Shown here: one piece after another, positions 1 through 35,510 of the stretch | Layout: every line of letters starts with the position of its first letter | Numbering within the stretch: position 1 is the first letter of the stretch | Made by a program: the position numbers and the translations under genes | The notes under the pieces: model-generated | The model's database searches: none | Seen by the model: the letters and a program-made list of their open reading frames with translations, nothing else | Told to the model about the DNA's origin: nothing | Virus record (IMG/VR): IMGVR_UViG_3300024273_001179 | Coordinates: 1-35,510 of that record | Source of the DNA: a virus | DNA length: 35,510 bases | Direction: 5' to 3' (one strand)

Positions 1-1096
1 AGTCAGACTTGTAGAAGTCATAAGAACCTCTTCTGAAACCAGAGAAACCTAAGTTTAAAGCCATGTCTTCAGAATTGTTAAACACTCCGTAAGAAGTACC
101 ACCAGTTCCGTAAGCATTTTGATTAGCTAACATAGTATCAATAGAGATAGAAGCTTCTCTGTTTAAGAACATCATGTTCTCTTCAATAGCACCTTCAGCA
201 TCAAATCTCTTAAGGATTAATTTCAAAGAAGCTAAATCGTCAGCTGCACTTGCATCAACAAATCCACCTGATAAAACGTGTCCTCTATCTTCGATAGCAG
301 CAAAAAGTCCTTCAGAACCTGTAACAGCTACAGTTGAACTATTTTGTTTTTTCTCAGACTCAATACACATCATCTCAGCATAATCCGTAAAACGAACTCT
401 TGCTTCAGAAGCAGCTTTCAAGTACCATAAGTAACCGTTAGCACCGTCTTCACCAGAAACTTCAACCCATCCAATTGCAGAAGCGTCAGATCCTGAAACA
501 GTATACTTTTCTTTTGCGATGAAAGGTTTGTTAGATAAAGAAGCGTGTTGTGGCTCAAGGTATTCCGCACGACCTGCAGTTCCTTTAGCAAACTCAGAAC
601 CGAATACGAAACCAGTTACAGCTCCATCAGTAAATGTTAAAGCTCCAGCACCAGCAGTGTTCATTGCAGCTTGAGTGTAAGGTAATACAGTGTACGTATT
701 TGCAGTGATTGCAGTTACGTGACATCTAAGTGTCCCAACAGCCGTTCTGTTTAATACTACGTTGTCACCAACTCTTACGCTGTGACCAGTTGAAGTTACA
801 ACACCTGTAGCTGCAACGATTGCGCCTGCTGCTGATACGTGTAATCTTCCTTGCTCAGACCAAATTACTTGATCAGAAGTCATTGCTTCTTCAGAACCTA
901 CTTGTCCTAAGAAACCGCTAATTGTTCTATTACCAAATACTTCCGCTTCTCCTGCGATTAAGTCTGGTAAATATTGTTGTGCCCATCCAGCTGTACCCGA
1001 ATCCGTGAAGTCGATGTATGCTGACGAGACTGTTTGTTTTGAAGCCGATGGAGTCGCTGGTGCGTTTCCAGTTGGGCTCATTGTTCCTGCTGCCAT
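1..1096 (-). CDS. Major capsid protein, C-terminus cut by window edge
   Basis: An open frame runs from the ATG at 1096 to the window edge with no stop, giving about 365 residues that begin MAAGTMSPTGNAPATPSASK. It lies directly downstream of the acidic scaffold-like gene and the portal, the usual place for the shell protein. The protein is rich in Ala, Gly, Ser and Thr after a flexible N-terminus, and contains the segment GYLWYLKAASEARVRFTDY, which fits an HK97-type shell protein of Bacteroidota phages. Codon choice is more regular than in the early genes, consistent with high expression. The call rests mainly on gene order and composition. A resemblance to capsid proteins of crAss-like phages is an impression from memory and is untested. 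Confidence 0.75.
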   Translation of the reverse strand, partial: MAAGTMSPTGNAPATPSASKQTVSSAYIDFTDSGTAGWAQQYLPDLIAGEAEVFGNRTISGFLGQVGSEEAMTSDQVIWSEQGRLHVSAAGAIVAATGVVTSTGHSVRVGDNVVLNRTAVGTLRCHVTAITANTYTVLPYTQAAMNTAGAGALTFTDGAVTGFVFGSEFAKGTAGRAEYLEPQHASLSNKPFIAKEKYTVSGSDASAIGWVEVSGEDGANGYLWYLKAASEARVRFTDYAEMMCIESEKKQNSSTVAVTGSEGLFAAIEDRGHVLSGGFVDASAADDLASLKLILKRFDAEGAIEENMMFLNREASISIDTMLANQNAYGTGGTSYGVFNNSEDMALNLGFSGFRRGSYDFYKSD

Positions 1097-1122
1097 AATT
1101 TTTGTTTTTTATTTTTATTAAT

Positions 1123-2250
1123 TTACTTTTGTCGTTTTATACGTAGACGTCCGTCATCATTACCAGATAAAGCTCTCACTGTAACTCCAGATGCTGTTAC
1201 TCCACCGTGTTGCTTTCTACCACTCATATCTATATTCTTGGCTTTTGCTTGACTAGTTTTAATAGCATCGGCTTTACCTTGTTCATAAAAATGTGTAGCT
1301 AAAGTATCGGCGTTCATAGCGGCATAAATTGCCTTGTGATAACCTGCTGCGTCTTTAATAACATTGTTTTTATCTAGGAACGTCCCGATAAAGTTACCTA
1401 AGTCAGCTTGGTTGGCTTTAACTTTTTGAGCATCCTTTACTTCAACTCTATAAGACTTGTCTCCAGCTTTGTATTCAAAACCTTTGAATTCGCTGTTGAA
1501 AACCTTACTAGTTTCATTTTGAAACTTTTCGGATTGAAGCTTTGTTTGCTCAGCACTGCTTTTAGAGGTAGTTTGGTATTCATCATAGAATTTAACCGCC
1601 TCTGATTGCTCTGCTGTTAGTTTTGAAGATCCTTTGATCTCCGCATAATACTTGGACTTTAACCCGTCCATATGGGTTTTTGCTTTTGATAGCTCTTCTT
1701 TAATAGCTATTTTTGTTTTTCTTATATCTCTATCGTCATCGATGTCTTCGTCATAGGCAAAGTCTTCTAATAGAAGACTCACATCCTCGGCATCTAAATG
1801 AGGTTTTGTAGCTAAGTAGTAGTCTCTAAGTTGTTCCATATCACTTAAGTTACTGTTGTCACTGTTTAGCCTAACGTAGTCATTCATATCCCCACCAGTT
1901 TCATCCATGAAATCCATTAACTTCTGTATGTTCTCTGGTAGTTCAACTTGAGGCTCTTCAACAAGAGTTTCTTCCACGACCACTTCTTCTTGTGCCTCAA
2001 CTTCTTGCTGCACTTCTTCTTCTTCTTGGCTTTGCGCCACTGTAGTTTCTTCAGTCTCAGCAATTTCACCAATCTCCTCAACAGTACTTTCCTCTGCTTC
2101 ATTTTCTACTGGTACTACTGGTTTTGATAAATCAACCTTTACAACGCTGTCATCGTCAGCTGAGTCAAATACAGGTCCCTCAACTTGAGTTGTTTCCTCG
2201 ACACTCTCTTGTGTAACTTCTTCAGTTACTTTTTCTTCGTTTTCTTCCAT
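1123..2250 (-). CDS. Probable head scaffolding protein
   Basis: This 375-residue protein sits between portal and capsid genes. Its first ~110 residues are extremely acidic and low in complexity, dominated by Glu, Val and Thr. The middle (about 150-300) is charged and predicted helical, and the last ~30 residues turn basic (ending RLRIKRQK). An acidic helical body with a short basic C-terminal tail that can contact the capsid protein is typical of tailed-phage scaffolds. No enzyme or protease motif is visible. It lies 26 bases upstream of the capsid gene and is probably co-transcribed with it. The role is inferred from composition and position. Confidence 0.65.
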   Translation of the reverse strand: MEENEEKVTEEVTQESVEETTQVEGPVFDSADDDSVVKVDLSKPVVPVENEAEESTVEEIGEIAETEETTVAQSQEEEEVQQEVEAQEEVVVEETLVEEPQVELPENIQKLMDFMDETGGDMNDYVRLNSDNSNLSDMEQLRDYYLATKPHLDAEDVSLLLEDFAYDEDIDDDRDIRKTKIAIKEELSKAKTHMDGLKSKYYAEIKGSSKLTAEQSEAVKFYDEYQTTSKSSAEQTKLQSEKFQNETSKVFNSEFKGFEYKAGDKSYRVEVKDAQKVKANQADLGNFIGTFLDKNNVIKDAAGYHKAIYAAMNADTLATHFYEQGKADAIKTSQAKAKNIDMSGRKQHGGVTASGVTVRALSGNDDGRLRIKRQK

Positions 2251-2286
2251 AATATAATATAATAATTAAAAATTGTTTGTTAGTTT

Positions 2287-4698
2287 TTATCTAGGATCAA
2301 AACTACCTAGGTTAAATCCTCCACCTAATGTATCATTACCTGCTGACTCAAATGATTTAGGTGGTTTACCTGTTTTTCTTTGGTCAATTAGCTCTGATTG
2401 TTGCGATGCTTGGATCTTTGTTCTCTCATCCTTACGGTCTTCCTTCTCTTTGTCTGTTCTCTTATTGCCATCTGCCTCAATTCCCTTTAACTGCATGTTG
2501 TACTGGAACTCAACAGCCATCAACTCTTTCTTACTCTCAACCTCTTGTAACATTTTCTGAGAATCTAATTGAGCTTTTAACTGTAATAATTGTGATTCAC
2601 TTGCACTGATAGCTTGTTTTTTCTGTACCTCTAATCCAGCTGCAGCTTCCTGCGCTTGAATGTTAGCTTGTGATTGGGCTTGAATATTTTGCTGTTGTAT
2701 TGCTTGGTCTTCTTTTTGTTTTTTAACTCGCTTTACTTTAAGTAGTCTATTAGCCAGCCTTAAACCCCTAACCTCTCTAATATCTATAGCATCATCTAGG
2801 TTTATTAGCTTTTGAGCTAATGCTATTTGGATATTATTCTCAAGGAGTTGTTTTTCCTCAGCATCTGGCAGTAACTCTAAGAATATACCCATATCATACA
2901 AGTGTAACTCTTTAATCTCCTCAAGAGTAGCTACGTTGAATCTACCAATCTGCTCTATCAAGGCATCTTTAGTGCCTGAGTATTCTATAATGTCAGACAT
3001 TCTAAGAGATAGTAACTTTGCTGATTCTAGCGTTAAGAATATACTAGCATCTAATATATGGCGAGTAGCAACGTTTGAATTTGCTGCTGCTAATTTCTGT
3101 AGACCAACTAATGCATTTGAATCAGGAGCACTTCCGTCTCTAGCCTCGTTAAGACCAGTCACATCTCTAATCATGCTTAAGTAGTAATTGTAGGTACTTA
3201 TTAAGGATTGTATCTTATTACCACCACTACTATTACGTATCTCCTGTATTGGCAACCCAGGTTTACCTCCAGCACCCGGCTCACTTGTTTGTGATCTACC
3301 GATAACAGATCCTGTTTGGAAGAACATGTTTAATGCTTCATTAGCATTATAGTTCGTACCATTACCAAGATCTATCTCAGCCAAGCTATCTACATCTAGG
3401 AATATCCCGTCCGGAACAACCTTAGCTAGAACTTGCTGTATCTTTAAATGTGTAAGTTGAATCATGTCAGCAAAACTAGTTATCCTGCTTACCATTGATT
3501 CTATTTGACCATTGTACATGTTTGGAGCAACTATAGCGTAGTTCATTTTAACTCTGTTAAAATCACTCTTAGGTCTAACCATGTTTTTTGCAAGCTCCCA
3601 TTTCAACAATGTACTGGTACCAACAATACTAGCTCCTTCATAGACAACCTCTATACCTCTAGATAACTTACTATAATCACCACCTTTCTCGGTTGGTGGA
3701 TTAAAAGTATCTGTCTTAGGAATAATCTTGTCAGCTCCACTTCCTGTTTTCTTTAACTTGTAGACTTCGTGGCTAAATGATTTGTAGTTAAAGTATACTA
3801 CGTTAACTTTATTTTGATCGTAACTTGTTAGGTTAGAAGTTGCTCTAGCATTACCACCAGACTCTATTATATCTTTAAGCTCTTCAACAGTTAAGTTAGG
3901 AAATTCTTTAACTAATTCGTTTATTGGAACCTGCTTTACTTCACCCACATAATAAACATCCTCAAAGTAAGGGGAGTCAGTATACGAGTATACTATATTA
4001 GCTGGATCTACATACTCAACAATAGCACCAGTGCTTTCACTGAAGGTTGTCTTTACGCAACCTATACCTAGAACTGCAATATCCCTAGTGTACCTCGGTT
4101 GGATTAGATCCATCCTACTACCTTCAAGTAATAGGTTTATACCTGATATCTGTGCTAACTCAACACTTAATTTAAAATCAAGTGCCATATGTAAATCTAA
4201 CTCCTCATCGTTCTCTGGTAACGAAGCCTCGTCGTTTTCAAACATGTCTATGTTAAAGTTCTGCTTAACATCGTTCAACAGATCCTTAGACACCATATCC
4301 ATTTGAATACCTTTAATATACTCAGTTCTTTTACCAGTACCAATAGCATCTTGAGAGAATGCATTTAATTCGTACTCTCTAGCAGCCATTCCATTAACAA
4401 CAATATCAACAAACTTAGGTATGATAGGAATAGGCTTCCAATCCAAGTTTAAGTATGACAAGTCACCATTGACAGATAATTCGCTTTTGTACTTTTCAAC
4501 ACCTTGTTCTCCTCTAGCATAGAGTCTACGTTTGTGGAAGATGTTGGCGTTGGTTATAAACCTAGAATCTCCGCCAGTATTGTTAAACCACTCGTTCTCG
4601 ATAGCTTGAGCTACTTTTAAACCGTAATCTAAAGACTTTTTTTCTTCATCAGGTACTACCTGACTTGGAAAGCTATATTGTCTAACTGTGTTTCTCAT
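2287..4698 (-). CDS. Portal protein
   Basis: The 803-residue product is encoded immediately after the large terminase (4-base overlap) and before the scaffold and capsid genes, the canonical portal position. The portal forms the dodecameric ring through which DNA is pumped and to which the tail attaches. The N-terminal two-thirds is a mixed alpha/beta body. The region from about residue 660 to 780 is a long Gln/Lys/Glu-rich helix (QSQANIQAQEAAAG, then KEKEDRKDER), which could form a helical barrel like that of podovirus portals. Its length is at the high end for portals. The assignment relies on synteny, size and the helical tail. Confidence 0.75.
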   Translation of the reverse strand: MRNTVRQYSFPSQVVPDEEKKSLDYGLKVAQAIENEWFNNTGGDSRFITNANIFHKRRLYARGEQGVEKYKSELSVNGDLSYLNLDWKPIPIIPKFVDIVVNGMAAREYELNAFSQDAIGTGKRTEYIKGIQMDMVSKDLLNDVKQNFNIDMFENDEASLPENDEELDLHMALDFKLSVELAQISGINLLLEGSRMDLIQPRYTRDIAVLGIGCVKTTFSESTGAIVEYVDPANIVYSYTDSPYFEDVYYVGEVKQVPINELVKEFPNLTVEELKDIIESGGNARATSNLTSYDQNKVNVVYFNYKSFSHEVYKLKKTGSGADKIIPKTDTFNPPTEKGGDYSKLSRGIEVVYEGASIVGTSTLLKWELAKNMVRPKSDFNRVKMNYAIVAPNMYNGQIESMVSRITSFADMIQLTHLKIQQVLAKVVPDGIFLDVDSLAEIDLGNGTNYNANEALNMFFQTGSVIGRSQTSEPGAGGKPGLPIQEIRNSSGGNKIQSLISTYNYYLSMIRDVTGLNEARDGSAPDSNALVGLQKLAAANSNVATRHILDASIFLTLESAKLLSLRMSDIIEYSGTKDALIEQIGRFNVATLEEIKELHLYDMGIFLELLPDAEEKQLLENNIQIALAQKLINLDDAIDIREVRGLRLANRLLKVKRVKKQKEDQAIQQQNIQAQSQANIQAQEAAAGLEVQKKQAISASESQLLQLKAQLDSQKMLQEVESKKELMAVEFQYNMQLKGIEADGNKRTDKEKEDRKDERTKIQASQQSELIDQRKTGKPPKSFESAGNDTLGGGFNLGSFDPR

Positions 4699-6929
4699 AT
4701 TTTATTTATTTTTGAAGAGGTTCCGTTGTTGTCATAAGTAGCAAAGTTGATTTTAATTTTCTCTCTCTTTGCGCTCCTTGTTGGTTTGTATCTGTTTTTG
4801 TTACAAGCCATAATAGCTAAACCGCTACTAATAGCTGCATCAAATTTTGTTCTATTGTTTATATCAAACTTAGCCCAATCGTTTAGTACTGAGTTGAAAT
4901 ACAAAGAGCCGTAAGTACCATCCTCCTTAACGCCTATGTTTGTATCTATATAAGATTCAATTGCTGCTGCGTGAGCTTGCTTCATATCCTCACTAGAGTT
5001 TGGAACCCCACCAACTTCCCTTTCAGTGGTTGATAGTTTATACCAATCCTTATCTGGCCTATTCATAGAGTAACCTCGATAACCTCTTCTCTTTAGATAA
5101 TACAATAACCTGGGTTTGTTATTCTCAGCTAGTATTGGCATTCCATAAAAAACTAAAGCCATCAAAACATCTTCGAAGAATATCTCAGCGGTTGGAGGTC
5201 TACATACGTAATCTAAAAAGAAGTGATTAACCGGTACATCCTCCATACTGTATTTAGTTAAACCGTGTAAAGCTCCATTAGATCCATTGCCATCAACAGT
5301 CCCAGATATATCGTAGCTATCACAACCAAAAGCACCTAAGTGCTCATTTCCAGGGTATTTAGCTCCGTTTTTTATAGTTGTATTATTTTGCAAGCTAGGG
5401 TTTGGAATCCAACTAACATTGAATCTACCTTGTTTACTTGGTGAAAATATAACTTTTGAATCCTTTATCCCATTCTCCCACTGGAAGTTACCAGTTGTAA
5501 CTGTTGATGCATTCGTGTGTCCAGAGTTGTAATCCACTTGTTCGTATATCTTACTTAGGTTATACAGTGAGTTTTTTGTTTCGTCCCTAAAAGCATGATC
5601 GATACTACGTGGGAACTGCCTGTAATACTCGTTCAAACCATCTTGATCATCTTTCAAGCCTTCCACTTCGTTCTCCCAAAAAGATATAACACCTTCATCT
5701 ATTATATCTCCATTAGGATCGTATATTTTTTCTGTTGGTGTGTCAAACACCGGCCAACCATATTCATCTATAAAACCTTCGTAATTCCATTCCATTGGAA
5801 TGAACAAAGAGTATAAGCCAGACGTCGTCTGTCCATTTCTATTTCTCTTGTCAACATTACTCCAGTTAAACTGTTTTTGAAAGTTCTCACCACCTCTGTC
5901 TAAAGCATTTGAAGTTGAGCCCATCATACATTTACCAGTTATTCTTTTACCTAATCTCAAGCAAGTTTTTGTAACTCTCCAGTTATCTAGTAGGTTGTTA
6001 GGTCTCTCCCACTTACCACTCTCATCATGCACTAGTAGTTTTAATTTCTCTCCATCGTAGCTATTGTCGCCAGTGTTCTTCCAATCAATAGTAGTATCTA
6101 GTCCTTTTCTTTCCTCGTCCTCTAAATCCAAGGTAGAGATCATTCTCTTCTTGGTCAATTTGCTAGCCGGCATCTTGTAGCTTAATTCCGTTTTAGGCCG
6201 ATCCATACCATCTTGAATCGGTTTAAAGAAAAAAGGATAGTTCATACTAATGGGTACAACTTTATCCGTAAACATCTTCTTAGCATCAGCACCTGTTTTG
6301 GATAGTATACCATATCTACTATCACTCGTTATTGTTGCTAAATTAACGGTTTCGTTGGATGCCATGAAAGAAAATCCAGAACGTCTATTTTTCAAGTAAC
6401 ATATACCATAGCATCTATCATCAGCCTTGCAACCTTCCCAAAATAAATAGTACAACCTATTTGACTCACGGAAGTCAGGGTGACCAACATCAGTCTTTGC
6501 CCATTGCAGATACATGTAGTGCGATCCAGTTAGGTAAGTATCAACTCCTTTGTTTTTAAACCAAAAACCTTCGTCCCTACGTTTAAACTCCTCATCTATA
6601 CGATCAACCCACGTCTCCTTAAATGAATCCGGGTGTTTTTCCCAATCAAATATACTCTTGATTTTAGAAAGCTCCTTAGGATAGTCCAGAACGCTCCACT
6701 TTTGCTTCTTAATATCTTTACTTGCTGAGTATACATCTTTAGGTGCTAGTGGTAAGGCGATTTGAAAACCATCTATCTCATATATATCTCCTATCCTACC
6801 CGTTTTAGATACAACAACTATATCATGCTCTTTGTTATAACCATACTTCCACTTCTTGGCTTTATTCATCCTAGAGATAGTAGATAGTTTTATAGGTTCA
6901 ACTATTTTATATAAAGTCTGCTCGTACAT
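4695..6929 (-). CDS. Terminase large subunit (ATPase and nuclease)
   Basis: This 744-residue protein is the likely DNA packaging motor. A variant Walker A, KNRRSGFS, lies at residues 180-187 after a hydrophobic strand. A Walker B, LKLLVHDES, lies at 296-304 with Asp302-Glu303 as the acidic pair. A coupling-motif-like stretch, CMMGSTSNAL, follows. The C-terminal half contains GAFGCDSYDISG, a plausible first acidic strand of the RNase H-fold nuclease, then LDYVCRPPTAEIFFEDV. The gene overlaps the portal gene by 4 bases and shares one base with the preceding small gene. The non-classical, Arg-rich P-loop is common in large terminases. Confidence 0.85.
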   Translation of the reverse strand: MYEQTLYKIVEPIKLSTISRMNKAKKWKYGYNKEHDIVVVSKTGRIGDIYEIDGFQIALPLAPKDVYSASKDIKKQKWSVLDYPKELSKIKSIFDWEKHPDSFKETWVDRIDEEFKRRDEGFWFKNKGVDTYLTGSHYMYLQWAKTDVGHPDFRESNRLYYLFWEGCKADDRCYGICYLKNRRSGFSFMASNETVNLATITSDSRYGILSKTGADAKKMFTDKVVPISMNYPFFFKPIQDGMDRPKTELSYKMPASKLTKKRMISTLDLEDEERKGLDTTIDWKNTGDNSYDGEKLKLLVHDESGKWERPNNLLDNWRVTKTCLRLGKRITGKCMMGSTSNALDRGGENFQKQFNWSNVDKRNRNGQTTSGLYSLFIPMEWNYEGFIDEYGWPVFDTPTEKIYDPNGDIIDEGVISFWENEVEGLKDDQDGLNEYYRQFPRSIDHAFRDETKNSLYNLSKIYEQVDYNSGHTNASTVTTGNFQWENGIKDSKVIFSPSKQGRFNVSWIPNPSLQNNTTIKNGAKYPGNEHLGAFGCDSYDISGTVDGNGSNGALHGLTKYSMEDVPVNHFFLDYVCRPPTAEIFFEDVLMALVFYGMPILAENNKPRLLYYLKRRGYRGYSMNRPDKDWYKLSTTEREVGGVPNSSEDMKQAHAAAIESYIDTNIGVKEDGTYGSLYFNSVLNDWAKFDINNRTKFDAAISSGLAIMACNKNRYKPTRSAKREKIKINFATYDNNGTSSKINKI

Positions 6930-7210
6930 TATTTAATACGGTTCTCTGCAAACCCCTTAAACTTAGATACTTTAGTTTCACTGTTAACACCATTGACTAA
7001 AGCAGATTCTTCCTGTATTCTAGATAATATCTCCAAAGCATCAAATATAGCTAGCTTTTTAGAAGCCGCAGCGTTCTTCAGTTTATCAGCAGTTAAATCA
7101 TCTTCTGAATCAGTTATTATCTTCTCTTCAGCAACTTTTATTAACTCTTTAATAGCCTTATGTCCCGCTTCTATAATACTTCTTTTAATATCATTAATCT
7201 CTTCGCTCAT
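6929..7210 (-). CDS. Candidate terminase small subunit
   Basis: A 93-residue, apparently all-helical, charged protein whose stop overlaps the first base of the large terminase gene. The segments DIKRSIIEAGHKAIKELI and KNAAASKKLAIFDALEILSR look like amphipathic helices. Small terminases are short, helical, poorly conserved and usually encoded just before the large subunit, which matches here. No clear DNA-binding helix-turn-helix is visible, so the call depends on position and size. Confidence 0.45.
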   Translation of the reverse strand: MSEEINDIKRSIIEAGHKAIKELIKVAEEKIITDSEDDLTADKLKNAAASKKLAIFDALEILSRIQEESALVNGVNSETKVSKFKGFAENRIK

Positions 7211-7221
7211 TATATAAAATT

Positions 7222-7830
7222 TTATTTATCAGTCCAGTTGGGTACGAACTCCTCAACCTCTGTATTAGCGGGGTATACCAATGGTACTTCTTCGGTCATA
7301 ACCCTATATAATCTCTCACCGTTAACCTTAAATTCATACTCACTGTGTGGCGTAAACCCAATAACATCACCGGTATTTATACCAATCTTTGACAAGTCTT
7401 TGTCAACATATTTTATAACACCCATTAAAGGTTTTTCTGTTTCAATAGCGAACATGTCTGTATCAACTATAGGTTTTACGAAACAGTATCCATTAGGTGC
7501 TTTCCAATCCTCATCCTCAGTGCGGTATAGGAATATTTGATCTAACTTTATCAGGTATGTGTCCTCATCAAAATAACTTCTACTATTCCTCTCTATACCT
7601 CTAACATCCAGCCATCTCCTAAAAACATTGTGGTGTGTAATAATAGTATCGCCAACCTTTATATTTGAACTAGGGTGAGCCATCGGAATAGCCGTAACAA
7701 CCGCTTCTCTACTTACGAATTGATGGTTATAGATTTCAGTGTTTAAAACTAACTCTTTGTCACCAACTTTTTTTGTATTTTCGTATCTAGATTTTTTAGG
7801 GGTTATTACAAAATCATAAACCGCTCTCAT
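7222..7830 (-). CDS. Tandem GroES-like (Cpn10-fold) protein
   Basis: The 202-residue protein appears to hold two GroES-like units. Unit 1 (about 1-105) starts MRAVYDFVITPKK, like the phage's own GroES (MRAINLYLVISRIK). It has a loop with LVL at the place of the GroES mobile-loop hydrophobic triplet, then KVGDTIITHHNVFR, matching the Cpn10 turn before the barrel strand. Unit 2 (about 110-190) starts APNGYCFVKPI and ends GDVIGFTPHSEYEFKVNGER-LYRVM, again the Cpn10 C-terminal pattern. Double-domain co-chaperonins are known in chloroplasts (Cpn20). The gene lies in the packaging operon rather than beside groEL, so it may serve head assembly. The fold is by-eye inference. Confidence 0.5.
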   Translation of the reverse strand: MRAVYDFVITPKKSRYENTKKVGDKELVLNTEIYNHQFVSREAVVTAIPMAHPSSNIKVGDTIITHHNVFRRWLDVRGIERNSRSYFDEDTYLIKLDQIFLYRTEDEDWKAPNGYCFVKPIVDTDMFAIETEKPLMGVIKYVDKDLSKIGINTGDVIGFTPHSEYEFKVNGERLYRVMTEEVPLVYPANTEVEEFVPNWTDK

Positions 7831-8048
7831 TAGTATTCTAATATATACTCAACCGATATAGCCATTCCTTTACCAAAGTCTTTCCATAAGATAACGTCGT
7901 TACCCTTCTTTATGTAAATCTTATATGTCTCAGGCTCGTCAACTATAGCATGGACAGTATGTCCACCGTAAACGTTTTGACCAACACTGTAGTGCATTGC
8001 GTTTTCCTTGTATTCCTTGCCTATACTTATCTTTCTAATTATTGGCAT
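7830..8048 (-). CDS. Small conserved phage protein, unknown function
   Basis: A 72-residue protein with the central pattern HYSVGQNVYGGHTVHAIV followed by YKIYIKKGND and a short C-terminal strand. It looks like a compact beta-rich domain. Its stop overlaps the start of the tandem GroES-like gene by one base, so the two are probably translated together. I have the impression of a recurrent small protein of flavobacterial phages but cannot name a family. No catalytic motif or membrane segment is seen. Confidence 0.6.
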   Translation of the reverse strand: MPIIRKISIGKEYKENAMHYSVGQNVYGGHTVHAIVDEPETYKIYIKKGNDVILWKDFGKGMAISVEYILEY

Positions 8049-8305
8049 TATTCTCTTGGAGAGATACTCCCTGTATTAATATCGATGTTAACCACACCAT
8101 AGCTCTTTTCAAGCTCCATTTGGATTGTGCTTAAAAACTCTCTAGCTCCTTCAACCTGAGGCATCATCGCTTGTTTTTGTAGTTCAAGAGAACCAATCTC
8201 CATCTGTAATTTGTTAATTACTTTTATAGAACCCTGTAACGCTTCTAATTGGTCAGCTGTTATCTTACTAGGTTTTAGTTTTTCGTTTTTTGCTTTTTTT
8301 GGCAT
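8048..8305 (-). CDS. Small coiled-coil protein, unknown function
   Basis: An 85-residue protein with a Lys-rich start (MPKKAKNEKLKPSK) and a long amphipathic helix from about residue 15 to 70 (for example VINKLQMEIGSLELQKQ), likely a coiled coil. It shares one base with the next gene. Its start is preceded by a striking A/T leader (8316-8338 on the plus strand) also found before groEL, suggesting efficient late translation. A virion assembly or head-tail role is possible but unsupported. Confidence 0.6.
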   Translation of the reverse strand: MPKKAKNEKLKPSKITADQLEALQGSIKVINKLQMEIGSLELQKQAMMPQVEGAREFLSTIQMELEKSYGVVNIDINTGSISPRE

Positions 8306-8315
8306 TTTATTTGAT

Positions 8316-8338
8316 TTAATTTAATTTAATTTATTGTT
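8316..8338 (-). promoter_or_regulatory. A/T-rich 5' leader similar to that of groEL
   Basis: Upstream of the coiled-coil gene the minus strand carries the same AATTAAATTAAATTAA run as the groEL leader, separated by two extra bases from the AACAA block and preceded by GTAAC in both. The sharing of this block between distant late genes supports a functional leader rather than random AT richness. Confidence 0.35.
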
Positions 8339-8377
8339 ACTTCTATTATTACACATTACTACTTGGTTTTATATATA

Positions 8378-8635
8378 TTACTCCGACTCTGGTGGGATTG
8401 CATCGATATCAATCTCCGTCCATTCCACTCCATTTAAAATACTTTTTATTTCCTTATATGTGTAAGTTGTTCTTCCATTTAAGAATAATGGTGTCGCTCC
8501 TGTGAATTTAAAGAATGTTTTTGTTCCATCAAGTGAGAACCTTAAGGTGTCAATTGAATCCTCATCCACTTGGGTAAAGTCAACATCTATCACTTCACTG
8601 GTGTTTACTATTACGTATTTTCTATTTGTATTCAT
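8378..8635 (-). CDS. Small conserved protein downstream of tail adhesin
   Basis: An 85-residue protein beginning MNTNRKYVIVNTSEV, with VDFTQV, DTLRFSLDGTKTFFKF and YTYKEIKSILNG in order. It shares one base with the upstream adhesin gene, implying coupled translation. It appears to be a small alpha/beta protein with no signal peptide or membrane segment. The pairing with a tail-fibre gene suggests a fibre-associated or assembly role, but this is only inference. Confidence 0.6.
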   Translation of the reverse strand: MNTNRKYVIVNTSEVIDVDFTQVDEDSIDTLRFSLDGTKTFFKFTGATPLFLNGRTTYTYKEIKSILNGVEWTEIDIDAIPPESE

Positions 8636-10812
8636 TATGGTCTGTCTGTTGATTTAGAAGAAGGATTAGAATTAGATACAGGAATGTTAATGCCTCCAAC
8701 AACCCCTGTAAGTACATCACTAGAATTATTATTGAATACATCCCCGTTAATAGGCCAATATTCATGCAATTTGGCTTGAGATGATAAAGTACGTAGGTCG
8801 AGAGTATCCCCAGGAGCTGTGATGTTACCTGCTCCACCCATTATTTCAAATGCCTCAGCATCGGTTAGAGCATCGTTATATATACCCATGTTCGCTATCT
8901 TTCCAAACCTGTAATCAAATTTTGTCTTCATCATATTTGGCACATCTCCAACAGGCTGCTGGAGGTCAGTGTGAGTGTAAGTACCAGCGAGAGCTCCATT
9001 ATGATAAACCTTGAAAGCGCCAGTTGTACAGTTCCAGGAGAATGTTCTCATTATCCAAGCATCTTTACCAGGTAACCCAGCGTTAGTAGGAACACTAAAA
9101 TTGCAGTAGTGGTTAACTCCATTGACTTGTATATTCCAGTAACTGTTTGAAGTATTCCCATGCATCTGCACTCTATTGTAGTTATCATTAATCAGTATAG
9201 AAAGCCATGAATTATGAAGGGCATATTGTTGTGCCCAAAAAGTCATCGAAAAACTACCATTAACAAAGTTATTGTATCCTAAATCTGGTGATGTAAAGGT
9301 ATACCGTTCCGCCCCATTGTCATATGAGTGAGTTGAGTAACCCTTTAAATTCACATCAAAGTTCACGGGGATTATTTGGTACGCCCCATTATCATTGGAT
9401 TGTACGTATATAGTAGTACTTCCAACTGAAGCGGGAGTATAAGTATAGGTGTTTCCTGTAGCTAGCAGTGTGGTTGCGCCAGCATTTGAATACCACCTTA
9501 TATTATTACCTGATTGATAGATGGATACTGGTTCGTTTGCATAAACAGCGGCTGGTATTACGGTACCAGTAAGTAGCGCTAATTGAGGTGTAGTGACACT
9601 TTCAACGGCGCTAAATGTCGTGTTAGAAAGTCTAGCTTGTAAGTTTCCAGACACTTTATCTTGTATTAATTCGTTACTGTCAGAGTTTGCATCATAGTAC
9701 CAGTATTGAATTAGATTGGAAGCGGTGCTTGTAGTTTGTGGGTTAATGTTCATTATCTGAGTAGCATCGGGTGCACCACTTTCAATAGCCCCTCCGTCAT
9801 AGTTCGCCCATATTTCAGACTGCGTAAGTTCTTTATTGTAAAAGGCAATAGAGCCAAATGTAACATCATTCCCCGCTCTAGCCAAAATAAGCTTCCTACT
9901 AGTGGTGTTGGTTTGCGTAACAGTTGGTATGTTCGTTGCTCCCCACCTCCAAGAACCAGCTGTCATCTTTACCCCATTTATATATGTGCTAAATGTTGAA
10001 TTATCAATACTAGTCCCTGTGTTTTTTGTTACCGATAGTCTGTGCCACATATCTACTGCCGTGACATTAGGGAAGTGGTCAGTAGCCTGAGCTTGGTAAA
10101 CCCATTGCCCCATAGACCCACCAGCCCCACTGTTAGGTGTTATCATGATGTACATTAATAGGTTAGTACCGTTAAGTTGCATATATAGGTAGTATGTAGT
10201 TATCGTGCCTCCAGATATTTTATCATACATAAACACCTCAGTCTGCGTCCCGTCACCATGTATCCTAAAGTCTTTTTCTATACTCCATGCTGCTACATTG
10301 TTTTCAAAAATAGCATCTAACCCAGCAAAATCAGCGAAATCGTTGTCACTAGTTGTTACTTCAATAGAATCATTTGTTCCATCTAAATATAAAGATTTAG
10401 TGTAAGGAGACCCTGTCGGAGCTGCTGAAGTATCGGTTATAACTATAACTGATGATTGACCCATAGACGTCATAGTCAATGATTCCGTACCTTCTGTTTG
10501 GTTATCCGCTACAACAAGAATATTCAGTTGACAGGCATTATTGGTTATCGTAAAATAATCCGATAACGGAACATTTATATCGCTTGAAGCTACTCCAGTT
10601 ATTACATAAGGTATTTTAGTACCATCATGCATGTCGGTAGTAGTTACATCGAAAACTATATATGCCCCTTCGTCTGAAGTAGTGGATACCGGTGTCATAG
10701 TGTATGTTATGGAACCTCCACCAACAGCTCCTCCAGCTCCCCATCCACCTCCTACTCCACCAGCGCCAACTAATGTTGATGCATTCACTCCTGATATTTT
10801 TGCTATTCCCAT
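8635..10812 (-). CDS. Large tail adhesin with LamG-like and Calx-beta-like domains
   Basis: This 725-residue protein is probably a receptor-binding tail component. After a short start comes a Gly-rich stretch (residues 17-34). A Calx-beta-like beta sandwich (about 40-130, DEGAYIVFDVTT to TEGTESLTMTS) follows. Next is a LamG/concanavalin-like domain (about 140-340, starting SLYLDGTNDSIEV), an Ig-like segment near 415-480 (PVSIYQSGNNIRWYSNAG), and a second LamG-like domain (about 500-670, ending NMGIYNDALTDAEAFEI). Such carbohydrate-binding modules are typical of fibres that recognise surface glycans. Domain limits are approximate. Confidence 0.75.
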   Translation of the reverse strand: MGIAKISGVNASTLVGAGGVGGGWGAGGAVGGGSITYTMTPVSTTSDEGAYIVFDVTTTDMHDGTKIPYVITGVASSDINVPLSDYFTITNNACQLNILVVADNQTEGTESLTMTSMGQSSVIVITDTSAAPTGSPYTKSLYLDGTNDSIEVTTSDNDFADFAGLDAIFENNVAAWSIEKDFRIHGDGTQTEVFMYDKISGGTITTYYLYMQLNGTNLLMYIMITPNSGAGGSMGQWVYQAQATDHFPNVTAVDMWHRLSVTKNTGTSIDNSTFSTYINGVKMTAGSWRWGATNIPTVTQTNTTSRKLILARAGNDVTFGSIAFYNKELTQSEIWANYDGGAIESGAPDATQIMNINPQTTSTASNLIQYWYYDANSDSNELIQDKVSGNLQARLSNTTFSAVESVTTPQLALLTGTVIPAAVYANEPVSIYQSGNNIRWYSNAGATTLLATGNTYTYTPASVGSTTIYVQSNDNGAYQIIPVNFDVNLKGYSTHSYDNGAERYTFTSPDLGYNNFVNGSFSMTFWAQQYALHNSWLSILINDNYNRVQMHGNTSNSYWNIQVNGVNHYCNFSVPTNAGLPGKDAWIMRTFSWNCTTGAFKVYHNGALAGTYTHTDLQQPVGDVPNMMKTKFDYRFGKIANMGIYNDALTDAEAFEIMGGAGNITAPGDTLDLRTLSSQAKLHEYWPINGDVFNNNSSDVLTGVVGGINIPVSNSNPSSKSTDRP

Positions 10813-10816
10813 TTTA

Positions 10817-11263
10817 TTATGCTATTTCTATCCATATATTATCTGGGTTAAACCAAATTTGCCCGTTAGTACTATCCAAGCAGTGACCTATAAGCCTAAC
10901 CACCTCGCCACTAGATGACGGTGGTGTGGAGCTAGCCTCACCTTGACCTCCAGCCAACAAATACAACGGGTCTCCAACCGTCCCTGGGTCGGTGGCTAAA
11001 GTAGCCATACCTCTTAAAATCATTCCATCTCTTGGGAGGGTTCCCTTTGCAACAGCTAAAAGACCAGTGCTTGACGCTACCCCTTGTGCATCGGTTATGT
11101 CCCAAACCCCAGTATTATCATAGAAATATATATTACCCGCAACCAAAGTGCCACTGCCAAAAAAAACAACATCACCCGTTCCGTTACCATCAGTTGTAGA
11201 TGAGATAGGAAAAATCCTATCCCCCTCTATGTTGCTTAGAAACCTAGTTTGTTGTGTAGCCAT
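10817..11263 (-). CDS. Small virion or tail-fibre accessory protein
   Basis: A 148-residue, Gly/Ser/Thr-rich, apparently all-beta protein lying between two fibre genes with 3-4 base gaps. It has the pattern VAGNIYFYDNTGVWDITDA, then GLLAVAKGTLPRDGMILRG, then PLYLLAGGQGEAS, reminiscent of small beta-barrel appendage or decoration proteins. The upstream fibre at 16289 has a similar stretch (GDTLYVAPTGG), so a shared module is possible. No signal peptide is present. Confidence 0.55.
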   Translation of the reverse strand: MATQQTRFLSNIEGDRIFPISSTTDGNGTGDVVFFGSGTLVAGNIYFYDNTGVWDITDAQGVASSTGLLAVAKGTLPRDGMILRGMATLATDPGTVGDPLYLLAGGQGEASSTPPSSSGEVVRLIGHCLDSTNGQIWFNPDNIWIEIA

Positions 11264-11266
11264 TTA

Positions 11267-12502
11267 TTATTGAATTTTAGTAACCAGTACCGTGATATCA
11301 CCAGATCCTGGTGCTACATTAAAAGTACACGTTATTTGTGTTGTATTAGTTCTAACAACTTGAGCGTGCACAGTGTCGTAACTACTAGAGTCATACAGTT
11401 GTACCATAACATCTCTAGTGTTTAAACTATGCGTAACTACTATTGCTGTTGTACTTCCATCTCCTATTGCCACCTTGTAGCTTCTTGCTGATAAACCAGC
11501 AGCTGTTACAGCTCTTGCAGTGTCAGTACCAACTAGAGCCTCAGCTGTTGTAGCTATCTCTATTATTCCTTTTACCGTAGTGCTCGCATCCGGCTCATCA
11601 CCAGTATTAGTCCCTGAATTCGTACCGGAAATATCTGATGTTAAAGCAACTGTACCAGTAGCATCCGGTAGTGTTATTGTTCTATCAGCAGTTAGTGATC
11701 CAGCTTTTAAAACCGCTTCATTGGCATCTGCCACAGAACCTTCAAAAACAACCCCATTTGAAGTTGTTAAAGTAGTAACGTCTTCTGTTGTAGTTGTACC
11801 CGTAACTATTAAGTTACCAGGGATTGTTACTGTATCGTCAGAATCTCCAATAGAGACTGCATTTAAAGCAAATCCTCCAGCTAATCTCGTTTTTAAATTC
11901 GCTACAGAGACATCGTCATTAGTATCATTATCTGCTGCCCAAACCGCTGTTCCCGAAGCGCTATACTTTAAGAATTGACCTGCTGCACCTCCTGTTGGAA
12001 TATGTTTATTTCCCGCTGTAGTTGGGTGAACGTAGTTGTTTGCATTTGCCGCAACACCATCTAATTTTGTTTTATCAGTACCTGACATCAATCCTTTAAC
12101 AGACGTAGTTGCATCTGGTATTGTTGCATTGGTTCCATCTGATGAAGCCATAACCCCAGTCGAAGCAGTGTATGATAGGTTAGTACTTACGTTTGTCACC
12201 TTAGCCGTGTTAGCTACAATTTCATTTATAGTAGCCGTATCTAGGTTAAGTGTTACCGTACCCGAAGTTCCACCACCACTTAATCTAGTCCCAGCTGTAA
12301 CCCCTTCGATATCACCCGTAGCTCCACTAACATTAGTCCAATTTGTCCCATCTGAATACCTAAGCACTGATAGAGTACTGTCATAGTATATCTTACCAGC
12401 CGCGTGAGCAGGTGCGCTTGTCGTTGGGAGAACGTGGATAACTGCATTAGCCAGTTGGTTCCCACCTAAATCTATATCTGCTAAATATTGTATTGTTGCC
12501 AT
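11267..12502 (-). CDS. Tail fibre protein
   Basis: A 411-residue protein rich in Thr, Ala, Gly and Asn, with repetitive beta-structure motifs typical of trimeric fibres: AGKIYYDSTLSVLRYSDG, TRLSGGGTSGTVTLNLD, TSVKGLMSGTDKTKLDGV and SLTADRTITLPDATGTVAL. These recur across unrelated phage fibres. The C-terminal part (from about 325, GIIEIATTAEALVGTD) looks like a head domain that ends in strands. No intramolecular chaperone signature is obvious. The gene sits in the fibre cluster and is likely part of the host-recognition apparatus. Confidence 0.75.
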   Translation of the reverse strand: MATIQYLADIDLGGNQLANAVIHVLPTTSAPAHAAGKIYYDSTLSVLRYSDGTNWTNVSGATGDIEGVTAGTRLSGGGTSGTVTLNLDTATINEIVANTAKVTNVSTNLSYTASTGVMASSDGTNATIPDATTSVKGLMSGTDKTKLDGVAANANNYVHPTTAGNKHIPTGGAAGQFLKYSASGTAVWAADNDTNDDVSVANLKTRLAGGFALNAVSIGDSDDTVTIPGNLIVTGTTTTEDVTTLTTSNGVVFEGSVADANEAVLKAGSLTADRTITLPDATGTVALTSDISGTNSGTNTGDEPDASTTVKGIIEIATTAEALVGTDTARAVTAAGLSARSYKVAIGDGSTTAIVVTHSLNTRDVMVQLYDSSSYDTVHAQVVRTNTTQITCTFNVAPGSGDITVLVTKIQ

Positions 12503-12530
12503 AATTTTTCTTTGAGTTTTGTTTTATATG

Positions 12531-13241
12531 TTAGTTGAAGTACACTTTTCCTGAGAAGGCTGAGCTAAAGTTTATTGTTACTTGGTTTATACTATTGAAA
12601 ATGATCTCACCAACCACTACAGAGCCAGCTGAGTTGACAACTGTTACTGATGTGAACTTGGTAAGATTATGAGGTATCACCCATGATGTTGAAGGTATTC
12701 CCTGATCATGAACGAAGGTCTTATCCGCGGAGCTTGTTGGCTCAGCAGAGGCTATCGAATAGTGAGCTTCATGAGTGATAGACCCATTTCCACTTACAAA
12801 AGCCATTGTTATGTCATAAAACTCCGTCTCAACAACATCTTGGTCTACTGCGCTAACAGTGAATAAGCCATATTCGTCAGGATTTTTTAATGATGCCAAC
12901 CTTACCTTGTACCCCACTAATTCTGCTAAGAAGTTTGTGTGAGCAAAACTAGCTCCAAACTGGTACTTACTTACTTTTATAGTAGTTATAGTAGAGAACG
13001 ACGTAGTTAAATCCGTTGTGTTTATCGTCATTGAGCCTACTGGCCTGATTAATGAACCATCAAAACTGTTATTATAGTAAACGAAGGATAGCTGTCCACT
13101 AACTCCACCAGCGTTAATATTACCTAGGTAGTCAGCTACATCCTGTATAGTGAAGTTCTTTGTAAGACCGGCACTACTAGTCCCTATGAACTTGTCTCCA
13201 CTATCAACAATATCGTTAGCGTAATTATTTATTCTACCCAT
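12531..13241 (-). CDS. Tail fibre or baseplate protein with MGRI-type N-terminus
   Basis: A 236-residue protein starting MGRINNYANDIVDSGDKFIG, with TIQDVADYLG at about residue 31-40. The fibre at 16289-17458 starts in the same way (MGRISSYAEDTALDGNELIL), so the first ~45 residues are probably a shared virion-attachment domain. The remainder is beta-rich, ending with WVIPHNLTKFTSVTVVNSAG and strands typical of a fibre tip. It lies between the holin gene and another fibre gene. Confidence 0.65.
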   Translation of the reverse strand: MGRINNYANDIVDSGDKFIGTSSAGLTKNFTIQDVADYLGNINAGGVSGQLSFVYYNNSFDGSLIRPVGSMTINTTDLTTSFSTITTIKVSKYQFGASFAHTNFLAELVGYKVRLASLKNPDEYGLFTVSAVDQDVVETEFYDITMAFVSGNGSITHEAHYSIASAEPTSSADKTFVHDQGIPSTSWVIPHNLTKFTSVTVVNSAGSVVVGEIIFNSINQVTINFSSAFSGKVYFN

Positions 13242-13248
13242 TTATCTA

Positions 13249-13647
13249 TTAGTTTATTTTTTTTGTTTTCTCAAGAGATCTCCCCCCGAAATAAGCTCCA
13301 ATAACAGTTATAAGCACTAGTTGTAATAAATCAGTCCACTTTGGTTCGACGACGAATGACAATGTACCAGCGTCAATGAAAATTATTACTACTGTTGATA
13401 CAACTAGGAATATTAATGTTAAGGGGCGAACGTTTTTACTTAACCATGAGTCTGAAACCATATCTGCTTGCCATCTAGCTGTGACTTGCTTCTCCATCTC
13501 TATCTCATAATTACTTATAAGCTCTTTGATTTTAAGTTCTGCGGCAAGTTTTTCTTCAGTAGTAGTAGTAACACTATCAATAATATTACCGATGCTTTTT
13601 ACTAAGCCACCACCCGCTACACTAAGTACTTTGTCTAATATTCCCAT
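13249..13647 (-). CDS. Holin
   Basis: The 132-residue protein has a Gly/Ser-rich amphipathic start (MGILDKVLSVAGGGLVKSIG), a charged helical middle, the motif SDSWLSKNVRPLTL, then two membrane segments at about 75-93 (LIFLVVSTVVIIFIDAG) and 105-120 (LLQLVLITVIGAYFG), and a basic end (RSLEKTKKIN). The order WLSKN-RPL, membrane segment, then GAYFGGRS is characteristic of a widespread family of phage and gene-transfer-agent holins. It would permeabilise the inner membrane at lysis, upstream of the spanin pair at the other end of the window. No endolysin is visible in the window. Confidence 0.75.
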   Translation of the reverse strand: MGILDKVLSVAGGGLVKSIGNIIDSVTTTTEEKLAAELKIKELISNYEIEMEKQVTARWQADMVSDSWLSKNVRPLTLIFLVVSTVVIIFIDAGTLSFVVEPKWTDLLQLVLITVIGAYFGGRSLEKTKKIN

Positions 13648-13648
13648 G

Positions 13649-14089
13649 TTATCTATTTTTGTCTTTAATCATATCATCAATTGCCTTAGTCATAACTTTG
13701 TCAGTGTAGGTTTTGTTTTTATAAAAAACACTTCTCTCTGAAAAGGGTAGATCCTCTGCGCCTAACAATACTCTATACATTCTACTTATCAATTGTCTTC
13801 CCTTGAATGATACTTTAAACACACTATACTTTATAGTGGTTCTATTCCTATGCCTCCAAGTATCTATCCAACCTTCCCTCCTAAGTCTCTCCCACCTATT
13901 TTTATCCCAACTCATAGTGTAGACACCATCTATAAACTCTTGTCTAGTAAATCTATCCTTACAGTCCAGGTAGATTAATAACTCTAAGTCAGCATCGGTT
14001 AGATCGTAGGTTTTACATGCCCACTTTCTAACCAACCTGTAATACTTAAAGATACCCATACTCCTTATGTCTTGAGCGTCTAGCTTCAT
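13649..14089 (-). CDS. Winged-helix-like protein, possible regulator
   Basis: A 146-residue basic protein. Helices at the N-terminus (KYYRLVRKWACKTYDL) are followed by DADLELLIYLDCKDRFTRQE, then WERLRREGWIDTWRHRN and the strand-turn IKYSVFKVSFKGRQLI. This is the MarR-like winged-helix pattern: helices, recognition helix, beta wing. It overlaps groES by one base and ends two bases before the holin start. A role in late gene control or virion assembly is possible. DNA binding is inferred from the pattern only. Confidence 0.5.
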   Translation of the reverse strand: MKLDAQDIRSMGIFKYYRLVRKWACKTYDLTDADLELLIYLDCKDRFTRQEFIDGVYTMSWDKNRWERLRREGWIDTWRHRNRTTIKYSVFKVSFKGRQLISRMYRVLLGAEDLPFSERSVFYKNKTYTDKVMTKAIDDMIKDKNR

Positions 14090-14346
14090 TACTCTACTAG
14101 TACTATATCTCTAGCGAGTATAACTTGGTACTCTTTATCTTCCCAGGTTAAGCTATGCCCAGCGTGTTTGTCATAATGAATAATATCTCCATCCTTAACT
14201 CCTTCAACTAAGTTTCCAGTGCTAACTATCTCACCTCTTATATATCTATTATCAACATCTGACTTGTCTGTCATTATTAAGCCAGCTATCTTCTTTTGTT
14301 CAGTCTTTATTCTACTGATTACGAGGTATAAATTAATTGCTCTCAT
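14089..14346 (-). CDS. groES: GroES-like co-chaperonin (Cpn10)
   Basis: An 85-residue Cpn10-family protein that would cap the GroEL ring. The N-terminal strand (MRAINLYLVISRIK) is followed by the mobile loop KKIAGLIMTDKSD, where LIM takes the place of the IVL triplet that binds GroEL. RGEIVSTGNL matches the conserved RGEV-GxG strand, and VKDGDIIHYDKHAG with YQVILARDIVLVE closes the barrel. It is slightly shorter than bacterial GroES (~95 residues). It overlaps the end of groEL by 14 bases and comes after it, the reverse of the bacterial groES-groEL order. Confidence 0.85.
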   Translation of the reverse strand: MRAINLYLVISRIKTEQKKIAGLIMTDKSDVDNRYIRGEIVSTGNLVEGVKDGDIIHYDKHAGHSLTWEDKEYQVILARDIVLVE

Positions 14347-15901
14347 TAGTACGTATGTTTGAAATTACACAATCTGCAGATACAATCGTTAAAGCTACTG
14401 ATACCGCGTTTTTTAAAGCTGTCTTAGTGACCAATACTGGGTCAATAATACCTTGCTCGATCATATTGACAGTTTTGCCACTAATAGCATCCACACCATC
14501 TGTTTCCAATACTGGGTTAGTGTAATCTTTTATACCAGCATTATCTAGTACTGTTAAGAAAGGTGACATTATTGCCTTATATAATAAAGCCTCCCCTTTT
14601 GATTCAGGTGTAAACTTACGGGCTGCATGTAATAAAGCTGAACCACCACCAGCTACTATACCTTCTTTTAAAGCGGCTTTAGTTGCGTAAATAGCATCTT
14701 CCACTCTATCTTTCTTTTCCTTTAATTCTACTTTAGATCCTGCGCCAACGTTGATTATACCAACCGCTCCATCTAACATAGCCATCCTCTCCTCTAGCTT
14801 CTTCTTTAAGAAAGGATTTTTTTCCTCATCTTTAATAGCTATTATCTCAGCTAATCTTTCCTCTTGATTTGCAAACTCAGGCATTATAGTTAGGATAGTG
14901 CTAGAGCTGTCTGTAACGGCTTTTTCCGCTTCTCCTAACACTTCTACTGTAATTAAGTCTAGATCATCTCCTAGCTCTTCATTTATAGCTGTAGCACCTG
15001 TCAATGCAGCTAAGTCTTTTGTTACATCTGACTTTCCTTGTCCAAAACCAGGTGGGTCAATAATATTGACTTTAATAACACCTTTAACCATGTTCATTAA
15101 AAGTGCCGATTTTACTTGCTGACTTACTGGTGCGATTATGAGTAAAGATCTGTTGTTCTTAATAATATGTTCTAATACCACTTGAATCTTCCTTATATTC
15201 GGTATCTCAGACTCAATGATCAAAACTAAAGGATTATCTAGTTCAGACTTGTTCTTCTCCGCGTTTGTAGCGAAATGAGGTGATGTTAGTCCAGAGTCCA
15301 TCTGCGTACCCTCAACTATCTCAACGTAAGTATCTTCTGTGTCAGAGTCTTCCATTAATACAACTCCGTCCTTACCTACTTTCTCATAAGCTTCTGCTAT
15401 AATAGATCCTAAAGCAAGGTCGTTGTTACAGCTAATAGCACTAACTGATGATAGCATTGTTCCTTCAACAGGAATGGCAACCAAATCTAAATACGTAGTT
15501 ACCTTGTTTAATCCGATATTTACTCCGTCAGTTATATCACGTACGGAGATACCGTTATCCTGCGCTAGAGTCACTTCTTTAATAAGGGCTTCTGCTAACA
15601 CAGTTGCCGTTGTTGTTCCATCCCCTGCTTCTCTAACTGTTTTCTTAGCGGCTTCTTTAATAAGAGTTGCCCCCATGTTTTCAACCGGGTCATATAAGAC
15701 AACGGATTCTGCGACCGTTACTCCGTCTTTTGTTATAACCGGGTTACCTCGAGCGTCTTCGTATATTACTCGCTTTCCTGAGGCTCCTAATGTTGATTTA
15801 ACAGCTTTAGCTAATTTCTCAGCACCTGTTATTATTTTTGATCTAGCTTCATCACCAAAGGTTAAATCCTTGATGTAGTGGCTAGGATTGTTGTAATCCA
15901 T
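14333..15901 (-). CDS. groEL: Phage-encoded chaperonin GroEL (Cpn60)
   Basis: The 522-residue protein shows the Cpn60 signatures: TKDGVTVAESVVL, the nucleotide-binding GDGTTTATVLAEAL, AALTGATAINEELGDDLD, and VEDAIYATKAALKEGIVAGGG. The apical domain holds IDPPGFGQGK, the counterpart of the bacterial APGFGDRRK segment. It is about 25 residues shorter than E. coli GroEL, mainly because the Gly-Gly-Met tail is missing; it ends NIRTNESN. It is followed by overlapping groES. The leader carries AACAATTAAATTAAATTAA, suggesting strong late expression. It would make the ATP-driven folding cage for phage proteins. The gene appears intact. Confidence 0.93.
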   Translation of the reverse strand: MDYNNPSHYIKDLTFGDEARSKIITGAEKLAKAVKSTLGASGKRVIYEDARGNPVITKDGVTVAESVVLYDPVENMGATLIKEAAKKTVREAGDGTTTATVLAEALIKEVTLAQDNGISVRDITDGVNIGLNKVTTYLDLVAIPVEGTMLSSVSAISCNNDLALGSIIAEAYEKVGKDGVVLMEDSDTEDTYVEIVEGTQMDSGLTSPHFATNAEKNKSELDNPLVLIIESEIPNIRKIQVVLEHIIKNNRSLLIIAPVSQQVKSALLMNMVKGVIKVNIIDPPGFGQGKSDVTKDLAALTGATAINEELGDDLDLITVEVLGEAEKAVTDSSSTILTIMPEFANQEERLAEIIAIKDEEKNPFLKKKLEERMAMLDGAVGIINVGAGSKVELKEKKDRVEDAIYATKAALKEGIVAGGGSALLHAARKFTPESKGEALLYKAIMSPFLTVLDNAGIKDYTNPVLETDGVDAISGKTVNMIEQGIIDPVLVTKTALKNAVSVALTIVSADCVISNIRTNESN

Positions 15902-15913
15902 GTTTGGTTTTAT

Positions 15914-15932
15914 TTAATTTAATTTAATTGTT
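15914..15932 (-). promoter_or_regulatory. A/T-rich 5' leader of groEL
   Basis: Upstream of groEL the minus strand reads AACAATTAAATTAAATTAA, with a 5-base periodicity. The same 19-mer precedes the ERF gene on the plus strand (25858-25876), and a close variant precedes the gene at 8048-8305. Bacteroidota ribosomes do not rely on Shine-Dalgarno pairing, and unstructured A/T-rich leaders raise translation, so this is probably a translation enhancer or the downstream part of a promoter. Confidence 0.4.
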
Positions 15933-15946
15933 ACAGCTACTACTTT

Positions 15947-16240
15947 TTAGTTGAATGTCTTCACTACTTTAGGACCGCTTGACGCATCTATCTTCTTACC
16001 GAAGTGTTCGATGCTTTCATCAATCGCAATCTCTGCGTCTTCTAGAGTTTCTCTACGCGTAACATCTATCCACTCTTCAGAGTTTGGGCGTAGACATTCT
16101 GTTTGATAGAATCCGTTGCTTAATTGGGTGATTCGCCAGTTTTTCTTCTCAGCGAGGTGTTTCCAATCATTAATAGTTTCTTTAGTTGGTTTTTGGTTGC
16201 CAACAGTATTAGTGCTGGTCTTGTAGTACAAATAAGTCAT
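15947..16240 (-). CDS. Small conserved protein, unknown function
   Basis: A 97-residue protein with an N-terminal basic part (NDWKHLAEKKNWRITQL), a short beta segment (GFYQTECLRP, EEWIDVTRRET) and an acidic helix (LEDAEIAIDESIEHFGKKI). It appears to be a small alpha/beta fold. No membrane segment or known motif is recognised. It lies between a tail fibre gene and groEL in the late arm and is probably co-transcribed with them. Confidence 0.6.
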   Translation of the reverse strand: MTYLYYKTSTNTVGNQKPTKETINDWKHLAEKKNWRITQLSNGFYQTECLRPNSEEWIDVTRRETLEDAEIAIDESIEHFGKKIDASSGPKVVKTFN

Positions 16241-16288
16241 AATATTGGTTTTAGGTTATTGACTTGGTTTAGGGTGTATCCCTATATA

Positions 16289-17458
16289 TTAAAATCCTGC
16301 GATTGCTACTCTTTTCCATAAGTCCGTTTGTATACATATGTACATGTAATTATCGTCATACGCAATATCTCCTTGCTTACCCGGTGCAGTATTTGTACCC
16401 GGAGCACTTTGATATTCTAGGTTTAGCATTCCCTTAACAGTAATTACATCGACTTCAGGACTAGTCCCATTTGCCAACGCATTTGCTATTGCTGCAGTAC
16501 CACTTGTATCTTGAGTACCCGCTAGGTTAACCCCAGGTAGGTTTATAGCTGCACTCCCGTTGAAAGAAACTCCACCTATAAGTCTAGGTGTTGTTAGTGT
16601 AGCAGCACTTTGAGCGCTGACAGCTGAAGCAACTGTTAAACTAGATGCTAATGTTGGAGTAGCAACGCCACTGGCATTCCCAACCCAAAGCTTTCCATCT
16701 TCTATATTAGGTACATCATTACTCCTACCGATAGTAGAAACAACTATAACACCGTTATTAGCATTTACCCTAGCAACAACACCTACGTTTTGAATTAGAT
16801 TTGTACCTGTTGGCTTAACGTTTGTTAAACCTCCTGTTGGAGCTACATATAAAGTATCACCAGCAGAAAAGCTAGAAGTGTCTATGGCTTTAAGCTCCCC
16901 AGCCTCTATAATGTAACCCGCAGTACCCGAAGTATAATCAGCGTCTGCAACTCCAAAAGCTGGCATTAAAGCTTGGTTATCAACCCTAGCTCTGTAAGCC
17001 TCTGTAAGACTTAGACCAATGTTATACCCGTTTAAATAAATAGGATCGCCTTTTGAAACAGCTTCAGCAAAACGAACACGCTTTACAACAATACTTGTTG
17101 AACCAGAGGAACCAGTCACGTCACCAGTTAAATCACCGGTAAATACACCTGCAATAGCCCCTGTCCCCGTAATAGTAGGTGATGTTAAGGTTTTGTTAGT
17201 TAAAGTTTGTGTCGTTGTTAGCTGTACTATATCAGTATTTGTTATAGTAGCTATTTTAGTAGCAGTAGAAGCATTACCTGTAACATTACCCGTTAGGTTG
17301 GCTACTATAGGCGAAACCGTTAGGTTTGCTCTTAAGTAACTCTCGAGAACACCCACTTTCATGTTCTTTGTTGTTGAGCCAGCGTCTGAGTCAGTAACTA
17401 GTATTAGCTCATTACCGTCCAGTGCAGTGTCTTCTGCATATGATGATATTCTTCCCAT
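16289..17458 (-). CDS. Tail fibre protein with MGRI-type N-terminus
   Basis: A 389-residue protein that starts MGRISSYAEDTALDGNELIL, like the protein at 12531-13241, suggesting a common attachment domain. It continues with fibre-type repeats: ANLTGNVTGNASTATKIATI, TTTQTLTNKTLTSPTITGTG, VFTGDLTGDVTG. A central beta module follows (AVSKGDPIYLNGYNIGLSL, SAGDTLYVAPTGGLTNV), then GKLWVGNASGVATPTLAS. It ends DDNYMYICIQTDLWKRVAI, a pattern common at phage fibre C-termini. It is probably a host-recognition appendage. Confidence 0.75.
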   Translation of the reverse strand: MGRISSYAEDTALDGNELILVTDSDAGSTTKNMKVGVLESYLRANLTVSPIVANLTGNVTGNASTATKIATITNTDIVQLTTTQTLTNKTLTSPTITGTGAIAGVFTGDLTGDVTGSSGSTSIVVKRVRFAEAVSKGDPIYLNGYNIGLSLTEAYRARVDNQALMPAFGVADADYTSGTAGYIIEAGELKAIDTSSFSAGDTLYVAPTGGLTNVKPTGTNLIQNVGVVARVNANNGVIVVSTIGRSNDVPNIEDGKLWVGNASGVATPTLASSLTVASAVSAQSAATLTTPRLIGGVSFNGSAAINLPGVNLAGTQDTSGTAAIANALANGTSPEVDVITVKGMLNLEYQSAPGTNTAPGKQGDIAYDDNYMYICIQTDLWKRVAIAGF

Positions 17459-17471
17459 GTTTATTTATTGT

Positions 17472-17756
17472 TTATTTACCTTTATTTTTAGATTTCGATG
17501 TAGTTCTCATTGTTTTAGTACTAAAGCCCTCTCGCTTTGTTCCTAGCCCATCGTTACCACGATTAGCTTTAATAGACTTGAACCTACCATCCTTGTGATC
17601 GTAGTCCTTACCCTTAATATCTTTACCTTCTTTTATTGCCTTTCTACGCTTGACTTGATTATCAGCTTTCTTCTTGCGTCTATCTGGAGTCATCGCTGCC
17701 TTCTTGTCGCGAATAGCCTTTGCACATCTTGCAGTTGTAGAGAGTCTTTGTTTCAT
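17472..17756 (-). CDS. Small, very basic virion-type protein
   Basis: I place the start at 17756 (MKQRLSTTARCAKAIRDKK), giving 94 residues. The frame can extend to 17822, but the extra 22 residues are hydrophobic and unlike the rest. The protein is dominated by Lys and Arg (PDRRKKKADNQVKRRKAIKE) with Gly-rich spacing near the end (KANRGNDGLGTKREG). Such proteins in marine phages are often DNA- or capsid-associated. It is the first gene of the late arm, next to the divergent control region. The function is unproven. Confidence 0.65.
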   Translation of the reverse strand: MKQRLSTTARCAKAIRDKKAAMTPDRRKKKADNQVKRRKAIKEGKDIKGKDYDHKDGRFKSIKANRGNDGLGTKREGFSTKTMRTTSKSKNKGK

Positions 17757-18121
17757 ACTAAGTATGATTACATAGTAAGATAGCAATTTACATGAGCTGA
17801 TTAACAATCCTAATTGGCTCAATCAAAACTGTGACATTAGCCTGCTACTCTAATACTTAACTACCTATTGTCACACTTTTCTACAACCTGCGTTATTATT
17901 GCGATTGTAATATATATTGGGTGTTTGTATAGCCCCCCTCTTTTACCGTATCCGCCTTGTAACTAAACGCAATCCATTTCGCCCACCTCCCCTGTTCGTT
18001 TCACATTTCGCATTCAGCTTTTACCTAACCACTACCTACCCCATACAATCGATGCAACACTGTATTCTCTCACTATATTCACCTTTTATTCTATTCCATT
18101 TCATTTCATCTCATTCATCTT

Positions 18122-18151
18122 ACAAACCTAATACGACTACACATGGATAAT
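18122..18151 (+). promoter_or_regulatory. 30-nt early element, copy 1
   Basis: Matches ACAAAC-N2-AATACGA-N8-GGATAAT exactly, with N2 = CT and N8 = CTACACAT. This copy reads TAATACGACT, which resembles the start of a T7 promoter, but the other copies do not keep that extension. It lies just after the pyrimidine tract in the divergent region, far from any start codon, and is a plausible early promoter. Confidence 0.55.
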
Positions 18152-18177
18152 ATATATGTAATCAGTAACACAATACA

Positions 18178-18205
18178 ACTAGTCGTTGAGTAACATTTAG
18201 CTAGT
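18178..18205 (+). ncRNA. Conserved stem-loop, copy 1
   Basis: A 5-bp stem ACTAG/CTAGT encloses an 18-base loop containing GTTGAGTAACATT. The same 13-base loop core occurs at 18701-18727, flanked there by a different but still complementary stem (AGTGG/CCACT). Both copies are followed by ATAAA and, 9-11 bases later, GAATGAC. The compensating stem change suggests a structured RNA or protein-binding site. The function is unknown. Confidence 0.35.
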
Positions 18206-18261
18206 ATAAACAACACGAATGACACAGCACAACAGTTCTTTACATTATTCAATAAGTCAAT

Positions 18262-18289
18262 TTACATATGTAACTTTAATTACAATTGT
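18262..18289. promoter_or_regulatory. Palindromic operator-like sites
   Basis: A perfect 12-base palindrome TTACATATGTAA (18262-18273) is followed eight bases later by the palindrome ACAATTGT (18282-18289). They lie between the two early-element copies of the divergent region. Dimeric regulators bind such sites, and the phage has HTH proteins, but AT-rich sequence produces short palindromes by chance. Confidence 0.25.
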
Positions 18290-18354
18290 GAACACAGTGA
18301 GTCAGTGGTATATCTGCCAACTATTCTAAACGACTTAATAATTCATATACTTTT

Positions 18355-18384
18355 ACAAACTAAATACGATGTGTAATGGATAAT
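18355..18384 (+). promoter_or_regulatory. 30-nt early element, copy 2
   Basis: Full match to ACAAAC-N2-AATACGA-N8-GGATAAT (N8 = TGTGTAAT). It ends about 50 bases before the first gene of the early arm (18437), with an A/T-only leader between, fitting a promoter plus 5' leader. Confidence 0.6.
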
Positions 18385-18436
18385 ATAAATGTAACAACAA
18401 ACTAATAATAATAACTAATAATAAAATAAATAAATT

Positions 18437-18685
18437 ATGTCAAAATTAAATTCAGTAGAAGTACTTAAAACTAAACGATTCGTAATCAGAAAATCCTTAA
18501 TCGGTAAAAATGTAGTAATTACATTCTTAAATAAAAAACAAGAAACAGTTACTTATAATCATGATGAAGTATATAATACTCATAAAGAGAAATTCGAGTC
18601 AATGAATTGTTTCACTAAGTACAAGTCGTACACTTCAAGTAATAACATTCCATTATTCTGTAGAAACTTACAAATAACTGAGTAG
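18437..18685 (+). CDS. First early-arm protein, unknown function
   Basis: An 82-residue basic protein (MSKLNSVEVLKTKRFVIRKS) with a beta-type N-terminal half (GKNVVITFLNKKQETVTYNH) and a Ser/Asn-rich C-terminal end. No known domain is recognised. It lies behind element copy 2 and an A/T-rich leader, so it is probably among the earliest and strongest transcripts, where host-takeover proteins are commonly found. That role is inference from position. Confidence 0.6.
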   Translation: MSKLNSVEVLKTKRFVIRKSLIGKNVVITFLNKKQETVTYNHDEVYNTHKEKFESMNCFTKYKSYTSSNNIPLFCRNLQITE

Positions 18686-18700
18686 TATTATCAAGTCAAA

Positions 18701-18727
18701 AGTGGTAGTTGAGTAACATTCCCCACT
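18701..18727 (+). ncRNA. Conserved stem-loop, copy 2
   Basis: Stem AGTGG/CCACT around a 17-base loop with the same GTTGAGTAACATT core as copy 1 at 18178. It is followed by ATAAA and GAATGAC (18737-18743). It lies in the 144-base gap between two small genes, just before a tRNA-like structure. Confidence 0.35.
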
Positions 18728-18761
18728 ATAAAATATGAATGACCGAGTATGTGGAGTACAG

Positions 18762-18800
18762 TGTAGTAACGGTTTTCGTGAGTTCGATTCTCACACTACA
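18762..18800 (+). ncRNA. tRNA-like minihelix (acceptor and T-arm only)
   Basis: A perfect T-arm, GTGAG-TTCGATT-CTCAC (18778-18794), is directly followed by ACTACA (18795-18800), which pairs with TGTAGT at 18762-18767. Only ten bases (18768-18777) link the two stems, so no D-arm or anticodon arm fits in between. The T-loop TTCGATT is a standard tRNA sequence. It may be a tRNA remnant, a tRNA mimic or a processing signal. No CCA is encoded. Confidence 0.4.
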
Positions 18801-18829
18801 ACTAAATTAACAAATAAAAACTAAATAAT

Positions 18830-19045
18830 ATGTCGTATAGAAATTATAAAACGTGGGAACAAGCGTTCCAAGAAGTAGCAGACTCAAGAACTAAACATGA
18901 GTATGAAATGGCAATGACTAATCAACTATTTCCTCGTGAAGATGGTACACAGTGGGTGAACTGGATTGGACTAAGTAAAGAGTGTCGAGATGAAGTATAC
19001 TACTACTGCTACGAACACAATGTAAATACGACGTTAGTAGGATAA
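18830..19045 (+). CDS. Small early protein, unknown function
   Basis: A 71-residue protein rich in aromatic residues (YRNYKTWEQAFQEVADSRTK, then WVNWIGLSKECRDEVYYY). It appears to be a soluble helical domain. No motif is recognised. The last codons (NVNTTLVG and stop) lie inside early element copy 3, so the next transcription start probably overlaps the end of this gene. Confidence 0.6.
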   Translation: MSYRNYKTWEQAFQEVADSRTKHEYEMAMTNQLFPREDGTQWVNWIGLSKECRDEVYYYCYEHNVNTTLVG

Positions 19046-19046
19046 T
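19017..19046 (+). promoter_or_regulatory. 30-nt early element, copy 3
   Basis: AATACGA-N8-GGATAAT is exact (N8 = CGTTAGTA); the upstream hexamer is ACAATG rather than ACAAAC. It overlaps the end of the upstream gene and precedes the small gene at 19075. Confidence 0.55.
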
Positions 19047-19074
19047 ATAAATGTAAAACAAATAAAATAATAAT

Positions 19075-19221
19075 ATGTTTAAAGTAAAACAAAATGATAT
19101 ATTCGCTAAGAATATGAGTCAAGGTGAGCTGTACCAAGTGTACTTAAAGTTCAAAGCAAAAAAACAAATGGATAAATTCCTTAATAAAATAATCGCTAAA
19201 AACGGCACAACAAAATATTAG
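19075..19221 (+). CDS. 48-residue basic early peptide
   Basis: A short frame from ATG at 19075 to TAG at 19219-19221 encodes MFKVKQNDIFAKNMSQGELY and a Lys-rich helix that follows. It lies about 30 bases behind element copy 3 with an A/T-rich leader and fills a gap between genes. The ATG of the next micro-gene follows its stop with one intervening base. No homology can be judged. Confidence 0.5.
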   Translation: MFKVKQNDIFAKNMSQGELYQVYLKFKAKKQMDKFLNKIIAKNGTTKY

Positions 19222-19222
19222 A

Positions 19223-19303
19223 ATGGCAAAGAAATTAGAAAACAGAGTAGCAGAAATAATAATGTTAGCGGTAATAGCAATGGTAATAATAATGGGAGTA
19301 TGA
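19223..19303 (+). CDS. 26-residue single-span membrane peptide
   Basis: The frame encodes a charged start (MAKKLENRVAEI) followed by a hydrophobic stretch (IMLAVIAMVIIMGV), ending at TGA 19301-19303. It overlaps the start of the lipoprotein-like gene, suggesting translational coupling. Tiny membrane proteins are common in early phage regions, but so short an open frame could also arise by chance. Confidence 0.4.
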   Translation: MAKKLENRVAEIIMLAVIAMVIIMGV

Positions 19304-19536
19304 TGAAGTATCCAAAAATAGTAGGTTGGTCAGTAGTAATAGTACTCTGGTCAGTGACAAGTTGTGCTCTTAGTCAAGGAAATAATGAAGACATAGTAGA
19401 AGCTAGCAACACTGCAGAAGATATGATAGAGTGGATAGAGCATGATTTAGAAGCAGGTAATATAGACAGTAGTACAGCTGAGATGTACATAAGTAATTTA
19501 GATGGAGTAGTAATTAATTTAGGAATAGTAAGATGA
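19300..19536 (+). CDS. Putative small lipoprotein expressed early
   Basis: The 78-residue product has a basic start (MMKYPK), a hydrophobic segment (IVGWSVVIVLWSVTS) and a lipobox-like VTSC at residues 19-22, followed by an acidic mature part (NNEDIVEASNTAEDMIEWIE). After cleavage the Cys would be lipidated, giving an acidic envelope-anchored protein of about 57 residues. A lipoprotein in the early arm rather than with the lysis genes suggests superinfection exclusion, though this is inference. A second ATG at 19303 could also be the start. Confidence 0.55.
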   Translation: MMKYPKIVGWSVVIVLWSVTSCALSQGNNEDIVEASNTAEDMIEWIEHDLEAGNIDSSTAEMYISNLDGVVINLGIVR

Positions 19537-19772
19537 GAAATTATAGTATAACAAGAAAAGAAGGTGAGTGGTATGACGTGCGAGTGATCGATAGTTATGG
19601 TAAAGTGTATCAAAATTACTACGAAACCGCAAGTGAAGCAAATGACTGGGTATACTATATCTGGGAGAAAGAAGAGTGGTTCAACTCTGTTAACTCAGAA
19701 GAACTATTAAGTAATGCAATAGCAAACTGTAAGCGCATCGATGAGAAGTCTAACCGAAGAGCGATACTATAA
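19533..19772 (+). CDS. Small early protein, unknown function
   Basis: A 79-residue protein with a compact beta start (NYSITRKEGEWYDVRVIDSY) and an aromatic helical middle (ANDWVYYIWEKEEWFN). Its ATG overlaps the TGA of the lipoprotein-like gene (ATGA), so the two are coupled. The first half resembles small strand-turn-strand domains, but no family is recognised. Confidence 0.55.
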   Translation: MRNYSITRKEGEWYDVRVIDSYGKVYQNYYETASEANDWVYYIWEKEEWFNSVNSEELLSNAIANCKRIDEKSNRRAIL

Positions 19773-20013
19773 TGGGTGGTTGGATAACATTAGTACTAAT
19801 AACAATAATGCTTTTCAAGCATTTAATAGAAGAATAACAATTATGATGAGTAACGACGAACAAAATGTAGTAGGAGGTATTATAATAGGGTTTTTCTTTG
19901 GAATGGCGATTATGATGTTGGTAAGCGGCCAAAGAGAGCGAAGATTGATGGAAGAATATGGTATAGAGATAGAATATGAAGAACCTCACTACGAGGAGGT
20001 TTGGCACTACTAA
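19741..20013 (+). CDS. Small membrane protein, start uncertain
   Basis: The frame encodes 90 residues if begun at 19741, overlapping the previous gene by 32 bases. A start at 19843 or 19846 gives about 56 residues (MMSNDEQNVVGG). Either way it has one membrane segment (VVGGIIIGFFFGMAIMMLVSG) cut by charged residues (QRERRLMEE) and an acidic tail (YEEPHYEEVWHY). The short form avoids the overlap and is perhaps more likely. The function is unknown; an envelope role is possible. Confidence 0.5.
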   Translation: MRSLTEERYYNGWLDNISTNNNNAFQAFNRRITIMMSNDEQNVVGGIIIGFFFGMAIMMLVSGQRERRLMEEYGIEIEYEEPHYEEVWHY

Positions 20014-20047
20014 AGCAAACAAATAAAAATAACAAAACAAATAGAAT

Positions 20048-20212
20048 ATGAGAAAAAAGTGGATCACCGTATTAGATTACGAAACAAGTAGGGTATATCA
20101 ATACCAAGTAACAATAAATAAACATGCTGAAGAGTTTATAACCTTTAAAGGACATAGACTAAGTAACATCGAGTGGATGGAGCATGATAACAAGATACTA
20201 ATTACAAACTAA
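20048..20212 (+). CDS. 54-residue early protein, unknown function
   Basis: ATG at 20048 to TAA at 20210-20212, encoding MRKKWITVLDYETSRVYQYQ and then VTINKHAEEFITFKGHRLSN. The alternating hydrophobic pattern suggests a small beta sheet. The stop codon TAA falls inside early element copy 4. It has an A-rich leader typical of this arm. Confidence 0.55.
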   Translation: MRKKWITVLDYETSRVYQYQVTINKHAEEFITFKGHRLSNIEWMEHDNKILITN

Positions 20213-20233
20213 ATACGACAATAGACGGATAAT
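20204..20233 (+). promoter_or_regulatory. 30-nt early element, copy 4
   Basis: Full match to ACAAAC-N2-AATACGA-N8-GGATAAT (N8 = CAATAGAC). It overlaps the stop codon of the upstream gene and lies 22 bases before the ATG at 20256. Confidence 0.6.
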
Positions 20234-20255
20234 ATTAATACAAAAACAATATAAT

Positions 20256-20441
20256 ATGCAAACAATTAAACACCTTAAAAAAGACTATATCCAATTAGGC
20301 AATATAATCTACAGACCATACAAAGTATGTGAAGTACCAACCAGCTTCGGATGTATCGAGATGAACGAGAAAGAAGGAATCAGTGAATGGTTCAATTACA
20401 AAGGATATACTTATATCTATGAAAAAATGGCTAAGTCATGA
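20256..20441 (+). CDS. 61-residue early protein, unknown function
   Basis: The product (MQTIKHLKKDYIQLGNIIYR) is followed by a segment with two Cys (VCEVPTSFGCIEM) and an aromatic end (FNYKGYTYIYEKM). It looks like a small beta-rich domain. It lies directly behind element copy 4. The stop overlaps the next ATG (ATGA at 20438). Confidence 0.55.
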   Translation: MQTIKHLKKDYIQLGNIIYRPYKVCEVPTSFGCIEMNEKEGISEWFNYKGYTYIYEKMAKS

Positions 20442-20578
20442 AGAAAAAAAAATTAAACAGTAAGAATCCAAAATATGCAGACAAAAGCCTGTTAAAGGAT
20501 AAAGAAAAGAGTACAATAAAGAAATTAGAACGTACAACTCATAATGGAGTAAAAGTATACTCCGTATGGAGTAAGTAA
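20438..20578 (+). CDS. 46-residue Lys-rich early peptide
   Basis: ATG at 20438 overlaps the previous stop. The product MKKKKLNSKNPKYADKSLLK continues highly basic, with a small strand at the end (HNGVKVYSVWSK). The charge suggests nucleic-acid contact. It is the last gene before the structured non-coding gap at 20579-20773. Confidence 0.5.
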   Translation: MKKKKLNSKNPKYADKSLLKDKEKSTIKKLERTTHNGVKVYSVWSK

Positions 20579-20581
20579 TAT

Positions 20582-20653
20582 ACGAAGTGAGTGGTTTAAG
20601 CAAGATGAAGCAACCAGACATAGATGGTGAACCACACTTGCACACTTCGTTTT
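20582..20653 (+). ncRNA. Long structured hairpin, possible ncRNA or terminator
   Basis: An outer stem ACGAAGTG/CACTTCGT (20582-20589 with 20643-20650, 8 bp) encloses GTGGTT/AACCAC (20591-20596 with 20630-20635, 6 bp) and an apical ACCA/TGGT (20613-20616 with 20625-20628). It ends in TTTT (20650-20653). The stacked helices in an AT-rich gap are unlikely to be chance. It could be a small RNA, a processing element or an unusually long terminator. Confidence 0.4.
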
Positions 20654-20657
20654 AATA

Positions 20658-20750
20658 AACTAGATATAGGAGTAAGCCAGAGACATGCCAGATGGATGTT
20701 GGTCGCTGAAAGTATTACCGACGGGTATGAGGTTCGATTCCTCACTAGTT
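20658..20750 (+). ncRNA. tRNA-like structure with non-canonical insert
   Basis: A perfect T-arm, TGAGG-TTCGATT-CCTCA (20728-20744), contains the classical tRNA B-box GGTTCGATTCC. It is followed by CTAGTT (20745-20750), which pairs with AACTAG at 20658-20663. The 64 bases between do not form a recognisable D-arm or a 5-bp/7-base anticodon arm, and total length (93) is long even for a type II tRNA. An inner hairpin ACAT/ATGT can form near 20683-20699. It may be a divergent tRNA, a remnant or a tRNA mimic. Confidence 0.4.
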
Positions 20751-20773
20751 ACAAATAATAAAAATAAAAGAAA

Positions 20774-21022
20774 ATGAGTACAAAGTTAATAGACATAGAA
20801 GGTAAGACTTGGGATAAAGATGACAATAGCCGTATAAACCCTAGAACACTTAAGCAGCAAGTGTCACTAAATAGATTTTTTGGTGGACTAACGTTTGGTG
20901 GTAGAGCAATGCAAATAACTATCGGAGATGAGTATGTCCTACTAACACCGAAACAAGCGTGGGAATTAGGTAATGTATTAACTGCATCCTTTAATCCAGC
21001 AGAGATATTCCCAAGTGAATAA
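20774..21022 (+). CDS. Small early protein, unknown function
   Basis: An 82-residue soluble protein (MSTKLIDIEGKTWDKDDNSR) with a Gly-rich middle (FFGGLTFGGRAMQITIG) and a C-terminal helix (LTPKQAWELGNVLTASF). The pattern of strand pairs then a helix suggests a compact domain. No family is recognised. It follows the tRNA-like structure by 23 bases. Confidence 0.6.
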   Translation: MSTKLIDIEGKTWDKDDNSRINPRTLKQQVSLNRFFGGLTFGGRAMQITIGDEYVLLTPKQAWELGNVLTASFNPAEIFPSE

Positions 21023-21167
21023 ACTTACGAACAAACAGAAAAGATCGATCAAACGTAAGGTTAATTTAGATCTAGGTATTAACCCACCAAGAAGTGTTGT
21101 ATATAAATCTAAAAAGATTTACACTAGAAAAATAAAATACAAACCAAATACGAATGAAGATGGATAA
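21015..21167 (+). CDS. 50-residue very basic peptide, GTG start
   Basis: A frame starting GTG at 21015, within the last codons of the previous gene, encodes about 50 residues dominated by Lys and Arg (NKLTNKQKRSIKRKVNLDLG, then YKSKKIYTRKIKYK). It ends NTNEDG, with these codons and the stop lying in early element copy 5. The charge and the overlap with the previous stop support a real gene, but the GTG start is uncertain. Confidence 0.4.
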   Translation: MNKLTNKQKRSIKRKVNLDLGINPPRSVVYKSKKIYTRKIKYKPNTNEDG

Positions 21168-21168
21168 T
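21139..21168 (+). promoter_or_regulatory. 30-nt early element, copy 5
   Basis: Matches the element with ACAAAC, AATACGA and GGATAAT intact (N2 = CA, N8 = ATGAAGAT). It lies 31 bases before the ATG at 21200, with an A/T-rich leader between. Confidence 0.6.
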
Positions 21169-21199
21169 ATATACGAAACAAAAAATTTAATAAATAATT

Positions 21200-21559
21200 A
21201 TGAAAACAAAAAAGGAATTAGAACAATCAATTATAATGCTCGGAGAAAGAGTAGTGTCTAACACATCAGAGATGATTACCGTGCAAGCAGATCTTCAAGC
21301 AGCGGAAAAAGAATTAGCAGACATGAATAAGCCGGAATTAACACCGCTACAATTCGACAACTTGTATGAAGCCGTTGAAAGAGCCGTGGGAGAATATGAT
21401 TTCAGTAATGAAGACAATTATGATACCGAGTTTGGCATTAACTATGACGGTAAGGTACATTTAGAGAACTTCGACATCAGTGATACACAGGAATTGATTG
21501 AGGGTATTGTAGAGGAATTAACTAAGTTGTTCGCTGAAGCAGAGTGTACTGATGCGTAG
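21200..21559 (+). CDS. Acidic coiled-coil early protein
   Basis: A 119-residue acidic protein. The first ~45 residues form an amphipathic helix (ELEQSIIMLGERVVSNTSEM, then VQADLQAAEKELADM), likely a coiled coil. An Asp/Glu-rich section follows (DFSNEDNYDTEFG), then a C-terminal helix (LIEGIVEELTKLFAEAE). Strongly acidic small phage proteins often act as DNA mimics or inhibitors, but nothing specific is seen here. It is the first gene after element copy 5. Confidence 0.6.
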   Translation: MKTKKELEQSIIMLGERVVSNTSEMITVQADLQAAEKELADMNKPELTPLQFDNLYEAVERAVGEYDFSNEDNYDTEFGINYDGKVHLENFDISDTQELIEGIVEELTKLFAEAECTDA

Positions 21560-21662
21560 ATTAATATATGACATGTACTATAATAATGAGATAAGTGTTG
21601 AGATAGCAGAAAGACTTCTCGATAAGTTAAGTGCAATACGAGATAAAAAAAGAGGTTACTAA
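21552..21662 (+). CDS. 36-residue early peptide
   Basis: ATG at 21552 overlaps the end of the preceding gene, and its stop (TAA, 21660-21662) overlaps the ATG of the next (TAATG). The product is MRRLIYDMYYNNEISVEIAE followed by a short basic helix. The exact junctions at both ends favour a translated gene despite its size. Confidence 0.45.
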   Translation: MRRLIYDMYYNNEISVEIAERLLDKLSAIRDKKRGY

Positions 21663-21907
21663 TGAAACTAATAGATAAAATAAAACCAGAGGTGTTAAGA
21701 GCATTAGATAGACATGTGAAGTTAGAATACCCAACTAGTCATCGAATGATGATAGCTAGTCTTGAGGATGTTGAACGCTATAGAGATCTCACGATCGAGC
21801 AAGCAAGCCAGTTTATTACGTTCTTACCAATTGAATTTAAGCCACAGAATGATTTAGATATGTTCTACGGTGATCACTTATTACAAAACAAATACATAAT
21901 TAAATAA
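21662..21907 (+). CDS. Small early protein, unknown function
   Basis: An 81-residue protein with a helical N-terminus (DKIKPEVLRALDRHVKLEYP) and a second helix (LEDVERYRDLTIEQASQFIT). It joins its neighbours through TAATG-type overlaps at both ends, so the cluster is translationally coupled. No motif is recognised. Confidence 0.55.
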   Translation: MKLIDKIKPEVLRALDRHVKLEYPTSHRMMIASLEDVERYRDLTIEQASQFITFLPIEFKPQNDLDMFYGDHLLQNKYIIK

Positions 21908-22164
21908 TGACAGGAAAACAAGTAGAAGGTTATATAAAATATACCTTACAAATGAAGCCAAGACACAATGTAGAGGCTTTAGCTAGTGCCGTAACAGATA
22001 TGGCTGAGGAATTAGATCACGATGAGTGTGAGTTGTTATATCTATTATTAGAGAACAGACCGATCGATGCTATACACACGCACAGTTATGGTTTTCACAC
22101 TGCAAATGGCAGGCACATTATAGAACAAATTAAAGAAAAATATTACGAGTATGAAACAGAATGA
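21907..22164 (+). CDS. Small early protein, unknown function
   Basis: An 85-residue acidic protein, mostly helical (NVEALASAVTDMAEELDHDE, CELLYLLLENRPIDA), with a His cluster (IHTHSYGFHTANGRH). The His residues could bind metal, but the spacing does not match a family I know. It overlaps the next gene by 14 bases. Confidence 0.55.
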   Translation: MTGKQVEGYIKYTLQMKPRHNVEALASAVTDMAEELDHDECELLYLLLENRPIDAIHTHSYGFHTANGRHIIEQIKEKYYEYETE

Positions 22165-22444
22165 AAAATTAATAAAGAACATGAAGGAATTAGATAAGCA
22201 AAAGTTACCTAAATGGTTTACAGGCCAGTTATATGATGAAGGCGCAGAGGTTACCAACAGGTTTGGGGGTGACAGTTGCTACTTAAACAACGTTGAATTA
22301 AGTATGTACGACTTTATAATGGGTGCGACTCAAATGTATGAGATGGGTATATTTAACTCAGCTCAACATGGTGAAGACTTAAGAAAAGGACTTGATTGGT
22401 TCAGACAGAATAATGCTCAGGCATATATGATACTATTAGACTGA
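22151..22444 (+). CDS. Conserved small phage protein, unknown function
   Basis: A 97-residue protein with a basic helical start (MKQNEKLIKNMKELDKQK), then LPKWFTGQLYDEGAEVTN and LNNVELSMYDFIMGATQMYE. The GA-EVTN and ELSMYDFIMG blocks give the impression of a recurrent marine-phage protein, but I cannot assign a role. Its last base is the first base of the next gene. Confidence 0.55.
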   Translation: MKQNEKLIKNMKELDKQKLPKWFTGQLYDEGAEVTNRFGGDSCYLNNVELSMYDFIMGATQMYEMGIFNSAQHGEDLRKGLDWFRQNNAQAYMILLD

Positions 22445-22812
22445 TGAGTACTAGAGCACAAGTAAGATTTGCTACACGAGAAGATGGAGTATCGTTTAGT
22501 GAACACCCAGATAAAATACACGCACAATTCTACAAGCATCACGATGGTTATCCAGAAGGTTTGGGTTTAGATATTGCTGAGTCTTTAATAGATCGTGAAT
22601 CACTAAGATCTAGTTGGGAAATAGAGGAGCTTCAAACACAACATGGTGATCTAGATTTTATATACTACATATGGCAGAAGTATGATGATTCAACATGGAT
22701 AAGTATATTTGAAATGATGAACTACGGTGATCATGAAGGCGAATGTATCTTTGTAGGTACACCAGAGAAATTAATAAATAAATACAAACTAAATACGAAC
22801 GAAGATGGATAA
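22444..22812 (+). CDS. Conserved phage protein of the MSTRA-type, unknown function
   Basis: A 122-residue protein starting MSTRAQVRFATREDGVSFSE, with the block QFYKHHDGYPEGLGLDIAES near residues 28-47, then DLDFIYYIWQKYDDSTWISI and ECIFVGTPEKL. The HHDGYPEGLG block recurs in phage proteins of unknown function that look like small alpha/beta domains. The last codons (KLNTNEDG) lie within early element copy 6, and the stop overlaps the next gene by 8 bases. Confidence 0.6.
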   Translation: MSTRAQVRFATREDGVSFSEHPDKIHAQFYKHHDGYPEGLGLDIAESLIDRESLRSSWEIEELQTQHGDLDFIYYIWQKYDDSTWISIFEMMNYGDHEGECIFVGTPEKLINKYKLNTNEDG

Positions 22813-22813
22813 T
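22784..22813 (+). promoter_or_regulatory. 30-nt early element, copy 6
   Basis: Full match (N8 = ACGAAGAT). The element spans both the 3' end of the upstream gene and the ATG of the downstream gene at 22805. If it is a promoter, the transcript would be nearly leaderless for 22805 or would serve the ligase at 23146. Confidence 0.55.
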
Positions 22814-23143
22814 AAACGTGTATCAAATAAACAAATATTAGACAAGATAAATGACCTTAAAGTAGGTGAAGAAGGTCTTAACAAACTAGCCCTCAAGATC
22901 GTAAGTAGGATGGTTAAGCTTAAATCAATGGAAGATTGGTTCGAGCACGTTAGTAAGTCAGAGGCTAGTTGGTCTCAATCTTATGCTGAACTTGAATTAA
23001 CAGAAGAAGAAGCTGCGATTGGAGAAGCTGCAAAGCTAATGACACTGATGGAGTTATTCAAAGGTGAGGAAGAATATGAGAAGTGTGCTATCATCCGCAA
23101 TAGAATGGATGAAGTTAATAAAATATTAAGAAAAGGAGAATAA
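22805..23143 (+). CDS. Helical early protein with UVR-like C-terminus
   Basis: A 112-residue, mostly helical protein. The C-terminal part (LMELFKGEEEYEKCAIIRNR then MDEVNKIL) resembles the UvrB/UvrC (UVR) helical hairpin, in which acidic and basic residues alternate around an EYEKCA-type core. The N-terminal part shows no motif. It lies two bases before the ligase start, suggesting a role in DNA metabolism, though the UVR likeness is weak. Confidence 0.5.
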   Translation: MDNKRVSNKQILDKINDLKVGEEGLNKLALKIVSRMVKLKSMEDWFEHVSKSEASWSQSYAELELTEEEAAIGEAAKLMTLMELFKGEEEYEKCAIIRNRMDEVNKILRKGE

Positions 23144-23145
23144 TT

Positions 23146-23982
23146 ATGAGAAAAAAACCAATGCTAGCGTATCCCGTTAGTGCAAAACCAATAGATTACA
23201 GCAGTAAAATATCTATGCAACCAAAACTTGACGGTGTTCGTTGTACAATACAGTATGATGCTGGTGTTGTAACCGCGTATTCACGCACGGGTAAAGAGTG
23301 GAAAAACATAGAACACATCTTGTTTAATCTTAAACCGTGGTTTATACTTAACCCTCACATTATACTCGACGGTGAGTTATATAATCATGATCTAAGAGAC
23401 GATTTTGGCAAAATCATATCATTGGTCAGAAAACAAAAACCAACTGATCAGGACCGTCTAGATGCTGCTGAGTTAACACAATTTCATTGTTATGACATCA
23501 TAGATGAGACTATGACATTTGAAGAGCGTAATAAATTCATTGTACAAACTGTACCGCGTAACCACTGTGTACATCACGTGCCAACAAGAGCTGTTGCTAC
23601 TGAGTCTTTAGCTAAAATGATTCATAATCAAAACCTAGCTGTTGGCTACGAAGGCTCTATATTACGTACTAATGATAAGTACGCATGCAAACGTTCTCAT
23701 AACCTTAGAAAGTTTAAAGACTTTCACGATGCTGAAGCTGAAATAACCGGTTGGGTTGAAGGCAAAGGTAAACGTATCGGTACTATCGGCAAGTTTACAG
23801 CTGTCGACAGTGAAGGTAATGCGTTCGGCATGCCTGTTATGGATAAATTTGCGATCCTTAAAGCTAATTTCGAGACTATGAAAGACTGGGTTGGTGAAAC
23901 GGCTACATTTACATACTTCGAACGTACTAAAGCAAACAGCTATAGACACCCATTATTTAAAGCATTAAGAAATTATGAGTAA
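23146..23982 (+). CDS. ATP-dependent DNA ligase
   Basis: The 278-residue protein shows the nucleotidyltransferase motifs in order: motif I KLDGVR at residues 27-32, with Lys27 the AMP acceptor; RTGKEW near 47-52 (motif Ia); motif III LDGELYNHD at 74-82; motif IV GYEGSILR at 167-174; and motif V LRKFKDF at 187-193. A small OB-type domain follows. The size is like that of minimal phage ligases. It would seal nicks during replication and recombination. The stop overlaps the next micro-gene. Confidence 0.9.
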   Translation: MRKKPMLAYPVSAKPIDYSSKISMQPKLDGVRCTIQYDAGVVTAYSRTGKEWKNIEHILFNLKPWFILNPHIILDGELYNHDLRDDFGKIISLVRKQKPTDQDRLDAAELTQFHCYDIIDETMTFEERNKFIVQTVPRNHCVHHVPTRAVATESLAKMIHNQNLAVGYEGSILRTNDKYACKRSHNLRKFKDFHDAEAEITGWVEGKGKRIGTIGKFTAVDSEGNAFGMPVMDKFAILKANFETMKDWVGETATFTYFERTKANSYRHPLFKALRNYE

Positions 23983-24109
23983 TATAAGAACACAGTGTGA
24001 TATGGAAACGATTCCATACGTATGCGGGATATGTGACAAGCCTATGTCAGAAGAAGATCATGATTTTAGTGATATGTGTAGTGCTTGTTTAGAGAAATTA
24101 AAATTATGA
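23975..24109 (+). CDS. 44-residue zinc-ribbon-like micro-protein
   Basis: The frame starts within the ligase's last codons. Its product has two CxxC pairs, C17-x2-C20 (VCGICDKPM) and C35-x2-C38 (MCSACLEKL), spaced like a small treble-clef or zinc ribbon, with an acidic linker (SEEDHDFSD). Four well-placed cysteines argue for a real metal-binding protein. The stop overlaps the next ATG. Confidence 0.55.
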   Translation: MSNIRTQCDMETIPYVCGICDKPMSEEDHDFSDMCSACLEKLKL

Positions 24110-24210
24110 ATAGATATGAACAGGAAAAAGCTAACGATTTAAAACGTATAGCTGTAGCCTTGGAAAAATTAACAAAGTTATTAATGAAATTAATAAAAGA
24201 CAACGCATGA
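24106..24210 (+). CDS. 34-residue helical micro-protein
   Basis: MNRYEQEKANDLKRIAVALE continues as a single amphipathic helix (KLTKLLMKLIKDNA). It overlaps its neighbours on both sides by ATGA junctions, which suggests coupled translation. Confidence 0.4.
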   Translation: MNRYEQEKANDLKRIAVALEKLTKLLMKLIKDNA

Positions 24211-24284
24211 CAGTAGATCAATATGATAAAATAATAGAGTTATTAACAGTAATAGCTATACAATTAAAAAAAGTAAGAAAATGA
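24207..24284 (+). CDS. 25-residue helical micro-protein
   Basis: MTVDQYDKIIELLTVIAIQL followed by KKVRK. It is a short amphipathic helix similar in style to the previous micro-gene. ATGA overlaps at both ends are its main support. Confidence 0.35.
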   Translation: MTVDQYDKIIELLTVIAIQLKKVRK

Positions 24285-24415
24285 CAGAAGAATTAAGAGA
24301 TAGAATAAACCAATTTAATGAAATTAAATATGGTGCCGAAGATAACGAAACAAGAATTGTAATCGCGACACTGAAACCCGTGGAAACTGTGACAAAAGCC
24401 TACAAGGTATTATAG
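24281..24415 (+). CDS. 44-residue micro-protein
   Basis: MTEELRDRINQFNEIKYGAE continues with a strand-like part (TRIVIATLKPVETVT). It overlaps the preceding stop and ends ten bases before the HTH gene. The function is unknown. Confidence 0.4.
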   Translation: MTEELRDRINQFNEIKYGAEDNETRIVIATLKPVETVTKAYKVL

Positions 24416-24425
24416 TAATAGGCTA

Positions 24426-25046
24426 ATGTCACACGAAAGAAACCTAAATATACTTAATCGCAGACGAATAGTCTACAGAAGAGGTCCTATTGACGATGTA
24501 CCTACAGCTGAAACAAAGCATTATATGTTTTTCGAAGAAGGTACTTATCAGTGTTATACACTGTTCGCAAGTAAGGGCAAGATCACTACATACAAGAGTC
24601 TTAAATGGCATCTATTAGTATTGTGGTATCTTAATCCTGAAATGGACCCTGAAGAATTCATGGAAGTCGCTGAGATTATATCTATTAAAGAATATGGTTT
24701 CACTTCGTTCACAATACACATCGATCTACTAAGGAAGATGGTATACGAGGTTAACATGCTTGATCTTGATGAACCACCAAAAAACAAATTACGTAAAGTA
24801 ATATTCAAACAGTCATCCGGTCTAACCAAGGAAGAGAAGCTCAGCATCGTAGGAGAACTAATAGGTAGATCTAAGAAGTTTAGTAAGGTTGATATCTACG
24901 ATATCATGTTAGCATTACACCACGGAGGTTGGAAGATCACGATGCAAAGACTAGCTAATGGGTTAGATTGTACAGTGAGAACGGTACATAGAAATATGTG
25001 CGATGAGCTAAAGAAAGAAAAAGAATTATTAAATAGAGAATTGTAA
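24426..25046 (+). CDS. HTH DNA-binding protein, likely regulator
   Basis: A 206-residue protein. The C-terminal part has a helix-turn-helix: DIYDIMLALHHGGWKITMQR then LANGLDCTVRTVHRNM, with the recognition helix near TVRTVHRNM and a charged tail (KKEKELLNREL). The N-terminal ~130 residues hold aromatic helical segments (SLKWHLLVLWYLNP, HIDLLRKMVYEVNM) of unknown role. It is directly followed by element copy 7 and the sigma-like gene, so it may control early or middle transcription or replication initiation. The family is not named with certainty. Confidence 0.6.
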   Translation: MSHERNLNILNRRRIVYRRGPIDDVPTAETKHYMFFEEGTYQCYTLFASKGKITTYKSLKWHLLVLWYLNPEMDPEEFMEVAEIISIKEYGFTSFTIHIDLLRKMVYEVNMLDLDEPPKNKLRKVIFKQSSGLTKEEKLSIVGELIGRSKKFSKVDIYDIMLALHHGGWKITMQRLANGLDCTVRTVHRNMCDELKKEKELLNREL

Positions 25047-25049
25047 ATC

Positions 25050-25079
25050 ACAAACTAAATACGAATAAAGAAAGATAAT
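25050..25079 (+). promoter_or_regulatory. 30-nt early element, copy 7
   Basis: ACAAAC and AATACGA are intact; the last part is AGATAAT instead of GGATAAT (N8 = ATAAAGAA). It lies just downstream of the HTH gene and ends six bases before the sigma-like start codon at 25086. Confidence 0.55.
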
Positions 25080-25085
25080 ATACAT

Positions 25086-25844
25086 ATGAAACATTATAAT
25101 ATACAAAACTATATAAGGTATAAAGAAGATCTTAAATCAACTTTAAATAAATTACCAGATAAATTATGGGGTGAATACACAAGAGACGAATTAGTTATTA
25201 AGTTTATGCCTCTTGTAGAGAACCTAGCTAGAAAGTTTGCTACATCCCAACAAGCATCAGGTGTTATGGCAATAACAGATATGATTCAAGAAGGTCATAT
25301 CAATTTAATCAAAGCAGTTGATCGCATTGATTGGGTTAGAGTAAATGAATCTGAAGACCAAGAGAAGACTTTAAAAAGTTTCTTGGCTAAACGGATCAAA
25401 GGAGGAATACGAAGAGAGATAGACAAGAATAGAGGGCAAATGAGATTACCAGAACATGTAACGAATGATATTCGTAAGAACTTTGGTAAAGATAAAAAAG
25501 CAGTTGCATTATTCTTTAACTCTATATTCCTAAGTATAGATGCTGGTAGTAGAGACGATGATGATATGTTCTTACAAATAGAAGACACATCAGAACCTTA
25601 TAACCAAGTATTCTTAAACATGTACTTAACGAGTTTGTTAAAACAACATTTGACAGACAAAGAGTATCATGTACTAAGACTGAGCTATGGTCTTGATTGT
25701 GATAAGCAATCTGCAAAAGAGATAGCAAAGTTTTTAGAAATCGAGGGAACCGGCGCTTATGTTAGGGTATCACAGCTAAAAAAACAAGCTGTTGATAAGT
25801 TAATAGAAAATGTAGATCACTCACAAGTGTTTGACTATCTATAA
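25086..25844 (+). CDS. Sigma-70 family-like transcription factor
   Basis: A 252-residue protein with a region-2 pattern (LVENLARKFATSQQ, then DMIQEGHINLIKAVDRIDW, then FLAKRIKGGIRREIDKNRGQ) in which the acidic-aromatic core helix and the following -10 recognition helix are recognisable. A C-terminal region-4-like HTH follows (LTDKEYHVLRLSYGLDCDKQ, SAKEIAKFLEIEG, RVSQLKKQAVDKL). The phage probably encodes it to direct host RNA polymerase to middle or late promoters. Element copy 7 sits directly in front, raising the possibility of self-regulation. Confidence 0.75.
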   Translation: MKHYNIQNYIRYKEDLKSTLNKLPDKLWGEYTRDELVIKFMPLVENLARKFATSQQASGVMAITDMIQEGHINLIKAVDRIDWVRVNESEDQEKTLKSFLAKRIKGGIRREIDKNRGQMRLPEHVTNDIRKNFGKDKKAVALFFNSIFLSIDAGSRDDDDMFLQIEDTSEPYNQVFLNMYLTSLLKQHLTDKEYHVLRLSYGLDCDKQSAKEIAKFLEIEGTGAYVRVSQLKKQAVDKLIENVDHSQVFDYL

Positions 25845-25857
25845 GTTAAGCGAATAA

Positions 25858-25876
25858 AACAATTAAATTAAATTAA
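25858..25876 (+). promoter_or_regulatory. A/T-rich leader before ERF gene
   Basis: AACAATTAAATTAAATTAA is identical to the groEL leader on the other strand. It sits between the sigma-like gene and the ERF start at 25914 and is probably a translation-enhancing leader. Confidence 0.35.
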
Positions 25877-25913
25877 TAATGTGTGATTATAGATATACAC
25901 CAATATACCAATT

Positions 25914-26492
25914 ATGAAAGAACTAAACAAAAAATTAGCTATAGTTCAGACTAAGCTAAAAGCGAAAAAGTCCTCGTACAATTCGTTCGGTAAGTATTAC
26001 TTCCGTAAATCAGAGGACATCCTTGAGGCTATAAAGCCTTTCCTAATCGAACACGGCATTACAGTTACGATCAATGAAGAAATGATTGCTACTGATCCTG
26101 TTCCAACAATGCAAACAACAGCTACAATATCAGATGGAGTCGATGCTATACATGCCACGGCTCTAGTCGGTGTAGACCTTAATCAAAAAGGTATGCAGAC
26201 GGCTCAACAATTCGGCGCAGCCTCCACATACGGCAAGAAATATGCCTTGGGTAATCTTCTTTTAATCGATGACACGGAAGATGCTGACTCAGGCGCTAAA
26301 CCATCAGGTGCTATCAATAAGATTAAAGCAGCGGCTAAATCAGCAATATCAAAAGATCAGATGACTAAAGCATTAGCGTTTGTTGCATCAGGAGGATCTG
26401 TTGAAGCTATTAAGTCAAAGTATAAATTAACCGAAACACAAGAAAAACAACTACATGGAAATTTCAAAACAGGAGATACTACAAAGGCTTAA
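25914..26492 (+). CDS. ERF-family single-strand annealing protein
   Basis: The 192-residue product matches the ERF recombinase pattern: SYNSFGKYYFRKSEDILEAI near residues 20-40, then TATISDGVDAIHATALVGVD, QQFGAASTYGKKYALGNLLL and IDDTEDADS. ERF proteins anneal complementary single strands. The C-terminal ~60 residues form a separate helical domain. The next gene is an exonuclease overlapping by 38 bases, making the classic exonuclease-annealase pair. Confidence 0.85.
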   Translation: MKELNKKLAIVQTKLKAKKSSYNSFGKYYFRKSEDILEAIKPFLIEHGITVTINEEMIATDPVPTMQTTATISDGVDAIHATALVGVDLNQKGMQTAQQFGAASTYGKKYALGNLLLIDDTEDADSGAKPSGAINKIKAAAKSAISKDQMTKALAFVASGGSVEAIKSKYKLTETQEKQLHGNFKTGDTTKA

Positions 26493-27192
26493 GATAGATG
26501 AAGACTACTACGGGGATTTCGGTAACCAATTTTTATCCAACTCACACGTTGGCAAGTTACTGAATGACCCTTTAAACATCTTCCAACCAAGCAAGCCATC
26601 AGCCGCGTTTCTAATCGGTGGGTATTTTCATACCTGTATATTAGAACCAGATAAGCTAAAGAAATATAAGGTTGTTAAAGCAACATCTCGTAACTCTAAG
26701 GCTTATAAGGATGTAGCGGGTGGAGAATTATGTATGCTTGAAAAAGAAGTTGATATGGTCGAACTACTCAGAGAGAAGATGATGGATAATGATATATGCA
26801 GAGACCTTATACAAGAAGGTAATGTAGAATATGAAGTTCCAATGATCAAAGAGATGTTCGGTCAAACCTGGAAAGGTAAGGCTGATATAGTTAATCACGA
26901 TGAGAAACTAATTATCGATCTTAAAACCACCGCTGACATATCGAAGTTCCAATACTCAGCAAACAAATATAACTATGATTCACAAGCCTACATATACAGT
27001 AAGTTATTCGGATATGAATTCTTGTTCATAGTTATAGATAAAAACACACATCAAATAGGTATGTTTGATTGTTCATCGAAGTTCTACGAACGAGGTGAAG
27101 ATAAGGTACGTAAAGCAGCAGAAGCTTATGATCTGTTTTACAAGACCGAGGAATTTGATCCTAAACAATATTTCATAAGCAAAACCCTATAA
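26455..27192 (+). CDS. PD-(D/E)XK exonuclease (Cas4/RecB-like)
   Basis: A 245-residue nuclease. The core motif is GKADIVNHDEKLIIDLKTTA, with the metal-binding Asp in KADIV and the D-x-K of IDLKTT, preceded by a conserved-type helix near FLIGGYFHTCILEPDKL. YDSQAYIYSKLFGYEFLFIV follows, as in the QxxxY-containing RecB/Cas4 group. It would resect DNA ends to single strands for the adjacent ERF annealase. It overlaps the ERF gene by 38 bases, indicating translational coupling. Confidence 0.85.
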   Translation: MEISKQEILQRLKIDEDYYGDFGNQFLSNSHVGKLLNDPLNIFQPSKPSAAFLIGGYFHTCILEPDKLKKYKVVKATSRNSKAYKDVAGGELCMLEKEVDMVELLREKMMDNDICRDLIQEGNVEYEVPMIKEMFGQTWKGKADIVNHDEKLIIDLKTTADISKFQYSANKYNYDSQAYIYSKLFGYEFLFIVIDKNTHQIGMFDCSSKFYERGEDKVRKAAEAYDLFYKTEEFDPKQYFISKTL

Positions 27193-27202
27193 AAATAAAA
27201 TC

Positions 27203-27394
27203 ATGGGAAGAACTAAAATGAAGACCTGTACAATCTCAGGCAACAAGTATCCAGCAAATGCTGGCAATTTCTACAGTAATAAAAACAGTGAGGATGGTTT
27301 ACATCCATATCACAAGGACTTTGATAATTTCAGAAGAGTTACAAATGCAAGTGTAGAACAAATCAGAAATCTAGTTAATTTAATAAATTCATAA
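27203..27394 (+). CDS. Cys-depleted relative of an endonuclease VII-type N-domain
   Basis: The 63-residue protein reads KTCTISGNKYPANAGNFYSN then KNSEDGLHPYHKDF. This parallels the zinc-binding start of endonuclease VII-like proteins (see the gene at 32044: KKCGMCNTQK, then KTKDGLQHYCRRC). Here only the first Cys remains; the others are Ser, His and Phe or Asp. The metal site is therefore probably lost and the fold reused. It lies between the exonuclease and SSB-like genes. Confidence 0.45.
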   Translation: MGRTKMKTCTISGNKYPANAGNFYSNKNSEDGLHPYHKDFDNFRRVTNASVEQIRNLVNLINS

Positions 27395-27395
27395 T

Positions 27396-27701
27396 ATGGC
27401 AAGTATAATTAAAGCAAGCATTAATCTAAATGCAGTTCCAAAGGAAAAAATATTCGTAGGTAAGAAAGGTAAATACCTTCCGATCACGATAACTATCAAT
27501 GACGAAGTCGATCAATTCGGTAATCAAGGTCCAATGGTTGTAGAGCAATCAAAGGAAGAGAGAGACGCTAAAGACCCGAAGACTTACTTAGGTAATGTCA
27601 AAGTGGTATGGACAAACGGTACAAACGTTGCTCCAGCTCCAAGAGACGGTGAACCAGCTCAAGCTAACACAGCTCCACAAGCGGACGACTTACCATTCTA
27701 A
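27396..27701 (+). CDS. Putative single-stranded DNA-binding protein
   Basis: A 101-residue protein starting MASIIKASINLNAVPKEKIF, with a beta-rich body (KGKYLPITITINDEVDQFGN, YLGNVKVVWTNG) followed by a Pro/Ala-rich linker and the acidic tip ADDLPF. The acidic linker ending in D-D-x-P-F is the hallmark of bacterial-type SSB C-termini, which recruit partner proteins. It sits directly before the primase-helicase gene, which fits. It lacks a full canonical OB-fold sequence, so it may be a minimal phage SSB. Confidence 0.7.
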   Translation: MASIIKASINLNAVPKEKIFVGKKGKYLPITITINDEVDQFGNQGPMVVEQSKEERDAKDPKTYLGNVKVVWTNGTNVAPAPRDGEPAQANTAPQADDLPF

Positions 27702-27702
27702 T

Positions 27703-29415
27703 ATGAGTAAAGAAGAGATCAATGGATTTTTGGTTGACAAGTTCAATCAACATGGCCTAAAAGACGGTGCTACTCAGGGGATTTGTCCCCTGTGTTCGCC
27801 TGATAGGAAACCTAAAAATACTAAAGCACAATGTGCTTCGTATGATTGGGAACGTGGTCTCGGTACCTGTCACAATTGCGATACAACATTTCAACTACAT
27901 ACTTATCAGCGTAAGGGCGCAAGTGAGAAAGTCTATACAAGACCAATTACTCCTGAGCAGTTCAACGATGTAAGTACCAATGTAGAGACGTGGTTCGGTA
28001 CAAGAGCAATTTCAAAGCAAACACTTCAGGATCTTCAAGTAACCGAAGGTCCTGAATTTATGCCTCAGACAGGGAAGACTGAGAATGCTATTAAGTTTAA
28101 TTATTTCATGGGTGATCAGTTGATCAACATTAAATATAGAGACGGTAGAAAGAATTTCAAACTATTCAAGGGTGCTGAAAAAGTATTCTACAATATTAAC
28201 AGTGTTGTAGGTTATGATTGGTGTGTCATTGTTGAGGGTGAAATGGACGTACTAGCTTTACACGAAGCTGGTATTAAGAATGCAATATCAGTACCTAACG
28301 GTGCTACTTTAAATTCAAACAACTTAGACTACCTAGATAATTGTATTGATTATTTAGATGATAAGACTAAGATAATATTAGCGGTTGATGCTGACGAAGC
28401 TGGTCAAGCCTTGAGACAAGAGTTTATACGTAGACTCGGTGCTGAGGTTTGTTATCTAGTAGATTTTAACGGACAGAAAGATGCTAATGATTATTTAATA
28501 GAGAATGGTGCTGCTGAGCTGAGAAATGCTATACACACCTCGTCTCAAGTGCCTTTAGAAGGCGTAACCACATTATACGATATACATGATGAAGTCAAAG
28601 AATTTGTTACAAATGGTTTCAAGCCTGGATTCCAAATTGGGCTTAAGAACTTCGATAATATTTTTTCTACTTATACTGGGCAATTTATTACTGTTACTGG
28701 GATCCCTAGTTCTGGTAAGTCTGATTTTGTTGATCAAATGGTTGTTGGTTACAATAATCAGTATGGTTGGAAAACTGCGTTTGCTAGTCCAGAGAATCAA
28801 CCAACGTATCTCCACGCTCATAAGTTAATGCGTAAGACTTGGCAAGATATGCCAACTCAAGCAGATATTGGTAGTGATAAGTGGTTAGAAGTTACGCAGA
28901 CGGTTAATGACAATTACTTCTTCATAGATATGGAGAGATATACATTAGAGTCTGTGTTGAAGAAAGGTGCTGAGCTTGTAAAGCGAAAAGGTATCAAATG
29001 CTTAGTGATTGACCCTTACAACAAGGTTAGAGACACTAACGCAAAATCAGATGATGTAAATCGTTACACGATGGATTACTTAGCTAAGATTGAAACCTTT
29101 GCTAAGAAATATGATGTGTTAGTGTTTATAGTAGCTCATCCAACTAAAATGTATAAAGGACAAGATGGTAAGATTGAAGAACCTACTATGTATAACATCA
29201 AAGGTGGTGGAGAATGGTACGATGCAAGTTATCATGGTTTACTGGTACACAGAGATTACGAAGCTAAGACCACTAAGGTTAAGGTACTCAAGGTTAAGTT
29301 CCAAAACCTCGGTGAAAACGGTGCTGAGGCTCACTTTACTTGGGAACCTAGATCTGGTAGTTTCATACCAAACGAGCCCGCGTCTGTAGAGGTTGACGGC
29401 TTGCCTTGGGAGTAA
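27703..29415 (+). CDS. Primase-helicase (T7 gp4/Twinkle type)
   Basis: I take the ATG at 27703, directly after the SSB gene, giving 570 residues; a longer frame from 27595 would overlap that gene. Zinc-binding cysteines lie at 28/31 and 56/59. A TOPRIM primase fold follows, with VEGEMD at 177-182 and DADEAG at 229-234. The RecA-fold DnaB-type helicase has Walker A GIPSSGKS at 333-340 and Walker B VIDPY at 435-439, then FIVAHPTKM. It unwinds the fork and makes RNA primers. The stop overlaps the next ATG (TAATG). Confidence 0.92.
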   Translation: MSKEEINGFLVDKFNQHGLKDGATQGICPLCSPDRKPKNTKAQCASYDWERGLGTCHNCDTTFQLHTYQRKGASEKVYTRPITPEQFNDVSTNVETWFGTRAISKQTLQDLQVTEGPEFMPQTGKTENAIKFNYFMGDQLINIKYRDGRKNFKLFKGAEKVFYNINSVVGYDWCVIVEGEMDVLALHEAGIKNAISVPNGATLNSNNLDYLDNCIDYLDDKTKIILAVDADEAGQALRQEFIRRLGAEVCYLVDFNGQKDANDYLIENGAAELRNAIHTSSQVPLEGVTTLYDIHDEVKEFVTNGFKPGFQIGLKNFDNIFSTYTGQFITVTGIPSSGKSDFVDQMVVGYNNQYGWKTAFASPENQPTYLHAHKLMRKTWQDMPTQADIGSDKWLEVTQTVNDNYFFIDMERYTLESVLKKGAELVKRKGIKCLVIDPYNKVRDTNAKSDDVNRYTMDYLAKIETFAKKYDVLVFIVAHPTKMYKGQDGKIEEPTMYNIKGGGEWYDASYHGLLVHRDYEAKTTKVKVLKVKFQNLGENGAEAHFTWEPRSGSFIPNEPASVEVDGLPWE

Positions 29416-29684
29416 TGGCATTCTTTAAAAAGTTTTCAGGTAAATCACCTGGGTTTCACGTCTACACTAATGCCGATATGAAAAGAGTTCAGTGGTGTTT
29501 AGATCGCAAGATTAAAATTGCGGTTATACCCAACGGAGTAAATTGGCAAGTTGAGATAACTATAGGCAAGTCTGTTAACCTAGATTCTACTATATACAGA
29601 GCGAAAGAAGCTTATGTAAAAATGTACGAATACTACAAATACTATTATGACAAACACAATCTAAATACGAACGCTAAAGGATAA
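29415..29684 (+). CDS. Small protein downstream of primase-helicase
   Basis: An 89-residue protein starting MAFFKKFSGKSPGFHVYTNA at the TAATG junction with the helicase; a TTG three codons upstream is less likely. It has strand pairs (IKIAVIPNGVNWQVEITIG) and a Tyr-rich helix (YVKMYEYYKYYYDK). The last codons, HNLNTNAKG and stop, lie in early element copy 8. The function is unknown; a replication accessory role is possible from context. Confidence 0.55.
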   Translation: MAFFKKFSGKSPGFHVYTNADMKRVQWCLDRKIKIAVIPNGVNWQVEITIGKSVNLDSTIYRAKEAYVKMYEYYKYYYDKHNLNTNAKG

Positions 29685-29685
29685 T
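29656..29685 (+). promoter_or_regulatory. 30-nt early element, copy 8
   Basis: AATACGA-N8-GGATAAT is intact (N8 = ACGCTAAA), with ACAATC in place of ACAAAC. It overlaps the upstream gene's last codons and ends six bases before the start of the TS-like gene at 29692. Confidence 0.55.
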
Positions 29686-29691
29686 AATAAC

Positions 29692-30348
29692 ATGATAAAA
29701 ACAATAAACAATAAAGTCTTTAGGAATGCTAATGAAGCCTACGAATATCTACACGATCAGATTATTCAAAACGGTAGATCATTCGGAGATACTAAAGCTC
29801 TATTCAACGTAGGATTCTATATGACAGATCCTAAGGATAGGAAAATAATAAACAAAGAACGAAAGTGGAGTGAGGAGTATGCTCTAGCTGAATGGGAATG
29901 GTATTTAACTGGTGATCCAAGCACTAGGGCTCTAGGTGATATATATGGCAAGGTGCCCGAGATATGGAAGCGCATGGAAGATCCTAGTGGTAAAGTTAAT
30001 TCAAATTATGGTTATCAATGGGAGCGCAATGCTCAGTTAGATATGGTTGTTGAAATGCTAAGGCATAACAAAGATACTAGACAAGCTTGTATATCTATAT
30101 ATGACGGTAAGGAGATTAGCGACTATGCATTTGACACACCATGTACTTATGCCGTACAATTTACAATCGTAGATAACAGGCTTGATATGTGCGTTACGAT
30201 GCGATCTAACGATCTCTGGTACGGTTTTTGTAATGATCAATATCAATTCTCTAGACTGCAAGAGATGGTCTCTAAACGGCTCGAGATTGAGACTGGCGTG
30301 TACTACCATTTTGCGCACAATATGCACTTATACAATAATAAAATATGA
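29692..30348 (+). CDS. Thymidylate synthase-like enzyme, possibly dCMP hydroxymethylase
   Basis: The 218-residue protein belongs to the ThyA superfamily. The catalytic Cys is at 151 in DTPCTYAVQF. The phosphate/substrate region is MRSNDLWYGFCNDQYQF (170-186), and the C-terminal HFAHNMHLY (206-214) matches the conserved H-xx-Y. It lacks the usual N-terminal length of bacterial ThyA (about 264 residues). At the position that is Asn177 in E. coli ThyA, my alignment places Asp182; Asp there is typical of dCMP hydroxymethylases such as that of T4. It would make dTMP or hydroxymethyl-dCMP. The ATG of the next gene overlaps its stop. Confidence 0.75.
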   Translation: MIKTINNKVFRNANEAYEYLHDQIIQNGRSFGDTKALFNVGFYMTDPKDRKIINKERKWSEEYALAEWEWYLTGDPSTRALGDIYGKVPEIWKRMEDPSGKVNSNYGYQWERNAQLDMVVEMLRHNKDTRQACISIYDGKEISDYAFDTPCTYAVQFTIVDNRLDMCVTMRSNDLWYGFCNDQYQFSRLQEMVSKRLEIETGVYYHFAHNMHLYNNKI

Positions 30349-31244
30349 TATACTATATATACCACATACCGGGTAAGAAAATAGGTGTTACAACCAACCT
30401 TAAAAGTAGGGTTGAAGATCAACAGGGTTATGGACCTGGAGAATATGAAGTACTAGCTAAAAGACACGATATAACCCAAGCTGCAAAGTATGAGGCTATG
30501 TATCAGCGTATGTATGGATATCCAGTGGACATAGTGCCTTATGATAAATTAAATTGCAATAAAAATAAATTAAATAAAATGGAAGTAAACGTAACAGAAC
30601 AAACAACAACATTCCCTTGTCCAGCAAACAAGCTGAAAGGAAGACTTATGGACAACATAGGTATGACGTGGGACACAGAGCACGGAACATTTAAAATTAC
30701 GCCTGACTCTGTAAAGTGGATAATGAAGAATATAAAGACTTCAATGTTCAATGATCAAAGATCATACGTGTATAATAAGGCGTTTAATAGGTACTATGAT
30801 AATCATAATGCTTATGAAGATGTGCTTGGTGGCCAAGACCAATACAACGGAAAAACATTAGCTGGTGGAATGTCAGAGCAAAAAGTTCCTGAATGCTGCG
30901 ATGAGCAAAACCCTTGTACTTGTGAGCCTCAGTTTGCTAGAAGACCTAAGCAAAAGACTCAGTTTGATCTGATTAGAGAGTGGGCTGATGAAAGAGGCTT
31001 ATACGACAATGGTGACCCTAAAACTCAAGCATTAAAATTAGTTGAGGAAGTTGGTGAAATTGCTAGAGCCGTACTTAAAGATGACTTGGAAGAAGTTGTT
31101 GATGGTATTGGTGATTCAGTTGTAGTGCTTACAAACCTAGCTGAACTACACGGTGTATCAATCGAAGCTTGTATCGCGTCTGCTTACGAAGTTATATCTA
31201 AGAGAACTGGAAAGATGGTGAATGGTACTTTTGTAAAAGATTAA
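30345..31244 (+). CDS. GIY-YIG nuclease fused to MazG-like domain
   Basis: A 299-residue two-domain frame. Residues 1-62 look like a GIY-YIG nuclease: MIYYIYHIPGKKIGVTTNLK, with Arg in LKSRV and Glu in KYEAMYQRMYG as expected catalytic positions. Residues 206-299 match MazG-type NTP pyrophosphatase: LIREWADERGLYDNG, KLVEEVGEIARAVLK with its E-x2-E, and DGIGDSVVVLTNLAEL. Between them is an unknown middle (79-205) with Cys pairs (PECCDEQNPCTCEP). Residues 67-78 are encoded by AT-rich sequence that looks like a gene leader, and an ATG at 30579 could start a separate MazG protein. Confidence 0.65.
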   Translation: MIYYIYHIPGKKIGVTTNLKSRVEDQQGYGPGEYEVLAKRHDITQAAKYEAMYQRMYGYPVDIVPYDKLNCNKNKLNKMEVNVTEQTTTFPCPANKLKGRLMDNIGMTWDTEHGTFKITPDSVKWIMKNIKTSMFNDQRSYVYNKAFNRYYDNHNAYEDVLGGQDQYNGKTLAGGMSEQKVPECCDEQNPCTCEPQFARRPKQKTQFDLIREWADERGLYDNGDPKTQALKLVEEVGEIARAVLKDDLEEVVDGIGDSVVVLTNLAELHGVSIEACIASAYEVISKRTGKMVNGTFVKD

Positions 31245-31246
31245 TT

Positions 31247-31567
31247 ATGAGCAGCAGAGAAATGTCAGATACCAAATCAGGTATTAATAGAAGAACGATA
31301 GCGTTTAGAGACCCAGTGGTTGAAAATGTTGTTGACAAATTTGTGTCAAGATCAGATGTTGGTTTTGAGAAGTATGGTAGAACGCTAGATAGCGAGCGTA
31401 GAGGTAAACATAAGGACTTAGCTGGATATCTTAATGATATACAAGAAGAGTTAATGGATGCTGTGCTATACATACAAGCGGCACGTGAAGAGCTAGTAGA
31501 CAAAAGCAAAAAGATGTGCGTTAATTACGATGCTGACTATGAAGATTCAATTGATGAAGAAATATAG
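31247..31567 (+). CDS. MazG-like all-alpha NTP pyrophosphatase, small
   Basis: A 106-residue, mostly helical protein. The block VSRSDVGFEKYGRTLDSERR followed by DLAGYLNDIQEELMDAVLYI matches phage all-alpha NTP-PPase relatives, with the E-E-L-x-D core near residue 69-73. It likely cleaves non-canonical or excess (d)NTPs. The start lies two bases after the MazG fusion gene and the stop overlaps the next gene by 14 bases. The second half has no clear motif. Confidence 0.6.
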   Translation: MSSREMSDTKSGINRRTIAFRDPVVENVVDKFVSRSDVGFEKYGRTLDSERRGKHKDLAGYLNDIQEELMDAVLYIQAAREELVDKSKKMCVNYDADYEDSIDEEI

Positions 31568-31997
31568 TAAAAAGAAAGGTCCTGTCAGAGCTAAGAAGGT
31601 TAGCTTTGATGGGATTAACTTTGCCTCAGGTCTTGAAAAGTATATGTACGTGGCTTTGAAAGATGCTGGGATCAAATTCGGTTATGAGCCTAGAACATAT
31701 CAATTGCTTGAAACATTTGAATTTAACAGTGATTCTATAGAGAGGCAAGGTAATGGCAAGGGAGAATTTAAAGACAGAGGAAATAAAAAAGTACTCGGAA
31801 TTAAGTATACCCCAGATTTTGAGGGTGATGGATGGACTTGCGAAACGAAAGGTCGCGCGAATGAGAGTTTTCCGCTAAGGTATAAGCTTTTTAAAAATTG
31901 GATACAAAACAATGATCCAGGCCGATTGCTGTTAAAACCGCAAAAGCAAACAGAGTGTGACGAGGCTGTGGAAATCATTAAACAGCTATTGGGATAG
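31554..31997 (+). CDS. T7 endonuclease I-like Holliday junction resolvase
   Basis: I use the ATG at 31554 (MKKYSKKKGPVRAKKV), giving 147 residues; a start at 31530 is possible. The pattern FASGLEKYMYVALKDAGIKF, YEPRTYQLLE, YTPDFEGDGWTCETKGRAN parallels T7 endonuclease I in order and spacing: SGLE helix, E-Y-E strand, YTPDF, then E-T-K-G. The catalytic set is Glu in SGLE, Asp in TPDF and E-x-K in CETKG, a PD-(D/E)XK site. It would resolve branched DNA before packaging. Confidence 0.75.
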   Translation: MKKYSKKKGPVRAKKVSFDGINFASGLEKYMYVALKDAGIKFGYEPRTYQLLETFEFNSDSIERQGNGKGEFKDRGNKKVLGIKYTPDFEGDGWTCETKGRANESFPLRYKLFKNWIQNNDPGRLLLKPQKQTECDEAVEIIKQLLG

Positions 31998-32043
31998 TTT
32001 CCTAGGGGGTTAAATTACTTTATTTTCATGTAATTATAATATT

Positions 32044-32406
32044 ATGAAGAAATGTGGAATGTGTAACACCCAAAAAGAAACGACCGAATACAATAAACAG
32101 ACTAAAACAAAAGATGGTCTACAGCATTATTGTCGGCGTTGCTGCAAATACTATAAAGCAAAGCTTAGGTATAATTTAGAAAAAGAAGATTATGACATCT
32201 TACTAAAAACACCAGCTTGCATTATATGTAACGTAATAATGACTAACGAAGCTAGTAAAAGCAACATGAGAGTAATAGATCACTGTCATGATACTAGTAA
32301 GATTAGAGGTATAATATGTAATCACTGTAACACGGGTTTAGGCCTGTTTAAAGATAACATAGAAGTATTGTCTAACGCTATAGACTATTTAAAGCACTAC
32401 AAATAA
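32044..32406 (+). CDS. Endonuclease VII-like HNH nuclease
   Basis: The 120-residue protein starts with a Cys-rich element (KKCGMCNTQK, HYCRRCCKYYKAK), then PACIICNVIM, VIDHCHDTSKIRGIICNHCN and TGLGLFKDN. The second half is the classic endonuclease VII signature: C-x2-C, D-H-C-H, R-G-x-x-C-x2-C-N, G-L-G. It probably cleaves branched or mismatched DNA. It lies close to the T7 endonuclease I-like gene, so the phage carries two candidate resolvases. Confidence 0.85.
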   Translation: MKKCGMCNTQKETTEYNKQTKTKDGLQHYCRRCCKYYKAKLRYNLEKEDYDILLKTPACIICNVIMTNEASKSNMRVIDHCHDTSKIRGIICNHCNTGLGLFKDNIEVLSNAIDYLKHYK

Positions 32407-32429
32407 ATTAATAATTAAAAGAAAATAAT

Positions 32430-32567
32430 ATGAAAGATTGGGAATTAAGTTTTGGGTTTTACCCAGGGATTTTAACAGGTTTTAGAACCTATAGAGAAGA
32501 AGGAAAAAGTAACCATGTATTATATGTGCCTTTCTTAGACATCTGTTTAACGGTATATAATGCATAA
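32430..32567 (+). CDS. 45-residue conserved micro-protein before RNR
   Basis: The frame encodes MKDWELSFGFYPGILTGFRT, then YREEGKSNHVLYVPFLDICL and TVYNA. The GFYPGILTG-RTY block and the hydrophobic second half give the impression of a small recurrent phage protein of unknown function. Its end overlaps the RNR start by eight bases, suggesting translational coupling. Confidence 0.55.
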   Translation: MKDWELSFGFYPGILTGFRTYREEGKSNHVLYVPFLDICLTVYNA

Positions 32568-34434
32568 TGATCTAAATAAAAAAATACTTTCGGATATTAC
32601 AGTCCACATGAAGTATGCTAAGTATGTGCCAGAGTTAAACAGAAGAGAAACATGGAATGAACTAGTAACAAGGAACAAAGAGATGCATCAGAAAAGGTAT
32701 CCAGAATTAAAAGATGAAATACAATTAAACTATAAATATGTCTATGATAAGAAAGTTCTACCATCTATGCGATCGCTTCAGTTTAGCGGTAAGCCGATTG
32801 AGATTTCCCCAAACAGATTATATAATTGTAGTTACCTACCTATCGATCACGTTGATAGCTTTAGTGAATGTATGTTTCTCCTTTTGTCAGGCTGCGGAGT
32901 GGGTTACTCAGTACAGCAACACCATACAAACGTACTCCCTGAAATAACAAAGCCCTTTGAAGGTAGAACTAGGAGATTCGTTATTGGTGATTCAATCGAA
33001 GGTTGGTCAGATGCAATAAAAGTCTTAATCAAGTCCTACTTAGGCTCTAAGAGATCATCTAAGGTCAAGTTTGACTTTTCTGATATTAGACCAAAAGGGG
33101 CAAGACTCGTGACCTCAGGAGGAAAAGCTCCGGGGCCACAACCGTTAAAAGAATGTTTAGTTAAAATAAAAGGAATACTAGATGGAAAAGAAGAAGGTAG
33201 TAAATTATCTACTCTCGAGGTTCATGATATTATTTGTCATATTGCTGATGCTGTACTTGCAGGCGGTATTAGACGGGCTGCTTTAATATCATTATTCTCA
33301 GCGTATGATGAAGAAATGATCTCATGCAAGACGGGTGATTGGTGGGAATCTAACCCTCAACGAGGAAGAGCCAACAATTCAGCTGTGTTAATGAGACATA
33401 AAATAACTAAAGAGTTTTTCATGGGGCTTTGGAAGCGTATTGAGCTATCTGGAGCTGGTGAGCCTGGGATATACTTTAATCATGATAAAGATTGGGGAAC
33501 TAATCCTTGTTGTGAGATTGCTCTGCGTCCTTACCAATTCTGCAACCTATGCGAGGTCAATGTAAGTGATGTCGTAGATCAAGATGATCTTAATGAAAGA
33601 GTTAAAGCTGCGGCATTCATAGGTACACTTCAAGCGGGTTACACGGAGTTCCATTATCTAAGAGAAATTTGGCAGGAGACTACTGAGAAAGATGCTTTGA
33701 TCGGTGTATCAATGACCGGTATAGCTTCAAAAGCTGTATTGAAAATGGACATGCCAAAAGCTGCAGACGTAGTTAAACGTGAAAACTCTAGAGTTGCAAA
33801 GCTTATAGGGATAAACAAAGCTGCACGTACGACGTGTGTTAAGCCAGCAGGGACAACATCTCTGGTGCTTGGAACATCATCAGGTATTCATGCTTGGCAC
33901 AGCGAATTCTACATCCGTAGACTGCGTGTAGGGAAAAACGAGCCTATATATAAGTATCTAAAAGAAAACAACCCTGACTTAGTTCAGGACGAATACTTTA
34001 GACCTCATGACACTGCTGTTATTGAGATACCACAATCAGCTCCTAAAGGTTCTATTACTAGAACCGAATCTGCTTTTGATCTACTCAAAAGAGTAAAACA
34101 AGTTGCAAGCGAATGGGTTAAGCCGGGTCACAGAAAAGGATCTAACACTCACAACGTGTCGGCAACGATAAGTCTAAAAGACGATGAATGGGATAAAGCT
34201 GGGAAATGGATGTGGGACAATCGAGAGCACTATAATGGTTTAGCTGTCCTTCCTTATGATGGTGGTTCATATACTCAAGCTCCATTTGAGGATATAACCG
34301 AAGAGGAGTTTAACAAGAGAGTCAAACTCTTAAACGATGTGAATTTATCTCATATCATTGAAGCAACTGACGAAACGGATCTATCAGGTGAATTAGCTTG
34401 TGCCGGTGGATCTTGTGAAATATCAAGCTTATAA
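32560..34434 (+). CDS. Ribonucleotide reductase, class II (B12-dependent), monomeric type
   Basis: The 624-residue enzyme carries the class II RTPR signatures. Cys90 (RLYNCSYLPI) fits the first redox cysteine. NPCCE at 315-319 holds the thiyl Cys317 with its Asn and Glu, and Cys328 (FCNLCEV) lies 11 residues on, as in Lactobacillus RTPR. The C-terminal CAGGSCEI gives Cys614 and Cys619, the shuttling pair. KPAGTTSLVLG is also present. It is shorter than L. leichmannii RTPR (739). It reduces ribonucleotides to deoxyribonucleotides using adenosylcobalamin, without oxygen or a second subunit. Confidence 0.92.
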   Translation: MHNDLNKKILSDITVHMKYAKYVPELNRRETWNELVTRNKEMHQKRYPELKDEIQLNYKYVYDKKVLPSMRSLQFSGKPIEISPNRLYNCSYLPIDHVDSFSECMFLLLSGCGVGYSVQQHHTNVLPEITKPFEGRTRRFVIGDSIEGWSDAIKVLIKSYLGSKRSSKVKFDFSDIRPKGARLVTSGGKAPGPQPLKECLVKIKGILDGKEEGSKLSTLEVHDIICHIADAVLAGGIRRAALISLFSAYDEEMISCKTGDWWESNPQRGRANNSAVLMRHKITKEFFMGLWKRIELSGAGEPGIYFNHDKDWGTNPCCEIALRPYQFCNLCEVNVSDVVDQDDLNERVKAAAFIGTLQAGYTEFHYLREIWQETTEKDALIGVSMTGIASKAVLKMDMPKAADVVKRENSRVAKLIGINKAARTTCVKPAGTTSLVLGTSSGIHAWHSEFYIRRLRVGKNEPIYKYLKENNPDLVQDEYFRPHDTAVIEIPQSAPKGSITRTESAFDLLKRVKQVASEWVKPGHRKGSNTHNVSATISLKDDEWDKAGKWMWDNREHYNGLAVLPYDGGSYTQAPFEDITEEEFNKRVKLLNDVNLSHIIEATDETDLSGELACAGGSCEISSL

Positions 34435-34449
34435 ATTAAATTTAATATT

Positions 34450-34641
34450 ATGGAAAACGAAGTAATCAAGATGATGACAAACATGCAATCAGTATTTGAA
34501 ACAGCTACAACTGATGCTACTAAATTTGCTGAGGGTAACAACTCTGCAGGAACTAGAGTAAGGAAAGCAATGCAAGACCTTAAAAACCTAGCACAACATG
34601 TTAGGGTTGAGGTACAGAGTCAGAAGAACGTCGCAGCTTAG
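34450..34641 (+). CDS. Histone H1-like DNA-binding protein
   Basis: The 63-residue protein is strikingly like the short histone H1-like proteins of Bacteroidota. ATTDATKFAEGNNSAGTRVR then KAMQDLKNLAQHVRVEVQSQ matches their conserved helical hairpin with the AGTRVRKAMQDLK core. The basic face would contact DNA. It is the last gene of the early arm, 15 bases after RNR and about 130 bases before the terminator. It may compact phage DNA or interfere with the host nucleoid, and probably derives from a host gene. Confidence 0.75.
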   Translation: MENEVIKMMTNMQSVFETATTDATKFAEGNNSAGTRVRKAMQDLKNLAQHVRVEVQSQKNVAA

Positions 34642-34770
34642 TTTGTATCATTTACACGCCAAAATTAGATCTTTTGTGTCACAGATACATGCCAACAAAC
34701 AGTTCTAATGATTCATATTTGAATCAAACTAGGTCTATATGTATATAACATGATACATATACAAATTAAG

Positions 34771-34806
34771 AAAGGGATAGCCAATTACGGTTATCCCTTT
34801 TTTTTT
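34771..34806 (+). terminator. Rho-independent terminator of the early arm
   Basis: AAAGGGATAGCC (34771-34782) pairs with GGTTATCCCTTT (34789-34800) over 12 positions with one G-T wobble, around a six-base loop, and is followed by TTTTTT (34801-34806). The minus strand has no comparable U-run after the stem, so it stops the plus-strand arm. Confidence 0.9.
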
Positions 34807-34828
34807 ATTATATCTAATTGAATATAGT
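34807..34828. repeat. 22-base direct repeat, copy A
   Basis: ATTATATCTAATT-G-AATATAGT immediately follows the terminator. Copy B at 34848-34869 differs at one base. The two are spaced 41 bases start to start, about four helical turns, which suits two protein-binding sites or an arm-type site. Confidence 0.55.
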
Positions 34829-34847
34829 GCCCCCCAAATTTCAGCAA

Positions 34848-34869
34848 ATTATATCTAATTAAATATAGT
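34848..34869. repeat. 22-base direct repeat, copy B
   Basis: ATTATATCTAATT-A-AATATAGT matches copy A in 21 of 22 bases. It lies between the early-arm terminator and the 3' end of the outer spanin gene. No gene is present in 34642-34921. Confidence 0.55.
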
Positions 34870-34921
34870 CGTAATATCTACAACTAGATCTTCTTCTGTA
34901 ATTTTTATTTCAAATATCATT

Positions 34922-35362
34922 TTATAAAATTTTAACCCATTTAAGAGTTTTCTTATACCAACTATTATCCTTCTTATTTTGTCTTGATAAGCAGTTTGCG
35001 CATATAGAATCGGTTAATGTGATCCTTACAGTATCTACGATTGTCTGCATAACTATCTTATAGTTGTATACGATACTATCCTCTCCCATCCTCATTGTAC
35101 TTCTCTCATACCTATCGCTAATATTCCACATACTATCTGTATATGTTTTCTTAATAGCCTTTATGTCTCTGTTTTTCCTCCACAACTCCTGCTCTAACAA
35201 TACTTTTCGTTCTCTCCTAGAGTTTACCGCCTCAACAGCTTTATCTGCTGATCTAAAGAGACTATCTAAATTATTGTCAACTGGTTTTATCTCTTCCACA
35301 GATTTTTCTGATGGCAAACATGAGAGCAGTATACATGATAAAATAAACCATTTAATTTTCAT
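34922..35362 (-). CDS. Putative outer spanin lipoprotein (Rz1-like)
   Basis: The 146-residue product has a signal peptide (MKIKWFILSCILLSC) with a lipobox-like LLSC at residues 12-15, after which the mature chain (LPSEKSVEEIKPVDNN) is soluble and helical with many charged residues (VNSRRERKVLLEQELWRKNR). Its start lies inside the end of the upstream gene in another frame, which encodes a membrane helix plus coiled coil. An inner-membrane coiled-coil protein overlapping a lipoprotein is the classic spanin arrangement that fuses inner and outer membrane at lysis. It is longer than E. coli phage Rz1 proteins. Confidence 0.6.
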   Translation of the reverse strand: MKIKWFILSCILLSCLPSEKSVEEIKPVDNNLDSLFRSADKAVEAVNSRRERKVLLEQELWRKNRDIKAIKKTYTDSMWNISDRYERSTMRMGEDSIVYNYKIVMQTIVDTVRITLTDSICANCLSRQNKKDNSWYKKTLKWVKIL

Positions 35363-35510
35363 TTATGTTTTTTAATGTTTCAATAAACTTGTCGTTAAGT
35401 TTCTTATAGTCCTTTCTAAGTATTATAACTTCTTCTTGCAAGCTCTCAATTTGAGTGGTTAATGTTGTTTTGTTATCTATATATAAATAACCTATAGCAA
35501 TGATACAGAA
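35352..35510 (-). CDS. Putative inner spanin (Rz-like), N-terminus cut by window edge
   Basis: The open frame is cut at the right edge. The visible 52 residues start with a hydrophobic segment (FCIIAIGYLYI) and continue as a charged coiled coil (TTQIESLQEEVIILRKDYKK, then LNDKFIETLKNI), ending ENINEN-type before the stop at 35352. The membrane helix plus coiled coil fits an inner-membrane Rz-like spanin. It overlaps the lipoprotein start by 11 bases in a different frame. Confidence 0.55.
   Translation of the reverse strand, partial: FCIIAIGYLYIDNKTTLTTQIESLQEEVIILRKDYKKLNDKFIETLKNINEN

Follow-up and report, generated by a model that had tools for sequence, protein, structure and literature searches.

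A candidate phage promoter class and its putative sigma factor in the early arm of a Bacteroidota podovirus-like phage

The viral record analyzed here, called the window over its whole length of 35,510 nucleotides (35.5 kb), belongs to a podovirus-like phage. Its late arm, on the minus strand, encodes portal, terminase, GroES and GroEL, and its early arm, on the plus strand, encodes a DNA ligase, a sigma factor, an ERF annealing protein, an exonuclease and a primase-helicase, along with thymidylate synthase, MazG and ribonucleotide reductase. The early arm also carries eight copies of an element with fixed internal spacing, which raises the question of what the element does and what reads it. 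From comparison of sequences, we consider it likely that the copies are promoters for the host RNA polymerase core bound to the phage sigma factor, probably aided by a helix-turn-helix protein encoded upstream of the sigma gene (Table 1).

Anatomy of the element and its predicted start

All eight copies reported in the initial annotation were found at their positions on the plus strand of the early arm. No variation was seen across the eight in AATACGA, in GATAAT or in the 8-nt length of the gap between them, and a search of the window with AATACGA-N8-RGATAAT returned 8 matches, every one on the plus strand and confined to 18130-29685, against none in 100 dinucleotide-preserving shuffles. The late arm is free of the element, as claimed; the top reverse-strand score in the window is -8.8, whereas forward copies score >16.

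Other parts of the description needed adjustment. The ACAAAC said to open each copy is exact in six of the eight, with ACAATG at 19017 and ACAATC at 29656, and the GG of GGATAAT is present in the other copies but not at 25050, where A precedes GATAAT. The core of the described 30-nt element is real, but the conserved element is longer, with a fixed purine 7 nt past GATAAT. Likewise, most copies do lie near a gene start, but the one at 18122 has no clear ORF ahead of the next copy and the one at 22784 overlaps the beginning of the next ORF.

Table 1. Predicted promoter copies (-38 to +1) and the two associated regulatory genes in the window
Feature	Coordinates	Strand	Details
Promoter copy 1	18120..18158	+	+1 = G18158; exact core; +1 by register of aligned copies
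Promoter copy 2	18353..18391	+	+1 = G18391; ATG of ORF 18437-18685 46 nt on
Promoter copy 3	19015..19053	+	+1 = G19053; overlaps 3' end of ORF 18830-19045
Promoter copy 4	20202..20240	+	+1 = A20240; ATG of ORF 20256-20441 16 nt on
Promoter copy 5	21137..21175	+	+1 = G21175; ATG of ORF 21200-21559 25 nt on
Promoter copy 6	22782..22820	+	+1 = G22820, within ORF 22805-23143
Promoter copy 7	25048..25086	+	+1 = A25086 = A of sigma gene ATG
Promoter copy 8	29654..29692	+	+1 = A29692 = A of thymidylate synthase gene ATG
Partner gene, 206 aa, C-terminal helix-turn-helix	24426..25046	+	Upstream of sigma
Phage sigma factor, sigma-70 family, regions 2, 3.0, 4	25086..25844	+	Proposed specificity factor

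The consensus over 144 copies is TTACAAACTAAATACGA-N8-NGATAATA. We aligned 725 distinct copies, drawn from 104 genomes with a matrix that ends before the +1 base, and obtained TTACAAACTAAATACGA-N8-(N)GATAATA followed by a purine exactly 7 nt after GATAAT. The 8-nt gap is held in 829 of 833 copies. The purine is present in 620 of the 629 aligned copies that do not have an ATG at that position, and in an earlier set it followed the last T of GATAAT at the same distance in all 108 non-ATG copies. It is preceded by a pyrimidine in 79% of the 725 copies, and flanking positions have no such bias. This pyrimidine-purine step is the signature of a transcription start, with GATAAT as the predicted -10 element and the purine as the predicted +1. 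The signature fixes the numbering: GATAAT spans -12 to -7, GATAATA -12 to -6, a loosely conserved base sits at -13 and the upstream block TTACAAACTAAATACGA extends from -38 to -22. The element thus has a -10 about 7 nt ahead of a purine +1 and a second conserved element near -35 at a fixed distance, as in sigma-70-class promoters.

In 96 of the 725 copies (~13%), an ATG starts exactly on the +1 base, and the mRNAs from those copies would be leaderless. The same is predicted for the sigma and thymidylate synthase genes of the window, and the sigma gene would then be autogenous. Leaderless starts are unusual for the presumed hosts, since Flavobacterium johnsoniae mRNAs are mostly leadered, 87% of them by over 10 nt (PMC6847099). 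The nearest ATG lies upstream of +1 in a few copies (at -6 in 10 of 725). Such copies, of which 22784 is an example, may have their targets farther downstream; because its +1 falls inside an ORF, copy 6 may serve the DNA ligase gene (23146-23982), and its arrangement recurs in G010 and G027. An ATG at -2 was seen in 231 of 725 copies, often as ATGTAA, placing the start base inside a start-stop pair.

Could the element be something other than a core promoter, such as the binding site of a regulator (an operator or activator box) or a signal at the RNA level? The 17-bp upstream block exceeds the usual length of a sigma contact and the sigma gene has a helix-turn-helix gene as its neighbor, as might suit such a site, but the rigid phasing of the block to a -10-like sequence and a +1 purine, with an ATG on that very base in the fraction of copies given above, is promoter anatomy. 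A ribosome-binding role is argued against by the distance to the gene start, which is otherwise free. We therefore regard a regulator site or RNA signal as very unlikely.

The sigma gene and its neighbor in related phages

The element recurs, strand-biased and with the same rigid gap, in more than 100 related Bacteroidota podoviruses of ~60-70 kb, amounting to hundreds of copies. The exact core turned up in numerous IMG/VR contigs, about 60-70 kb in length, nearly always on one strand, and reversed-pattern controls in whole records gave near zero. A position-matrix scan of 25 related genomes gave 211 copies on the forward strand, no more than one per genome on the reverse strand and none in reversed sequence. 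One high-scoring copy on the opposite strand occurs near the arm divergence point in each of G013, G026, G034, G029 and G023; in G013 and G029 it adjoins the first early copies and may serve a divergent gene. Comparison of G012, G013, G020, G024 and G027 with 32560-34434 of the window revealed that its ribonucleotide reductase is missing in some relatives, which carry in its stead a similar-sized protein that may be a different reductase.

The product of the sigma gene matches TIGR02937 at 55.9 bits, above the curated cut-off of 42.9, and possesses both regions 2 and 4; it also matches phrog_351 (6.8e-20). FliA is its best solved-structure match and FliA_WhiG is among its top NCBIfam matches, but assignment to FliA/WhiG (sigma28) was rejected, as the score is 48.2 bits against a curated cut-off of 189.6. 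Neither the sigma nor the helix-turn-helix protein has a match among 50,697 public phage records, and a fold search with the latter gave no significant match. The sigma gene of G012 (L221:17764-18650) is frameshifted in the assembly, probably by sequencing errors.

Both genes are present in the window and in 15 of the 15 motif-bearing relatives examined first, and G023, a fragment with four copies, is a record without either. To guard against circularity, 95 loci were fetched by the sigma protein alone, each with at least 8 kb upstream. Three or more copies of the motif occur in 93 of them, the exceptions being L321, with zero copies, and L326, with a diverged form; in 89, the 1.5 kb upstream of sigma contain a helix-turn-helix gene. 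Sigma predicts the motif, and the pointer in the initial annotation to the sigma-like protein is strongly supported. Sigma is not the sole possible partner, because the motif genomes share many other genes too.

By terminase, the nearest annotated phages are MW202828.1 (62%) and the Flavobacterium elemoviruses (45%). MW202828.1, a related complete genome, lacks sigma, the helix-turn-helix gene and the motif alike. Its early arm (L010, 257-11170) carries about 14 copies of a palindrome, GTGTCGTTAACGACAC, ahead of early genes, which apparently represent another regulatory system at the same location.

Taken together, the +1 purine, rigid gap, strand bias and co-occurrence with sigma strongly support the idea, put forward in the initial annotation, of a candidate new phage promoter family. 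In the mechanism we propose, the phage sigma would redirect the host RNA polymerase core to the early-arm elements, probably assisted there by the helix-turn-helix protein. The copy ahead of the sigma gene would create a positive feedback loop, which would commit RNA polymerase to the genes for replication and nucleotide metabolism.

Host sigma factors and phage RNA polymerases as alternative, less likely readers

The first genes to be expressed need something already present at infection, and copies of the element are present right where the early arm begins. Both points would suit host RNA polymerase as the reader, guided by the primary or some other sigma of the host, with the phage sigma serving other (late) promoters. 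In addition, neither the early arm nor the region ahead of the sigma operon shows a conspicuous TTG/TAnnTTTG promoter: the count before helix-turn-helix/sigma genes is not above control (24 TAnnTTTG versus 31 reversed), and no recognizable host promoter was found in the inter-arm gap at 17823-18120 of the window. This gap has a plus strand rich in T and C. Against this reading, the element is unlike the Bacteroidota consensus, TTTG / TAnnTTTG (PMC7366714, PMC6847099), a mismatch that the annotation had rightly pointed out; nearly every copy has GATAATA at -12 to -6 instead of TAnnTTTG at -12 to -5. The motif is almost missing from 300 genomes of one host family, which suggests that it is not used by any host sigma, and its presence tracks the phage sigma gene. 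On balance, we find it unlikely that a host sigma reads the element.

Lone full copies, without a phage sigma, were seen in four Flavobacteriales MAG contigs (L470, L471, L472 and L468, of G042, G043, G044 and G040, respectively). Examples stand ahead of a TerB-like gene and parAB, ahead of the gene for a small secreted protein, and directly behind a tRNA gene at the end of a contig; such copies could mark infection-triggered genes or phage remnants.

Host promoters are not enriched in the late arm. A separate sequence, TTATTATATTATATTATG, precedes late structural genes, at 2250 in the window (the start of gene 1123-2250, minus strand) and at some 25 late genes of relatives. It often stands directly behind a terminator-like hairpin and could be a late promoter or a translation signal.

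A phage-encoded polymerase is the other kind of reader to be weighed, and the initial annotation had noted a resemblance to T7-type promoters. In its favor, the element partly resembles TAATACGACTCACTATAGGG, an RNA polymerase is packaged by related crassviruses (PMC10172136), and a weak match to the crass muzzle was seen in one large protein of a relative. A T7-like single-subunit or crAss-type virion polymerase would be predicted to start at the GG of GGATAAT, but the fixed purine and the pyrimidine-purine step sit 7 nt after GATAAT. The resemblance fails at the other end as well: N8 is unconserved, whereas T7-type promoters have a conserved -9 to -1 and a GG(G) start. The annotation had also left room for any phage RNA polymerase encoded outside the window. 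Neither the window nor the scanned large proteins of relatives yielded a single-subunit or two-barrel enzyme, and no RNA polymerase family was matched by window proteins or scanned large virion proteins. No support emerged for a T7-like, N4-like or crass-type polymerase, and we hold this reading to be highly improbable.

The giant probable virion proteins of the relatives (2450-3859 aa) contain a HAD/polynucleotide-kinase-like domain and a peptidase-like HExxH. No polymerase signature was found in these giant late proteins, and they share no DxDxD motif; a profile of six of them matched no solved RNA polymerase. A whole-record scan for PF00940 returned nothing, with positive controls likewise silent. 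Because of the weak muzzle match, the phage group may be near the crassviruses.

Proposed base recognition and relation to known systems

If the phage sigma reads the element, which residues contact which bases? In the aligned protein, G106 and R109 correspond in position to Q437 and T440 in E. coli sigma70, two residues that read -12, and both are invariant in 134 phage sigmas. The base at -12 of the motif is an invariant G, where sigma70 promoters have T. We infer that region 2.4 would read GATAAT, with R109 facing the G at -12, and that the upstream block would be read by region 4.2, the helix-turn-helix protein or both.

Covariation bears on the second point. Before tree control, the best columns against the upstream block include residues in the recognition helix that an AlphaFold model of moderate confidence predicts for region 4.2. 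In tree-based scans, which covered 284 (for -29) and 300 (for -23) of the 337 columns, residue 231 ranked first of 284 for -29 and residue 230 second of 300 for -23; -30 and -26 gave no match in region 4.2. A sister-pair test, which has little power, was mostly negative. The covariation of region 4.2 with the upstream block is suggestive. It is conceivable, though we think it doubtful, that two phage proteins read the promoter together, with region 4.2 on -30 to -22 and the helix-turn-helix partner at the canonical -35 (TTACAAAC). The contact of region 4.2 would then lie, equally tentatively, closer to the -10 by some 7 bp than is the case for known sigma factors. If two such readers are at work, the sigma-less Flavobacteriales copies would mark genes switched on only during infection.

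Other phages also pair a sigma factor of their own with dedicated promoters, as in the SPO1 regulons of gp28 (middle) and gp33/34 (late) and the late regulon of T4 gp55. There too, a phage sigma steers host RNA polymerase to phage promoters with distinctive -10 and -35 elements, but here the promoter sequence is another one, has a 17-bp upstream block and belongs to Bacteroidota phages, the copies begin at the start of the early arm, and leaderless starts are frequent. T4 middle promoters combine a MotA box at about -30 with a sigma70 -10. They resemble the element in having an upstream box near -30 at a fixed distance from the -10, and in a dedicated candidate gene for a DNA-binding partner, whereas here the sigma is supplied by the phage itself, neither AsiA nor MotA has an identified homologue and DNA binding by the partner is putative. 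FliA/WhiG (sigma28) promoters, TAAAGTTT-N11-GCCGATAA, share GATAA at the -10, but the element has no GCC before GATAA and its conserved block reaches -22. The likeness to the Bacteroidota sigmaABfr promoter is confined to being AT-rich and two-part; TTTG / TAnnTTTG is unmatched and host mRNAs mostly have leaders.

A literature search confined to open-access papers found no description of the promoter, and the class appears to be undescribed so far. Phage sigma regulons as such are known; the novelty lies in the leaderless starts, the partner gene and an upstream block that is both long and rigid.

The proposed pairing of sigma and promoter raises the question of how sigma is made before any sigma exists. 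If all early promoters need sigma, the first molecules must be made or brought by something; leaky host transcription, weak host reading of the element and packaged sigma are possible sources. The analysis offers a specific reading of how transcription is controlled in a large, uncultivated group of marine Bacteroidota phages, with hundreds of transcription-start predictions at single-base resolution. Early genes in contigs of this kind could be annotated with the help of the promoter, and the sigma factor and promoter are a candidate orthogonal pair for Bacteroidota.
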